Source of the DNA: Psococerastis gibbosa
Taxonomy: Eukaryota > Arthropoda > Insecta > Psocodea > Psocidae
Direction of reading: 5' to 3'
DNA: 64,000 nucleotides
Assembly: GCA_963971405.1 (NCBI GenBank)
Contig: OZ020489.1
Coordinates: 19,370,290 to 19,434,289 of the forward strand
The position numbers and the translations under genes were made by a program. Positions within the stretch are counted from its first letter, which is position 1. The number at the start of each line of letters is the position of its first letter. The notes below the pieces were generated by a model. It did no database searches. It was given only the letters and a program-made list of their open reading frames with translations, and was not told the origin of the DNA. Positions 1 to 64,000 of the stretch are shown piece by piece.

Positions 1-558
1 AAGGGAGGGGGAAATTGTGCATTATGCAGGTGCGTATTAAATAGTCAGGTCTCTTACATTTTTCATGCTTACCTATATTGTACATGGAGCCCAGCTCTTA
101 CAATACAACAAGATGACAGTTAAATATTATATATATATATATATATATTTGTTTGTACGCATACTACAATAGGCTGTGGTATAATAATAATAATAATAAT
201 AATAATAATGCCCTGAAGGACTTTTTATAGAACTAGACCTACATATACCCATAGGCCCATTGGTTCGATGCCAACAACCCCATGGATTTTTCAGTCATTA
301 TTTATGTTGTTTCCCAATGAATTTTTAGCAATTTACAAACTGATATGCGTCGGCGGCGTTAACCTAGCAGTCTACAAGCGATAATGGGTCATCCCAGACA
401 TGCTTACCATAGACGCAATGTTTGTAACAAGCATGACTTCACCAAGTATAGATTCGAGATACGAAAATACAGACTGAACAAAAAGTTCTCCAGCAGCAAG
501 TAGGTATAAGACTACCTTCTATGCATATACATATTACAGCGCAATTGTTTTACTGCGA
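1..558. repeat. Left-edge noncoding stretch with microsatellites and an R1 repeat copy
   Basis: No coding exon is seen here. It holds an (AT)n run at about 128-148, an (ATA)n run at 181-209, and from about 205 to 450 a plus-oriented copy of dispersed repeat R1. R1 contains CAACAACCCCATGG, a GTTTCC...GAATTTTTAG block and CAAGCGATAATGG. The same blocks recur at 55280-55505 and 44490-44635 in plus orientation, and at 5773-5945 and 12597-12765 in minus orientation. The missing 3' exons of the GH27 gene are not visible here. Confidence 0.6.
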
Positions 559-559
559 A

Positions 560-727
560 AGGCGCATATTCCACCGACCGGCTAGGGCTAAATACAAATA
601 CAGTGACGTGGTAACAGACATTCAAGACTTAGACGGTGTTTCCATCGACCTCGCATTGCAGAATGCAAATGACATTGACGGAAATGTTTCTTTTTCCTTT
701 TATAGAAATCTATTAAAATGCGTGTAA
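560..727 (+). mobile_element. MITE-A left part, interrupted by a LINE
   Basis: The stretch begins GGCGCATATTCCACCGACC, followed by GGCTAGGGCT, a GTGACGTGGTAACAGACATT block and GACCTCGCATTGCAGAATG. It matches the left half of the intact MITE-A copies at 31125, 44093 and 63180. The match stops at about 727, where a T-rich run begins; the other half resumes at about 3975. The two halves are one element split by the LINE insertion. Confidence 0.85.
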
Positions 728-3700
728 TTTTTTTTTTTATTTTTTTTTTTTTTTATTTATTAATCAAGAAAAAACGCAATACAATTCATAGATGTCCAAG
801 GGCCACACTAAGTGCACCCTGTGAAGGGGACTTGCGTCGTGGCCCTCATAACAATTACAATACAAAAAACATTACATATTACATTACATAACAATTAATT
901 ATAAATAATGGTCTAAAACACTTACAAATCTTAGAATATTTTATCCATTTATTTATATTTAAGTTATATTATTTTATTTTATTATTATATTTATCTTACA
1001 TTATTTTATTTTAACATTATCGTTTCAAAATATCTTTAAGTTCAGTAAAAGGCATATTATAAATTATTTTTTTTGTGATTGTTCTAAATTTTAAAAAACT
1101 GTCAGTATAATACCGTACTTTAATTTCCTTAGGCAAAGCATTAAAAACCTTGACGGCTCTGAAATTTGGCGATTGTTTAAAGTGCTCAACGAAAGGACGC
1201 TCTGTTTTCAAATTATTGGCTACGCTGTGTCTGGTATGAAGGGCATGAGTGGAACTCACACTCATTATTTGAGAATTTTTTAAAGTCAATAGCAGATTAA
1301 CACAATAAAAATGCAAAAAATGAGGCACCTTAAAATCTTCATAAATTTTAGTCGTCGGGGTTCTACGAGGCATAAACAAAGATATTTTTATTAATGAGTT
1401 CATAGCTACACAGATTTGTTTGATATAAGAATCCAGGGCTCCACCCCAAGCAGCCACGGCATACTGCGCTATGGACTGTGCTATTCCAAAATAAACCTGT
1501 CTCATTAACGTCTTTGACAAGATATTTCTCAATTCAACAAACTTATATATAGTCTTCCGAAGGCGGTTTACAGATTGCTGTATTTGTAGGTGCCATTTTA
1601 AGTTTTCATCAATTAGTACACCCAGATATTTCATATACGATACATTTCTAACTAAAAAACAATTATTACATCCATACAAATTATCACAGTTAAAGTCAAT
1701 ATTATCACAGTTCAAACAATTTTCACAGAGTATTTTAAGTATTTTATTTATGGGTTGACCAGATTTAGAAAGAGAAAAAGTCATGTAATAGGTTTTGTCA
1801 TAATTTAATGACAACTTATTAAATTTAAGCCAATTCTGAACGTGGTTAAAAGCAAGTTGAGCTTTCATAAATGTATCTTCCCATTCATCACCTGATACTA
1901 CAATGGCACTATCATCGGCATAACTAATAATATGTCCATCAATTTGGGCATCACAAAATTCATTTTCAAAAACTAAAAACAATATAGGGCCAAGAACAGT
2001 ACCTTGAGGGACACCACAAGCAAACACTTCTTCTTCACTCAAAATTTTTGAAGAAGACAGCCTAACTCTCGAAACTCTGTTACTCAAGTAGGATTTTATT
2101 AATTCGTAACAAACTCCTCGTATACCGTAATTGTATAGTTTTTCCAATAACAAAGAGTGGGGAACTGTGTCAAAGGCTTTGCTCAAATCAAGAAAAATTG
2201 AAATAACAGGTTTTGACACATTCAGGTAATGATAAACTTCGTTACAAAATGATAAAATTGCATCCTGAGTGCTCATTCCCGATCTAAAGCCAAATTGTTG
2301 CCGAGAAATTACATCATGTTTATCAAAGAAATTGATTAACCTCTCTTTTATGCACCTTTCAATAATTTTAGATAATATAGAAGTTAAACTGATAGGCCTC
2401 CAACTGTTTGGATTCTCCGCTTTGCCACCCTTGAAAATAGGATGTATAAAAGCAACTTTGCAATTATCTGGGAATATACCAGTATCAAAGCAGAGATTTA
2501 TCAAGTGAGCAATTGGTTTAGTGAGATATGTAGCCATTTTCTTGTAAATAGATACATCTAAATTGTCTGGGTCTGTTGTTTTAGAATTATTCAAATTTAC
2601 TATTAATTTAAGTATCTCACATTCGGTAGTTGGTGACAAAAACAGGGAATCGGATATAGAACGGCTAGGAAAAATCTGTGAAGAAGGCTGCGGCACTATA
2701 GAAATTCGCGATGATAAATCACTTGCAACATTTGCGTAATGTTTGATCAACACATTAGCTATGCACTTGGAGTCAGCAGTAACTTCCCCAGTGGGACAAA
2801 GTACTTTTTCAATTTGATTGGATTTCTTTTTGTTACTCGTAATTTCCCGAATAATATTCCAAGTTTTACCTAGATCCCCCTGACATTCGACCAATTTTGA
2901 TTTATAGTAATCCCTTTTTGTCTTTTTAACTAAATTATGAATCCTTGTTCGGTAATTAACGAAGTCATTACGCAAGAATGTGTTATCAGGGTTATTTCTA
3001 AGTTTTTGTTTTAATTTATCTCTCTTCCTTATTAGACCAATTAACTCATGTGTAATCCAAGGTTTAAGCTTTCTCTTCCTACTGGTATTAATATTTTTCA
3101 ATAGTGAACACTTGTCAACAAGGCTTTGGAGTATTCCAGAGAAACTATTTGAAGCATCATTAGGATTAGTACACTGAGTCACACGACCCCAATTCTCATC
3201 TTTTAGCAGCAATTCAAGATTTACATAGTTAATACATCTCTTTATGATAGGTTTATTGGAGGATTGTTGTTCTGAAATCATATTATCAATGAAAAATGAA
3301 GTAATGAAATGGTCAGTTATTTTAAACGACGTAATTACCGAACCAGAAGCATGGTTAGGATCAACATTTTTGACAAAGAAATGATCGATGCATGATTTAG
3401 TGTCTTCTGTAACTCTGGTGGGGACTGTTATAGCAGGGAGGAACCCATTGCAGCCCAATGTATCCAAATACTCAAAGGCATGATTAGACAAAACTGAATC
3501 ACAATTATTTTCATAAGCCGGGAGTATATCAATATTTATATCACCCACTATAATATAGCTGCTTACCCCATTAGATACTCCAGACTCTAAATATTTATTT
3601 AGTGACTCAATGAAAGAATCGACTTTGCAAGCCGGAGGTCGGTAAATAGCAATAATAACATAGTTTCTGTTATCAAGTTCAAAAGAAATGGTACATGAGT

Positions 3701-3974
3701 TGGCACAGCAAATTAGTGATTCAATATTGAAATTCACCTTAATATTTGATCTACAAAAAATTACAATTCCATCGCACTTATTGTATTTAGAATAACTATA
3801 GAAAACCGCATATCCTTCAAGGCTAAGTTGCAAGCCACTATTTTCTTCAAGCCAAGCTTCAGTTAAAACGATTACATCGTAATAGCAAGGTAAACTTTGC
3901 AAAAAGGTGCAGAGTGTGTCAAAATTTTTACGAACGCTCCTTATATTCATGTTTACAATTTTAAAATTCATATA
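728..3974 (-). mobile_element. Non-LTR retrotransposon (LINE, CR1/Jockey-like group), 5'-truncated insertion
   Basis: The insertion reads on the minus strand. A T-rich run at about 728-770 is the complement of its A-rich tail, 771-1016 is its 3' UTR, and the ORF fills 1017-3971. It splits a MITE-A copy. The flanks give a likely target-site duplication of about 15 bases, TTAAAATGCGTGTAA on the left and TTAAAATTCATATAA on the right, with 12 of 15 positions matching. The ATG of the ORF falls inside the right duplicate, so the element is probably truncated at the start of its endonuclease domain and the ATG is supplied by the target site. No ORF1 is present. Confidence 0.85.
1017..3971 (-). CDS. 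LINE ORF2-like protein: AP-type endonuclease plus reverse transcriptase
   Basis: This uninterrupted 984-codon ORF encodes the enzyme that nicks target DNA and copies LINE RNA at the nick. The N-terminal exonuclease-endonuclease-phosphatase domain (residues 1 to about 230) shows NIRSVRKN, LTEAWL, IYRPP, VGDINID and a TDHF histidine motif. The reverse transcriptase follows (about 480-760): WRPISLTSILSKIIE, FGFRSGMSTQ, motif A FLDLSKAFDTVPH near residue 590, motif B GVPQGTVLGP and the catalytic YADD at about 684-687. A cysteine-rich stretch follows at about 735-765. The motif style fits the CR1/Jockey group; the exact clade is uncertain. The absence of stops or frameshifts over 2.95 kb suggests a young insertion, although its flanking duplication is already imperfect. 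The first ATG may be fortuitous. Confidence 0.9.
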   Translation of the reverse strand: MNFKIVNMNIRSVRKNFDTLCTFLQSLPCYYDVIVLTEAWLEENSGLQLSLEGYAVFYSYSKYNKCDGIVIFCRSNIKVNFNIESLICCANSCTISFELDNRNYVIIAIYRPPACKVDSFIESLNKYLESGVSNGVSSYIIVGDINIDILPAYENNCDSVLSNHAFEYLDTLGCNGFLPAITVPTRVTEDTKSCIDHFFVKNVDPNHASGSVITSFKITDHFITSFFIDNMISEQQSSNKPIIKRCINYVNLELLLKDENWGRVTQCTNPNDASNSFSGILQSLVDKCSLLKNINTSRKRKLKPWITHELIGLIRKRDKLKQKLRNNPDNTFLRNDFVNYRTRIHNLVKKTKRDYYKSKLVECQGDLGKTWNIIREITSNKKKSNQIEKVLCPTGEVTADSKCIANVLIKHYANVASDLSSRISIVPQPSSQIFPSRSISDSLFLSPTTECEILKLIVNLNNSKTTDPDNLDVSIYKKMATYLTKPIAHLINLCFDTGIFPDNCKVAFIHPIFKGGKAENPNSWRPISLTSILSKIIERCIKERLINFFDKHDVISRQQFGFRSGMSTQDAILSFCNEVYHYLNVSKPVISIFLDLSKAFDTVPHSLLLEKLYNYGIRGVCYELIKSYLSNRVSRVRLSSSKILSEEEVFACGVPQGTVLGPILFLVFENEFCDAQIDGHIISYADDSAIVVSGDEWEDTFMKAQLAFNHVQNWLKFNKLSLNYDKTYYMTFSLSKSGQPINKILKILCENCLNCDNIDFNCDNLYGCNNCFLVRNVSYMKYLGVLIDENLKWHLQIQQSVNRLRKTIYKFVELRNILSKTLMRQVYFGIAQSIAQYAVAAWGGALDSYIKQICVAMNSLIKISLFMPRRTPTTKIYEDFKVPHFLHFYCVNLLLTLKNSQIMSVSSTHALHTRHSVANNLKTERPFVEHFKQSPNFRAVKVFNALPKEIKVRYYTDSFLKFRTITKKIIYNMPFTELKDILKR

Positions 3975-4185
3975 AAAACATATCCCATGACGCCATTTTT
4001 TAATTTTAGTTTGTTTGTTTGTGATTTTGCTCTGTGATCATTGATCAATTTTAACTATGACATAGAGTGAAACAAACATTTCCGTCAATGTCATTTGTAT
4101 TCTGCAATTCGAGGTCGGTGGAAACCCCGCCTAAGTCTTTAACCGTATTTGTATGTAGCCCTAGCCAGTTGGTGGAATAAACGCC
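3975..4185 (+). mobile_element. MITE-A right part, interrupted by a LINE
   Basis: The half resumes with AACATATCCCATGACG and passes the TGATCATTGATCAATTTTAA centre shared by all MITE-A copies. It ends with the inverted terminus AGCCCTAGCCAGTTGGTGG followed by AATAAACGCC. Together with 560-727 it reconstitutes one MITE-A of about 380 bases. Confidence 0.85.
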
Positions 4186-5540
4186 AAATGACATAGTTGT
4201 AAGGGTTGTAAGAATTGTCACTAGACAGTGGTTTTCCATGTCACTCCTGTTGGTAAGATGAGGAACTTAGCATTAATCGCCATATCAATCAATCACGTTA
4301 TAAATTTGAGTCGCCATAGCTTTGTTATTTTTCATTGCCCGACAAAACCAAAAACACTGTTTTGTTTTTTAGAGTCCTCTCTTTATTTGGTCATAAGCTA
4401 AATATTGCCATGTCTAGTGTTTTCAGTAGACGGGGCCTGGAACGAACATTTAAAAGTCTAGCGATTTCGATAGACACGGACTCACAGGAAAAATTTTGGA
4501 TCTAACGAATTCGCTAGACATTTCGCTATCTGGAAAACTACCGATTTTGGTCTGGCAGTGAATGTGGTTTAATTATTAATTGGTAATAGGCCATTAAAAA
4601 CAATAGGCAGCTTCACCAGGTATCCGGATATTGAAAGATTTGGATCTTATCTATAGCCTTGTTGGAACGACCGTGTAGTGGCCATAACCAAGGTATGGAC
4701 GCTCTGAAGAAAGGAATATTAGCTGGCCTTGCGCAAGGAGGGGTCAGTAAGGCAGGTCACTGGGCGTTACCATTCCTGGCACACAACCTCCCGTTTATAC
4801 TCCCATAGCAGCAGACAAGAAAAACTTGTAAGTTTTGAAGTGTTTTCGTCTACTAATACACCAACGTTTTTTTCTTTCCCTGACAAAATAGCTTTGGAAC
4901 AATTAATTTTTGGGGCTTTCTATGGACGCTGGTCTCTAGTGGCTATACGAGCCCTATTCCAGTGATTTTTTTGACAGGATGTGAAAGGACATATAGGTAT
5001 ATTCGCTCGCGTCCTTGAAGTCAATACCAATGTACTCTGGTTGTTAGTGACAGCGGACAAGCTGAGGATCGCTTACCATTGACAAATTGTAATTGATAGG
5101 CATAAACCAAGTACCTATACCTACTTGTGCCAGTTTAGCAGCTGTAGAGACAATTAGTAAGGGCCCTAGTAACGTGCACAATGCTGTTGAAATTTGAATA
5201 TATTGCGGGGAGCTTTGATTTGGAAAATATTAATTTCCAGACATTAACAGTGAAAATCATTTGGCGAACGACCTGGAATTACGAATCACGAAAATTATTA
5301 CTACTGGAGATGAAGATGATAGGCATAAAGCTCTTTCTTATGAAAACCTTGAAATAACTGTTATCATCCTTGGCAATGACTTGCTCCTAAGTCTTGGCAT
5401 GTCTGTCTTCGAGACATTGATCTTCTACGTGAAACAACCTTCATAAGGAGATGATGGATTAATTTAATCTGAGCATTCATTACGTACAGTATGCAGCCCG
5501 TGAATAGTACCATAGACTACCAATAAATATATAGACTTAC
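4186..5540. other. Noncoding stretch, probably intron 3 of the GH27 gene
   Basis: This AT-rich sequence contains no recognisable exon or element, apart from an R1-like fragment near 5050-5110 (GGACAAGCTGAGGATCGCTTACC). If the GH27 gene continues leftward, this is part of its third intron, along with the MITE-A/LINE composite. Confidence 0.4.
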
Positions 5541-5718
5541 CCCTGTCCATGTCTCTGGGAAGAGAGTAGCAGCCGTCAAGCTTGACGTAATCTACGCCCC
5601 AGGAGGCGAACGTCAGAGCATCTGACTCCGAGTAAGATTGAGTGATACCTGGGTAACCCGCACAAGTGTAATTGCCCAGGTCTTCGTAGATACCGAATTT
5701 TAGACCCTTTGAATGCAC
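5541..5718 (-). CDS. NAGA: GH27 gene, coding exon 3 (nucleophile motif)
   Basis: The acceptor TTTCATTATCAG precedes [20 protein letters not shown], then [18 protein letters not shown]. The aspartate of KLDGC is the family's catalytic nucleophile. The exon ends ACAGGG before GTAAGT (phase 1), the position expected before the G-Y-P/K segment of relatives. The 3.8-kb intron upstream is filled with repeats. Confidence 0.9.
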
Positions 5719-8700
5719 CTGATAATGAAATTATGATTATTAATTACAAAGGCTTTCATTACGTCATTCATAAGCTTGTCTCAGCATGTCCATTATCGGC
5801 TTTAGTCAGTGTTGGTTGATATCGAGGATGTACACCAGTTTACATACGGCCAAAAATTCGGAATACGGAAATAATATAAGTAATGTCCGGAATCCATGGG
5901 GTTTGGAGCATAGGACAAGGAATCAATGGGTACAATGAAATGGTACAAGTTGGCCTGTGTTAATGAAATATAGTAGTTCAGAAGACTTTCATGATTGGAG
6001 TCAGATGATGAAGTAGTAATCCATGTTAGAAGTCTATGTAGTGCCACTGAAGATGTCGACCGCAGATGTTGATGAAGTTAAATTTTTGGAAGCGCGCTTT
6101 CAGACTGACCACGGCCCACCAGTCCGGATGCTACTGCTTTATCATCGAAATTATTATTGTACAATAGTGCAATTAATTTAAAATTAGTCCCCGAGTTTAT
6201 AATGCCTTCGAGCGTAGCTTCAGCCTTAGAATTACAATCAGCGAGAAAAATTGAAATTACAGAATTACAATGGCGTCTGGTTTGGTGGTCGTCTGGTCAA
6301 TTTAGTTTCATTGCAAAGAAATTACAAAAATTAAATCTTATAGAATCAAGGCTACTACCTCATATCTGATTGCAATTCATACGGTAATTGAAATACTGTT
6401 TATGCCACTTAGCTAATAAAAAGTAGTTTGCAACGATTGCTATTGTATTATGGAACATCAATTAGAGCATAATGCAAGACATGCACTCTATTATATTACG
6501 GATTTTGGTGTTTACTTCTTTGTTGAATGCGGGTGATAAAAAATTCATCCAACTATGCAAATTTAATTCGTATAGTTTACAGTAACAGAATGTTGTAAAA
6601 TTACAACAATAATTTTATTGTATTTATTCCGGCATTTGACCGTTTCAACTGGCAATGTACAATACCTACCTACCTTAGACGCCCATTCCATTGACCGGCT
6701 AGGGCTATTTACAAAAACGGTGACGTGGTAGCAGACATTCAAGACTTAGATGGCGTTTCCACCGACCTCGCATTGCAGAATGCAAATGACATTGACGGAA
6801 ATTTGAATTTTTCTGGAATGGGCGCCCTATGTACAGGCCCTTACTGTAAAGTAAATAAGGGTAGCCCATCGACTGGACTATCGAGTATTGACCACTCTCT
6901 AGAGTCTAAAGAAATGGTATGCAAATAATGAAAAAGTGAATACCCAATACATTATGTAAATACCTCTTAGAACCTACAATTTTATGTATGATACCATGCT
7001 CTGTTACCCCTGAAATATTCTGATAAAGTAGCTACAAATACCTATAGGTACTAGGCTAGTTTAAATACAATGCAACCAGTAGACTACAATTTTAAAATAT
7101 TCGGTGAGGTGAATGGGAATTAGGAGATTGGATATTCAGCTCCAACTATAGAAAGTATAGGTACAGGGCAACCTGTGTTACACATTTGTCTACGCATAAA
7201 GCTACAGTCATCAGTTACATAGTGTGGCCAATTGCTGATTGTACCTGATTTACACAAAAAAACATGACTTTCCTCTATTTCAGTAGGATCTCTCCCGTTA
7301 TGAAATGTTTCCAGATCGTGATTGCTATCACTCACGGTATGTCCTTGGACTCCAGCAAGGCACGGGGCTTATTATGGATCATTGCGGATCATTGTCCGAT
7401 TTCCGATTTTCTCACGACAGAAATTTTATTCATTAATTTCATACTTGTAAGCAGTGAGGGATAATTGTTATTGTCGACACAACAGGTCAGCAAGTTGACA
7501 TGAATGCACTAGATGACTCAAGGCCGTAGCCAGTATTTTTTTCCGGGGGGGGGGGGGTGTCAGAAATTTCATTAGATATTGCATAGTAGTTTTTATTTTC
7601 CTCTCAAAATCCGATTCTATCTAGTGTCAAGTCATTTCATTTCGGGGGGGGGGGGGGTTGAACCCCCACGAACCCCCCCCCCTGGCTACGGCCTTGCCTG
7701 CACTAGAATATTACACAAAAGATGCGAATTGTTTAAGCGGCATGTCTAAGCCATCAGTAATATCTCAATGAATTAACACCGACAAACGAAGGCTAGACAA
7801 TAACGTTTAAACGCATTACTTACGAATTACTTACTTATTATTATTTTTAAAAAAAATGTTAGGTTAGGTATTTTTTTTCAATTGTAAGCTGCACACTGAC
7901 TGAGCCCTGCAGTATGTTTTATTAATTGTAACCGTAAATACTTTTGATGGGAAAAATGAAGTTATTGCATTATTGTATTAATATTGCGGATACTTGTTGC
8001 TTTTCAATTTATACGTAGGCCTAGTATAAGGAAAGCTTTGTGATGGTCGAAATGTTCGATTCCGAGATTTCAACGGATTTACACGTTTTGAGGTCCCAGG
8101 AACCCAAAAAAGTGTTTTTTACGAAATGTCTGTCTGTCGCTCTGTCTATCTGTCTGTATGTCTGTCTGTCTGTTCATCGATTTCCGGGCAAACTGCACTG
8201 CCGATTTTGATAAAATTTTGCATGTAGGTTCACAAAAATCATACCTCGAGACAATTTTTTTAGTTTTGGGCTAACTCAATTTGGGGGGGGGGGGGTTATT
8301 TTCAAAAAACTCCAAAAAAAACGTCTAAAAAATAATTTCTCAAAAACGGCTCCAACGATTTCTTTTAAATTCACATATACTGTAGTTGTTATTACTGTAT
8401 ACAAAATGCAGGGGGTTGCTTGCCCCTTGATAGTTTGCTTCTGGGGGTAAAAAAATAAAAATAACTCAATTCTCATGAAAAATGACTAAATAATAATTTT
8501 TCTGCGGAACCTTTCTATCGATGATTTCTACCTTCAGATGTGTTTTAGGTGTTCAATAGAGTAACAAAACTGGATAGGTTGCATTCCCAAAAAATATTAA
8601 TTGGTAATGTGCAATAAATTAGTTTTTGAAGAAATTATGGAAAATTATTTAAATTCACGCTCCAATACATTACGTGTTGTGTGTCAATGTTACTACTGTT

Positions 8701-10543
8701 ACAATGTATTGGTCTGTTCGTTCCAGAATATGCAATTGAGTTTTAAGGGGTTTTTAATATATTGAGGTGGACCCCCCCCCCCCCCCCCCCCCGAGGGATC
8801 TGAAATTTAACCATAAGGAAATTATTTACTATGAAATTACACATTACTATTATCTACTAATTTATAAATTGGAAAGCATGTTCGAGTAAACTCGGACCGG
8901 TTCTTTGATATTGCGACAATATTGAACGTCTACGGGGTGCATTGGTGGATTGAGGAAAGGTTTTGAGTTTTGATACATTTCCGGAAATTCTGATACCCGC
9001 GCTACCAATACATCGTACAATATTTGGTAATTTGGTAAGTGACTTCATTGGCAAGGTGGTAGCGTGCTTGTACTTGAGCGAGTCGGATACGTGTCGTAAC
9101 TCGACACAAGAACCTATTAGGTGACTTAGTGAGGCGATTAAAGAGGTTAATCGGATACATTCATTAAATTGTTTGTATGCGATTTAACATTAAAAAATTA
9201 GGCCCTATTGTTGAAATGTACGTGTACGGTGTGGATCGCGGAAATTGCCGCTAAATTAATGGGACTGGGATCTTTGACGATTCACGTATTGACCATAATA
9301 TTATAAGGGCAACAATTTGTTTTTTTTTTAACAGGATGAGCTATCCAATCAATATAAATGATCGATTGTGGGTGTACAGTTGAATTATTGTGTTTACATA
9401 AGCCTTAATACCTCATCTTCGAGCTGACGTTCATTTTGAACGATGATTAGGTATCGTAGCATTATTAGACATATTAAATCCGACCGTGAACATAATGTTT
9501 AATGGCGTCTAAATAAAACTTACATAATCGGCGAGGTCTTTAATCCCCCTCGAAAAGCGTTCCCTATCCGGAACAAGCTGTCCTTGTGGTCCCCGTTCTT
9601 TCTCCAGCCAGCAGTCGTCCACATTTATGTATTCGTAGCCAGCTGCTGCATAGCCTTCCGATACTACAAGATCTGCCATTGTTCTGAAAAGGTTCTCACT
9701 GAAATGAAAACATTGAACTTAATCTTTGGCTGGAGACTCATCGTCTGTAATATTTAAAAACAGGTTAATGTTATCGTTGCAAAACTAAAAATTGAAAATA
9801 GGTGCTGTTGGTGGCGGTAGTCCAGTATATACTGTAAATTTGGGGAGAGGGTAATTTTATAGTTCTTAAATTTATCAGTTTCAATGGCAGGGTGCTTGTT
9901 CTTGTGAGAGTCTCTACACACCTTGCGATCGGAGATGTGTCCTAACTCGACACAAATACCAATTAGATTACTTAGTGAGGGGACTGAAGAGGTTAATCGG
10001 ATACATTCATTAAATTGTTCTAATGCGATTAACGTTTTTATTTAAAAAAAACATAATAATAATAAATAAAGAGAAAGGTCTTTCACAGGGAAAGAAAAAT
10101 TGATGAGAGTGAAATCTGAACCTTCCATCTGCGCATTTCCGGTGGAAACGTGAAGGTACTTATAAGAAATTGCACCGGAAACGCAATTTTCCTTTTTAAA
10201 GGGAGACGTTGTTACAGAATCATTGAAAAGGGGAACCTCTAACCTAATTTTAGACCTATCTGTAACGGCAGCTTCGATGATGAATTAGAGAACTATTTAA
10301 AAGTAGCTTCGGTACAGGGGGCAGGTTGTCTGTTGGCATAACAGACAAATTGACCTTTGGATGCAATTGCCGTACATACCTGATGCAGTTTTCAGGGTCG
10401 TTTTTGCAGTCCGTGTTGCACCTAAATCGTTCCCAGCTGAGCCAGCCCATGGGGGGCGTCTTTGCCAGGCCGTTCTCCAGGCCTGAGACAGCCTTCATCG
10501 TGAGGAGGACGCTCAGCACGCATATCCGCGTGCTTGCGTGCAT
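5541..10543 (-). CDS. NAGA: GH27 glycosidase, alpha-N-acetylgalactosaminidase/alpha-galactosidase (partial gene, 5' three exons)
   Basis: Exons at 10543-10380, 9698-9524 and 5718-5541 join in frame into the first 172 codons of a secreted or lysosomal GH27 hydrolase. The family removes terminal alpha-linked GalNAc or galactose from glycoconjugates. A hydrophobic signal peptide (residues 1 to about 21) precedes [19 protein letters not shown], the usual mature start of the barrel. The substrate-binding NVDDCW motif is in exon 2 and the nucleophile motif YVKLDGC in exon 3. All junctions are GT/AG and phases match (2, 0, 1). The acid/base aspartate and the C-terminal beta domain are missing because later exons lie left of position 1 or were not found. 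KLDGC followed by YS-LP is closer to NAGA than to alpha-galactosidase A (KFDGCY), but many invertebrates have a single ancestral enzyme, so substrate preference is unsettled. Confidence 0.85.
5719..6677. repeat. Intron 2 segment with an R1 repeat copy (minus)
   Basis: Bases 5773-5945 are a minus-oriented R1 copy (CATTATCGGCTTTAG, GGCCAAAAATTCGGAATAC, AATCCATGGGG). Nothing is recognised in 5946-6677, which is AT-rich with an interspersed AATTACA motif. Confidence 0.5.
6678..6832. mobile_element. MITE-A, internally deleted copy
   Basis: The copy begins TTAGACGCCCATTCCATTG, runs through the usual left arm to GACATTGACGGAAATTTGAA, then jumps to TCTGGAATGGGCGCCCTA. Only about 155 bases remain of the usual 385 or so; the middle and most of the right arm are gone. 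Confidence 0.8.
6833..7518. other. Noncoding intron stretch
   Basis: No exon, known repeat or RNA gene is recognised. A 20-base inverted motif near 7340-7360 (CCTTGGACTCCAGCAAGG) is short and weak. Confidence 0.35.
7519..7696. mobile_element. MITE-G copy 1
   Basis: The ends are inverted: CAAGGCCGTAGCCAGTATTT on the left and CCTGGCTACGGCCTTG on the right. The interior has a G run, the shared block GAAATTTCATTAGATATTGC, CCTCTCAAAATCCGATTC, a second G run and a C run. The same layout recurs at 14791, 25759 and 48492, so this is a short non-autonomous foldback DNA element. Confidence 0.8.
7740..7930 (-). repeat. Dispersed repeat R3 (minus copy)
   Basis: Blocks AATTAACACCGACAAACGAAG, TTAGGTTAGG and CAATTGTAAGCTGCA followed by GAGCCCTGCAG recur in reverse complement at 37060-37265. 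The family is not identified. It could be part of a LINE 3' UTR, since the second copy lies just after a LINE end. Confidence 0.6.
7997..8904 (-). mobile_element. CGGTCCGAG element, minus copy 1
   Basis: One end reads TTGCTTTTCAATTTATACG; the other reads AATTGGAAAGCATGTTCGAG and then AACTCGGACCGGTTC. The interior has a TCTG/CTGT tandem block (8125-8175), a G run, TAAAAAAATAAAAATAAC and a C run. The two ends share an inverted TGCTTTCCAATTTAT motif. Many copies of this layout are in the window. No open ORF is present, so the copies are non-autonomous. Confidence 0.8.
9048..9187 (+). repeat. Dispersed repeat R2, plus copy
   Basis: It starts GCAAGGTGGTAGCGTGCTTG, has GACACGTATCCGAC-type and CGTAACTCGACACAAG blocks, and ends TCGGATACATTCATTAAATT then GTTTGTATGCGATT. 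Copies lie at 9885-10030, 29255-29412 (plus), 30960-31124 and 46915-47003 (minus). Its identity is unknown. Confidence 0.7.
9524..9698 (-). CDS. NAGA: GH27 gene, coding exon 2
   Basis: The acceptor TTTTCATTTCAG at 9699 is followed by 175 bases encoding [16 protein letters not shown], then [10 protein letters not shown] and GIKDLADY. The donor is GTAAGT. The exon completes the split serine codon from exon 1 and ends in phase 0. NVDDCW is the paired-aspartate substrate-binding motif of GH27. Confidence 0.9.
9885..10033 (+). repeat. Dispersed repeat R2, plus copy in GH27 intron 1
   Basis: It carries GCAGGGTGCTTGTTCTTGTG, GATCGGAGATGTGTCCTAAC and the shared end GGATACATTCATTAAATTG. It is more diverged than the 9048 copy. 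It lies about 190 bases from exon 2. Confidence 0.65.
10380..10543 (-). CDS. NAGA: GH27 gene, coding exon 1 (signal peptide and start of barrel)
   Basis: The ATG at 10543-10541 opens [20 protein letters not shown], a signal peptide, followed by the conserved [12 protein letters not shown] motif and cysteines matching the family. The exon ends ATCAG before the donor GTATGT (phase 2). An upstream in-frame ATG at 10591 would add 16 residues without signal-peptide character, so the 10543 start is preferred. Confidence 0.88.
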
Positions 10544-10743
10544 TCTGCTCAACCTATAACAAACCAACGTTCCACTCCCATTAGGCATCACTCTGATTGC
10601 TTAATAAGTACATACATAGATTTATGTTCCTTTATGAGAAATAAAAATTCCTTGACCAAGTCACTGAGGATTTTTGAAGGAGTCTTACAGCATTAACACA
10701 TTAACAGGCTCACCCATTATATCGGTGTTGGACAGTTTGTTAC

Positions 10744-11061
10744 ATGCATGGACCAGTGCAAAATCAGGGAGGGAGGGCGGTACTGAGAGAGTGGCATATC
10801 CGTAGAAATGACGAACTCTACAATATATACCGAGAACCTCCGATAGTAGCCGAAATCAAGAGAACGCGCATCAGGTGGCTAGGGCACGTGGAACGAATGC
10901 CAGAAAATAGGGCTACAAGAGCAGCCTTACACATGGTGCCCCAAGGGAGAAGACGAGTGGGATGGCCACGGATGCGATGGCTGGACGACGTTGAGGTAGA
11001 TCTGGTGATTCTTGGCGTCGATGACTGTCGAAGTTCCTATCAACGTCCTATATTATACGCT
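10744..11061 (+). pseudogene. LINE 3'-end fragment (reverse transcriptase C-terminal tail)
   Basis: The open frame reads RTRIRWLGHVERMPEN, then GRRRVGWPRMRWLDDVEVDL. This is the C-terminal signature of many RTE/L1-like LINE polyproteins in animals. The start is not a real start: the fragment is 5'-truncated and lacks the RT core. Its 3' end is cut at 11062 by the TTAA-flanked foldback. Confidence 0.8.
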
Positions 11062-11465
11062 TTAAGAGGACATGCTAAGTAGAAAATGAGCACCCCAAAT
11101 TTTTTATTTTTTCTATAGACTTTTTATTTTTTATTTAATTAACAAAGCAAGTCATTAAAGATTTGGCTGATGAAAGTTGTAGAAGACTACTTCATGCATC
11201 ATATAATAGGAAATATTACATTTTTGGTACCTTAGTTCTTTCATAAATACCAAATAAGACTAAAATTGCGCGTATTCTGGCATTTTTGGAAGAACTACAA
11301 AACCGAAAAGTAAAAATACCCGATTATATGTATATGATGCACAAAATAGTCTTCTACAACTTAGATGAGCCAAATTTTAAATAACTTGGTAGTTAATTGA
11401 TTAAAAAATGAAAAGTTTTTAATTTTGGGGTGCCAATGTTCTACTTAGCATACCTATCCTCTTAA
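11062..11465. mobile_element. TTAA-flanked foldback element
   Basis: The left end is TTAAGAGGACATGCTAAGTAG; the right end is the inverted CTACTTAGCATACCTATCCTCTTAA in two blocks. Inner arms are also inverted: AGCACCCCAAATT with AATTTTGGGGTGCC, and ATGCATCATATAATAGG with a matching ATATGATGCAC. TTAA at both ends is the target duplication expected for piggyBac-type elements, but no transposase is present. A partial relative occurs at about 20130-20300. Confidence 0.75.
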
Positions 11466-13029
11466 GATCGACCACTACTCCGTTCCATTTCTTATCTGCC
11501 TCCGACCAATCCACTACAGTAATATTTTGTGGAACATTGTTTTATAAGTTAGGTTCTCTCATGATTTACTCTACCCCTAGGGTCAAATCATGACAGAATT
11601 TTGATTATTCACAGTTGCTGAGCCAAATTAAAAAATTATTTAAGCGATCAAGTGTTAATTTGATTAGTACAAGTAGTAGTAATTTAAGCAGCGTGCCCCT
11701 GTGTTTCGCTTATAAATACAGAGAAACTACGTTATTGTATACATCATCCTTTGGCCTGACTGATTTCAAGCAGCACAAGTATGTTTTTGACGTTTTGACA
11801 ATTTGGACGTGTTGACTATATGGATGTTTTGACGATTTTGATGTTTTGACGTTTTCGACGTTATGGACTAAAGTTCATGCCCAACAGTCTCTATTAAAAT
11901 TACGGCACAGTCCTAGCCTAATGATGACGTCACAATATCCTAAAGAGAGCTTTAATACTTTGCAATTACGGTGCAGGTCTGAGCAGTCAGCAGAACTCGC
12001 TTCTCCACAACTGGCCACTGTCAGATTCATAGCTGTGCCCCAAATTACACCGACTCTTGGATGGGGATGTCAGTCAATATAATGAGTCAAAGGATCATTG
12101 TTTCAGGATCCTTAATGAGGTCCTTAAAACAATTATTAAGGCTGAATCATCAATGAAAACAAGGGAGCATATGTGTGATATTATGTCTCATGTCGTAACA
12201 CAAACGGGCCATATGCAATTGGAATGCTTTGTGTAGCCAGTTTAGCTGTGAGACCGCTCTGGTTTAAAACTGGGTTAAAAATTGCATAAGTCCATGTCCA
12301 GTAGGGTAAGTGACCGTCAAATGTAGTTCCCGTGTCATACTTGATGACCGGAAACGTAATTGAAGACTGGCATGGCGCCAAGCAATGGAGTAGGTATATA
12401 TCATTCATAGTACAGTATGTTCCTGGGATCAATATGATTCTTCAATAAATTGCAGTAGCTTATATTATAAATGGGAACTGGGTTATATGAGGCGTTGACG
12501 AGCCTAGCCAGAAGTTCTTTAATAACCGAGATTCTTGACTCGTATCTGTAGGCCTACATGGTTCAATCATGCTTTCGTCTGTTACATTGCATTGGTAAGC
12601 TTTTCCCAGCTTGTCCATTATCGCTTATAACCGGTGTAGGTGGACATCGAGGACGTCTTCCAGTTTGCCAATGGCCAAAAGTTCATATGGAAACAATATA
12701 AAAAATATTGTCTGAAATCCATGGGGTCATTGGCATTAGACAAGGGTCCAATGGGCCACTGGTTAAGTTGCCACTTAAAATCAAAAGAGTCAGGGATTTC
12801 CTCTCCATTTTGGGTTTGACTGGATACCTCAAGACACAGGCGTATATGCTACGACATTTGAACAATTCAACAATCAAAGGAAGAAAAGTGATATAAGTGT
12901 AAAAATGTAATGTCATGAAATATCAATAGAAGAGCTGTCAAAAATATCAGGACAACAGCAGAAATGTTAATAATAATATAAAAATTCTGAAATATGATAC
13001 GTTTTTAGAACGTATGGTACCTCTTTCTA
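11466..13029. repeat. Intergenic stretch with R1 copy and short degenerate repeats
   Basis: A degenerate tandem of GACGTTTTGA-like units fills about 11785-11870. R1 in minus orientation is at 12597-12765 (CATTATCGCTTATAACC, GGCCAAAAGTTCATATGG, AATCCATGGGG). No exon is convincing. The 77- to 83-codon ORFs here overlap R1-type repeats. Confidence 0.5.
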
Positions 13030-13192
13030 AGGCGGCTATTCTACTTGTCAATATTCCGTCATTTGTGCATCAACAATTATTGATGAGATGACATAGAGTA
13101 AAAAAAAAAAATTCATCAATTATTGAAGAAAAATTAACAAGTGGAATAGCCGCCTAATACATCGATTTTGTGTAAAAAAAAAGATTGGTGCG
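13030..13192. repeat. Foldback element plus flank, first unit of a direct duplication
   Basis: TAAGGCGGCTATTCTACTTG at the left pairs with CAAGTGGAATAGCCGCCTAA at the right (about 13030-13158). It is followed by the flank CATCGATTTTGTGTAAAAAA and ATTGGTGCGCTGGTAGTCCC. The interior and flank are repeated at 13407-13560 on the other side of a SINE. Confidence 0.75.
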
Positions 13193-13202
13193 CTGGTAGT
13201 CC

Positions 13203-13406
13203 CAACATTGTAGAGTAGTGGTACGGACTCTGACTTTCACCCGAAAGGTTGTTGGTTCGAGTCCTACACTTCTGGCCATGCTTCGGAGGGCATGTAAAGC
13301 AGGCGGTCCCGGGCCTTCCTAGTTGAGTGTAAGAGAAGGCTATATAGCCCTAACTCCACTAGATTGGCTTAGTAATAGACAAAATAAGTCCTTATTTATT
13401 TATTTA
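13203..13406 (+). mobile_element. tRNA-derived SINE copy (13.2 kb)
   Basis: A pol III A-box-like stretch (TAGAGTAGTGGTACGGACTC) and B box (GGTTCGAGTCC) head the element. The shared body follows, CTTCGGAGGGCATGTAAAGC then GGTCCCGGGCCTTCC and TAGTTGAGTGTAAGAG, ending in a TATTTATTTATTTA tail. Other copies lie at 18230, 39066 and 45311 (plus), 14995 (5'-truncated), 18530, 24735 and 44985 (minus). Confidence 0.85.
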
Positions 13407-13560
13407 ATATTCCGTCATTATTGTACATCAACAATTGATGAGATGACATAGAGTAAAGAAAAACTTTCATCAATTATTGAAGAAAAATTGACAAGTGAAA
13501 TAGCCGCCTAACACATTGATTTTGTGTAAAAAAAAAAAGATTGGTGCGCTGGTAGTCCCG
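13407..13560. repeat. Second unit of the duplication flanking the SINE
   Basis: It repeats ATATTCCGTCATT, CATCAACAATTGATGAGATG, ATAGCCGCCTAACACATTG and ATTGGTGCGCTGGTAGTCCC from the unit at 13048-13192 with few changes. The first 20 bases or so of the foldback are missing where the SINE tail joins. Confidence 0.75.
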
Positions 13561-13724
13561 AGGAAGAATTTCAAGAGTTGTCGTCGATTGGTGTTAGTGA
13601 AGGTCACATGTAATTTATAGAAATGTAGAGGAGCATTACATTTAACGTCCATTTTCAACGGCTCTCTGATCGATATTTCCTGTGAAGATCGACTTTGTAC
13701 AGAGAACGGGTAGTGGGGGTGCTA

Positions 13725-14238
13725 AGCAGCCCGATCATGGCAATTTTAATACCGGGGTTAATATAATACCGGGGTTAATATAATACCGTGTCACGTGATG
13801 GTATTGATTCAATTGTTTAAAATAAATAAACGGCAAATTTCAGAATTTTTTAAATTGTGATGTTGGTAATACTGAAGAACTGAAATGACGCGACGCTGCC
13901 ATAGCAAATATAGATAGCAGGTATAAACACATATTGCCCTAGAAATAAACAAGTTACAATTTTGAATTAGTAAATTAAGAATTATAAATAATTTGTCTAA
14001 ATCTAGGGCAGAAAAAATTTAGAAACTCACCAAAAATATAGCCGAAGATCATTCAATTGTTGAAATGGACACAATTTGAATTTTACGCGCTTGGCACTCT
14101 TGCGACGATTACCAACATAAAAAATGTAAAAATCTGAAATTTACTGTTCATTTATTTTAAACAATTGAATTAGTACCATCACGTAACATGCGGGTGTTAT
14201 ATTAACCCCGGTATTAAAATCGCTATGATCGGGCTGCT
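13725..14238. mobile_element. Foldback element MITE-C with long inverted ends
   Basis: AGCAGCCCGATCATGGCAAT at the left mirrors ATCGCTATGATCGGGCTGCT at the right. Pairing extends inward over about 135 bases (ACCGGGGTTAATAT, CACGTGATGGTA, TTTAAAATAAATAAACGG with its mirror, AAATTTCAGA). An ACCGGGGTTAATATAAT unit is tandemly repeated in the left arm. Relatives with short arms are at about 14580-14735, 23880-24035, 27345-27415 and 46162-46307. Confidence 0.8.
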
Positions 14239-14790
14239 GATCTGTTCTTAATCCAAATGATTAAATTGCACTGGCCATCAATGAATCAATTGCACATGCA
14301 CTAGTAGATCATGGGCACCTTACCACGCCCTTAAGACTATCTTTTTATGGTCTCGTAGCCTACAATTCTTGCGGCCTTATAATAACTCCACATTCTTTTC
14401 TACCATACGGTCACCTTGTATAACCATACCCAAAACCATAGTTAATATGCCCGAAACCTACCTACTGTATAATATAACATACAGTAGATGCATATTCCGT
14501 GTGCATATAAGAAAGAGATACAATATATTATATTAAAAAAACCGTGCTCCCTCAAGCCGGGCCTTATGAGTTTATATTTTTTGAACAGCGGGCGATGATT
14601 TTTAATCTTAGCCTAGTAGGTATTAAAAATGTAAAAAAGATAATTTTGCATGGAAATTGCAACTCAAAATGTTTTGTTCACATTTTTAACCCCTAGAATG
14701 AGTTAATACAATATTAAACGGCATAGTAGGAGCTTACAGGATCCACAGAGCCAGAACTGGTTGAACTGTACAGTATGCATACGTTAACAC
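14239..14790. repeat. Noncoding stretch with a diverged MITE-C relative
   Basis: Bases 14580-14735 hold GCGATGATTTTTAATCTTAG and a mirrored TTTTTAACCCCTAG...GAGTTAATAC, resembling MITE-C. The rest has no recognised feature. Confidence 0.45.
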
Positions 14791-14974
14791 CAAGGCCGTA
14801 GCCAGAATTTTCTTTCGGGGGGGGGGGGGTTAGAAATTTCATTGGATATTACATAGTGGTTTTTATTTTTCCTCTCAAAATCCGATTCTATCTAGTATGA
14901 AACCATTTCATTTCCGGGGGGGGGGGAGGGGGTTGAGTCCCCAAGAACCCCCCCCCCCCTTGGCTACGGCCTTG
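14791..14974. mobile_element. MITE-G copy 2
   Basis: The inverted ends are CAAGGCCGTAGCCAGAATTT and TTGGCTACGGCCTTG. Two G runs and one C run flank the shared block CCTCTCAAAATCCGATTC and TATCTAGTATGAAACC. The layout is the same as the copy at 7519. Confidence 0.85.
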
Positions 14975-14994
14975 GTTAACACAGCTATTCAGCT

Positions 14995-15135
14995 ATTCAC
15001 CCGAAAGGTTTTTGGTTCGAGTCCCACACTTACTATTATTGTCTGGCCACGCTTCTTAGGGTATGCGAAGCAGGTGGTGCCTAGTTGAGTGTACGTTTGG
15101 GTGAAAATGGCATAGTAATTTACTTATTTATTCAT
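14995..15135 (+). mobile_element. tRNA-derived SINE, 5'-truncated
   Basis: It begins inside the head at TTCACCCGAAAGGTTTTTGG, keeps the B box GGTTCGAGTCCCACA, has a shortened body (GGCCACGCTTCTTAGGG, GCAGGTGGTGCCTAGTTGAG) and ends in a TTTACTTATTTATT tail. Confidence 0.75.
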
Positions 15136-15259
15136 ATGTCCAAGACATTTTCTTATATTGCCATATAAGATAGAGATAAAAAATAATTTCACAAAATCGT
15201 TGCATGTTTTGCCGGGTTCCAGTCAAATCGTGCTGTGCGTGCTTTCCTGTTGCGACGTT

Positions 15260-15706
15260 TTAAATTATAGGATGTTGCCCTAGAGCGGTTTCATAACAGA
15301 ATCCTTGTCTCAATGCAAACAAGAGCAAGTCTTCACGTCCTTGAACGTCTGAGGATGAGCAGGTATCGTCTCCGCTCCAGTATCCTGATTGGAGATTAGA
15401 ACGTTTTTTTTTGGAACTGGCTTCAAATGTCAAGCTGTCCCCAGTTATAGTAACGCGTTTTATTACCGTGATCCTTATATTCCTGGTGGCCTTCGAGGGG
15501 CAAGGTATGTTAAAGTAGCCTAGGTCACTATACCTGAAGACATTGCCTTTGTAGCCGTATTCCTTAAATAGTCGTTCAGGAGCACTTAGGCTTGATACAA
15601 TGAAAACTGATTTCAGTCGGTCTAATTCAGGAATCCTCACTACGCTACCCACGGAACAATTTTTTGCTGCCCTCAGACTGACTGTTAAGAATAGGAATAA
15701 ACACAA
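15260..15706 (-). CDS. Unidentified ORF; possible terminal exon or small secreted protein
   Basis: I do not recognise this protein. Read from the ATG at 15706 it gives 148 codons beginning MCLFLFLTVSLRAAKNC, which resembles a short signal peptide. The same stretch also looks like an intron end: a pyrimidine-rich TTTATTCCTATTCTTAACAG abuts 15692, so the true start could be a splice acceptor, with the exon running to the TAA at 15260. The body has VGSVVRIPELDRLKSVF, LFKEYGYKGNVFRYSDLGYF and a basic SSKKKRS run, with five cysteines. It does not resemble the transposon proteins in this window. No polyadenylation signal is obvious. It lies 4.7 kb upstream of the GH27 start on the same strand, and nothing links the two. 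Confidence 0.35.
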   Translation of the reverse strand: MCLFLFLTVSLRAAKNCSVGSVVRIPELDRLKSVFIVSSLSAPERLFKEYGYKGNVFRYSDLGYFNIPCPSKATRNIRITVIKRVTITGDSLTFEASSKKKRSNLQSGYWSGDDTCSSSDVQGREDLLLFALRQGFCYETALGQHPII

Positions 15707-16989
15707 ATTTTAGAGTTATTGAAACAAATATTTTTGGAAAAAATATTCAATATTTTATAAGTACCAGTGTATATTTAATAAATGTATAGCCTATTTCACT
15801 ACTGCAGTGTAGTTGGAGTCGAGCGACTTGCTAGCATAGCAGAGCCCAATATAGCATCAATAACAAAAATATATTTTGTATTATTAACCTATAGTATAGG
15901 TCTACCGTTTAATAAATACAATTTGTACTTGCGGCCCCGAGGAAAATTTTTATGTGAACTAATTTGGCTCTCTCAGAAATTCTAGTGAGGACCACTGGTC
16001 TAATTCATAAGTCTTCTATGAGCCTCACGCGTTGCTGCCATTTCAGTCTTTAGATTCCTAGGGATTAAGCGTGAAACATATATAGACCTACTTCACTTTT
16101 TTCACCAGCTACACTGCATTATACTATTTAATGTTATACTTAGCATTATGAACTATACAGCGCATCATCAATAATGGACAAGTGTCCACATTTGCATGTT
16201 CAACCATTACGTTCAACTTGGGATTTAACAAGTGGACAACCAATGCGCGGCAAGACTCTTTGACATTGCATCCGAAAAGGCTCTTCATTTGCGACATGCC
16301 ATATTATTGCGTTACAACAGAGAATTTGTCCTCCAAGAACTTCCAATGTTCGCCACCAAGTGAAACACGACTCTTAATGGTAAATAGGGGAAGCAAAAAA
16401 AGACAGTGGTAACGAGAAGAGCTACTGCACATCATCGAAATGTCAAGCAAACAACATAAAAAGCAGTTCAGTCCCGCTCTGGTTCTCATTATTTCTTCGC
16501 CTCGACATACTCGTACCGTATTTGCGCAATGATCCACCTTGAGCGGAAATGCTCTGGAACGACCACAGGCCAGCTCGATATGTACTGTACCTGGGCCTGG
16601 CTGGACTATAGCTACGGTATAGGTACGTATGACTTTCACTCGTTCTTCGTGTATACATTTCTGCGTGCGTCGCTCGCGTATTATGCAATTAGGCCACAAA
16701 CATCAGACAAAACAGTAAAGAGCTTTATTGTTCGAGGCGTACAGCCCAATAATTGAAAACTACGACGGTTCGTTAATTTTGAAGTTGAGTCATTATGTAG
16801 CCTACATCATCGTATGCCATTGAAGAGATGAACCTGACCTTTTAGGTTATGCAATGTGTACATATCGTACATTGATATTGTTCTTTTTTATAGTGTCAGT
16901 CATTGGCGTAAACAGGGGATGGAAAAGGTTTACCATACTTTTGGAGGAAAATCGCAAAGATTTTCTAGGCTACAGTATGTAAAAAAATT
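15707..16989. other. Noncoding stretch
   Basis: No recognisable exon or repeat family. Overlapping 60-130 codon ORFs around 16180-16750 lie on both strands with no protein-like features and are treated as chance. Confidence 0.35.
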
Positions 16990-17165
16990 GCCCCAAGGTA
17001 TGATTTTTGTGAACCTACAGTACATGCCAAATTTCATCAAAATAGACCGAGTAGTTTGCCCGGTAATCGATGAACGGATGTCGCTCTGACAGAGAGAGGG
17101 GCAGAGCCACAGACAGACAGAGCTGAGAGACATTTCGTAAAAAACAATTTTTTATGTGCCAAAAT
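16990..17165 (+). mobile_element. CGGTCCGAG element, diverged fragment
   Basis: It retains only the 3' part: AAGGTATGATTTTTGTGAAC, ATGCCAAATTTCATCAAAAT, GAGTAGTTTGCCCGGTAATC, a CAGACAGACAG block and ACATTTCGTAAAAAACAAT. Both ends are missing or too diverged to place. Confidence 0.65.
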
Positions 17166-18229
17166 TTTGGCCATGTACGAGTACTTAGTAGTATTAACTG
17201 CCGGTAGTAGAGCTAATGTATAAATTTGGAAAATCATCCGACAATTACAAATTTATGGACTTTTGAATGGTGCAAAGGAAAATATGGAACCGTTTCTGTT
17301 GTCAGGCCATTGAATGAAAATATTTCTTTTTATATAAATTGACATGAACACTCATGTTTCGCCTCGTGATTTATTTCTTCTATTTTGTTCCTTTATCGAT
17401 TTCTCGTTAAATTACTCGTGTGTGTCAACGTCAAGAAGACAGAACCACCGACCTAAAATTCAGTTATTCTCAGTTCTTCTTTCACTAAGCATTCGCCCCT
17501 GACTGTCATTAGCTATAAATTAACCTACCATATTAATATTACATTTTGAACAATTATTCTTGTTTGCTTCTTTCGCAACAAGACACGATTACAATCCAAG
17601 CAACACGATCTCTATATTAAAATAATAAGTGTATAAGAGATAAACTAAATAAAATGAAGCTGTCTTCGGTATCCTACTCTAATCTCTTAGGGTATTGAAC
17701 GGATTGTGACGTGACGTGTATTTATGTAATTTACAGTGTTACATTTAATTTAATAGGCAGGGTGATTATTTACTGAATGTATGTTCTATGCCTAATATCC
17801 TCCAGGAAAGCATAAAATAGCAACACGCCTGCCGTTTACTTTTGTCCTTGTACCAGGCAACAGTATTAGTGCATGTAGTCTATACTTGCTGTACATAGTC
17901 CACTCTCTCGGCGGAGTATAAACCCGGTAGATGAAGCGGAAAAAGTCAAGGTGAAAAGACTGCCCGGCGCGTCCTCCCCGCTTTGGATGGATCGAATTGG
18001 TGGAATTGCAAAATGAGATAAGAGATGATGCCGCGCCAAATTCGGTACAAGTATGAAAACCTCGCGAAATGAAAAGTTTATAGGGCGTTCTGGCGAAAGC
18101 TCTGCGAGTGGTTTAATTGGGAGACAAAAATCAGACACTGAATGTTCGTAATGTTTCCCGTAAGGATGGTTCCCATAATCGCTTGAAAAGTCTCGGTACC
18201 TAAGGAGTATAGCACGGCACCGCCGTTGT
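17166..18229. other. Noncoding stretch
   Basis: No feature is supported. About 17860-18140 is more GC-rich than its surroundings and holds a 90-codon minus ORF (17866-18138) without recognisable motifs. Confidence 0.3.
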
Positions 18230-18365
18230 CAGGACAGTAGAGTAATGGTACAGACTCCGACTTTCACCCAAAAGGTTGTTGGTTCGAGTCCTACACTTGC
18301 TACATTTGCTGGCCACTAGGTTGGCTTTTTAATAGGACGATAAGTCAACATTAATTTATTTATAT
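18230..18365 (+). mobile_element. tRNA-derived SINE, internally deleted
   Basis: The head is intact (TAGAGTAATGGTACAGACTC, GGTTGTTGGTTCGAGTCCTA). After CTGGCCA the body jumps to CTAGGTTGGCTTTTTAATAG and then a TTAATTTATTTATATTT tail. Confidence 0.75.
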
Positions 18366-18529
18366 TTATTGGTAGATAGTGGCGCCGTCCAGTTTTCCTC
18401 ACTGATACTTCTCAAGTGATGGTGGGACTGCCTAAGAGATGCACATAATACGGTATGTAAACGAATATCGGTTGTGACCTACATGTTGTTGTTATGTTTT
18501 TCTAATTTAAATAATGGTAATTTTCTTTC

Positions 18530-18635
18530 TGTTACTAAGCCAACCTAACGGAGTTAGGGCTATAAAACCCTCTATTACACTATAGGAAAGCCCGGGCCCA
18601 CCTGTTTTACGTGCCCTCCGAAGCATGATTAGGAA
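18530..18635 (-). mobile_element. tRNA-derived SINE, minus, body only
   Basis: TTACTAAGCCAACCTAACGG, GGGCTATAAAACCCTC, GGAAAGCCCGGGCCCACC and GCCCTCCGAAGCATG are the reverse complement of the SINE body. The tRNA-like head is absent. The LINE fragment at 18636 starts where it ends. Confidence 0.75.
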
Positions 18636-18850
18636 ATGGACCACTTGCCAAACAAAATGTACAAAGCAAACATGACGGGAAGAATACATCAGGGACATCC
18701 ACGAAACTGCTGGAAGGACGAACTAGAAACCGACCTCCGCGAGCTGGCAGTCCGTAGATGGTTGAGCGTTGTACAAAACCAGGATGATTGGAACAGTGTT
18801 GTTGAGCAGGCCAAAGCCTATCAAGTGCTGTCGAGCCAGAAGAAGAAAAA
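18636..18850 (+). pseudogene. LINE 3'-end fragment leading into a microsatellite
   Basis: The frame reads GRIHQGHPRNCWKDELETDL, then RRWLSVVQNQDDWNSVVEQA, the C-terminal tail typical of RTE-like LINE proteins. All upstream domains are missing. It ends at TGTCGAGCCAGAAGAAG, after which the hexanucleotide array begins. Confidence 0.75.
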
Positions 18851-18992
18851 GGTGAAGACGAAGACGAAGACGAAGACGAAGACGAAGACGAAGACGAAGA
18901 CGAAGACGAAGACGAAGACGAAGACGAAGACGAAGACGAAGACGAAGACGAAGACGAAGACGAAGACGAAGACGAAGACGAAGACGAAGAAG
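18851..18992 (+). repeat. (GAAGAC)n hexanucleotide microsatellite
   Basis: About 22 near-perfect units run from the LINE tail to GAAGAAGATGATGAAG. The run keeps the LINE reading frame open as a lysine-threonine repeat, which is a by-product and not a real protein. Confidence 0.95.
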
Positions 18993-19924
18993 ATGATGAA
19001 GTAGAAGAAGAAGAAGGGGTGTCCGATTAGCTCTTAAGACCGGTTACTTAGATGGATGGTGTGTTCAGATAGTATGACACTTTTTTTGTTAAGTCGTGAA
19101 ATTATCTGTCAACTAGAAGTCATTGCGTAAACTTCAGTCCTCAGGGTCAACTTTGTCTTGGCATATTAGGCTTTAAACAGCATTTTTGTGCTATTGAGAA
19201 GCATTGGCGTGACAAAGAGTTAAAAGACAAAATTCTAGCTCTTGTACAATAGTTGCATAATACGTTAGGAATTCAAATTTACCTTGAATAGATGAATGAA
19301 ATCCTTACTCAGGATGACATCTAGGCTACTCTTGTCGTAGAGAGCAAATTAATTAAATGCTTTAAATCAGTCTTGCTGTAGGCAAACAGCACGTCGCAAC
19401 TATAATATACTGTACTTAAATATACTGTTACCGAATTATTTTATAAAAACATGGAGTCTGAATCTCACTAAGGGCCGATCCGACGACTAATGCTTAAAAT
19501 TTAAGTGACGCTGATCTTTTATTATCATTATAATACAATATATTATTAATATTGCTATTAATAGTAGTATTAATCAATTTTTTCCCCTTATTTCCTTGTC
19601 CGGTAACCCCGGACATGGGGCAATCAATGTATTATTGACAGAGTAATATTTTACATTCAATAATATTAAAATTAATAACAGAATACTCGTAAGCGTCACT
19701 TACAGTATAAGTACTGGTATAAAAATAAGACACCTGGGAAATTTTTGTGTAGCATTCGCCTAGTACCTACGATAGCATTCAGTATTGTAGCCTATATTGT
19801 ATAGGTACAATAATAGGGTATTAGAAATTTAAATGGAATTATACTAAAATTTTTGGTTTTAATACATTTTATTCGGTATGTTTCTAATACTACAATAAAT
19901 AATATAGGCCATCTGAAATCTTAC
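18993..19924. repeat. Noncoding AT-rich stretch with an R4 repeat
   Basis: About 19473-19710 begins GGGCCGATCCGACGACTAAT and TTAAAATTTAAGTGACGCT and ends with a mirrored AAGCGTCACTTA. A related copy is at 34390-34570 (GGCCCGATCCGAAAATG, TTAAAATTTAAGTGACGC). Nothing else is recognised. Confidence 0.5.
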
Positions 19925-19994
19925 CTCTGAAAAGTGTTCTTGAACTGTGATATTGAATCCTTGGAGCAAATTTACACTCTGAACGTTATTTTCC
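19925..19994 (-). CDS. Candidate 70-base exon of unknown gene
   Basis: On the minus strand CTTCTTTTTTTAGG gives a good acceptor and CAGAG followed by GTAAGA a good donor. Only one frame is open (entry phase 1, exit phase 0), reading VQSVNLLQGFNITVQEHF. I do not recognise it. Its exit phase does not fit the acceptor at 15692, so direct splicing to that ORF is excluded. Confidence 0.25.
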
Positions 19995-20099
19995 CTAAAA
20001 AAAGAAGATAAATTTATTAATTCTATAGTACAAGTAATATAAGGAAATAAGAAATAGGCATTCCTGATTGAAGTGCAGTAAGTAGTATAGTAGTATCTT

Positions 20100-20526
20100 A
20101 GGAGTGTACGTCCCGTATGAAATTGGCAGCCCCAAATTAAATACTTCTTATTTAATTAACTAAGCATGTTATTAAAGATTTGGCTCAATCAAGTTGAATA
20201 CGACTACTTCATGCATCATATTGTATAATAGGGAATTTTGGTACCCTAGATTTTTCATAAAAAAGTATTGAGGGCTAAAATTTCACGTAAAATAGATACC
20301 ATGGCCAAAAATGCATGCAGAAACAATACCAATAACTTCAGAAAATCCATGGAGTTAATGGCGTTGGGCATGATTCAATGGGCCAGTAATCCATAAAAAA
20401 CATTTCCAATAATGAAATTAGCCTTATTCATCTTAATAGTCTTCATTTTAACAGGCGTTTTATATAGCCAGTAGCCTCTTAGATCTTACGTGCCTCCTTC
20501 ATTCAGAATTAATTAGGGAGCCAATG
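20100..20526. repeat. Partial TTAA-foldback relative and R1 fragment
   Basis: Bases 20130-20300 share TATTTAATTAACTAAGCATG, ATTAAAGATTTGGCT and ACTACTTCATGCATCATAT with the element at 11062. Bases 20330-20400 share AATCCATGGAGTTAATGGCG and CAATGGGCC with R1 (minus). The inverted terminus is not visible. Confidence 0.5.
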
Positions 20527-20690
20527 TAAACAAGCCTGTGCCCAGGTTTTTGTTAAGGGGGGGGGGGGGTAATTTTTTTAATGTAATTTATTAATATAAG
20601 TCCATTCTATCCAGTGTAAAACCCGCTTATTTCGGAGGGGGGGGGTCCGGACAGCTTGGACCCCCCCTGGACATGGCCTTGAATGTGAAG
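20527..20690. mobile_element. MITE-G, diverged copy
   Basis: TGTGCCCAGGTTTTTGTTAA precedes a G run. A shared CCATTCTATCCAGTGTAAAA block follows, then a second G run and CCCCCCTGGACATGGCCTTG. The ends have drifted from the canonical motif. Confidence 0.6.
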
Positions 20691-21040
20691 CCAATTCGTT
20701 AGGTTGGTACACTTGTCAGAGACGACAGCGTAAAATCTGCACTGCCCTTCGTTTGGGGACCTATATCAGCGGGGTCATGAGTCAGCACAACCCCAGCAAT
20801 GGCCACTCTCATGTAAGATTGTGACAGTTAAAGTGGTGTTCGTTGGAGGCTGTGTCATAATCGGGAGGCGTGGAAGACTCAGGTGTTGCCGTAGGTAGTT
20901 GTACTCTGTGACGTAAGCGCTCTTTAAATACCTTGTTTATGATAGTATGCATGCTCATTTCAAATTAGACTACTTTCCGCTCCCCTTTTTTTGTAATGCG
21001 GAGTTTGGGAAGCTGCTTTAATTATGCTGTAATAAAAATA
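20691..21040. other. Noncoding stretch
   Basis: Nothing recognised. It is slightly GC-richer than its neighbours, with no open exon. Confidence 0.3.
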
Positions 21041-21910
21041 AGAACCGGTCCGAGTTCACTCGAACATGCTTTCCAATTTATCAAAATTATTAGATAGAGA
21101 AAATTAGTAATTTTATGGCAAATATTTTTCCTATGGTTAAATTTCCGATATCTCGGGAGGGGGGGGGGGCGGTTGTCCACCTGACGTCACTGGAAGTGAG
21201 GTAAATTCTCGATAGGTCAAACAAACACATTAATTACCACACAGCAATAATGGCAGGGCATGCAATGCATTTGAGCGCGAATTTTCAATCATTTTTTTCA
21301 AAAAATAATTTTTTGGGCAAAACCAAATATTTTTTTGGGAAAGCAACCTAACCGGTTTCGTTACTCAATTTAACACCTAAAACATGCTTGAAGGTAGAAA
21401 TCATCGATAGAAAGGTTTCGCATTTTTTAGTCATTTTTTCATTAAAATTTAGTTATTTTTATTTTTTTACCCCCAGAAGCAAACTATCAAGGGGCAAGCG
21501 ACCCCCCGCATTTTGTCAACATTAATAACGACTACAATCTACGAGAATTTAAAAGAAATCGTTGGAGCCGTTTTTGAGAAATAGTTTTTTTGGAGTTTTT
21601 CGAAAATAAAACCCCCCCAAATTGAGTTAGCCCAAAAAAAAAAAAAATGGTCCCGAGGTATGATTTTTGTGAACCTACATGCCAAATTTCACTCAAATCC
21701 ACTGAGTAGTTTGCCCGGAAATCGACGAACAGACAGACCGACAGACCGACAGACCGACAGACCGACAGACCGACCGACAGACAGACATTTTGTAAAAACC
21801 ACTTTTTTGGGTTCCTGGGACCTCAAAACGTGTAAATCCGTTGAAATCTCGGAATCGAAAATTTCGACCATCACAAAGCTTTCCTTATACTATGTATAAA
21901 TTGGAAAGCA
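21041..21910 (+). mobile_element. CGGTCCGAG element, full-length plus copy
   Basis: It starts AGAACCGGTCCGAGTTCACT and CATGCTTTCCAATTTATC; a G run and GTTGTCCACCTGACGTCAC follow. The middle is AT-rich with TTTTTACCCCCAGAAGCAAA and GGGGCAAGCGACCCCCC. A CAGACCGACAGAC array is at 21730-21785. It ends CTTTCCTTATACTATG and TATAAATTGGAAAGC. The copy at 58489 is almost identical, down to the same TTCACTCG variant, apart from a short internal deletion. Confidence 0.88.
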
Positions 21911-21954
21911 AAAATAGGTAATACAGCGTGTTGACTGTTGAGTGCAGTAGATAG

Positions 21955-22090
21955 GTTTCGGTGCATACTGCTATTACTTGGCGCTACAGCGCGCGAAGGG
22001 TCTTGGCCTGCTCTACCACATCGCGCCAGTCTGCGTGGTCCTTCGCTAGTTATTGACGCCAAGGGTCGCCAGATCCACCTCGACGTCGTA
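21955..22090 (-). pseudogene. LINE 3'-end fragment, minus
   Basis: The minus strand encodes, across frame breaks, VEVDLATLGV and KDHADWRDVVEQAKTL, the same tail type as the fragments at 10744 and 18636. Stop codons and frame changes show it is dead. Confidence 0.65.
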
Positions 22091-23102
22091 GGTGTACACA
22101 GCTAAAAAAAAGTACGTGGTCTTGGCACTGCCGTGTTGTCACGCCAAGACCCCGAGTTTAACAGGGAACAATCCTTGTTTTACAATCATGCTGGGTGGTA
22201 GAGCATGACCAAGTTTAACACTGTTAAAATTAGCACAAAAACCTAACAATACAGTATATATAGCACTCAGATTTCAATAATGCCATAACTCATTTGAGAT
22301 TTAGGGTTATAGTCCTAGTGAAATCTAGATGCGATATAAATACTGGACTGAATTTAATTAATTAGCACCTCTACACATAGTATAGCATGCTTGAGAAGTT
22401 GGGGCTGCATTCCCATGAAATTTTTAGTAAAAAAAATTAAGTACGTAAAATTTACCATAAATGGTCTATTTGTAGAGAATCAATTGCATTTTGATATGAA
22501 TAATTTTAAAGTAAGTAAAAAGACAAAGTGAATGAATAGGTTGTAGCCGGGGAAATATATATGCCTATATAACTTTCGTTATGTACAATACACACTATAC
22601 GTACAGTAGGCATTGTAGTACTTAAATGGGTTAATTGTAAGAGTGCGCCGAAAATCCCGAAATTCGCCCATATGGAAAATAAAGACATTTTTTTTCTTAC
22701 TTAGATGTCCAGGAGATGTTCTCGTAAATCTATACAGGTCTGAAGACGTAGCTACCCCAAAAAACTCACGGGGGTGGGGGGGGGGGGGGTTATTCTACCA
22801 TATACAATACAATAACAGTATACAGTACAGGTAAGTTATCTATACATTATTTGGTCTATTTTGGATTCTCGTAAGGAGGTATTCAGTTCTGTACGGGAGA
22901 GTTGGGAGATTTGCTCCTGCCGCGGTGGATATTTTCTGAACTTTTGGTAGCACTTGCATCATGGTCTATTCTTCGACCAATCAAATCGCAATTTGTCATT
23001 TCCAAACAACAACAAATTCCGACGTCCATGCTATGATTGATCGAAGAAGACGTGACACCAACAATTAAAAAAAACTTCCTTGGCGGTATTGAAGGTCCCA
23101 TC
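22091..23102. other. Noncoding stretch
   Basis: Nothing recognised apart from a G run at about 22771-22789. ORFs here are under 75 codons and lack motifs. Confidence 0.3.
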
Positions 23103-23366
23103 CAAGGGCGACGTCAGGTAGGGGCACTGCCCCCTCTTAGACCACCCCCTGCCCCCCCCCCCCTGCCTAGAGCCTACATTGGGCCCTGCCGCCCACCTAG
23201 AGTTTTAGCGTTGGTACGGCAAAACATGCTCAGTGTGATACTGCACTACTATTAGGTACATGCTATGCCAGTATAATCATTCTTTTACGAAATGACTTTT
23301 TAAGGGGGGTGGGGGCCTACCTCCACCCCCCCCCCCCATAGCTGAAATCCTGGCGTCGCCCTTGGT
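23103..23366. mobile_element. Foldback element with AAGGGCGACG ends
   Basis: CCAAGGGCGACGTCAGG on the left mirrors CCTGGCGTCGCCCTTGG on the right. The interior has C runs, GTTTTAGCGTTGGTACGG and a second C run before the right arm. It resembles MITE-G in size and G/C blocks but has different termini. Confidence 0.7.
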
Positions 23367-24625
23367 CCCATTCACCCTTCAAAAGAACTATAAGTAGGTA
23401 TAAGTAGCCACTACTCCTGCATATTGGGTGGGTACAAAATTGATTTATCCTCATTTCTTGCGTCATTGCAAAAATTCCAATTAAAATCATCACATGACTA
23501 ATGATATTGACGATCGAACAGGAAGAAATGCGCCGATGCAACTGATGGAGGGAGAAAGCAACTAGCAAGTTTGGTGACATAAATAGAGAACAACACTTAT
23601 TAACTACTTCGTGCAGTTTTCAGTAAGTTTTATTACGTAGGCCTACACCACATACCGACATTTACTAGTCGTTGTGCCTACTTTTAGCTTTAATTAAGAT
23701 AAATACATCAGTGTAATGAACAAAATCATATTATGTATGGTAGAGACCTATAAATATAATAATGCAAACACCGTCATTAGTATAAAGTAATAAAATTAAT
23801 CAATATATATGCTGGGCCTATATAAATACCGGGTCAATCCCGGAAGGAACAGAAACCTACTAAGATACACCTGCGGGCCTACTATGGCGATTATTTGTTA
23901 ATCCTAACCTCGGATTTAATATGTAAACAAGATATTTTTACAATGAAAAGTGCTATTCAAAATTATTTTGTTTACATTTTTAACGCCAAGAAGAAGTTAA
24001 TACTAATCGTCAGAGTAGGCCCACAGGAGGGGAAAACAGGTGCACAAAATGAAATTTAACGAGAAATATTGATCTTAGATCATCAATTATGGATGGCACA
24101 TCCCAGAATATATGTTCCTCTGCAATTATGTACAGAATATGTGGTGAATTGCCGGCATTTTTATTTACGGTGACATTTGTATTTAGGCTATCAATATAAC
24201 TATAAAAATATCAAAATGGTCTATGATCGATATTTTCTGTGGAATTTGCTTCTGTTCAAATAACTACCTACTGGTAAGGTGTGGGGATTTAATGTATTCA
24301 GAAATTAACTATTTAATCGACAATAAAACCTCTTATGCAGAATGATGATTGATGACAGACTAGTTACTCATCTTCACGACTCATGATTCATGATATGGTA
24401 TGGTCCAATCAACATTAAATTTGACATTATTACTTTATGCTTGGATAGTGGCTTTTTGACAGGCAGTTGCTCTATTCCGAACCAGTTCGTCTGATATTCG
24501 CAAATGTGGGTTAACGTGCAGAATGATGGCTACACAAGCAACCTTGGCATCTTCCAATATTCCCGTGACAACGCCCTCATCTTTGCACATTTCTAGTTAT
24601 GTCTCAAGGTGCTCCACTGCTGTTT

Positions 24626-24627
<2 letters not shown>
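23367..24627. repeat. Noncoding stretch with a MITE-C relative
   Basis: About 23880-24035 has CTATGGCGATTATTTGTTAA and a mirrored AAGTTAATACTAATCGTC, with TGTAAACAAGATATTTTTAC in the arm, as in MITE-C relatives. No exon is seen. Confidence 0.4.

Positions 24628-24666
<39 letters not shown>
24628..24666 (+). repeat. (TC)n microsatellite
   Basis: About 19 uninterrupted TC units. Confidence 0.97.
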
Positions 24667-24669
<3 letters not shown>

Positions 24670-24726
24670 AAATTGAAATCAAAAGAATTATACAGTAGGA
24701 GTAGTTTCTTTCAAATACATAAATAA

Positions 24727-24842
24727 ATAAATATTGACTTTTTTGTTCTATTACTAAGCCAACCTAGCGGAGTTAGGGCTATAAAGCCCTTCTCTCTTAC
24801 ACTCAACTAGGAAGACTCGGGAGAAGAGGTGGGACGTTGGGT
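24727..24842 (-). mobile_element. tRNA-derived SINE, minus, 3' body
   Basis: AAATAAATAAATATTGACTT (tail), TTACTAAGCCAACCTAGCGG, CTATAAAGCCC and TTACACTCAACTAGGAAG are the reverse complement of the SINE body. The head is missing. Confidence 0.8.
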
Positions 24843-25758
24843 TCCTGAATTTCTGGTGGCACCTGCCACGTCTTTTTTGATCACTCTTACTGCTGAAGAA
24901 GAGATAAAATCAGAAATTCAAAAATATATAACTGTAGGGACAGGTTGAACCATGAGCAATAATAATTCCAAAATAGGCCTAGGCTATCAAAGAAACCCAT
25001 AAAATAAATGGTGCGTAAATATGAGAAATGAGAAATATAAATTGTGTTAGTAAATAACAATAAAAATGACATAATTGTTGGACACATCGTAATATGTCTT
25101 CTTACACTTGGCTTATTGTGTAAAGATTCAATGAATGTTCGCTTGTGTAGTCCAGGCATGCACGCACACCTACAAAACGTGTATTATTACTTCATACTGG
25201 ATATGAGTTTGTTACATCGAAAGGTGACAATCGTTCAGCGGGGATACAATTGGGGGAGGGACAGCAGGTAAAAAGAAAATTTTTAGGAGACTTTATACCT
25301 GAGGTTTGGCCAAGTTAACTGGCTGGATTGGGAGTTAAGATAAGTGGCATGGATGTGTGCCTTAAGATAATAATGGACTATAGTTGAGAAGCAAAATGTG
25401 CAACAGCCTATAGCTAAATTCACTGCAGCAAAGGACATGAAAAATTGTAATCGTCGTTTGAGCACTTTACGGCATACAACATATTTTATAACATGTACCT
25501 GTATTTTTGCCATAGACATGAGCCAGGGATTTGGGTCTTCAACAACGTTATTATTGTACTTTGTTGTGAATTTTGGAGCTAGTTTTGTTCATGACTCATT
25601 TCGTGGTATTCTTTAAGATTTTATTTTTTTCTTCTAGAAGTTTTATTTTTTGTTAGTATAGGCCTAGATATTTTCTAATTAGAAATCTAAACTTCTTCAA
25701 TCAATGTAATTAGAAAATTAGGTGAGTCACTGCCTCATTTGCTTCCAATAGCGAGCCT
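24843..25758. other. Noncoding stretch
   Basis: No supported exon, element or RNA. ORFs of 72-90 codons on both strands overlap and have no motifs. Confidence 0.3.
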
Positions 25759-25933
25759 CAAGGCCGTATTTTTTTAGGGGGGGGGCGTTCAGAAATTTCA
25801 TTGGTATTGCATAGTAGTTTTTATTTTTCCTCTCAAAATTATTGTTGATTCTATCTAGAATCAAGCCATTTCATTTGGGGGGGGGGGGGGAGGGTTTGAA
25901 CCCCCATGAACCCCCCCTTGGCTACAGTCTTGG
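25759..25933. mobile_element. MITE-G copy 3
   Basis: CAAGGCCGTATTTTTTTAGG, a G run, GAAATTTCATTGGTATTGCA, CCTCTCAAAATTATTG, a second G run, C runs and TTGGCTACAGTCTTGG. The left end has lost the AGCCAG part of the terminus. Confidence 0.75.
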
Positions 25934-28139
25934 CCGAGTCTCCACGGCAATCATGTATTTCTTACATGATTGGTTAAGTTTGCCACCTCATCTTACCATG
26001 TTGTCATAGATATACAATATAACAAAAGACAATGGACCTACTACCGTACAACTTGTACTTTTCCGGTAAATTTAATAGTCCAGGAAAATAGCGGTCAACC
26101 TCGGAATTGATCCTGACTCACGGGTTTTTTTCACAGAAATGTTTCCAAGCTAAAAGTCTGCAGATCTAAAAAAATTGGAACGGAGCTTTAGTTATTTAGT
26201 TAGTTTAGTCCTTAGTTATTCAAGTTAATCTCGTTCAGGAAACTTAGCCCATATGCACTGCCCTATTCCTTAATTTTATATCATTGGCTGTTGGAACAGT
26301 AGATAGGCCTACGTATGCTAAGTTGGATGAAAATTGTGTCAGTATAACAAAAGAAAATAGTCACTTATGCTTTTGGGAGAAGTTATTCCAATTTGCATGG
26401 TGGATTGCCCGGCCGTTGTACGACATACATACATACTCCTATGTGCATTATTCAATAGGCAATTTTGAATTCGTTAACGTTTATGCACGACAAATGTACA
26501 CCGGTGCCTAAAAATTTGTATAAGTGAAAGGAAGCAAGCTGTTTAAAGAAAGAGCAATGATGACCGTCGACCTTGAATAATTGAAAAACACTCCGGTCCT
26601 ATTTTCTTATACCTCTAGACTTTTAGTTATAAAATGGCATGAGGAACATTTTCGTCAAAAAAAAAAAAAAATACTGAAAATTGAGATCAAATCTGAGTAT
26701 AATCTGAGGTTGACCCCTATTTTACTTGACTTGTAGAGGGCAACTTTACGTTGTGATATAAGAAATTTTGCGCTGAAGTTGATGATTTATGAATGAAGCA
26801 AAATGTAATAGCCCAATTTACTAGGCTAGTTCATGTTCTTAAATCTTAAGGCTAAAATCATTTCCGTGAAAGTGCATGCACCTGAGTAGACTTCATTACC
26901 GTAGTTACTTTATTCGTTGGTATACCGTACCTAAACTAGACTTGTCATGCGCTCGCTAGCCACGACAGAGCCTACATCTGTTATTATATCATAAATTATA
27001 TACTCGGTGGAAAATTCACATCTCAATTACATGGAGGAAAGTTCATAATTCTTCGCCTTTACCGACAATTTTCTCACATTGGCGGTTTCAAAACAAGTAG
27101 GCCTTAATGTGTAAGAAGCTTGGTCAATGCCAATGCATGTAAGTCAGTGTCAGCTATAGAAATAAACTGGATTATTAAAGCCTAGATATTAAGCAAAGTT
27201 CTCATGCGGGGCGGGCATCTAATTAATGAGTATTATGACATAATACCATCAATAGACTTCATTCATTGGAACAAAAATAAGGTGTTCCCATAAGCGGCTA
27301 CGTGCTGTTCACAGGTGCAACTATAAGTTACTATAATATATCGCAGCTGCGGGAATACTATGCCGTTTAGTATTAACTTATTCTTGGGGTTAAAATTGTA
27401 AGCAAAACCATTGGAATAGCACTTTCCATTCTAAAATTAGGTAGGCTTAATGTATAACTTTCAATTACTTGTTTTAATTTTAATTTTTATCTGCTCACTT
27501 GACAATGACGATTGGTCGAAACCGGTAGCAACATAATTTTATATGTGTTTTTTCGTAATATTTTATTCAGTTACTTTTGTTATAACAGCGCAGGCCCATT
27601 CCCAACCAGAGTAAGAAGCGGAGTAAGAATACCCGTATGTAAAGAGCCCTATTAAATATACAACAAAACTATTATTTTCCTTGCAACAGAGTGCTATTTC
27701 ACTGTTTACCAGTAACTAATTTGGAACAATCACCTCAGAAATATTGCAGACGATCGTGCAGCGGGTATCCGTTGGTACAAGGTCAATTCTTGTCACGAGA
27801 AAACTACCTAAATGGAGTACTGGAGGACACGCTGTTGCGAGCTAGGTTTTCGACAAGTAATTATTAGAGTTACATAAGCGGTCTGGAATAACCCACATCA
27901 CAACGAAAAACAGCACTGATAAGATTACCATAGTTTGCGAAAACACAGTGCATTTTTTGGAACAGTGGACCCACAGCAACTGCGGGGCTGTTCAGGATAC
28001 CGCCTACCTGCTGGTCTGCCCACTACTGCCGTCTGGTCCCTGCACAACTGACGATCTGCATGAAGCAAACGGAAAGCCGTCCAAGCTGCTCGATTTTGGA
28101 CAACCCACTTAAATGCTTGTTTTCATGGAGTAAGTAAGC
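25934..28139. other. Noncoding stretch with two weak repeat relics
   Basis: A MITE-C relative lies near 27345-27415 (CTATGCCGTTTAGTATTAAC, TTGGGGTTAAAATTG). At 27497-27530 is TTGACAATGACGATTGGTCG followed by AAACCGGTAGC, resembling the GGTCGAAACCGGTC block at 43575 and loosely the ends of the Penelope-like element at 49-52 kb. No exon is seen over 2.2 kb. Confidence 0.4.
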
Positions 28140-28830
28140 AACTTATCAAGTGAGCCAAAGGCTTTACCATGTTGAATCCATTATAGCAGAGCATGTTTCA
28201 AACTGCGGCAAACTTGGTAGTGTGCACAACGTTGGTAGGGGAACATGGTGGGACATGATAACGCGCTACGGCAGTATACGTACGTGTCGAGTCCTGGTCA
28301 CCTCCAATTTACAATGCAATACAATACAATATATATTTCAGTTAAATTATACAATACAAGTAAAGTATAAGATAAAATCGTCAGTATATCGTCAAAATCA
28401 GGTAGTTCTGTCATTGTCATTGTGATTGTGCTAGTGCCTCAGTCATAGTATAGAAAGCTGATGGTTTCTAAGCAATTTAGGGAAGTTAGAAGCATTTCTC
28501 ACCGCTCTCAGTTCAATCGGGAGTTTTCTAAGGTAGGCGAAACCTTGTAGTATAGGATCTAGTTGCTCACACTTGGCTGTGGGTGGGATTTAAGCGTTGG
28601 ATTTAATCGTGTGACTTTACCATGTTCCCCAAGTAGTTCAGAATCCACTATAATAAGGAGGTCCACCCTATCAGTCAACTCCTCTTCCCCGACGTGAAAG
28701 AGTCAGCCCTTAGGGTGCCTCAAGTTAACAAACAGACTCACTCCCCCCGCCAGGCTGACAGAGTGACAGGGTTGCTTAAAGCAGAAATGCTGAACGCAGG
28801 CGTTAGAAACAAACAACAAACAACAACTTA
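28140..28830 (+). mobile_element. AAC-tailed SINE-like repeat, split by an insertion
   Basis: The head is TTACCATGTTGAATCCATTA, AACTGCGGCAAACTTGG and TGGTGGGACATGATAACGCG. The body is ACTTTACCATGTTCCCC, CCACTATAATAAGGAGGTCC and CCCCCGCCAGGCTGACAG. The tail is GCGTTAGAAACAAACAACAA. The copy at 61950-62430 shows head and body are normally contiguous, so about 300 bases at 28303-28597 are an insertion starting AATTTACAATGCAATACAAT. A body fragment in minus orientation is at 41603-41870. Confidence 0.7.
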
Positions 28831-28841
28831 TCAAGTGAGAC

Positions 28842-29254
28842 ATGTGCATAATATGCACTCTGCTGCTATAGTTAGTGGTGTCATTGGTTGTATGCATGAT
28901 AGAGATAGGAAGAAAGAAAGAAATACAATTGCCTTATTTTCAGATTGTCGAATTTTGTGCCCTTCGGTGCACTCGTACAATTAAGTTAATTAACTTGGAA
29001 ACACTGGCTTGTCTAATAGGAATTGGCAGGAGTGTGAAGCGTTTATTGAGTGGAACGACTACGGTACCCGTTTCATAGTGAAGTAAATATTGAGCTTAGT
29101 GCAGCTACAGGAGGAAAGATGTAATAAAAAAAGGGACTAAGTTTCTCAAAATCGTTTTCATACACCACGAAGAACGGATCTTGATGAAATATAGTTTTTT
29201 TTTAATACTCTACATGAATCACATCAATGGGACACATAAGGCTTCGACTTCGAT
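28842..29254. other. Noncoding stretch
   Basis: Nothing recognised. Confidence 0.3.
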
Positions 29255-29412
29255 GGGAAGGTGCTTGTAGCGTGCTTGTACTTGTGCAAGTCATGTCTAC
29301 ACGCCATGCGATCGGAGACGTGTCGAAACTCAACACGGGTACTAACCTACAGAGGCGACTGAAGAGGTCAATCGGATACATTCATTAAATTGTTTGTATG
29401 CGATTAACCTTT
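29255..29412 (+). repeat. Dispersed repeat R2, plus copy
   Basis: It runs GGGAAGGTGCTTGTAGCGTG, CGATCGGAGACGTGTCG, ACTCAACACGGGTACTAACC, then GGATACATTCATTAAATTG and TTTGTATGCGATTAACC. It is the best-preserved copy. Confidence 0.75.
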
Positions 29413-30559
29413 AATTAATAATAGGATTGCAAATATGCTACGAATCTGAGCACCGTGAAAACTATAGCATTAATTTTGTTCCAGTTTCAGAAAAAGTGGT
29501 AAATGATGGAAGTATGGAACCAATTGGATCATTGTTTAGGAATCAAGTTCCATAATGAAAGTTAATTCTTATTAGGAATAAGTTCTATTGAGTACCACGA
29601 ATAGTGGTGAATAGGGTTGTAGTGATGAACTGCGGCGTGCGAGGGTAGCACTCAACAACTGAAACTAACACAAAAACGAATTCATAGTAATTTCAGCTGA
29701 AACTCGCCCCTCCTCCTCTCAGAATTCCTGGGTACGGCCTTCGGGCTTAGAACCAAACAAAGTTTTGGCCCTATTCATCACCATTCCCGGTATTAGAAAG
29801 TCGTTCCTATTGGGTATACAGGTATGGCGCATGATGAATTTGACGCATAGAACAAACATAATAGGCTACAGTATACATAAGTAAAACCTACAAATGAAAT
29901 TTACATCAGTAAAAATGTTTGAACGTATACATAATAATCTTAAACTACACTGTGTCAAAAATATTGATGGCATCTGATGCAACGTCAACTGCTCTTTTGT
30001 TCTAATGCTTAGGTTCATTATCAGGGCAGCTTAAGTAAATACTCGAGAAAATCGTGCTACAGAGTAATAGTAAGTAGCCGCGGTCAAGTAACACAACCAA
30101 CGCAATCAGCATCAGCCCAATTGAAGCAATTGTTGCCTCATTGGTGAAGGCAAAATGGTTAATTTCTTTAAAAGGATTGAAGGAATATTTTCATGGTGCT
30201 ATATGGTAAACACTTTATTTAAATAAGTGAGAGGGGATTGTGCTATTTTTGTGTGTGTTATTTATTTGAGGTTTTAATCTATTGTAGGTGGAACTACCAA
30301 CTCTGCAGCTAACTCTATACATAGCCTACTCGGTAGTTAGAAAGTAAGGAGGTCTCAATTCACATTTTATTCATTATTGAAGATAAAAGAAAACGCCGTG
30401 GCATTAAAATCCAATAAGAGTCTAGGCCTGAGGACTAGTAGAGTGTCTTCTCTCTTGACCACTGCTCTATTTAGAATGCTGTGGTCTGCAACATGCCCGG
30501 CTGCCGCGTTTTACCCTACTTAGGAAGAACAGGTACGTACTAGGGCTGAGTGCTGGAGG
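29413..30559. other. Noncoding stretch
   Basis: No exon or family is recognised. Confidence 0.3.
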
Positions 30560-30835
30560 CTATTGAAGAAGAGAGACAGGTGCTACCTCATATAAAGAGA
30601 AAAAGAGCGAAATCGGTAGGGAATTATAAAGGCACGGAAATATGGCATCGTTGAGGGCACTGTGGGGAAGGAACCAATAGTAGAGGGTGGCCGAAGTAGG
30701 AATTCATGGATCAACTGAAGGAGCAGGAGCTCGAACGTACCAAAAGCTGAAGAAGAAGGCGCAGAATTGAGAGAGCTGGAGGATGATATGCAGAGAGATG
30801 CTGCCAACCAATCGTTGAGATTGTGACTTCAGAAG
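30560..30835 (+). pseudogene. Degenerate LINE 3'-end fragment
   Basis: Split across frames, the plus strand recalls a LINE tail, and it ends GAGAGAGCTGGAGGATGATA then CTGCCAACCAATCGTTGAGA followed by a T-rich stop region. The same terminal sequence occurs in reverse at about 34080-34130, and a diverged form ends the LINE at 36999 (CAAACCAATCCTTAGATTGC). Confidence 0.55.
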
Positions 30836-30959
30836 ACGAAGGGTTGAGTAGACTCAGGACCAGTGGAAATGTTCCTTATCTTGTCAAGTCTCTGACTTCA
30901 ACATTCAATTTCATAGTCCAGTTTTCTTCCAGATGGACTATATTTATTTTATTTTTATA

Positions 30960-31124
30960 AGAGGATAATCGCATACAAACATTTTAATGAATGTATCCGA
31001 TCGACCTCTTCAGTCGCTTCTGTAGGTTAGTACCCGTGTTAAGTTACGACACGTCTCCGATCGCATGGCTTGTAGAGACTCGCATAAGTACAAGTACGCT
31101 ACCACCTTGCCATCGAAGTCGATG
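30960..31124 (-). repeat. Dispersed repeat R2, minus copy abutting MITE-A
   Basis: AATCGCATACAAACATTTTA, GTATCCGATCGACCTCTTC, GTTACGACACGTCTCCGATC and GTACGCTACCACCTTGCC are the reverse complement of the copy at 29255. It ends one or two bases before the MITE-A terminus. Confidence 0.75.
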
Positions 31125-31513
31125 TTAGGCGTCCATTCCACCGACCGGCTAGGGCTATTTACGAAAACAGTGACGTGGTAGCAGACATTCAAGACTTAGG
31201 CGGGGTTTCCACCGACCTCGCATTGCAGAATTGACGGAAATGTTTATTTTCCTCTATGCCATAGTTAAAATTGATCAATGATCATACAGTAAAATCACAA
31301 ACAAACTAACTAAAATTAAAAAATGGCGTCATGGGATATGTTAAGTACAAACATTTTAATAGATTTCTATAAATATAAAAATTCTAATTCCGTCAATGTC
31401 ATTTGCATTCTGCAATGCGAGGTCGGTAGAAACGCCACCTAAGTCTTGAATGTCTGCTACCACGTCACCGTTTTTGTAAATAGCCCTAGCCGGTCGGTGG
31501 AATGGACGCCTTA
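31125..31513. mobile_element. MITE-A, complete copy
   Basis: TTAGGCGTCCATTCCACCGA with GGCTAGGGCT at the left mirrors AGCCCTAGCCGGTCGGTGGA and ATGGACGCCTTAA at the right. The arms pair over about 120 bases (GTGACGTGGTAGCAGACATT, GACCTCGCATTGCAGAAT), around a 140-base middle containing TGATCAATGATCA and AAAATGGCGTCATGGGATAT. No coding capacity. The left arm has lost an AATGCAAATGAC segment. Confidence 0.9.
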
Positions 31514-32673
31514 AAGAAGGTAACTAATTATTAAAGTTCCTTTTCAACTACCTGGCTATCTCTTCATATGTGGTGAACTGAAAACTTTTACCATGAAGAT
31601 CATCATTTCCGATCCAGAATCTCTATAAACATTCAACGAAAATATTGCCGTCCATCCGTGCATCAATCATCGTGAATCAATATTTTAAACTGTTATTTTT
31701 GGAGGAATATATTTTACTTTACTTTACGTTTTTTTGAATGAAACGTAAACTATCAGCTATTCCCGATACATCGTACAAAGCTTTTTACATTACTTTACAG
31801 TAATACTTGACCTTAACAATAAGACAAGTCAGTTTCCTCTATAGCTATTTTGTTGGCAGTCACCAGAAAGGGTACTAGGTATAGCATTAAAAATTTGGAA
31901 ATTCGAGTAACAAAATGAATGGGGACAACACAGCGTCTTGGTGCCCATTTCTCAATTTTTAGGGAAACTCCTTGCATCTTCTTCTTCAAGTTACAGCCGG
32001 ATTTCTATCTTTGTATTTCAGCCCGGCTTTCCTCAGGATCTCAAACAACTTTTTCCTTGCATCTAGTCTACCTATACGCTGTAGGGGCTGTAGGGAATGT
32101 GTCGTGAAAGCTGCTAATAGGCTATATTTTGGACTATAATTTACATAATAACTAAACTTCGTTCATACACCGCTAGCAAAAAGTCCTTGATATCCCTTGA
32201 CCTTCGACCCCCTCAGGCTTGTGGTATTTCAACTCAACCTGAAAGTGCAAGGTCCAGGAACCAATAGACCATCATCACTACAATCAACTGATGCAAAACT
32301 GGTCGATTAAATTGGTTTTGTTAAGCCTAAATTACAATCCATTGACCTTCTGTCAATATTTATGATATGATTCATTTTATATGGAGGCTTTAATTTTCTG
32401 GCATTACTTTCATAGCATTTTAGAACGAAAATTAAACCTAATTTGTGAGCTTACAAGGTCCAAATATTCGTAACTCTAATAATGCTATCAAAATATTTTT
32501 TTTTTAAAATGAAACCTTTTAAAGTGAGGTAATATTGGTGATAGTCAGTGGCGGAGCGTGGGATAATTGCGAGTGTAATGCTTGTGCCATTAAAGTTTAA
32601 ACATTTTATATAGCATGTTTTTATATTTAAGAAGTTCTATCTTCTTGAAAAGTAAAAATTTGAAAACAAAAAA
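31514..32673. other. Noncoding stretch
   Basis: No supported exon, RNA or repeat family. Confidence 0.3.
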
Positions 32674-33370
32674 AGAGAACCAGACCAACACATTACCACA
32701 CAGCAATACTGACAGGGCACGCAATGCATTTGAGCGTGAATTTTCTATCATTTTTTCAAAAAAACATTTTTTTTTTTACAAAACCAAATACTTTTCTGGG
32801 AAAGCAACCTGTCCGGTTTGGCTACTCAACTTAACACCTAAAACATACCTGAAGGTAGAAATCATCGATAGAAAGGTTTCGCAGAAAATTATTTCTTAGT
32901 CATTTTTCATTAAAATTTAGTTATTTTTATTTTTTTACCCCCAGAAGCAACCTATCAAGGGGCAAGCGACCCCCCGCATTTCGTTAACATTAATAACGAC
33001 TACAATATGTGTGAATTTAAAAGAAATAGTTGGAGCCGTTTTTGAGAAATAATTTTTTTAGACGTTATTTTGGAGTTTTTTGAGAATAAAACCACCCCAA
33101 ATTAAGTTAGCCCCAAATAAAAAAAAAATTGTTCCGAGGTATGGTTTTTTGTGAACCTACATGCAAAGTTTCATCAAAATCGACCGAGTAGTTTGCCCGG
33201 AAATTGACGCACAGACAGACAGAACGACAGACAGACAGACAGACATTTCGTAAAAACCACGTTTTTGGGTTCCTGGGACCTTAAAACGTGTAAATCCGTT
33301 GAAATCTCGGAATCGAAAATTTCGACCGTCACAAAGCTTTCCTTATTCTACGTATAAATTGGAAAGCAAA
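32674..33370 (+). mobile_element. CGGTCCGAG element, 5'-truncated plus copy
   Basis: It lacks the CGGTCCGAG end and G run, and starts at AACACATTACCACACAGCAA and GGGCACGCAATGCATTTGAG. It then runs through ATCATCGATAGAAAGGTTTC, TTTTTACCCCCAGAAGCAA, the CAGACAGACAG array (33213-33243), and ends TATAAATTGGAAAGCAAAA. Confidence 0.85.
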
Positions 33371-34060
33371 AACATTTGAATGCTTACGTGAGGAGATTCT
33401 TAATTTTCATAGACTGCGTTGATAACATCATGCTCATACAATCTTATTTGTTCGCGGCTTTCTATAGATTTCAACGAAGCTCATAATACATTCTAAGGAT
33501 TTGTTGAGTGTAATGTGGCATTACCCGCCTTACATGCACATTCCGCCCCTGGTCATAGCTTGTCGTTGCATCTTGTTGCAACTTTTGATGTAGAGCAACA
33601 TGTTTACAGTACCATGTGCATCACCTTGCCAAAAACCCTCTCTGAGCGCAAACGCTTGCTGATCATGATAAGCAGTAGAATCCGGGCTGATGGGCCGTGG
33701 TCGATCTTATCCGCCTATCATAAATTCATAAATAGGTACCTAATGCAAATCTCATACTGGTAACAGGTGTACCAATGCCTTGGGCAGTGTACCAATGCCT
33801 TGGACAGTGGGAAGTGGTGTTGGCCTAACCTCAGCTTCTTATATATGCAAATGGGATTTTTATTCGTGATTCATCCAGGCGGAAAGCTTGGCTATTTTTC
33901 TCAACCATGACGACCAGCAACTTTGCCTTCATTTGGAATCACATCTCTACTTTCATCTGTGCTGCGTGACCGGCGTGATGGCGCATATTTTCCGGTGCGA
34001 TACGGGAGATTTAGGAAAAGCTTAGTATTCTTCCTGACATGCGACCAAATTAGTCTTTCT
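33371..34060. other. Noncoding stretch
   Basis: There is a local duplication at 33768-33807 (GTGTACCAATGCCTTGG repeated twice). No exon is recognised. Confidence 0.35.
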
Positions 34061-34300
34061 TATTCTGAGGTTACAATCTCAACGATTGGTTGGCAGCATC
34101 TCCATGCATATCATCCTCCAGCTCAGTCAGTCAGTCCCAGGCCTTCCTCTTCAGCATGGCTGTGCCCAGGGGAGTGGTCCATGGGGTCCGGACCCCCCGA
34201 AATAAATTTTTGTATGTAAATCTGAATGGTTTGAAGCATTTATCCATTGATTCATTACCGGTAATAACCTTCCACTGTGCCCTCAATGATGGTGTGTACC
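34061..34300 (-). repeat. LINE 3' terminus (minus) followed by a MITE-G-like fragment
   Basis: TCTCAACGATTGGTTGGCAG and ATCATCCTCCAGCTCAG reverse-match the LINE end at 30780-30830. From 34156, ATGGCTGTGCCCAGGGGAGT, GGTCCATGGGGTCCGGAC and TTTATCCATTGATTCATTAC match the MITE-G variant at 39783 but stop before the right end. Confidence 0.6.
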
Positions 34301-35887
34301 AGTAATTAGTATAGAATGGACAAATCAAAGCTAAAGTGACACAGGTATAAATAGGTAAAAAAACGTTTTATGCCATTGTACTGGACATAGGCCCGATCCG
34401 AAAATGTATCCTTAAAATTTAAGTGACGCATATTTTTTACAATTTTAAAAGGAAAATGTAAAATAAAAATTTCGGATTATTTACAATACATCAATATTTT
34501 TTATTGATCATTTGACAATTTGTCAATTAGCTTATTAAAATTTTTACATTTGCTGCAAACCACTGAGGATTGGATCTTTGTTTGCTGAATTAGGCAAAAT
34601 TAGAGCTACTGGTGTAGTAAAAAGAGAAAGTTATGTAGGCCTATGGGAGAGGGGCAGCAAAAGCATCGGAAAAAGGGGAAGCGCATTAATTACACTTTCT
34701 TTGACATACTGAAATAGTATCGTAATCCAAGCTGATCCCTAATGCATTGCATGTCAGCTTTTTAGCTTTCACGGCTCCATACGATACAAAAGTAGGACGG
34801 CTTTTCCAAAATGCATTAAGGCATGGTGTGGCACCAAAGAACTTTTAATATAATATACTAGAAGTACCATTGGCGCTAGTGTCGCATGGTAATTTGATTT
34901 CCGCCATTTTTGGGCTCACAGCAGGGGGTATTCTGTATTTTAATTAAAAACTATTTTAATTAAAAACTAAGAGAAAATGCATTTTTGTTGCCCTTATTAT
35001 TGCCTATAGGCCTAATTTAATTTTGTATTTGCTACATTTCAAATTTCATAGGGTACAGATACGTTTTTGGATGATTGAACTTAATTGATGCTATTGTTTC
35101 TTTTTAATCCACATAATTTTCAGCTATTTTGAGAAAGCATATTTATCATAATAATGAAGTTAGACAGCCTAAATATTTAATAAAGACACATTTTGTTTAG
35201 TTTAAAAAATCTTGGGTTAGGTACCATAAGATAACTATTGAGTTTCATTTGGCGCGAAAACGTGAGGCCAAAATATGGCGGGCTTTCTATTGGTCCCTGC
35301 TTCCGCAAGCAAATCATATGGAGGTGTAGACGCTCGTGTGGCACCAGCGTAAGCATCAATGAACCTTTTGACGTATCGCTGCCGGCACCTTTAAGCTACT
35401 TCATATCCGACCAGTAAGTTTTCATATTGCATCAATGATTCTACTAACAGGAACAGGCAAGAGTCACCTCCCCAGACAACAGCAGGCGTTCATCAACTTT
35501 CAATGCTCTTCAGGACTTTTCTGCACGACGTTTATCATGTTTTTGCCTTGTAAAATCAAAGTCAGGTATAGCTAAACGTCATGAGGAAAGGCCCTCACAC
35601 TGACGGTTGTAACTTGTATTTTGGGAGAGGAGAGGTTTTTTGGTGGGTGCACGTGGTACCATTCCGGGCTTGACACTACAATTTCTCAAGGACTTCGAAC
35701 TACCGGAAGCTCTTGCCTTGGTAATTAATTAATAATTAATAATAATTAATATATATTATTATTAAGACACCAACAATTGTTCTGATGAGACACTACCTTA
35801 TAAAATGCCCTGAATATTGACCAACCTTACATTACAGTGGAAAGTGTGAAAAAAATAAGGAAAAGCTAAATGAAATTGTTAAGGCTC
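34301..35887. repeat. Noncoding stretch with an R4 repeat
   Basis: R4 is at about 34390-34570 (GGCCCGATCCGAAAATG; relative at 19473). An ATTAATAATT-rich patch is at 35725-35765. No exon is supported. Confidence 0.4.
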
Positions 35888-36003
35888 TTTCCGATGAACG
35901 GACCTTATCAGCCACGAAGTACAGGGGGAGGTTATCTCAAAAGCTTATAGTGAGATAAGCTCCCCTTAAGCTTAGTGGCTCGATAAGGGCCGTTGGTCGG
36001 AAA
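35888..36003. repeat. 116-base imperfect palindrome
   Basis: TTTCCGATGAACGGACCTTA mirrors AAGGGCCGTTGGTCGGAAA, then GTGGCT/AGCCAC, GGGGAG/CTCCCC and TTATCTCA/TGAGATAA pair inward to an AAGCTTATAG loop. It looks like a small foldback element. No close second copy is seen. Confidence 0.75.
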
Positions 36004-36349
36004 CGTCCTAAGTTGATGTTTGGTATCCCTTGTCGCCAGGCAACTCACTGGACTGTTAGAGGGCTCAATAGTCATTAAAATTTCATACAAAAACTTACGA
36101 TATGGCAGTTTCACGTGTAGTAGTAGTAACTGGCACAGTGGACCCTTCTGGAGGATCAAGACCGCGGGACTGGCTGCGGCGTGCGAGTGGGCCAACGCTC
36201 TGTGATCCCCCACCTTCTGCAAGTCTCGGTCGTGGGCGACCTACAGGTCCTCACAGAAATGTGAAACACTGCGCCTAATTGTGGTCCTAAGCTCTTGATG
36301 TAACATTTCATTAGAATTGTTCTGAATTACAATACAATACGACAACTTA

Positions 36350-36999
36350 AAGTAAAACGTAAGCAAAACCAAAATTATGGTAATCACCAAGGTGGGGGCT
36401 CAAGCAAACGTAACTATCGACGGTGCTGCAATAAATAGCGTAAAATGCTTTCCATATACCTGTGCAGCAAAATAACACAAGAAGGAAAGTCATCCCAGGA
36501 TATATCCAGTCGAATACACTTAGCCAGACTAGCTTTAAACATAAAGTCAAAGATATTCGAATCTAACAACATCGAATTGGAAATAAGGAAAAGACTTCTC
36601 AAAACTCTAGTGTGGAGTGTGCTCTTGCACGGAAGTGAGACATGGTGGATTTACGAACATGACAAAAAAAAGCTGGAAGCCTTTGAGTTGTGGTGCTACA
36701 GAAGAATCATGAAAATCCCATGGAGAGACCACATAACCAACGAAGAAGTGCTCAATAGAATAAACGAAAAAAGAGCTATTATGGCCACCATTTCAACAAG
36801 AAAAGGCAAATGGATGGGACATATTCTGAGACTCGAAGGGCTTCTCAAGAACATAATTGAGGGTATGGTTGAAGGCACCAACTCAAGAGGACGACAGAGG
36901 AAGGAGTACCTAGAAGATGTCATGAAGGACCTAGGGTGCGACACCTACAAAGAACTGAAAAGGACCGCACATAACAGACAAAAGTGGAGGAGAAAATAA
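36350..36999 (+). pseudogene. LINE reverse transcriptase C-terminal fragment, 5'-truncated and frameshifted
   Basis: The main frame (36445-36999) reads YLCSKITQEGKSSQDISSRI, RLLKTLVWSVLLHGSETWW, FELWCYRRIMKIPWRDHITN and KWMGHILRLEGLLKNIIEGM, ending with RKEYLEDVMKDLGC. This is the region after the RT core in RTE-like LINEs. The upstream part (KTKIMVIT, VTIDGAAINSVKCFPY) is in another frame, so a 1-base shift lies near 36450. The endonuclease and the catalytic RT motifs are absent. Confidence 0.88.
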
Positions 37000-37059
37000 A
37001 ACATTCGCTGCAAACCAATCCTTAGATTGCAACTCAAGAAGAACAACAACTTTATTATT

Positions 37060-37265
37060 TCCATCAAAACTCTTTACTGTGACAATTATAACATGCTGCA
37101 GGGCTCAGCCCGTATGCAGCTTACAATTGGAAAAACGCCTAACCTAACATTTAGTAAGTAATTAGTAAATAAAGTAAAGTAAAAGTATAGTAAATGTATC
37201 TCAAAAATTTTCCTTGTGTGTAATCGTTATTGCTAGTCTTCGTTTGTCGGTGTTAATTCATTGCG
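37060..37265 (+). repeat. Dispersed repeat R3 (plus copy)
   Basis: CATGCTGCAGGGCTCAGCCC, GCAGCTTACAATTGG, CCTAACCTAACATT and CTTCGTTTGTCGGTGTTAAT match 7740-7930 in reverse. It begins about 60 bases after the LINE end. Confidence 0.6.
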
Positions 37266-37467
37266 ATGTGTTTTTAAATGTCTTCGAAACACGTTCAATT
37301 GATGAATTATTTTTATGTCTCTGGGGAGTCTTGTAGTGCGTTAGTCCTACGTACTTGGCCTGTCTTTGTATGTATGACAGTCTCGTGAGGAATACTTGCT
37401 ATGTAGTGGCTGTGTTTCCATGTATCTAGTGATGTCATAGTGCAGAACATGCGGTATTCTGTGCTTG

Positions 37468-38273
37468 TTGCTTTCCAATTTATGCGTAGCATAAGGAAAG
37501 CTTTGTGATGGTCGAAATTTCCGATTCCGAGATTTCAACGGATTTACACGTTTTGAGGTCCCAGGAACCCAAAAAAGTGGTTTTTACGAAATGTCTGTCT
37601 GTCTGTCTGTATGTTCATCTATTTCCGGGCAAACTACTCGGCCGATTTTGATGAAATTTTGCATGTAGGTTTACAAAAATTATGCCTCGAGACTATATTA
37701 TTTTTATTTTGGGCTAACTCAATTTGGGGGGGGGGGTTTATTCTCAACAAACTCCAAAAAAGTCTAAAAAAATTATTTCTCAAAAACGGCTCCAATGATT
37801 TCTTTTAAATTCACATATATTGTAGTCGTTATTAATATTATCGCTTGCCCCTTCATAGTTTTCTTCTGGGGGTAAAAAAATAAAAATAACTAAATTTTAA
37901 TGAAAAATGACTAAAAAATAATTTTTCTGCGGAACCTTTCTAGCGATGATTTCTACCTTCAGGCATGTTTTAGGTGTTAAATTGAGTAACGAAACCGGAC
38001 AGGTTGCTTTCCCAAAAACTATTTGGTTTGGGCAAAAAAGTGTTATTAAAAAAATGAAAATCACTCATGCACGCTCAAATGCATTGTGTGCCCTGCCATT
38101 ATTGCTGTGTGGTTATGTAATGTAATGTCTGACCTATCTAGAATTTACTTGACCTCCAGTGACGTCAGGTGAACAACCCCCCCCCCCCCAGAGATGTCCG
38201 AAATTTAACTACATTTTCTCTATCTACTAATTGATAAATTGGAAATCATGTTCGAGTAAACTCGGAGCGGTTC
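37468..38273 (-). mobile_element. CGGTCCGAG element, full-length minus copy
   Basis: Ends: TTGCTTTCCAATTTATGCGT and TAAATTGGAAATCATGTTCG followed by AACTCGGAGCGGTTCC. It carries the CTGTCTGTCTG array (37594-37612), a G run, a C run (38177-38189) and GGTGTTAAATTGAGTAACGA in the usual order. Confidence 0.88.
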
Positions 38274-38928
38274 CATTTAAATGTATGAGCTGTTGCTATT
38301 AGGATGTATAACTGTTTTATTGTGGGTATTTTGGTCTCAGGGATAATAGTGTATTGCTTGTCCGGGATTTAACGATTTTTTAGGTAAATATTTAAACCTA
38401 GGAAAGTTTGATTTCACACCCGGATGGTTGTAAGATACCCCTTATTGGAAAAAAATTGAAAATAGCAATATAGTAGATTTTTACGCATTTTTGACTACCA
38501 TTATTGTTTGCTTATAACTTTAGTAAACGTATTTATGTAGCCTATGCATTTTTTAAACTGTTATTCTCTTTAATACATATATTCTTATTTGGCATCATCC
38601 TCTTTAGATGAGCGCATTCTAATGCGTGAGTAACGACTTGATACATTATAATTTAGCTCTCCAGACGATTTCCTCGTCCCTATGCCAAGGCTGAAAGGTC
38701 TACAATGTCTTTGCAACTATATTGTACCTAAACTGCAACACTACAATAGTCTTGTAATATTATAGTATAATCAATTGCAGTTGTACTTGTTTTGTATTGT
38801 TTCTTGAATTTCCCCAATACCCATATTCTCATCATTATGGCAACAATCTGTAAATTGCCCCTAAACTCAACTCAAATCAGCCATCTTTACATTACATTTA
38901 ATTTATGTACTCAAAAAAATATTTTCTT
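38274..38928. other. Noncoding AT-rich stretch
   Basis: Nothing recognised. Confidence 0.3.
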
Positions 38929-39405
38929 TTAGGCGGCTATTCCACCGGCGATTTTACCTCATATTAGATTTTGTCATTGACATTTGTTTTGTATTAAAGG
39001 AGACTATTATGTAAATACTTAACTTATCTATTATAAATTAAGTTATAATATGGTAGCAGACATCATTAATATAGAGTAGTGGTACGGACTCTGACTTTCA
39101 CCCGAAAGGTTGTTGATTGGAGTCCTACACTTCCTAAATTTTCGGGCCATGCTTCGGAGGGCATGTAAAGCAGGCGGTCCCGGGCCTTCCTAGTTGAGTG
39201 TAAGAAAGGGCTTTATAGCCCTAACTCCGCTAGTTTGGCTTAGTAATAGAACAAAAAAGTCCTTATTTATTTATTGAATAAGTCTCTACCATATTATAAC
39301 TTAATTTATAATAGATAAGTTAAGTATCTACATAATAGTCGCCTTAGAACAAAACAAACAAAAAATCACAAATGAAGTAAATTCGCCGGTGGAATTGCCC
39401 CCTAA
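38929..39405. mobile_element. Foldback element split by a SINE
   Basis: Arms: TTAGGCGGCTATTCCACCGG on the left and CGCCGGTGGAATTGCCCCCTAA on the right (in two blocks). They pair inward through TAAGTTATAATATGGTAG and CTACCATATTATAACTTA and the matching AATACTTAACTTATC arm. The arms are interrupted at 39061-39280 by a tRNA-derived SINE sitting almost at the centre. Confidence 0.85.
39066..39278 (+). mobile_element. tRNA-derived SINE inside the 38.9-kb foldback
   Basis: It has the full head (TAGAGTAGTGGTACGGACTC, AAAGGTTGTTGATTGGAGTC, the B box damaged at GGTTCGAG), body (GGTCCCGGGCCTTCCTAGTT) and a TTATTTATTTATTGA tail. It is very close to the 13203 copy. Confidence 0.88.
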
Positions 39406-39781
39406 CTGTTGCCTGAATACGTCCTGTCCTGTACCGCCTATGGAAAATATCCACTAAACAAGTAACTCCATGAAATCAAGCCAGATGGCAGTTGGATGTT
39501 ATATTGCCATCACATTCACCAGCACGGTTAATATCGAGCATTTTCCGAGAGTTTAATGGTAGCGCGCAAAAGATGGGACTAACTCCAAATTGTAAATCAC
39601 AAATGAGTGTGCTCTCAGCAATCACAAATAAATGAGACGGAAACTGATAAAATTCGTCTACACAAGCCCACTTATATGGCCGACTAATAAATAATGACTC
39701 ACAACTTGATAAAAAAAATTTATGTTCAATTTTTTAGTCAGCAGCTTTACACATTATTACTTGTTATAAGTGTATGTGATG
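39406..39781. other. Noncoding stretch
   Basis: Nothing recognised. Confidence 0.3.
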
Positions 39782-39927
39782 TCATGGCCGTGCCCAGGCC
39801 CAGGGGGGTGGTCCATGGGGTCCAGACCCCCCTGTATGTATTGAAGAATTTATCCATTAATAAATTACGTTAAAAAATTTTTTGGACCCCCCCCCCCCCC
39901 GAAATCAAAACCTGGCCCACGGCCTTG
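39782..39927. mobile_element. MITE-G variant
   Basis: CATGGCCGTGCCCAGGCCCA on the left and AACCTGGCCCACGGCCTTG on the right are inverted. Inside are GGTCCATGGGGTCCAGACCC, ATTTATCCATTAATAAATTA and a C run. The 34156 fragment belongs to the same variant. Confidence 0.75.
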
Positions 39928-40058
39928 TGGGATGTGGTCGTATAGACTCGATGATAGGCTATACTCAACCTACAAGGTTATGACCCCTACGTACAGATTT
40001 ACTGATTTACTATCGATTAACCGATTGTTGTGTCGATGGTATGAGCTATAGTACTGGT

Positions 40059-40206
40059 TTAGGCGCTTATTCCACCTACGTCAATATTCAATAGTAGATG
40101 TGGTATTGACGTGGTAGCAGACATTAAAGACAGTCTAAAAATGTCTGCTACTACGTCAATACCACATTTACTATTGACTATTGATGTAGGTGGAATAAAC
40201 GCCTTA
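40059..40206. mobile_element. Short palindrome with MITE-A-type terminus (copy 1)
   Basis: TTAGGCGCTTATTCCACCTA, CGTCAATATTCAATAGTAG and TGTGGTATTGACGTGGTAGC mirror GCTACTACGTCAATACCACA, TTTACTATTGACTATTGATG and TAGGTGGAATAAACGCCTTAA. The loop is about 10 bases (AAAGACAGTC). It shares the GGCG..ATTCCACC terminus and CGTGGTAGCAGACATT with MITE-A. Confidence 0.9.
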
Positions 40207-40322
40207 AAGAAAAGCTAAAACTGATGAACCCTGAACACTGAGGCTGATTCCCAATTTAAAAAGTTTGAAGCAATGGACTCGGTATTGGTAAAGGTTAATG
40301 GCAATGGTGTAATACTACCTAT

Positions 40323-40484
40323 TTAACAAAGGGGTAGTTGGACTTACATTGCCTGTTGTGTTAATAGTTATTAGAGACATGAGCCTCATAGTCATTGAAC
40401 AATTAGGGCGGAGCCCATGGTTTGGTTAGGTTTAGTAACTATTAACACACCAGGCAATGTAAGTCCAACTAACCCTTTGTTAAA
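40323..40484. mobile_element. Foldback element with TTAACAAAGGG ends (MITE-T copy 1)
   Basis: TTAACAAAGGGGTAGTTGGA and CTTACATTGCCTG mirror CAGGCAATGTAAGTCCAACT and AACCCTTTGTTAA. The interior has GTCATTGAACAATTAGGGCG and GAGCCCATGG. A larger relative spans 53795-54490. Confidence 0.85.
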
Positions 40485-41602
40485 TAATGGATTTGGTAGG
40501 TGTTTGGTGGAGTATTTCATTTTAGGCCGACTTGGGGAGGGGGCACAGGCAGGAGGGTGGCAAGTTTCAATCAATCAATCAATCAATCGATCAATCAATA
40601 TATTCAAAATTAAGAATACAATACAAAATATACGTTTGTTACGTATTATTCGGTATACAACATTTGATAAAAAAACTCATTCTATCTATTATAGTACTTC
40701 TTCGCCCTGCCGCTCATGATCCGCCCTTGCGAGGGGATGTATGATGTGAGTGATAACGGAATGTTTACTGAATTCAGGTCGTCGATTCGTCGATTAGAAC
40801 TTGTTTCATTGGTCACAATAGGAGTTTTATTTGTGTTAATAAACGTGTATTTAAAAATAATATTAATAGCATATAGGCAATTTAAATAGTGTACCCAAAT
40901 TTGGATAAGTGACATGAATGACAGCCGTCTGTCTGAGCCCATAAGCTTAACATCAAATAATGCCGTGGTCGGATGACCCTACAAGCGTTGAGATATGAGT
41001 ATTGGATTGAGGGTTGTATTGAGTGTTGTATTGGGGATTGAATTAAGTATTGTATTTACTATTGTATTGAGCATTGTATTGAGTATTAAGAGTCCTCTTT
41101 TATTAACACTTCTCGATTTGGGATGTTTTGGTCGAAAAAACCACTGGTAGCTTTCTCATGCAATATTGACTTTTCTATCAGAAAAAAACATTTAAGGATG
41201 GGCCATATTTTGCGTGAAGGTATAAATAATCTTCGTAAGCTTGAAGAGTCTACAATACGAGCATGTTATTATTTTTATTTTCCTTCAAATTGTATTGTTA
41301 TTCTAGGTTGGCCTTGAAAAGCATCCTTGTAGCGGTCGCCCGTAACAAATAAGGTCAAAAGGCCATAGGTAGTGAAAAGGATGGCTATGCTCCCAGCAGC
41401 CAGTGTACATGACCTGCTACATACAGCACGAGTTGCCATGGCGACACAGCTGTGACGTCAACGCTGGAGAAAACAGCGATCCAAACAGCTGCCTATAGGC
41501 AACAAAACAATTTTTCGTCAGTCATATTGAAGCAGCTTTCTTATATTGCACCTCAACTTTTCTATCATGTATTGCACATGTACTAGTAGCCTGTAGTTTT
41601 AA
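40485..41602. repeat. Noncoding stretch with simple repeats
   Basis: A (CAAT)n run is at 40568-40600. Degenerate GTATTGAGTATT-type 11-12-base units are at 41003-41090. No exon is recognised. Confidence 0.6.
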
Positions 41603-41870
41603 TTAAATTTGAATGTTTGATGGCTGATACGGAAGACTGCTGTTGTTTACGGTTTTCACATTCCTGCTTTCAACATTTCTGATTTTTAAACAACCCTGCA
41701 AGGCTGTAAGCCTAGCGAAGCAGCCTAAGGGCAGACTCCTTCGTCTCAGAGAGAAGGGAAGTTGACTGGCAGGGTAGACCTCCTGATTGTAGTGGATTTC
41801 GAACCACTTGGGGAACATAGTAAAGTCACACGATTAATTCGGAGGTGGTCAGGACTCGACACGCACTTAG
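41603..41870 (-). mobile_element. AAC-tailed SINE-like repeat, minus body fragment
   Basis: CTGCTTTCAACATTTCTG, CAAGGCTGTAAGCCTAGCGA, GGCAGGGTAGACCTCCTGAT, TAGTGGATTTCGAACCAC and GGTCAGGACTCGACACGC correspond in reverse to the copies at 28600 and 62100. The tail and head are missing or diverged. Confidence 0.6.
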
Positions 41871-43489
41871 ACTGACTGCCAATCTCTTAGTAATTTTGTT
41901 CCCCAGCCAACGCTGTGCACTCTTGGAAGGTTTCAGCCGTTTTGAGCAGGCTCTGTTCTGTTGGATTCAAGAATATCGCATGACATGGAAAATGTCGATA
42001 AAAGTGACCCATGACCTATCCACAGCTTTTTGGAGATGTGGGTTTCCTTCGTATTCATATAATTGGGACCCTTGTAATACAATAATTTTCTGAAATATTC
42101 ATACACTACATCATTATTGTAATTAAAGTTAAAATAATATAAGCTGATTAATAATAAATACGATTGCGATGTACGATTTTTCGAACTTCTACCTCAGGAG
42201 GTTTTCGTACCTACCAATAAAAGTCGAAAATTGGGTCCAGCCAGTGTTACATAGGAACATTTACCATGTATCAAATTCCTCAGGAAATTTTAGTCCAAGG
42301 GATGTGATATTGACAGCTCCACGGTAGATTTTCTTTAGATTTCTGGTTTTTACAAAGGGGTCCAGTACTAGTTGTACTTGACTCTACATGCTGTGCATGG
42401 GCTCGGGAAGCTTGCTGTTACATGTAAAAGACCTACCACTTCTGAATCCCCTCAAGATCCTGGCTCTCCTGAGGGAGATAGGCCTCGAGGAAGTGATATA
42501 GAAGTGATATAGATATGTACTTTCTTGTAGGGGGCACAATAGGTCAATTTGCTTAAGTGCACACAAGCAACACCTGTACCCCAATTAATAAAATAAAATA
42601 AAAATAAATAAAATGGGCTCCGAAATAGGGTATGAACTCGTAGGTTATTTGTACACTAAAAAATGTCGGAGCCGTAAATAAAACGTTAGCAAAATTATTA
42701 ATATTCTTAATTATTCTTATTTTAATTTTTTTACCTTTGTGGGGCAGCTCCCCCCCCCCCTCCTGCCCTCCACTGAGCAAGACAGGCAAAAAGAAAATCC
42801 CATAGATACCGTTCAAAGTAACGTAGCACATTGTGGCAAACATAAAATATAAATAAGTAAAGAAATTTAGTTGTCAGTAGGTAGGTACAGTAGGTACTCG
42901 TGACGTCTTGAAACCAACGGAACTTATTTTAATTATTGTAATTCAAGCCGAAAGTGCTTGGGGCTCTATTATACCAAGAGCATTCGTACCTAGAGGCATA
43001 TTTATGCAAATATGTTAATGTTTCACTGGTGTTCATTGGCTTGGCACTATTATTCTCAATACTATACCTATATACCAAGGAGGTTTTTATTCTCTGCTCT
43101 CATTCAAGAATGAGCTGTTTCCATTAACAAAACGACTAAGACGGAAAAGCGGGCTTATCAGTTTATTTACTGGGCGGTCGTTATTTTCACCTTTACTTGA
43201 TTAATCCCCCTATATTCTGAGGCGAAACAGTACTCTCGGGTGGCGTAAACTCTTTTATATTGTACATTTAAACAGTTGCGATAAGAAACGATGACGGTAA
43301 TTTTACAGTTTGGCATTACTCTATAAGCAGTTCGTCCCATTCACAGAATCGATCCTACAGTAATGACGTCATTCTATTGTATACATGGCTGATGGCCCCA
43401 ATCTTTAATATGAGGACTCCACCGGATACCCCGGCTTATCAGTTTTTGAACAAAATTAAATTTTATAAGAAATTTCGATCGATAAAGGT
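41871..43489. other. Noncoding stretch
   Basis: Nothing is recognised over 1.6 kb except C/G-rich microruns at 42750-42770. Confidence 0.3.
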
Positions 43490-43645
43490 TTTTAAAATAA
43501 CTTATAGCTCCGTCAATATTACATAAAACATTAAAAAACGCGACCGATTTTATGTCATCGTCAAGTGGTCAAGGTCGAAACCGGTCGTGTTTTTTAGTGC
43601 TTTATGTAATATTGACTAAGCTATAACTTATTTTAAAATAAGTAT
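43490..43645. repeat. Inverted repeat with a GGTCGAAACCGGTCG centre
   Basis: AAAATAACTTATAGCTCCGT and CAATATTACATAAAACATTA mirror TAGTGCTTTATGTAATATTG and CTAAGCTATAACTTATTTT. Between lie GCGACCGATTTTATGTCATC and GGTCGAAACCGGTCGTG. The central motif resembles the terminal region of Penelope-like elements but lacks CTGATGA. Confidence 0.7.
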
Positions 43646-43849
43646 AAAAAATATTATAACATTAAAAAGGAGACGATTTTATTGATGTCGATAGATTCAT
43701 ATCACATCCGTAACAAGAAATGTTCCTCTGCTTTTTGATACCGCGTACATATTCTATGTTGGCGTCACTATAAATGAATGGATACAACTGTAGGCCTCCT
43801 TCCATCGGACACGCTCATCAACAGTTTGATGTACAAACCAAGTTGCATA

Positions 43850-43992
43850 GGCGCTTGTTCCACCGACGTCAATAGTTCACTATTGACGTGTTTGACGTGG
43901 TAACAGACATTAAAGACAGTGTAAAAATGATCTGCTAACACGTCAAACACGTCAATAGTGAACTATTGACGTCGGTGGAATATGCGCCTTAG
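43850..43992. mobile_element. Short palindrome with MITE-A-type terminus (copy 2)
   Basis: TAGGCGCTTGTTCCACCGAC, GTCAATAGTTCACTATTGAC and GTGTTTGACGTGGTAACAGA mirror the right side, ending GACGTCGGTGGAATATGCGC and CTTA. The arms are nearly perfect over about 65 bases. Confidence 0.9.
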
Positions 43993-44092
43993 CTGATTCC
44001 CAATTGGGTCTTAGTGATGAACATTTACTTGTGTCAGTGACGTAGATAAGGGGCTCCTCCCCAAATGGGAAAATGTAGAACGACATGAACTA

Positions 44093-44479
44093 TTAAGGTG
44101 CCCATTCCATTGACCGGTTAGGGCTATTTCCAACAACGGTGACGTGGTAGCAGACATTCAAGACTTAGGTGGCGTTTCCACCGACCTCGCATTGCAGAAT
44201 TGACGGAAATGTTTATTTTCCTCTATGCCATAGTTAAAATTGATCAATGATCATACAGTAAAATCACAAACAAACTAATATTAAAAAATGGCGTCATGGG
44301 ATATGTTAAGTACAAACATTTTAATAGATATCTATAAAAAGAAAAATTCTAATTTCTGTCAATGTCATTTGCATTCTGCAATGTGAGGTCGGTGGAAACG
44401 CTACCTAAGTCTTAAATGTCTGCTACCACGTCACCGTTGTTGGAAATAGCCCTAGCCGGTCAATGGAATGGGCGCCTAA
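44093..44479. mobile_element. MITE-A, complete copy
   Basis: TAAGGTGCCCATTCCATTGA with GGTTAGGGCT mirrors AGCCCTAGCCGGTCAATGGA and ATGGGCGCCTAAA. The same 140-base middle is present (TGATCAATGATCATACAGTA, AAAATGGCGTCATGGGATAT). The left arm again lacks the AATGCAAATGAC segment, as in the 31125 copy. Confidence 0.9.
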
Positions 44480-44944
44480 AGAGAGGTTTTTTTTTAAGGA
44501 CTTCTTATGGACCCAGACCTACTTATAGTGGCCCTTAGGTTGTTTGGCCAATACCAACGAGCCTATGGATATAAGACAAGCTTACCATTAACGCAATGAA
44601 ACAGGCGAAGACATGACTTAACCAAGTACAGGTACGGGTCACGACATGAACTAACGCGGGTTGCTGTATTATTTGCAAGATCTAAATGATTTTCGGTTCA
44701 GCGTAGTCTCGGGCCTTCTCCCGCGGCAAGAATTTGATAGCTAGAGGCAATCTGGTCCGGCCCCCGCCCCCAAAATATTCTAGATGTACGCCACTGAATT
44801 GCTGACATATATCAACGTGTAAGAGACCCTTCCATTGATAGGTTGTGGCCCAATGGACAGCCCTATACTTCTTACATTTCCCGTGAAATTAGATTCTGTA
44901 AGGTTTTTCCCCTTTCGTTTGTCTCGTAATAAAGTAAATTCGTG
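44480..44944. repeat. Noncoding stretch with R1 copy
   Basis: R1 in plus orientation, partly deleted, lies at about 44490-44635 (CAGACCTACTTATAGTGGCC, GACAAGCTTACCATTAACGC, GACTTAACCAAGTACAGG). The rest is unremarkable. Confidence 0.5.
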
Positions 44945-44984
44945 TCGGGATGGTACTACCCGTGGTACAGGAGTTTTCAGGTTG

Positions 44985-45185
44985 CATCAACAGCCTCCTG
45001 TTTAACCTATCGACAGTCAGGGAAGACTGCCGGGACCGCCGGCTTTACATGCCCTCCGAAGCATGGTAGTCAGAAGATAAATAATTGTACCACTAGAAAA
45101 TTTTGGCATTCGGGTGGGACTCGAACCAGTCACCTTCTGGATGATAGTCCGAGTCGTTACCTCTACGCCATTCTGACTACTGTAA
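44985..45185 (-). mobile_element. tRNA-derived SINE, diverged, minus
   Basis: TGCCCTCCGAAGCATGGTAG (body) and TCGGGTGGGACTCGAACCAG with GTCCGAGTCGTTACCTCTAC (B box and A box in reverse) show a SINE head on the minus strand. The head differs from the other copies, so it may derive from a second SINE subfamily. Confidence 0.6.
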
Positions 45186-45310
45186 TAACATTGAAACGCC
45201 TTACTTAATTTTTAGTTGGGCATGGCAAAATTGTACTCACTGTGTACATTAATAACTATTGGAAATTTCTGATTTCGGCTTAATCATGGTATCCTAAGTC
45301 CTCACTGCAG

Positions 45311-45505
45311 ACTCCGAATGTCACCCGAAAGGTTGTTGACTCGAGTACCACTCTTACTACATTTTCTGGCCATGCTTCGGAGGGCATGCAAAGCAGGTGG
45401 TCCCGGGCTTTCCTAGTTGAGGGTAAGAGAGGTATTTATTGCCCTAACTCCACTAGGTTGGCTTAGCATCAGAACAAATGGTAAATATTTATTTATTTAT
45501 TTATT
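45311..45505 (+). mobile_element. tRNA-derived SINE, plus
   Basis: ACTCCGAATGTCACCCGAAA, GTTGACTCGAGTACCAC (B box drifted), GGCCATGCTTCGGAGGGCAT, GTGGTCCCGGGCTTTCC and TCCACTAGGTTGGCTTAGCA, ending in a TATTTATTTATTTATT tail. Confidence 0.82.
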
Positions 45506-45589
45506 ACGTAGGTAGGAATAGAGAGGAGTGGAAGAGGATTCCCCAGTATTCAAGTACGTTTTTTACATTTCTGCTTTCCCATTCCCGTT

Positions 45590-46060
45590 TACGATATACT
45601 CGTACGTTCAAAAGGAAAGCTTTGTAATGCTCGAAATTTAGATTACGCGATTTCAACGGATTTCAACGTTTTTTCCCAGGAGGTCAGGACCCCGAAAAAG
45701 TATTATCTGTGCATCGATTTAGGGGAAACCAATAGATTGATTTGTATGCAATTTGGCATTTAGGAACAGTATGTTTTAGGTGTTAAATAGAGAAAGAGTA
45801 CCTGACATATTACCTCCTCAACCAGTTTGAGTTTTATAAGATACAATTTTTTGTGTGTGGAAAAATAGAGGAAAATCCATAATCCTGTTAATGCATTGCA
45901 TCCCATTACACTATTGTAATGAATTGTACTTGGCTGCCCATTTTGGATAATTTGCTTGTTCCATCAAAAATCTAATGCTATAGGATAGGGAAACTCGAGA
46001 AAACGAAAATAACTCTTTACGAAAATTACTTACCATGAAGCCACTCATCATATTGTCCTA
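45590..46060 (-). mobile_element. CGGTCCGAG element, old diverged minus copy
   Basis: GGAAAGCTTTGTAATGCTCG, GCGATTTCAACGGATTTCAA, TGTGCATCGATTTAGGGG and ATGTTTTAGGTGTTAAATAG keep the family order. The CAGA array and G runs are lost and the far end is not clear. Confidence 0.6.
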
Positions 46061-46440
46061 TACTAATAGAAAAATAAGAAAGAATGTAGGTATTATAAAT
46101 TTTTACTTGCATTGGTTATTTTTTCTTCATATTTCTAATATTGTACTTCAGAGGTCTGAGCATGGCGATTATAATACCGGGGTTAATATACCCTGGTATA
46201 TAAAATTGTGATAATGTAATCATGATAATTTTACAATGGAATTAAACATTTGTTTGTTTACAGTTTCAACCCCAGGGGTAAGTTAATACCAATCGCCATA
46301 ATCGGCCCACTGTAGTACTGAAAGTTTGGTTTCGTATAAACAGTGATAACAAGTAGGTACGTAGGTACCAATTCAAACTCATGTACTTCTGATACCAACT
46401 AATTACACGAGGTTCTAGAGGATGAGTTCAACAAGGGTCA
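46061..46440. repeat. Noncoding stretch with MITE-C relative
   Basis: At 46162-46307, GAGCATGGCGATTATAATAC and CGGGGTTAATATACC mirror GGTAAGTTAATACCAATCGC and CATAATCGGCCC. Arms are about 45 bases, shorter than in the 13725 copy. Confidence 0.55.
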
Positions 46441-46914
46441 GGCTATGAATAAACCTGCAGTTGGGCCCTTGTACGACTGAGTCAGCAGCGGCCGCTATGC
46501 GCCGGGTGCCAGGCCACGCTACATGAAATTTTCTCCAGTGAAAAGTCGGTCGCGACCCCCGCTCCAGCCCTGTGCGGACGGGCCTGGCGGGTTGCCGCGG
46601 TTTAACACACCAACATGTGTTTTATTTCCTATAGAAAAAGTTATTCAACGTCTAATAACCCTCTGCAAAGGGCTAAAAAGTAGGTGAACATAAGGGTAAT
46701 TTTCGGGTGCCATATGGCAACAATAGACTGACGGTTTGCAGTCTTACGACTGCGTCTGACCTTTCCTTTGTTACTGACTTTTGCAATGTCTGACTTCGCT
46801 GTATCGTTTCGGCTTAGTTTTATATACTGGTTGGTTAAAAATTTTCAATTGTGACTTACTCTATACTATTGTATAAACTGAATTAGAATTACTGGAATTG
46901 TACATTTTACAAGG
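46441..46914. other. GC-rich patch and noncoding flank
   Basis: 46480-46605 is strongly GC-rich against the AT-rich surroundings (GCGGCCGCTATGCGCCGGGT, CGGACGGGCCTGGCGGGTTG). No ORF, rRNA or tRNA is recognised in it. Confidence 0.4.
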
Positions 46915-47003
46915 TTAATCGCATACAAAGAATTTAATGAATGTATCCGATTGATCTCTTCAGTCGCCTCGTGTTGAGTTACGACACGTCTCCGACAGCA
47001 TAC
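46915..47003 (-). repeat. Dispersed repeat R2, truncated minus copy
   Basis: GGTTAATCGCATACAAAGAA, GAATGTATCCGATTGATC and GTTACGACACGTCTCCGA match the 29255 copy in reverse; the head of the family is missing. Confidence 0.7.
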
Positions 47004-47209
47004 GCCTGTGTCAGGAAGTTATAATTAACTGTACGAACTGCTTCATTCTTGCACTCAATACCATGCTAAAGGAACTGGTGCGAGTGAACCCGTACTTGCT
47101 TTTCTATTTATAAATTAGGATAGGTATCGTAATAGATAATTATGAGTACTATAGTACTTGTAAGTAATTAATTGTCCTAAAGTTCAATTTCGGCTATCTT
47201 GATTCACCC

Positions 47210-47840
47210 TATCCTCCTTTAAATGACTCTTCTATAGAAGCATCATGGCCATTTGGACCTTGAAGTCTGTTGCTCTGAAAAGACAAACCACTCCCTCAGG
47301 TTTTTCAACAAGGATGTTTTTCTTCTGCCTTCAGTCCTTCCATCTTCCCTCAGATACATGCAGAAGGTGAAACTTAACATTCCTCATCACATGGCCGAAG
47401 TATGTTAATTTCCGTTTCTTAGCAGTCAGCAGCGACGCTGCCTCTGCATCCATGTACCATCCATCCCTCCAAGATATGCGCAGCGTTCGTCAGTGTACCC
47501 ACATTTCAAATGCACTGATTCTGTTCTCCATAGCTTGTATCAACATCCATCCCTCCATAACATATACAATAGAACGATTGGGAACACATACAATTTCACT
47601 ATTCTCAGTCGAAGGTCCAACCACAGATTTTCACACCGAAGTACTTCCTGCATTTTCATGAAGACATTTCTAGCATGTTCAGTGCGACTACGACTCACCT
47701 CCCACTCTGCTTACTATACATCCGAGGTACATTTTACTATAGGCAAACCTTCCGGGACATTTTCCAAATTAATGTCTACCCTCTTAGCGACAGCCTTTGG
47801 CTCTTCTGCACGTTAATGAAGATGCCCACATTTCTACCTG
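47210..47840 (-). pseudogene. LINE reverse transcriptase C-terminal fragment, minus, frameshifted
   Basis: In pieces across frames the minus strand reads VMEGWMLIQAMENRISAFEM, WRDGWYMDAEAASLLTAKKR, KLTYFGHVMRNVKFHLLHVS and EGRRKTSLLKNLREWFV. This order (maturase-like segment, YFGHVMR, LLKNLREWF) is standard for the post-RT part of animal RTE/Jockey-type LINEs. Stops and frame changes mark it as dead. The plus-strand ORFs of 69-107 codons over the same bases are shadows. Confidence 0.82.
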
Positions 47841-48229
47841 CTGCACTTATTTTATTTTATTACGACTGCAGTTGTTCATCTGATGAAGCAACAAGCACAT
47901 CGGGGATTGTTAACAAGCTCTATCCTACCCATAAACACGGATTGATTGATGGGGCAGTTGTGCAATCTACAATGGACAGGCGATTATAATATTGTACGGT
48001 ACCTACTATACAATAATAATATCGATATTGTGTCACTGGGGTACAGATTGTCCATAATTGACTCAAAAAAATTTATTTCCCTTCAAAAACAAAACCTTGA
48101 TTGTAAAATCAACTTCTTTGGGTTCGTTAATCTTTTTAGCACATAAAGCATGTACCTGCAGCCTGATCGAGGAAAATAATGACAATTTCTTTCTTCTTCT
48201 ATCTTCTTCGTCTCGGATCTTCTCCCAGG
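47841..48229. other. Noncoding stretch
   Basis: Nothing recognised. Confidence 0.3.
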
Positions 48230-49075
48230 ATCCCGGAAAATGTCTGTTTGTCTTTCTGTTCGTCGATTTGATGAAGTTTGACACATGGTTTACAAAAACT
48301 CTGGACCTTTTATTTTATTTTGGGCTAACTCAATTTTGGGGGTTCAAAAATTGAAAAAAAAAAAAACAGCTAAAACGTTTTACTCATCCAAAAACGGCTC
48401 CAACGATGATTTTATAACTTTGAATATTAATTATATATTAATTTAAACTAAACCCAAAAGGTCGCTTGCCCATTGGTAGTTGTATTCTGGGCAAGGCTGT
48501 AGCCAGGATTTTTTTTCGGGGGGGGGGGGGCTTCAGAAATTTCATTGGATATTACATAGTAGTTTTTATTTTTCCTCTCAAAATCTGATTCTATCTAGTG
48601 TTTCATTCGTAGTTTCATTTCGGGGAGGGGGGGGGGGGTTCAACCCCCATGAACCCCCCTTGTCTACGGCCTTGATTCTGGGGGCAAAAGAATAAAAATA
48701 AACACAATTTTCTTGAAAAATGTCTAAATAATAATTATTCAGTGGAACATTTTTATCGATGCTTTCTAATTTCATAATTTCAGGTATAATTTAGGTGCTA
48801 AATAGAGTTATTAAACTGAACAAGTTCCCTTCCCAAGCAAAGTTTAGGCATTGAATAAAAAAGTAGGGCCTATTGACTATAGAAAATTATGGATAAATCA
48901 TGCCCCAATACATTGCTCACCTGTCATTATTACTGTGCTGTATTAATTATGCAACTACTTGGCAATCGTCCAAGCTATCAATTCTGTGCTTTGGGATAGG
49001 GATATAGGAAATTAAATCGTAGGAAAATAATTTACCAAGGTAAGCTTACCTATACTAATTGATAAATAGGAAAAC
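48230..49075 (-). mobile_element. CGGTCCGAG element, diverged minus copy, with nested MITE-G and Penelope insertions
   Basis: CCCGGAAAATGTCTGTTTGT, TTTGGGCTAACTCAATTTTG, AAAACGGCTCCAACGAT and TTCTGGGGGCAAAAGAATA are the family order. A MITE-G splits it at 48492-48676. Its far end TTGATAAATAGGAAAACATG breaks off at the left flank of the Penelope-like composite and seems to continue after it (ATGTACGGATTTACTCG). Confidence 0.7.
48492..48676. mobile_element. MITE-G copy 4, nested
   Basis: GCAAGGCTGTAGCCAGGATT, a G run, GAAATTTCATTGGATATTAC, CCTCTCAAAATCTGATTC, a second G run, and CCCCCCTTGTCTACGGCCTTG. It lies inside a CGGTCCGAG element: TTGTATTCTGGG precedes it and GATTCTGGGGGC follows. Confidence 0.82.
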
Positions 49076-49090
49076 ATGTACGGATTTACT
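49076..49090 (+). repeat. Left copy of the 15-base direct repeat flanking the Penelope-like composite
   Basis: ATGTACGGATTTACT occurs here and at 52577-52591, just outside the composite. It matches a diverged version of the CATGTTCGAGTAAACTCGG end of the invaded element, so it is read as the target-site duplication. Confidence 0.75.
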
Positions 49091-49145
49091 TATAATTGTA
49101 GAAAGAATGAGACGCAACTGATCCACAATAAAATATATTAAACGT

Positions 49146-49174
49146 GACCGGTTTCGGTAAAATACCATCATCAG
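49146..49174 (-). ncRNA. Hammerhead-ribozyme-like core, minus arm
   Basis: The minus strand reads CTGATGA, a short hairpin GGTA-TTT-TACC (helix II), GAAA, then CCGGTC. This is the conserved order CUGAUGA, helix II, GAAA, helix III, cleavage triplet GUC. Helix III is only the self-complementary CCGG, which would favour a dimeric form. Penelope-like elements are known to carry such minimal hammerheads. Activity is inferred. Confidence 0.65.
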
Positions 49175-49237
49175 ACATAAACAAATAAATGAAACACGCC
49201 TTTATATACATACCAAGGAGGGGTGGGGGATACAATA

Positions 49238-50137
49238 TTAATTGGTAGGAGGTGGGCGGGGTTGGGAACATAACATTAGGAGTGGGGAGCAATTTTGGAA
49301 AATTATCTCGTTGGTTAGATTTTCGTTATTGTGTAAAGCTTTATTTATTTCTATACTCTCTAACCTATCGAGAATTTTTCCCTTGTTAGAACAGTGCATC
49401 AGCTGGAAGTTGTCAAAATCGCAAGTATGGCCATTGTCGTGCAAGTGATTGGCGAACACCGAATTGCAATCGTTTTTACCGATTGCCCTTCGGTGCTCGT
49501 TCAACCTATCTCTGAAGTTGCGTCCACATTGACCAATGTAGCTAGCATCACAATCCTTACAGCTGAGTTTATACACACCCGACATCCTAAACTTGTCAAC
49601 TTTGTCCTTACAATTCATGAGCAGTTTACTTAGATTAGGAGGGCAAGTGTATGAAACCCTACTGTTAGTGATGCACTGTTCTAACAATCTACCTATCTTA
49701 ATACTAATATCTCCTATGTAGGGAATCTTCAAGTAGCGGTGTTCCTCCTTCGTCATATTTTGGCCCGCGTATACTTGTCGAGCGATGTACTTCAATCCAT
49801 GTTTCCTGATAAACCTCGTCGCGAATTCCTGGGTATAACCGTTGTTAGTGGCGATCTCTAGAATAGTGTTCCTTTCCTGCCTGAAGTGTTCTGCTGACAT
49901 GGGGACGTTATGAAGCCTGTGAGACATCGCATGGAACGCTGCTGCCTTATGAGCCGGGGGATGGTGTGACGTCGCTGGAATCACCGTGTCCGTATGTGTA
50001 GGTTTCCTGAAAATGTTAAAAAGGAGGGCAGTATCTGATCTAGTAATTGTGAGGTCTAGGAAGTTCAGGGAGTTGTTAACTTCAATTTCCATGGTGAATT
50101 TAATACTAGGGTGAAGATCATTGAGAATACTGGGCAA
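49238..50137 (-). pseudogene. Penelope-like RT/GIY-YIG protein, C-terminal 299 codons (frameshifted copy)
   Basis: It reads EVNNSLNFLDLTITRSD, FNIFRKPTHTDTVIPA, then a GIY-YIG nuclease GVYKLSCKDCDASYIGQCGR, and ends SQPRPPPTN. The frame opens only after the RT catalytic YVDD, which sits upstream in another frame. One residue differs from the plus copy (RFIRKH versus RIIRKH). Confidence 0.85.
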
Positions 50138-50499
50138 AAACTGTCTAGTTGACGACGAGAACCCCTAAAAATGCAAAGATATCGTCGACGTACCGTTTCC
50201 AAAGTTTGACATGTCCTAACAAAGGTGTGGGGGTTTGAAATAATTTGGTTTCAATATGATTCATAAAAATTTCCGCTAGAAGAGGGGACAAAGACGAGCC
50301 CATGGCTAAACCTGATTTTTGACTATAGAAAGTATTATTAAACTGAAAGTAATTTTGATCTAAATCAACTTAAGAAGTTTGAGGGTCTCAGTTATAATAG
50401 CCTGAGGCACCCCCTTCCCCTTAAGCATCTCTTCGATAATACCTGGCAATTCAGAGGTTGGGACATTAGTAAATAAGGAGGTAACGTCAAAGGAAACTA

Positions 50500-51281
50500 G
50501 GGAACAGTTGTGGGCCAGGAGATGGTGCTGGAGTTGATTTATTAAGTCTAAATATTTATATAATTAAGTCTAAATATATTTAGACTTAATAAATCAACTC
50601 CAGCACCATCCTCTGGCCACAACTGTTCCCTAGTTTCCTTTGACGTTACCCTCCTTATTTACTAATGTCCCAACCTCTGAATTGCCAGGTATTATCGAAG
50701 AGATGCTTAAGGGGAAGGGGGTGCCTCAGGCTATTATAACTGAGACCCTCAAACTTCTTAAGTTGATTTTAGATCAAAATTACTTTCAGTNNNNNNNNNN
50801 NNNNNNNNNNNNNNNNNNNNNNNNNNNNNNNNNNNNNNNNNNNNNNNNNNNNNNNNNNNNNNNNNNNNNNNNNNNNNNNNNNNNNNNNNNNNNNNNNNNN
50901 NNNNNNNNNNNNNNNNNNNNNNNNNNNNNNNNNNNNNNNNNNNNNNNNNNNNNNNNNNNNNNNNNNNNNNNNNNNNNNNNNNNNNNNNNNGGGAACAGTT
51001 GTGGGCCAGAGGATGGTGCTGGAGTTGATTTATTAAGTCTAAATATTTATATAATTAAGTCTAAATATATTTAGACTTAATAAATCAACTCCAGCACCAT
51101 CCTCTGGCCCACAACTGTTCCCTAGTTTCCTTTGACGTTACCTCCTTATTTACTAATGTCCCAACCTCTGAATTGCCAGGTATTATCGAAGAGATGCTTA
51201 AGGGGAAGGGGGTGCCTCAGGCTATTATAACTGAGACCCTCAAACTTCTTAAGTTGATTTTAGATCAAAATTACTTTCAGT
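50500..51281. other. Assembly junction: 291-base direct duplication around a 200-N gap
   Basis: Bases 50500-50790, immediately before the gap, and 50991-51281, immediately after it, are the same 291-base sequence. They differ only by a few homopolymer or swap differences (GGCCAC versus GGCCCAC, TTACCCTCC versus TTACCTCC, CCAGGAGATGG versus CCAGAGGATGG). Equal length and placement at the contig ends point to an unmerged contig overlap. Confidence 0.88.
50791..50990. other. Scaffold gap, 200 N
   Basis: Exactly 200 unknown bases, a typical placeholder length. It interrupts the second arm of the Penelope-like inverted pair. Confidence 1.
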
Positions 51282-52384
51282 TTAATAATACTTTCTATAG
51301 TCAAAAATCAGGTTTAGCCATGGGCTCGTCTTTGTCCCCTCTTCTAGCGGAAATTTTTATGAATCATATTGAAACCAAATTATTTCAAACCCCCACACCT
51401 TTGTTAGGACATGTCAAACTTTGGAAACGGTACGTCGACGATATCTTTGCCATTTTTAGGGGTTCTCGTCGTCAACTAGACAGTTTTGCCAGTATTCTCA
51501 ATGATCTTCACCCTAGTATTAAATTCACCATGGAAATTGAAGTTAACAACTCCCTGAACTTCCTAGACCTCACAATTACTAGATCAGATACTGCCCTCCT
51601 TTTTAACATTTTCAGGAAACCTACACATACGGACACGGTGATTCCAGCGACGTCACACCATCCCCCGGCTCATAAGGCAGCAGCGTTCCATGCGATGTCT
51701 CACAGGCTTCATAACGTCCCCATGTCAGCAGAACACTTCAGGCAGGAAAGGAACACTATTCTAGAGATCGCCACTAACAACGGTTATACCCAGGAATTCG
51801 CGACGAGGATTATCAGGAAACATGGATTGAAGTACATCGCTCGACAAGTATACGCGGGCCAAAATATGACGAAGGAGGAACACCGCTACTTGAAGATTCC
51901 CTACATAGGAGATATTAGTATTAAGATAGGTAGATTGTTAGAACAGTGCATCACTAACAGTAGGGTTTCATACACTTGCCCTCCTAATCTAAGTAAACTG
52001 CTCATGAATTGTAAGGACAAAGTTGACAAGTTTAGGATGTCGGGTGTGTATAAACTCAGCTGTAAGGATTGTGATGCTAGCTACATTGGTCAATGTGGAC
52101 GCAACTTCAGAGATAGGTTGAACGAGCACCGAAGGGCAATCGGTAAAAACGATTGCAATTCGGTGTTCGCCAATCACTTGCACGACAATGGCCATACTTG
52201 CGATTTTGACAACTTCCAGCTGATGCACTGTTCTAACAAGGGAAAAATTCTCGATAGGTTAGAGAGTATAGAAATAAATAAAGCTTTACACAATAACGAA
52301 AATCTAACCAACGAGATAATTTTCCAAAATTGCTCCCCACTCCTAATGTTATGTTCCCAACCCCGCCCACCTCCTACCAATTAA
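51065..52384 (+). CDS. Penelope-like element protein: reverse transcriptase plus GIY-YIG endonuclease (5'-truncated)
   Basis: An open frame of 439 codons without an initiator. The RT begins just before motif A, SLVSFDVTSLFTNVP (catalytic Asp). Then come motif B SGLAMGSSLSPLLAEIFM, motif C YVDDIFAIF, and LNFLDLTITR, which follows the palm in this superfamily. A linker leads to the GIY-YIG endonuclease (about residues 325-400): GVYKLSCKDCDASYIGQCGR, with a CxxC pair and FANHLHDNGHTCDF supplying histidines. RT fused to GIY-YIG defines Penelope-like elements, which insert without an AP endonuclease. The N-terminal part (fingers and upstream domain) is absent, so the copy is defective although its frame is clean. 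Confidence 0.92.
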   Translation: MYLDLINQLQHHPLAHNCSLVSFDVTSLFTNVPTSELPGIIEEMLKGKGVPQAIITETLKLLKLILDQNYFQFNNTFYSQKSGLAMGSSLSPLLAEIFMNHIETKLFQTPTPLLGHVKLWKRYVDDIFAIFRGSRRQLDSFASILNDLHPSIKFTMEIEVNNSLNFLDLTITRSDTALLFNIFRKPTHTDTVIPATSHHPPAHKAAAFHAMSHRLHNVPMSAEHFRQERNTILEIATNNGYTQEFATRIIRKHGLKYIARQVYAGQNMTKEEHRYLKIPYIGDISIKIGRLLEQCITNSRVSYTCPPNLSKLLMNCKDKVDKFRMSGVYKLSCKDCDASYIGQCGRNFRDRLNEHRRAIGKNDCNSVFANHLHDNGHTCDFDNFQLMHCSNKGKILDRLESIEINKALHNNENLTNEIIFQNCSPLLMLCSQPRPPPTN

Positions 52385-52576
52385 TATTGTATCCCCCACC
52401 CCTCCTTGGTATGTATATAAAGGCGTGTTTCATTTATTTGTTTATGTCTGATGATGGTATTTTACCGAAACCGGTCACGTTTAATATATTTTATTGTGGA
52501 TCAGTTGCGTCTCATTCTTTCTACAATTATAAGTATGATGAAGTTCCACGAAGTCACTTTGGAGAATCTCACTATG
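51066..52576 (+). mobile_element. Penelope-like retroelement, plus arm of head-to-head pair
   Basis: It starts ATATTTAGACTTAATAAATC, the mirror of the left arm's inner end, with about 20 bases of spacer between arms. It holds the open RT/GIY-YIG frame to 52384, a 3' noncoding part with a G/T/A-rich GTATGTATATAAAGGCG block and the hammerhead-like core, and ends just before the 15-base repeat at 52577. The last 45 bases or so have no counterpart in the minus arm. Confidence 0.88.
52448..52476 (+). ncRNA. Hammerhead-ribozyme-like core, plus arm
   Basis: CTGATGA (52448-52454), hairpin TGGTATTTTACC (52455-52466), GAAA (52467-52470), then CCGGTC (52471-52476). The core is identical to the minus-arm copy. 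The flanks TTATGT before and ACGTTT after could form four base pairs of helix I. Confidence 0.65.
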
Positions 52577-52591
52577 ATGTACGGATTTACT
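52577..52591 (+). repeat. Right copy of the 15-base direct repeat flanking the Penelope-like composite
   Basis: ATGTACGGATTTACT, identical to 49076-49090. It is followed by CGTTCTTATTATC, which may be the continuation of the invaded element. Confidence 0.75.
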
Positions 52592-52943
52592 CGTTCTTAT
52601 TATCATTATTGAAGGGCTTTTATGGACATATGAAAGACTTAGAAATTAGCCGCATAAGTTTAGCGTAGGCATTTTTCACATATACACACGGACAATCTAT
52701 TCTAATTAACATCGTTGAAGAGAAGGTGAAAGGACGAGGGTGTGTGGCCAGCAGTTGTACGACCACACCCGCCTTACGCAAGCACAGTGTGGGAGGCGAT
52801 GTTGTTCACCTTTCGAAAGGGTGGCTTTCAATGTCAATAAACACAGGTGTACGAAGTGTGGCACCGAACAACAGTGGCGGTTCCTTTCGCTAAAAGCACT
52901 GAGCCATCAGGGGCGTCTAATTAGAAATTAAGTACAAGCATTA
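52592..52943. other. Noncoding stretch
   Basis: Nothing recognised; a 63-codon ORF (52740-52931) with four cysteines has no family match that I can see. Confidence 0.3.
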
Positions 52944-53756
52944 TTGCTTTCCAATTTATACGTAGTATAAGGAAAGCTTTGGGATGGTCAGAATCTCAGA
53001 GAGCTCCGAAAGCTCCGAGATTTCAACGGAATTACACGTTTTGAGGTCCCAGGAACCAGAAAAAGTGGTTTTTACGAAATGTCTGTCTGTCTGTCTGCCG
53101 CTCTGTCTGTCGCTCTGGCTGTTCATCGATTTCCGGGCCTCGGGACCATTTTTTTAATTTTGGGCTAACTTAATTTTGGGGGTTTTATTCTCAAAAAACT
53201 CCAAAAAAACGTCTAAAAAAATTATTTTTCAAAAACGGCTCCAACGATTTCTTTTAAATTCTCATATATTCTAGTCGTTAGTAATGTTAATAAAATGCGG
53301 GGGTCGCTTGCCTCTTGATAGTTTGCTTCTGGGGGTAAAAAACTAAAAATAACTAAATTATAAAGAAAAATGACTAAAAAATAATGTTTCTCGCAGCGAA
53401 ACCTTTCTATCAATGACTTCTACCTTCAGGCATGTTTTAGGTGTTAAATTGAGTAACAAAATCGGACAGGTAGCTTTCCCAAAAAAGTATTTGGTTTTGA
53501 GCATTTTTTTTTTTTTAATGATAGAAAATTCACGTTCAAATGCATTGCGTGCCCTGCCATTATTACTGTGTGGTAATGTGTTTGTCGGACCTATCTAGAA
53601 TTCACCTTCCAATGACGTCAGGTGGATACCCCCCCCCCCCCCCCGAGATATCCGAAATTTAGCAAAAGGAAAATTATTTACCAGAAATTACTCATTTTCT
53701 CCATCTATTAATTGATAAATTGGAAAGCATGTTCGAGTAAACTCGGACCGGTTCTT
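52944..53756 (-). mobile_element. CGGTCCGAG element, full-length minus copy
   Basis: It has both ends, TTGCTTTCCAATTTATACG and GGAAAGCATGTTCGAGTAAA then CTCGGACCGGTTC. The CTGTCTGTCTG array is at 53080-53120 and a C run at 53628-53644. The stretch between the array and GGGCTAACTTAATTTTGG is shortened. Confidence 0.88.
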
Positions 53757-54086
53757 TTTATTGGTAAAAGGTGATGGCAGTGGTATAAAATTAATTAGCA
53801 AAGGGTTAGTTAGGCTTTCATTGTACATGTAAGTCTAAAGGGTTAGTTGGACTTACATTACCTATTATGTTAGTGGCAGACACTCATCGAACATTTAGGT
53901 GGAACCCGTTTTCAGGTGAAGGGGTGACAGCGAGGTTTCAATCTGGAAAATGGTAGTTCGAATCCTCAAGAGGATCGGATTTACTCAATAATTGTGGAAA
54001 GAATACAAGAGCAATGAATCAATCATCCAGAAACCACCATCAGCCAATATCACGACGACACCATCACCCTTCTGATCATCAACCTT

Positions 54087-54121
54087 ATGATGGGAGTAGC
54101 ACCCACTGCCGAAACGTCGCC
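54087..54121 (+). ncRNA. Degenerate hammerhead-like motif (plus)
   Basis: CTTATGATGGGAGTAGCACC followed by CACTGCC, GAAAC and GTC. The GAAAC-GTC side and a GUAG/CUGC-type helix II are present, but CTTATGATG departs from CTGATGA. Probably inactive. Confidence 0.35.
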
Positions 54122-54261
54122 CTCTTCCCCTGACAACGAGCTCCGTCCTAATTATTGACTGATTATTATAATGACAACTTACATTGCCTGATGTGCTAGT
54201 AGTCATTAGAGATCTCACAGTCATCGAACAATTATGGCGGAGCCCGCGTTGTCAAGGGAAG

Positions 54262-54298
54262 GGGGTGACGTTTCGGTAGTGGGTGCTACTCCCTTCAT
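54262..54298 (-). ncRNA. Degenerate hammerhead-like motif (minus)
   Basis: The minus strand reads CTTGATGAAGGGAGTAGCAC, then CCACTACC, GAAAC and GTC. The core has one extra T (CTTGATGA). With the copy at 54087 it forms an inverted pair about 140 bases apart. Confidence 0.38.
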
Positions 54299-54547
54299 CA
54301 AGCTTGATTTTGACTCAAAAGCTTCACTAATAAGTCAAGGACAGTAGTCTGATACACTTTGGCTGTTTTGACGCCCTTTTCGCAGGAACGGATATCAGTC
54401 TACCCAGAATATGATGCGCCCAACCAGACTCCTGCCTCTATTGCCAACTAACAAACAGGCAATGTTAGTCCAACTAACCATTTGTTAAAGTCAATTATTT
54501 TAATTTTTTTATGTTGGCAGGCACTGAAGATGGTGAGCTAGACGAGC

Positions 54548-54725
54548 ATGAGCGAGGCAAGCGATCGGTTGGCGCGGTCGGTCGCCCTTGAGAAGTCCTA
54601 CGTCCACCAAGTGTACCAGCAGATTTCGGACGTGTCCGACCCGGCGTCCGACAGAGGGCACGTGTGGCCGAGGGTCGAACAGTTCCTCTCAGAAATGGAG
54701 CCCGGCTCCCTGGTCTGCGACGTTG
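54548..54725 (+). CDS. TRMT9B: TRMT9B-like exon 1
   Basis: The ATG at 54548 opens MSEASDRLARSVALEKSYVH and runs to SLVCDV plus the first base of the motif I glycine (donor GTACGT). TTTTTTTATGTTGGCAG at 54520 is a good acceptor, so the exon probably has a 27-base 5' UTR part and a further noncoding exon upstream. An in-frame TAG lies just before the ATG. Confidence 0.88.
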
Positions 54726-57700
54726 GTACGTTTGCTGTATGTGCCATACAAGATACAAACAATAATATACAGTATAAATACTCACTTTGCATTGCATGAA
54801 ATTGAATTGGAACAGGTGTCCTAGCATCAGATTGATTTCGAGTCAAGGGGAATGTTTTGAAAAACAACATGGTGCGAGAGCTAGGCTAATGAATTAGATT
54901 CCCGTTCCACAGTGACTACTGCATGTTGACAAAATATCTTCTCTTGAAACACCCCCCTGAAATCTCTCAATTGCTTTGAACTAATGGTAAACTATATAAT
55001 AAAGTAATTGATAAGGAAAAAGCTTCATTAATTAATTTTGTCAACTTGAGTTTGTAGGTGCCCCGCACACCATCAGGTTAAGGGGGCCTGCAAAATAATT
55101 TGTTACGCCAATCATTTCAGAAAAATATACGAATTGTTATTATTAGATGACGTATTTCAGAAATATGACTGACTTTAGTGATTTTTATGGGTTCACAAGA
55201 CTAAATGTATTGTGTGTTATCACATTTCATAAATGCATTTCAGTAGGGGTTTAAAGAGCATTTCTGTTAACATAATTTTTTTTTTTAAATAGACCCCGGT
55301 CTACTTATAGTGGTCCACAGGTCCCATGTCCAATGCCAACGACCCCATGGTTTTCGGACATTATTTGTATTGTTTCCGTATGAATTTTTGGCCATTGACA
55401 AACTAGTATACATTCTCGGTGTCAACCTACACCGGCTACAAGCGATAATGGACCAGCTGAGACAAGCTTACCATTGACGCAAACAGGTGAAAGCATCACT
55501 TAACCAAGTGCACACACAAGTCTACTTAGCCTTAATATTTGAAGAATATTGATTATTTGAATTATGGAATTTCGCATCATCCTCCCTGGCGATCCTCATT
55601 AGTTTGTTGTCTGCCACGTTTGGATGGTGATTTACGGTACAGTGCCTAAGTCCTTTCTCCAATAATTCATTTCTTTTTTTAGGCTGTGGAAGTGGAAAGT
55701 ACCTTGACGTCAACCCGTCTGTGTTCAATGTAGGCGTTGATAGATGTAAAAGACTGACTGAAGTAGCCCGTGACAAAAACAACGAGGTAGGGTTCACTAA
55801 TCAAGGTTACTGGTATCGGGGCCTACCCTAGAAAGATATTGTAGAAAAAATACCAAAATAAAATCTCTATAACATTTCAAAAATATAAAAAGAATTACTG
55901 AAACAAGAATTTTTCTTGATACTACAATCGGGGTTAACGAGGAGGTTGCCTTTTCAACCTATGCGTGTCAATTATACTGAATAAGTTTATAATGAAACAT
56001 GAATATCAGTAGTTTACCCATCTTTAACCGAGCAATGAAACTGAAATTTGACGTTACTGATAATACATACTGATGGGATTTTCGGATATTTGGATACATA
56101 GCGATTAGTATTGTGAATCCGTCTCTATAGTGCCCGTGTATTTAAAGCCGCCCTTACACGATCAGTAAAAACTGTCAAAGTATCAGTGTTCGTATTACTG
56201 ATGCGATTTCCGGATATTTCGATACGCAGCCATCAGTATTGGGACTCCATCAGTATATAGTGCCCATGTACTTAATAAGGTGTGGAGACACAGTACCATC
56301 AATACTAATCTAGCAGGACTTCACATTTTAATAATGCCTCAATCATTTTAAGCAGCCACTGGAAAATGTCTTCATTCATCCTATAAAGTAATTGGTACTC
56401 TTCGGGGTCAGCAGTGCTGGCTTGTAGTCCAGCGGTTAAGACGACAACCATTTAAGTGTAGATCGTGGGTTTGAATCCAGCCAAGTCCAGTTTTTTCTAT
56501 AATCCTCTAATTTCGGTTACTAGGTACTGTATGTACTTCAACTCATTGATGGCATCTCCATGTCTGTTTATTTTTTGCAGGTTCTAAGGTGCGACAATTT
56601 AACTCTCCCATTCCGCGACGAAAGTCTCGACGCAGTGCTCTCCATTGCAGTGATTCACCATTTTGCCACCACGGATCGCAGAGTGGCAGCACTGCGCGAG
56701 TTGGCCAGAGTGCTGAGAATCGGGGGACGCCTAATTATTACAGCTTGGGCAATGGAACAACGACATCGTAAGGTTAGCAATTCAAAATATTCTGGAAAAA
56801 ATGACAGACACTGGCAGATGTTTTTGATGATTAATCGTTGAGAAATAAACAGCGATACTTCAAAGTAACCCAAGGCCGTAGCCAGGATTTTTTTTGCAGG
56901 GGGTCGCATCTGCGTCCGCAATACATGATTATTACTATTGCACAGGGTACGTTTCGGCGGGGATTCCACCGATATCGTTTGTGTTTGGCAGTGTGGCATT
57001 GACGGAAATTTTTGTTTTAAAGACAGTCTTTAATGTCTGCTACCACGTCAATATCACGCTGCCAAACACAAACGAGGTCGGTGGAATCCCCGCCAAAGTA
57101 AAGATTTTTACGGACGAAGACTAATCGATATTTCTCAGCGAGAGAGAGAGAGGGGGGGGGGGTCCGGAGGGCATATTTCTTTAAATTAAGAGGGGAATAT
57201 CGAATTGTGGGATTATCGCATCGAGAATCGATTACTGCATCGATTTATTCTAGTTCAGCTGTCGCAAACTTTGGCGCCGGTGAAAAAAAATAGCTTAGGT
57301 ATTGTAGTTAGATTTGGAACATATTGTTATTCTATTGGGAATGGAAAAATGGCTACGCGGCCTTGAAGTAACCAACAACGGAGAAGTGGATAGTTTCAGG
57401 TTTCATTAAATTAAAATAAGAACCGGTCCGAGTTTACTCGAACATGCTTTCAAATTTATCAATTAGTAGGTAGAGAAAATAGGTAATTTTATGGTAAATA
57501 ATTTTGCTTTGGTTTAATTTCGGATATCTCGGGGGGGGGGGGGGGGGTGTCCACCTGACGTCACTGGAAGTGAGGTAACCTCAATAAATTTAAAAATATT
57601 TAAAACTCCATTCTATCTAGTGTACGCTGTAACCATTTGGGAAAGGGGAGGGGGGGTCCGGAACCTATGGACCCCCTCTGGCAATCGCCTAGGATATCAC

Positions 57701-60700
57701 CTATCCCAAAGCACTGAATTAATCGATGACCTTTCATATTCTAGACCGGTCAGACCAACACATTACCACTATAATAATGGCAGGGCACGCAATGCATTTG
57801 AGCGTGAATTTTCTATCATTTTTTCAAAAAAACATTTTTTGCCCAAAACCAATACTTTTTTGGGAAAGGAACTTGTCCGGTTTCGTTACTCTTTTTAACA
57901 CCTAAAACTTGCCTCAAGGTAGAAATCAACGATAGAAAGGTTTCACAGAAAAATTATTATTTACTCATTTTTCATTTAAATTTAGTTATTTTTATTTTTT
58001 TAAACCCAGAAGAAAACTATCAAGGGGCAAGCGACCCCCCGCATTTTATCAACATTAATAACGACTACAATATATGTGAATTTAAAAGAAATCGTTGGAG
58101 CCGTTTTTGAGAAATAAATTTTTAGACGTTTTTTCGGAGTATTTTGAAAATAACCCCCCCCCCCCCAAATTGGGTTAGCCCAAAATAAATAAAATGGTCC
58201 CGAGGTATGATTTTTGTGAATCAACATGCCGAATTCCATAAAAATCCACTGTGTAGTTTGCCCACAAATCGACGAACAGACAGACCGACAGACCGACAGA
58301 CAGACAGACATTTCGTAAAAACCACTTTTTTGGGTTCCTGAGTCCTCAAAACGTGTATATCCTTTGAAATCTCGGAATCGAAAATTTTGACCATCACAAA
58401 GCTTTCCTTATACTGCGTATAAATTGGAAAGCAATAAAAAACAACAACCTTAGGACTACTTTGTTACAAAACAAACAATCAAACAAAAAGAACCGGTCCG
58501 AGTTCACTCGAACATGCTTTCCAATTTATCAAAATTATTCGATAGAGAAAATTAGTAATTTTATGGCAAATATTTTTCCTATGGTTAAATTTCCGATATC
58601 TCGGGGGGGGGGGGGGGGGGGTTGTCCACCTGACGTCACTGGAAGTGAGGTAAATTCTCGATAGGTCAAACAAACACATTAATTACCACACAGCAATAAT
58701 GGCAGGGCATGCAATGCATTTGAGCGCGAATAATTTTTTGGGCAAAACCAAATATTTTTTTTGGGAAAGCAACCTATCCGGTTTCGTTACTCAATTTAAC
58801 ACCTAAAACATGCTTGAAGGTAGAAATCATCGATAGAAAGGTTTCGCATTTTTTAGTCATTTTTTCATTAAAATTTAGTTATTTTTATTTTTTTACCCCC
58901 AGAAGCAAACTATCAAGGGGCAAGCGACCCCCCGCATTTTGTCAACATTAATAACGACTACAATCTACGAGAATTTAAAAGAAATCGTTGTAGCCGTTTT
59001 TGAGAAATAATTTTTTTAGACGTTTTTTTGGAGTTTTTTGATAATAAAACCCCCCCAAATTGAGTTAGCCCAAAAAAAAAAATTGTCCCGAGGTATGATT
59101 TTTGTGAACCTACGTGCCAAATTTCACTCAAATCCACTGAGTAGTTTGCCCGGAAATCGACGAACAGACAGACAGACCGACAGACAGACATTTTGTAAAA
59201 ACCACTTTTTTTGGTTCCTGGGACCTCAAAACGTGTAAATCCGTTGAAATCTCGGAATTGAAAATTTCGACCATCACAAAGCTTTCCTTATACTACGTAT
59301 AAATTGGAAAGCAAAAATAAAAAAATATTGGATGAATCTGCAGCATTTACTTTCTGGGCTAAGCCCCTGAAGACACACCGGTCCGAACATAACCATATCA
59401 TAACATGGAATAGATTAGATAGTGTGCTTCTGATAAGGCGGCATCATATGAATTTTCGCCCTATATTTCTAACATCCATTCAACAAGCGTTAAGAAATGT
59501 CAATACTAGCTGTTCCTGTGTAGCTTATTAAATAGAGATATTTCAATGTTTTTGCGTAGTTGTCGATTGTACGGTATACATGAAAAGGCAGCCATATAGC
59601 CAGTGGCGTAAATAACTTCTGCAAAGAATTGTAGCTGGAGTTGACCCATGAGAACTAATTAGAACGGGGCTGGTCAGCTGGTGGGCCGTAGTGGAAACGA
59701 GCTTGATGATACAGACAGCCAGACACAGAGACAGACACACAGACAGACGGACGTTTCTTCTTCAATAGTGGCAGACGTCTATGTTGACGGCTTGACTTGA
59801 GCACGATCTACCGTGTTTTCATGCTCCTGATTGTATTAGTATTTATTACAGTAAAGCAGATCAATTTATTAAAGAGGCATGGCTACTGCTAATCGGTCTT
59901 ATTATAAATATAGTGCTGGACATCTGAATAGGAGGCAAGCTGAAGCGTAATCCTAGTCTCGACAATGCCTGTACCTACAGTGTCACTGTTATGACAGCCT
60001 GAATCGCCTGGAGGCGCTTTTTATATATAAAAAAAAAGGTCTGTGCATTGACAGTCCTGCCAATGCTACTTTGACTGAGATTTAGTAGCTTCATGTTCCA
60101 GAAAACAGTATTCTAGATTAGTCTAGATTAGTCTAGATTAGTCTAGATTAGTCTTTCTGTGCCAAAAGAAAAGAAACTTCTTTGTCTTTCCGTAGCCTGG
60201 CCGTTATTAAAAATATTGGTTCGTGGCCTAATTGTGTATCTTTCAGCCTCCTTTGGCCAAAGAGTCTGCCTCCACATCTTTCTAACTTTTGTCACATTTT
60301 CATCTTGTAGTTCGAATCACAAGACGTGTTGCTCCCGTGGCACAGACCTCAGCACCACAGCACGCCGTCCCTGGAGCTCGTGTCTACAACGACTACCACA
60401 ACCTCAGAAGATGACGGACCCCCGCCGTACCATGCCTACACGGCGTCCGACACCGACTCTGCACGCTCACAGAGGTAATCTAACGTCTGGCGCAGCAAAC
60501 AATTTCAAAACGTTGTCAGCATTGGAAAGTAAAAGCTAAAAGCAATAATGTAGGTACATAGGCTACAATGAAGAATGACCAAATTTAAAGAAGAAGTCAA
60601 GAACGTGGGTTTGCGTCTTGGTGGGTTATTTTTCGTCAGGTTTAAGGTAGGTACCACGAACGTTTGTGCTATAAAGTCCCGACACTACACGGCATGGCTA

Positions 60701-62348
60701 CGCAATCAAGCATGGGCCGCCGTTCAGTACTCCTAACTCGTAGCACCCAACTTAAAATCTTAAATAAGACACATAAAACATATCAATACCGAGATGGACA
60801 TACAATGATGATCCGTTTATATGCATGGTTAAAAAACGCATTCATCAGTGGCAGGTCAATAATAATTGACACTTTGGTAAGTCTTCAAAACTTGCTGCAA
60901 AATAACAAAACTATTAGGTAGTTACTAATTGAAGAACCGGTCCGAGTTTACTCGAACATGCTTTCCAATTTATCAATTAGTAGATAGAGATAACGAGTTA
61001 TATCATAGTAAATAATTTTTCTAAAACTCCCTTCTATCTAGTGTATTGGAGCATGAATTTTCTATCATTTCTGCAAAAAATAATTTTTTACACAAAACCA
61101 AAAACATTTTTGGGAAAGCAATCTAATCGGTTTTGTTACTATATTTAACACCTAAAACATACCTGAAGGTAGAAGTCATCGATAGAAAGGTTCCGCAGAA
61201 TAATTATTTTTTAATCATTTTTCATGAAAATTGAGTTATTTTTTATTCTTTTACCCCCAGAAGTAAAACATCAAGGGGCAAGCGCCTCCCGCATTTTATT
61301 AACATGAAAGACGACTACAATATATGTGAATTTAAAATATATCGTTGGAGCCGTTCTTGAGAAATAATGTTTTTAGACGTTTTTTTTTTTAGCTTTTTGA
61401 GAATAAAACCCCCCAAAATTGAGTTAGCCCAAAATTAAATTTTTTTTCAGAGGTATAATTTTTGTGAACCTACATGCCAAATTTCAGCAAAATCCACCGA
61501 GTGGTTTGCCCGGAAATCGGTGAACAGACAGAGCGACAGACAGAGCGACAGAGCGACAGACAGAGCGACAGACAGACAAAGCGACAGACAGGCAGACAGA
61601 CAGACATTTTTTTAAAACCACTTTTTTGGGTTGCTGGTTCCTCAAAACGTGTAAATCCGTTGAAAACTTGGAGTCGAAAATTTCGACCATCACAAGGCTT
61701 TCCTTTTACTACGTATAAATTGAAAAGCAAAAATGAGCACCATCAACAGAATGTTTTCTTTTTAGGACCAATTGTGTGCGAAAACGTGGCCGCAACCGAC
61801 ACAAGGGTCGTTCAATAGACCCAGGACGACCTCTCAGTGATTCCCCAAGTAGCTCCAGTTTGTCCAGCCCAAACGAAACCTGTTATGGCTTTATGCGTAG
61901 GGCTATAGAGGTGAGTTAATAATTACGTTTAACCGTCTCAGCCGACAGCCATACCATGTTGAATCCATTAGAGCAGAGCATGTTTCAAACTGCGGCAAAC
62001 TTGGTAGTGTGCACAGCGTTGAGAGGGGAACATGGTGGGACATGATAACGCGCTGATACTATACCAGTCAGTCTACGTGCGTGACGAGTCCTGGTCACCT
62101 CCGATTTTATGCGACTTTACCATGTTCTAAAGTGGTTCGGAATCCACTATAACCAGGAGGTCCACCCTCTCCCCGAGGTGGTGCCCTTAGGGTGCTCCTT
62201 CGGGTGCCTCAAGTTAACAAACAGACTTACTCCCCCCGCCAGGCTGACAGGGTTGCTTAAAGCAGAAATGCTGAAAGCAGGCGTTAGAAACAACAACAAA
62301 AACAACAACAAAAACAACAGCAACAACAACATCAACAACAACATCATC

Positions 62349-62383
<35 letters not shown>

Positions 62384-63677
62384 AAACAACAACAACAACA
62401 ACAACAACAAAATCAACAACATCAACAACACGTTTAACCGCCTCTTCATTTGCCTGCATGGGGTTGTCTCTCTGCCCGTGAACGAATATAAGCCAGTACT
62501 GTACAGTACAGACGAGAACAATGGTAGGGAAAGGATCTAGTAGCTTTCCTCTTTGGAAAAGGCACTTTTAATTAATTTGAATCATTTTTTTTCTTCAGAA
62601 ATTGACTGGGGGGAAACGGAATCGTAACTGGTTATTTACCGAGTCGTGGAGTGCCTGCACACAAGATCCATCCTGTCGGCGCCACGATCCTGATGGCTGT
62701 GAACAAAATGTAGAAGATATTCAGGTATAATCAGTCAGTTTATTAAATTAACAACGAATTTCATTGCATTAAAAAAAAAATTAAACTGTAAAATGAATAC
62801 CCGGATATGTTGAAAAATGTGTATTGAACAAACTGTGGTCATGCTATTCACATCAAATTTTTAACATACTGTAATTACCGATGGAAGGCATCGTTCACAA
62901 GAACTATTGAAATCAATGAAATCTGATTTCCCTTAGGATCTGCCTATAGAATTAAGAAGATTAGATGAAGAATCGGATCTTCCAGTGCGAAGACAGACGT
63001 TTGCTTGCTCCGCTAGAGCGTCAACGTCTTTGGAAAACTCAATGGGGCACAAATCCAAAAGTTTGACGGATATTTTATCTGTAAGTTTGCTTATACCATT
63101 ACAACATAAGTTTCCCATTGCATGCCAGAACATCAACCCTACAGAAATATATAGTACTTGTGTGTTAAATAGCTTAACCTAAGGCGCCCATTCCACCGAC
63201 CGGCTAGGGTTATTTACAAAAACGGTGACGAGGCAGCAGACATTCAAGACTTAGGTGGCGTTTCCATCGACCTCGCATTGCACAATGCAAATGACATTGA
63301 CGGAAATTGGAATTTTTCTTTTTATAGAAATCTATTAAAATGTTTGTACTTAACATATCCCATGACGTCATTTTTTAGTTTTAGTTTGTTTGTTTGTGAT
63401 TTTACTGTATGATCATTGATCAATTTTAACTATGGCATAGAGGAAAATAAACATTTCCGTCAATTCTGCAATGCGAGGTCGGTGGAAACCTCACCTAAGT
63501 CTTGAATGTCTGCTACCACGTCACCGTTTTTGGAAATAGCCCTAGCCGGTCAATGGATTGGGCACCTAAGCAGAATATAAAATTACCGGTTTTTCTTGTA
63601 TCTAACAGATTGCAAGAGGTAACATTGCTGAGCCGGACATAAATAAGGGAAGTGATGATTCTGTTCACATAGAGTAG
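54548..63677 (+). CDS. TRMT9B: TRMT9B/Trm9-like SAM-dependent tRNA methyltransferase (8 exons)
   Basis: Exons 54548-54725, 55683-55786, 56581-56772, 60311-60474, 61766-61910, 62599-62724, 62937-63080 and 63609-63677 join in frame with GT/AG borders into 373 codons plus stop. The N-terminal half is a class I methyltransferase: PRVEQFL, motif I LVCDVGCGSGKYLDVN, post-I VGVDRC, CDNLTLPFRDESLDAVLSI, IHHFATTDRR, RVLRIGGRLIITAWAMEQ and then FESQDVLLPWHRP. Yeast Trm9 and animal ALKBH8 methylate wobble-uridine carboxymethyl groups. TRMT9B is the ALKBH8-related paralog that, in animals, has lost the AlkB part. After the domain comes a low-complexity Ser/Thr linker, NETCYGFMRRAIE, NWLFTESWSACTQDP and two Asp/Ser-rich segments. 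The known C-terminal FMRYYHVF-type block of relatives is missing. Introns hold CGGTCCGAG elements and MITE-A. ALKBH8 itself is less likely, because the AlkB and RRM domains are absent. Confidence 0.88.
54726..55682 (+). repeat. TRMT9B intron 1, with R1 copy
   Basis: R1 in plus orientation lies at 55280-55505 (CCAACGACCCCATGGTTTTC, GTATGAATTTTTGGCCATTG, GCTACAAGCGATAATGG, CTTAACCAAGTG). Nothing else is recognised. Confidence 0.6.
55683..55786 (+). CDS. TRMT9B: TRMT9B-like exon 2 (SAM motif I)
   Basis: The acceptor TTCTTTTTTTAG precedes GCGSGKYLDVNPSVFNVGVD and RCKRLTEVARDKNNE. The donor is GTAGGG. GxGxGK is the SAM-binding loop. Confidence 0.9.
55787..56580 (+). repeat. TRMT9B intron 2, with a tRNA-like head near its 3' end
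   Basis: At 56410-56495, TAGTCCAGCGGTTAAGA (A-box-like) and GGGTTTGAATCCAG (B-box-like) are spaced as in tRNA genes. The arms do not pair well, so it is probably a tRNA-derived repeat and not a functional tRNA. A CGATCAGTA/CATCAGTATT direct repeat lies near 56050-56270. Confidence 0.45.
56581..56772 (+). CDS. TRMT9B: TRMT9B-like exon 3 (methyltransferase core)
   Basis: The acceptor TTTATTTTTTGCAG precedes VLRCDNLTLPFRDESLDAVL, IHHFATTDRR, LARVLRIGGRLIITAWAMEQ and RHRK. The donor is GTTAGC. It covers motifs II-III of the fold and is the most conserved exon. Confidence 0.92.
56872..57110. mobile_element. MITE-G end fragment followed by a palindrome with MITE-A-type terminus (copy 3)
   Basis: CCAAGGCCGTAGCCAGGATT (56872) is a lone MITE-G terminus. 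At 56952-57108, TTTCGGCGGGGATTCCACCG and CGTTTGTGTTTGGCAG mirror CTGCCAAACACAAACGAGGT and CGGTGGAATCCCCGCCAAAG. The loop contains TTAAAGACAGTCTTTAA. Confidence 0.8.
57111..57418. other. TRMT9B intron 3 segment
   Basis: Contains (AG)n at 57141-57152 and a G run; otherwise unremarkable. Confidence 0.4.
57419..58434 (+). mobile_element. CGGTCCGAG element, long plus copy with internal MITE-G-like piece
   Basis: It starts AGAACCGGTCCGAGTTTACT and ends TATAAATTGGAAAGCAATAA. After GTCCACCTGACGTCACTGG the segment at about 57600-57690 (CCATTCTATCTAGTGTACGC, GGGTCCGGAACC, GGACCCCCTCTGG) looks like half of a MITE-G. The CAGACCGACAGAC array is at 58276-58310. It lies in intron 3. Confidence 0.85.
58489..59314 (+). 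mobile_element. CGGTCCGAG element, full-length plus copy (near twin of 21041)
   Basis: The order and even private variants (TTCACTCG, CAAAATTATT.GATAGAG, GAATTTAAAAGAAATCGTTG) match the copy at 21041. It differs by a deletion of about 28 bases after GAGCGCGAA and a shorter CAGACAGACCGACAG array (59166-59190). It lies 54 bases after the previous copy, in the same orientation. Confidence 0.88.
59315..60310. repeat. TRMT9B intron 3, 3' part
   Basis: A short CAGACACAGAGACAGACAC array is at 59712-59745. Five tandem copies of a 10-base unit lie at 60112-60154 (separate entry). No further element or exon is seen. Confidence 0.45.
60112..60154 (+). repeat. 10-base tandem repeat (TCTAGATTAG)n
   Basis: About 4.3 perfect copies of TCTAGATTAG, ending in GTCTTTCTGTGCC, about 155 bases before exon 4. 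Confidence 0.95.
60311..60474 (+). CDS. TRMT9B: TRMT9B-like exon 4
   Basis: The acceptor ACATTTTCATCTTGTAG precedes FESQDVLLPWHRPQHHS, the family's signature after the catalytic domain. A threonine-rich, acidic low-complexity linker follows (DDGPPPYHAYTASDTDS). The donor GTAATC is weak but usable. The upstream intron is 3.5 kb. Confidence 0.88.
60475..60930. other. TRMT9B intron 4, 5' part
   Basis: No recognised element; an 85-codon ORF (60664-60921) has no motifs. Confidence 0.35.
60931..61731 (+). mobile_element. CGGTCCGAG element, full-length plus copy next to exon 5
   Basis: It starts GAAGAACCGGTCCGAGTTTA and ends ACGTATAAATTGAAAAGC. A long CAGAGCGACAGACAGAGCGA array lies at 61523-61605. 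The G-run segment near the start is deleted (AAATAATTTTTCTAAAACTC joins directly). The right end is 34 bases from the exon 5 acceptor. Confidence 0.88.
61766..61910 (+). CDS. TRMT9B: TRMT9B-like exon 5
   Basis: The acceptor ATGTTTTCTTTTTAG completes the split AG/G codon and reads TNCVRKRGRNRHKGRS, PLSDSPSSSSLSSPNET and CYGFMRRAIE. The donor is GTGAGT. The acceptor lies only about 30 bases after the end of a CGGTCCGAG element. Confidence 0.85.
61950..62290 (+). mobile_element. AAC-tailed SINE-like repeat, complete copy
   Basis: Head: CATACCATGTTGAATCCATT, ACTGCGGCAAACTTGG, GGTGGGACATGATAACGCGC. Body: GCGACTTTACCATGTTC, CCACTATAACCAGGAGGTCC, CCCCCGCCAGGCTGACAGGG, TTAAAGCAGAAATGCTGAAA, and the GCGTTAGAAAC start of its tail. 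Short 140-codon ORFs across it are chance. Confidence 0.7.
62291..62430 (+). repeat. (AAC)n microsatellite
   Basis: About 46 AAC units with scattered ATC and AAA interruptions, grown from the tail of the SINE-like repeat. It lies in intron 5, about 170 bases before exon 6. Confidence 0.95.
62599..62724 (+). CDS. TRMT9B: TRMT9B-like exon 6
   Basis: The acceptor TTTTTTTCTTCAG is followed by KLTGGKRNRNWLFTESWSAC and TQDPSCRRHDPDGCEQ. The donor is GTATAA. Phase is 0 on both sides. Its position matches the FRSWFFSRSLDE-like segment of relatives. Confidence 0.82.
62725..62936 (+). other. TRMT9B intron 6
   Basis: A short 212-base AT-rich intron with GTATAA donor and CCCTTAG acceptor and no element. 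Confidence 0.6.
62937..63080 (+). CDS. TRMT9B: TRMT9B-like exon 7
   Basis: The acceptor GATTTCCCTTAG is followed by DLPIELRRLDEESDLPVRRQ, SARASTSLENSMGHKSKSLT and DILS. The donor is GTAAGT. The exon is phase 0 at both borders. Confidence 0.8.
63180..63571. mobile_element. MITE-A, complete copy in the last TRMT9B intron
   Basis: TAAGGCGCCCATTCCACCGA with GGCTAGGGTT mirrors AGCCCTAGCCGGTCAATGGA and TTGGGCACCTAAG. Here it is the right arm that has lost AATGACATTGAC-type sequence, and the middle reads in the opposite direction from the 31125 copy. It ends 38 bases before the terminal exon. Confidence 0.9.
63609..63677 (+). CDS. TRMT9B: TRMT9B-like terminal exon (short C-terminus)
   Basis: The acceptor TTTTTCTTGTATCTAACAG precedes IARGNIAEPDINKGSDDSVH and IE, then TAG at 63675. 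It is in frame with exon 7. AATAAA follows at 63721. The usual C-terminal block of the family is not encoded here, so this may be an alternative last exon; a further acceptor is visible at 63975. Confidence 0.62.
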   Translation: MARGNIAEPDINKGSDDSVHIE

Positions 63678-63720
63678 GCTATAGTTTATTCAAATTGGTG
63701 GCATACTGTGTGTACAGACA

Positions 63721-63726
63721 AATAAA
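63721..63726 (+). terminator. Polyadenylation signal AATAAA
   Basis: Canonical AATAAA 44 bases after the stop codon, followed by a GT-rich GCGTGCGTGTATCGGTGT stretch as expected downstream of a cleavage site. Confidence 0.65.
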
Positions 63727-64000
63727 AATTAGCGTGCGTGTATCGGTGTACACACGTAAGAAGTGAAACTTCCTTATGACCTCACTTTTCGAAAAATGAT
63801 CTACTACAATATATTTACAACTTTTCAGAAATTGGTTAAGTAGAGCTAAATTATAGATACATTTTAGGCAAAAGGCTTTTATTATTATAAACATGTATAC
63901 AAATAATTCAATTATTTTACCTTATTGTTGCTAAGATTGTAATAGCATTTCATTAATTATATTGGTTTTCTGTAGATCGGTTGTAAAGTCGGTTTCCAGA
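63727..64000. other. Right edge; possible further acceptor
   Basis: ATTGGTTTTCTGTAG at 63961-63975 is a good acceptor; the 25 bases after it are open in phase 0 (IGCKVGFQ) to the window end. If exon 7 can splice here, the gene continues beyond the window. Confidence 0.3.

Follow-up and report, generated by a model that had tools for sequence, protein, structure and literature searches.

A head-to-head inverted pair of 5′-truncated Penelope-like elements in Psococerastis gibbosa, probably produced by one insertion primed from both target strands

The window analyzed here is the whole 64,000-nucleotide stretch of Psococerastis gibbosa contig OZ020489.1. It holds a single insertion of a 5′-truncated Penelope-like element (PLE), arranged as a head-to-head inverted pair within one 15-bp direct target duplication. 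The two copies of the duplication (ATGTACGGATTTACT, plus strand) occupy 49076..49090 and 52577..52591, as an earlier note on this DNA had described for a 15-base outer repeat; as a chance control, random 30-mer pairs from the window have at least 13 bases in common in 2 of 1993 trials. The TACT that closes the left copy also matches the arm end, and the true duplication may therefore be 11–15 bp. The left arm (49087..50552, minus strand, 1466 bp) is tailless and runs from ref 2836 down to ref 1371, and the right arm (51070..52576, plus strand, 1507 bp) is tailed and spans ref 1371–2877, where ref numbering follows the reference copy L032:5247-8123. Ref 1371–2836 is thus covered by both arms, and the insertion has two element 3′ ends. 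Over their outer 1052 nt, the arms are complementary except for one mismatch at ref 2110 (100% after rounding), and placement on the longer copy gives both the same truncation point, ref 1371. The reverse-complement arms of about 1.46 kb and the equal truncation point previously claimed are therefore borne out. Only the plus arm has a tail (52536..52576, plus strand), whose sequence falls between the two positions at which the outer ends of this family are placed, as assigned by comparison of copies and with reference to two published accounts (PMC11167929, PMC3846280). The earlier note was right to confine extra sequence to this arm, but it counted 45 bases, 4 of which are shared; the remaining 41 nt are the family tail. 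The arms meet across 26 nt rather than the roughly 20 bases first described. Within this junction spacer, TATTTATATAATTAAGTCTAAATATA (50553..50578, plus strand), the tip of the minus arm occurs again as ATTAAGTCTAAA, a repeat of the arm's final 12 nt.

As first described, the dimer was correct in its arms, repeat, and truncation; what had been overlooked is a 200-N run at 50791..50990, the sole N run of the window, which we read as a scaffold gap. The start of the plus arm appears in the left contig (50579..50790, plus strand, ref 1371–1582). Beyond the gap, the minus-arm tip is reread from the right contig (50991..51043, minus strand, ref 1423–1371), followed by a second printing of the spacer in unchanged orientation (51044..51069, plus strand). 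Positions 50500-50790 match positions 50991-51281 in the same orientation and through the asymmetric spacer (288/292 identical). Because the palindrome center is printed twice, on the two sides of the N run, the locus holds a single dimer whose center is shown a second time, and its coordinates span two unmerged overlapping contig ends. Apart from ref 2110, all differences between the arms (indels, a TC/CT swap, and ref 1789) are confined to the ~670 bp next to the end of the left contig; judging from this placement, they are probably contig-end or assembly errors, the minus-arm frameshifts included. A gap within a palindrome with a duplicated center might also indicate an assembly or library artifact in which one arm is a read fold-back, and at another locus, L034, the two contig ends disagree. 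We regard such an artifact as very improbable, because the asymmetric spacer is found, identically oriented, at both contig ends, the arm 3′ ends differ, and the direct duplication lies outside the arms. Furthermore, the same layout, with one tailed and one tailless arm, occurs at 11 loci devoid of any N run (L033, L038, L039, L040, L041, L043, L044, L046, L051, L052, and L054).

An open frame of 439 aa at 51065..52384 (plus strand) encodes, according to Pfam, a reverse transcriptase (RT) without its N-terminal part and then a candidate GIY-YIG endonuclease. The RVT_1 match (8.7e-10) scores 39.1 bits against a cut-off of 29.6. The GIY-YIG match (E = 0.0017) scores 19 bits, under the curated cut-off of 22.6, and is placed after the RT, as expected. 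A pLTR is present, with ref 1–237 matching ref 2644–2877 plus 3 bases in L032, and likewise in L037 and L038. Two further PLE traits are found in the family: an optional tail of 30–40 nt on one inverted end, seen in 18 of 19 standard-ended pairs including that of the window, and a head-to-head arrangement with a short target duplication. The RVT_1 match, pLTR, one-sided tail, and inverted layout support the PLE identity proposed earlier; the element belongs to a known kind, and the rule by which its arms pair is informative about mechanism. A PDB sequence search returned a single match, unrelated by name (E = 0.41), and no relative below it.

The plus-arm motif CTGATGA...GAAACCGGTC (52448..52476, plus strand; predicted cut after 52476) and a minus-arm motif (49146..49174, minus strand) were picked out by eye, and we take them to be candidate hammerhead cores. 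Rfam gave no hammerhead match at E up to 1, plain folding did not show the hammerhead shape at 52448..52476, and folding of the pLTR end did not surpass that of shuffled sequences (164 and 182 of 200 shuffles folded at least as well). Rfam matches at the palindrome center (MIR8706, mir-7131, and others) were dismissed, since all are below gathering scores and such matches are expected of a long hairpin. Arms end near the predicted cut in L039 (2778), L056 (2777), L046 (2771), and L041 (2765); no inference is drawn from these ends, those of L039 and L056 being blurred by shared or mismatched bases.

The genome contains at least 29 distinct insertions of this one family, nearly all close to identical. 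Head-to-head pairs made up 24 of the 29 insertions read, and the inverted dimer is thus the family's usual form. Further nearly identical copies lie at C3:46388, C13:15605039, C1:6346469, C2:2185304, and C12:35213284, and older copies are roughly 90–95% identical. Nineteen head-to-head pairs have both outer ends at a standard start, and 18 of these combine a tailed with a tailless arm; were end types independent at 0.5, the probability of 18 or 19 unlike-ended pairs would be 4e-5. All 18 are flanked by a direct repeat of 11–15 bp, which measures 12 or 13 bp in 16. In the sole exception, L053, both arms are tailless and the flanks inverted, which does look like a fold-back product. Three insertions are single-armed (L047, identical to L048; L050; and L057), and L057 has a 14-bp duplication; priming from both strands is therefore not obligatory. 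L035 and L049 each have a short inverted 5′ piece and one 3′ end.

Rare variants, occurring in at most one other compared locus, are found in both arms of the same locus. In the window, 2376 C>T is present in both arms and, among the compared loci, elsewhere only in both arms of L036. Additional both-arm variants are L033 2206, L045 2190, L051 2689, L034 1353 and 2300, L038 2700, and L044 2795, the last of which is also in L035. Differences are only modestly lower within loci (1.86 per kb, contig-end errors included) than between loci (2.61 per kb), a point against the dual priming proposed below. Two independent side-by-side insertions of the same family, or a later recombination, have nothing in their favor beyond the presence of two arms. 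We reject this as the least probable account of the locus: one direct duplication surrounds the pair, the family layout is head-to-head, and rare variants are common to the arms. The earlier claim of a single insertion event is supported.

The earlier note offered three mechanisms for that event, one of them a foldback cDNA. In such self-priming, the tip of one cDNA (or of an antisense RNA, as proposed for Adineta vaga) would turn back on itself, and the folded strand would serve as template for the second arm. This is the published reading for head-to-head PLEs with palindromic junctions (PMC3846280); the near-symmetric junctions of L045, L051, and L052, with their short inverted overlaps, are compatible with it, and from L053 it is clear that products or reads of the fold-back type do occur. 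However, an arm copied by fold-back has to end at its 3′ side exactly as its template arm does and cannot gain or lose a 41-nt tail, whereas 18 of 19 loci are unlike-ended. Nor does fold-back produce direct duplications, and many junctions link distant positions (e.g., 1456/2778 in L039 and 1641/2765 in L041). Self-priming is therefore improbable, and whole-arm fold-back is rejected for the window insertion by its unlike ends and direct rather than inverted flanks; like ends with an inverted flank occur only at L053.

A hybrid route would reconcile unlike tails with hairpin-like overlaps. In it, cDNAs start from both target ends, and near-symmetric junctions form when one tip snaps back by a few bases and the short sense strand so made anneals to the other cDNA, with no need for a shared RNA. 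The near-symmetric junctions of L045, L051, and L052 do resemble short hairpins, with overlaps of 4, 6, and 2 nt. The window, L029, L056, and L058 instead have spacers of 15–26 nt and no hairpin overlaps. In the window insertion, the spacer holds an antisense re-copy of the arm tip, a match reached by 21 of 100000 shuffled spacers, and the L058 spacer does so weakly (2061 of 100000); no such re-copying was seen in the spacers of L029 and L056 (11711 and 2104 of 20000 shuffles). We consider the hybrid route somewhat unlikely.

The stops of the two arms are near-symmetric more often than expected. They lie ≤30 nt apart in 4 of 15 pairs with the window left out (0.87 expected, p = 0.007; p = 0.013 when tandem arms are counted modulo one unit), this being the least selected set. 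With short loci added, the count is 7 of 20 (1.25 expected, p = 6e-5; 2.47 expected, p = 0.001, in a stratified version). The 15-pair figure is the fairest because L052 and L053 were chosen for symmetric-looking coordinates and the short loci L054–L059 came from a second search. The 15-pair set comprises pairs at ≥99% with a placeable junction, C3:46388 entering by coordinates alone and L038 being paired after its DNA was read. Excluded were L036, whose junction is hidden by a gap; L035 and L049, which have a short inner inversion; the fold-back L053; all single-armed loci; and two duplicates, L042 and L048. L031 (far end cut) and L034 (disagreeing contigs) were kept out of the main runs and added in one; L055, L058, and L059 were retained despite one outer end beyond the fetched stretch. 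The test permutes real stops because recurrent stops exist in the family (ref 1641 in L041 and L044, 2606 in L056 and L059, and 2617 in L038 and L055). Symmetry of the arms beyond chance, as the earlier note had argued, is supported, and the excess is a hint that both arms were copied from one broken RNA. A role of ref 1371 as a general RT stop was not supported: in a slice search, only the window arms start there, and 10 other young-family arms read through. A point on the other side is the junction of L035 at ref 1378, 7 nt from the window stop.

These data allow a mechanism to be proposed. The window insertion probably results from a single event of dual target-primed reverse transcription by an endonuclease-bearing PLE. 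The endonuclease would make a staggered cut in the target, and the free 3′ end of each strand would prime a cDNA on element RNA, with one cDNA starting where tailed arms begin and its partner starting ~41 nt upstream, where tailless arms begin. The two cDNAs would be antisense and would sit on opposite target strands, so that joining of their growing tips would give a head-to-head product, and fill-in of the stagger would create the direct duplication. At the window, both cDNAs would have halted at template base ref 1371 before being joined via the 26-nt spacer; we infer simultaneous priming and this joining step from the layout of the arms and flanks. The N gap at the center of the dimer counts against this explanation. 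That both cDNAs copied the same RNA molecule, broken at ref 1371, is a tentative extension that we put at somewhat below an even chance. Two reverse transcriptases, one per cut strand, would start 41 nt apart on one RNA, and its broken end would impose a shared 5′ run-off. If so, a symmetric dimer like that of the window marks where one template molecule ended, and a tailed-plus-tailless pair records each start site of one RNA being used once. Copying from linked templates fits best of the three mechanisms suggested earlier, and the third of them, replication-fork template switching, is not needed.

Dual priming has biochemical precedent in the available part of a study of Poseidon PAc from Anolis carolinensis, in which a hammerhead motif is also reported (PMC11167929). 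The purified protein cuts and extends both target strands in vitro, and it initiates reverse transcription at two neighboring positions inside the RNA; the sequence that separates them is the genomic tail, as in the window family. The in vitro start site showed no strand difference, and the one-of-each end rule is therefore not predicted by that assay; this rule, seen here in genomic insertions, is not described in that part of the study. The Adineta vaga elements Pen2a and Pen3a (PMC3846280) share the RT, pLTRs, and an inverted pLTR at the head, and they have a GIY-YIG endonuclease, for which the window family has a candidate. They have an optional 31-bp tail on one inverted pLTR, duplications of 8–10 bp, and palindromes at inverted junctions, in comparison with a tail of ~41 nt and direct repeats of 11–15 bp here. 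Self-priming is the published reading for them, and the unlike ends argue against it in the window family. From these partial accounts, the PLE route from nicked target to inverted insertion appears unsettled, self-priming having been proposed (PMC3846280) and later steps left open (PMC11167929). The present family allows end type, duplication, junction, and shared variants to be considered jointly; the insertions argue for priming from both cut sides and make it possible to ask whether a single RNA supplies the two.

The proposed mechanism also resembles LINE-1 twin priming, in that two primers act at one target site, and L035 and L049 resemble its products. A LINE-1 twin-priming inversion has one element 3′ end and an inverted 5′ segment that is not duplicated. 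In contrast, the window insertion has two 3′ ends and sequence duplicated in both arms, and an inversion of the LINE-1 type was accordingly rejected for it.

No intact unoccupied copy of the joined flanks was found among 40 candidates scored in the assembly. The left flank is part of a dispersed repeat (71–94% identity), and most of its other copies reach no further than the duplication or slightly beyond; one copy, C2:23884671, spans query 108–182 and lends weak support to an unoccupied state. As a practical matter, all eight N runs in the 240,462 bases read sit within inverted PLE insertions of the same type.

At 49076-52591 the window carries a Penelope-like element (PLE) as two arms, each the reverse complement of the other, enclosed by one direct repeat, as the earlier note had described; sequence comparison places the two 15-bp copies of ATGTACGGATTTACT at 49076-49090 and 52577-52591. 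Element positions are numbered (ref) on a single longer copy, L032:5247-8123, used unedited; L numbers denote other stretches of the same genome, G000. The dimer comprises a tailless arm (ref 2836-1371), a 26-nt spacer, and a tailed arm (ref 1371-2877), the tail being the ~41 nt between the two outer end points. The identical truncation point reported for both arms is thus confirmed, and the arms do meet across a short spacer, although it is 26 nt rather than ~20 bases. On the plus arm, an open frame of 439 aa covers a reverse transcriptase missing its N-terminal part (Pfam, 8.7e-10) and, after it, a GIY-YIG domain (Pfam, 0.0017, below the curated cut-off).

The sole N run of the window, 200 bases at 50791-50990, lies within the pair. 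The 291 bases to its left and the 291 to its right are the same sequence (288/292), asymmetric spacer included, in the same orientation. We therefore read the run as two unmerged overlapping contig ends, and the locus as one inverted dimer. Across the 240,462 bases examined (the window, L029, and L031-L059) there are eight N runs, each of 200 bases and each within an inverted PLE insertion; the other seven are in L029, L031, L032, L034, L036, L037, and L045. Because the runs are equal in length and overlapping sequence flanks that of the window, a scaffold gap is likelier than another kind of N stretch. The contig ends overlap in some loci and disagree in L034, and at the window locus errors in the left contig are denser near its end. 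The assembly appears to break at long, near-perfect palindromes.

Searches of the 409-Mb genome returned at least 67 matches to the arm, at least 79 to the longer copy, at least 42 to the last 234 bases, and at least 47 and at least 54 to two inner slices, with 40 candidates scored per search. DNA was read at 31 places, counted as 29 distinct insertions because L041/L042 and L047/L048 each have the same stops (the ref positions at which arms are truncated) and identical 40-base flanks on each side. Each of these pairs lies on one chromosome (C12:20442000 and C12:19175000; C1:3139000 and C1:3470000), and so they are segmental duplications or duplicated assembly. Nearly identical loci at C3:46388, C13:15605039, C1:6346469, C2:2185304, and C12:35213284, and at least 14 more at 90-95% identity, fall outside the 29. 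The comparison with other family copies that the earlier note called for reveals a head-to-head inverted dimer in 24 of the 29 insertions; two have a short inner inversion and a single 3' end (L035, L049), and three a single arm (L047, L050, L057). The arms of L037 and L038 exceed one unit, with a partial tandem plus a full unit, a form that copying of tandem or circular RNA would give.

Eighteen of the 24 pairs join a tailed arm, ending in CTCACTAT plus a few bases, to a tailless arm ending ~41 nt earlier, near ATAAG. The extra bases noticed on the plus arm only are therefore present but no peculiarity of the window. The other pairs are L053 (both ends tailless), L056 (G000:C12:12145050-12145670; one tailed end and one near ref 2777), L055, L058, and L059 (one outer end beyond the stretch read), and L031 (far end cut off at ref 2428). 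The L056 arm start near ref 2777 is on the 3' side of a predicted hammerhead cut and has 4-6 bases in common with the target. Direct repeats flank all 18 unlike pairs, with lengths of 13 bp (n = 9), 12 bp (n = 7), 15 bp (n = 1, the window), and 11 bp (n = 1), some edge bases being ambiguous; random pairs of window 30-mers had at least 11 bases in common in 2 of 1993 trials. Among the eight insertions without two standard ends for which both flanks were read, six (L031, L035, L047, L049, L050, L053) lack any direct repeat above 7 bp. Because L056 has a 13-bp repeat and L057 (G000:C3:35161950-35162540), a single tailed arm of 312 bp, a 14-bp target duplication, duplication does not strictly require a second standard end.

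After integration, each 3' end of the target runs into antisense element sequence beginning at an RNA start site. This layout is the one expected if reverse transcription of sense RNA started from both ends of a staggered cut and the tips of the two cDNAs were then joined. An in vitro study of an Anolis PLE reported that both strands are cut and extended and that two neighboring internal start sites bracket the tail, with later steps left open (PMC11167929); these sites resemble the tailed and tailless ends of the present family. For Adineta PLEs, a genomic study describes head-to-head inverted pLTRs, a tail on one, and junction palindromes (PMC3846280), similar to our unlike pairs, but the self-priming on an antisense template proposed there differs from our reading. 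The unlike arm ends found here weigh against self-priming as the general route and favor two-sided priming. Neither the one-tailed-one-tailless rule nor shared-template dual priming for PLEs was found in the literature searched, which took in only a minority of subscription papers, and priority is not claimed.

A fold-back cDNA had also been suggested as the origin of the window dimer. L053 (G000:C14:41978480-41979510) has the form expected if a folded cDNA were copied into its own target, or of a folded-read artefact of assembly: its two tailless arms are equal in length, its flanks are inverted over at least 34 bp, and it lacks a direct duplication. The window is the opposite, with unlike arm ends and direct flank repeats, which argues against this origin.

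Symmetry was examined by permuting tailed-arm and other-arm stops between loci, stops at most 30 nt apart being scored as near-symmetric. With the window left out, 4 of 15 pairs of the arm search are near-symmetric (0.87 expected, p = 0.007), so symmetry beyond chance, as surmised for the window, extends to other pairs. Adding L031 and L034 gives 5 of 17 (p = 0.0009), and including the short loci (L054-L059, from a second search) gives 7 of 20 (1.25 expected, p = 6e-5; stratification by search raises the expectation to 2.47, with p = 0.001). Among tested loci, the stop is exactly equal in both arms in the window alone. The window spacer contains an antisense re-copy of the arm's last 12 nt, matched by 21 of 100,000 shuffled spacers. 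Since antisense re-copying needs a sense template, it suits a reverse transcriptase reaching an RNA end, slipping back, and reaching the end again. The L058 re-copy is weaker (9 nt; 2061 of 100,000 shuffles), and the shuffle test found no arm-tip re-copy in the spacers of L029 and L056. The spacerless near-symmetric junctions of L045, L051, and L052 overlap by 4, 6, and 2 nt, respectively, and could alternatively derive from short snap-backs. That one RNA molecule templated both cDNAs is our inference from the excess of symmetric stops together with the rule of one tailed and one tailless end. For the symmetric pairs, its chief competitor is a local snap-back after which the two cDNAs anneal.

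Scored against the L032 copy, variant 2376 C>T occurs in both arms of the window and elsewhere only in L036 among the loci compared. Both-arm variants unique to their own locus in this comparison are found in L033 (2206), L045 (2190), L051 (2689), L034 (1353 and 2300), and L038 (2700), and L044 has 2795 in both arms, also present in L035. Variants limited to one arm, such as L040 2476, L052 2690, and L029 2713 and 2747, would fit copying errors or later mutations. Within loci, arms differ at 27 of 14,534 aligned bases (1.86 per kb, a figure that includes L053 and contig-end errors), a modest contrast with 2.61 per kb between loci. The argument for a common source therefore lies in the shared variants, not in overall divergence; they show that both arms of a locus stem from one source lineage, though they need not stem from one molecule.

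In L035 and L049, a short inverted 5' piece is joined to one tailed arm, resembling LINE-1 twin priming or an opened hairpin. The window also contains eight copies of a dispersed repeat of ~0.7-0.9 kb, 72-90% identical, in its 64 kb (7994-8906, 21034-21916, 32681-33372, 37441-38279, 52940-53762, 57732-58444, 58482-59342, and 61039-61735), one of which starts ~350 bp to the right of the PLE pair. Repeats of ~390 bp, 92-94% identical and in both orientations, lie at 31125-31521, 44090-44487, and 63180-63569.
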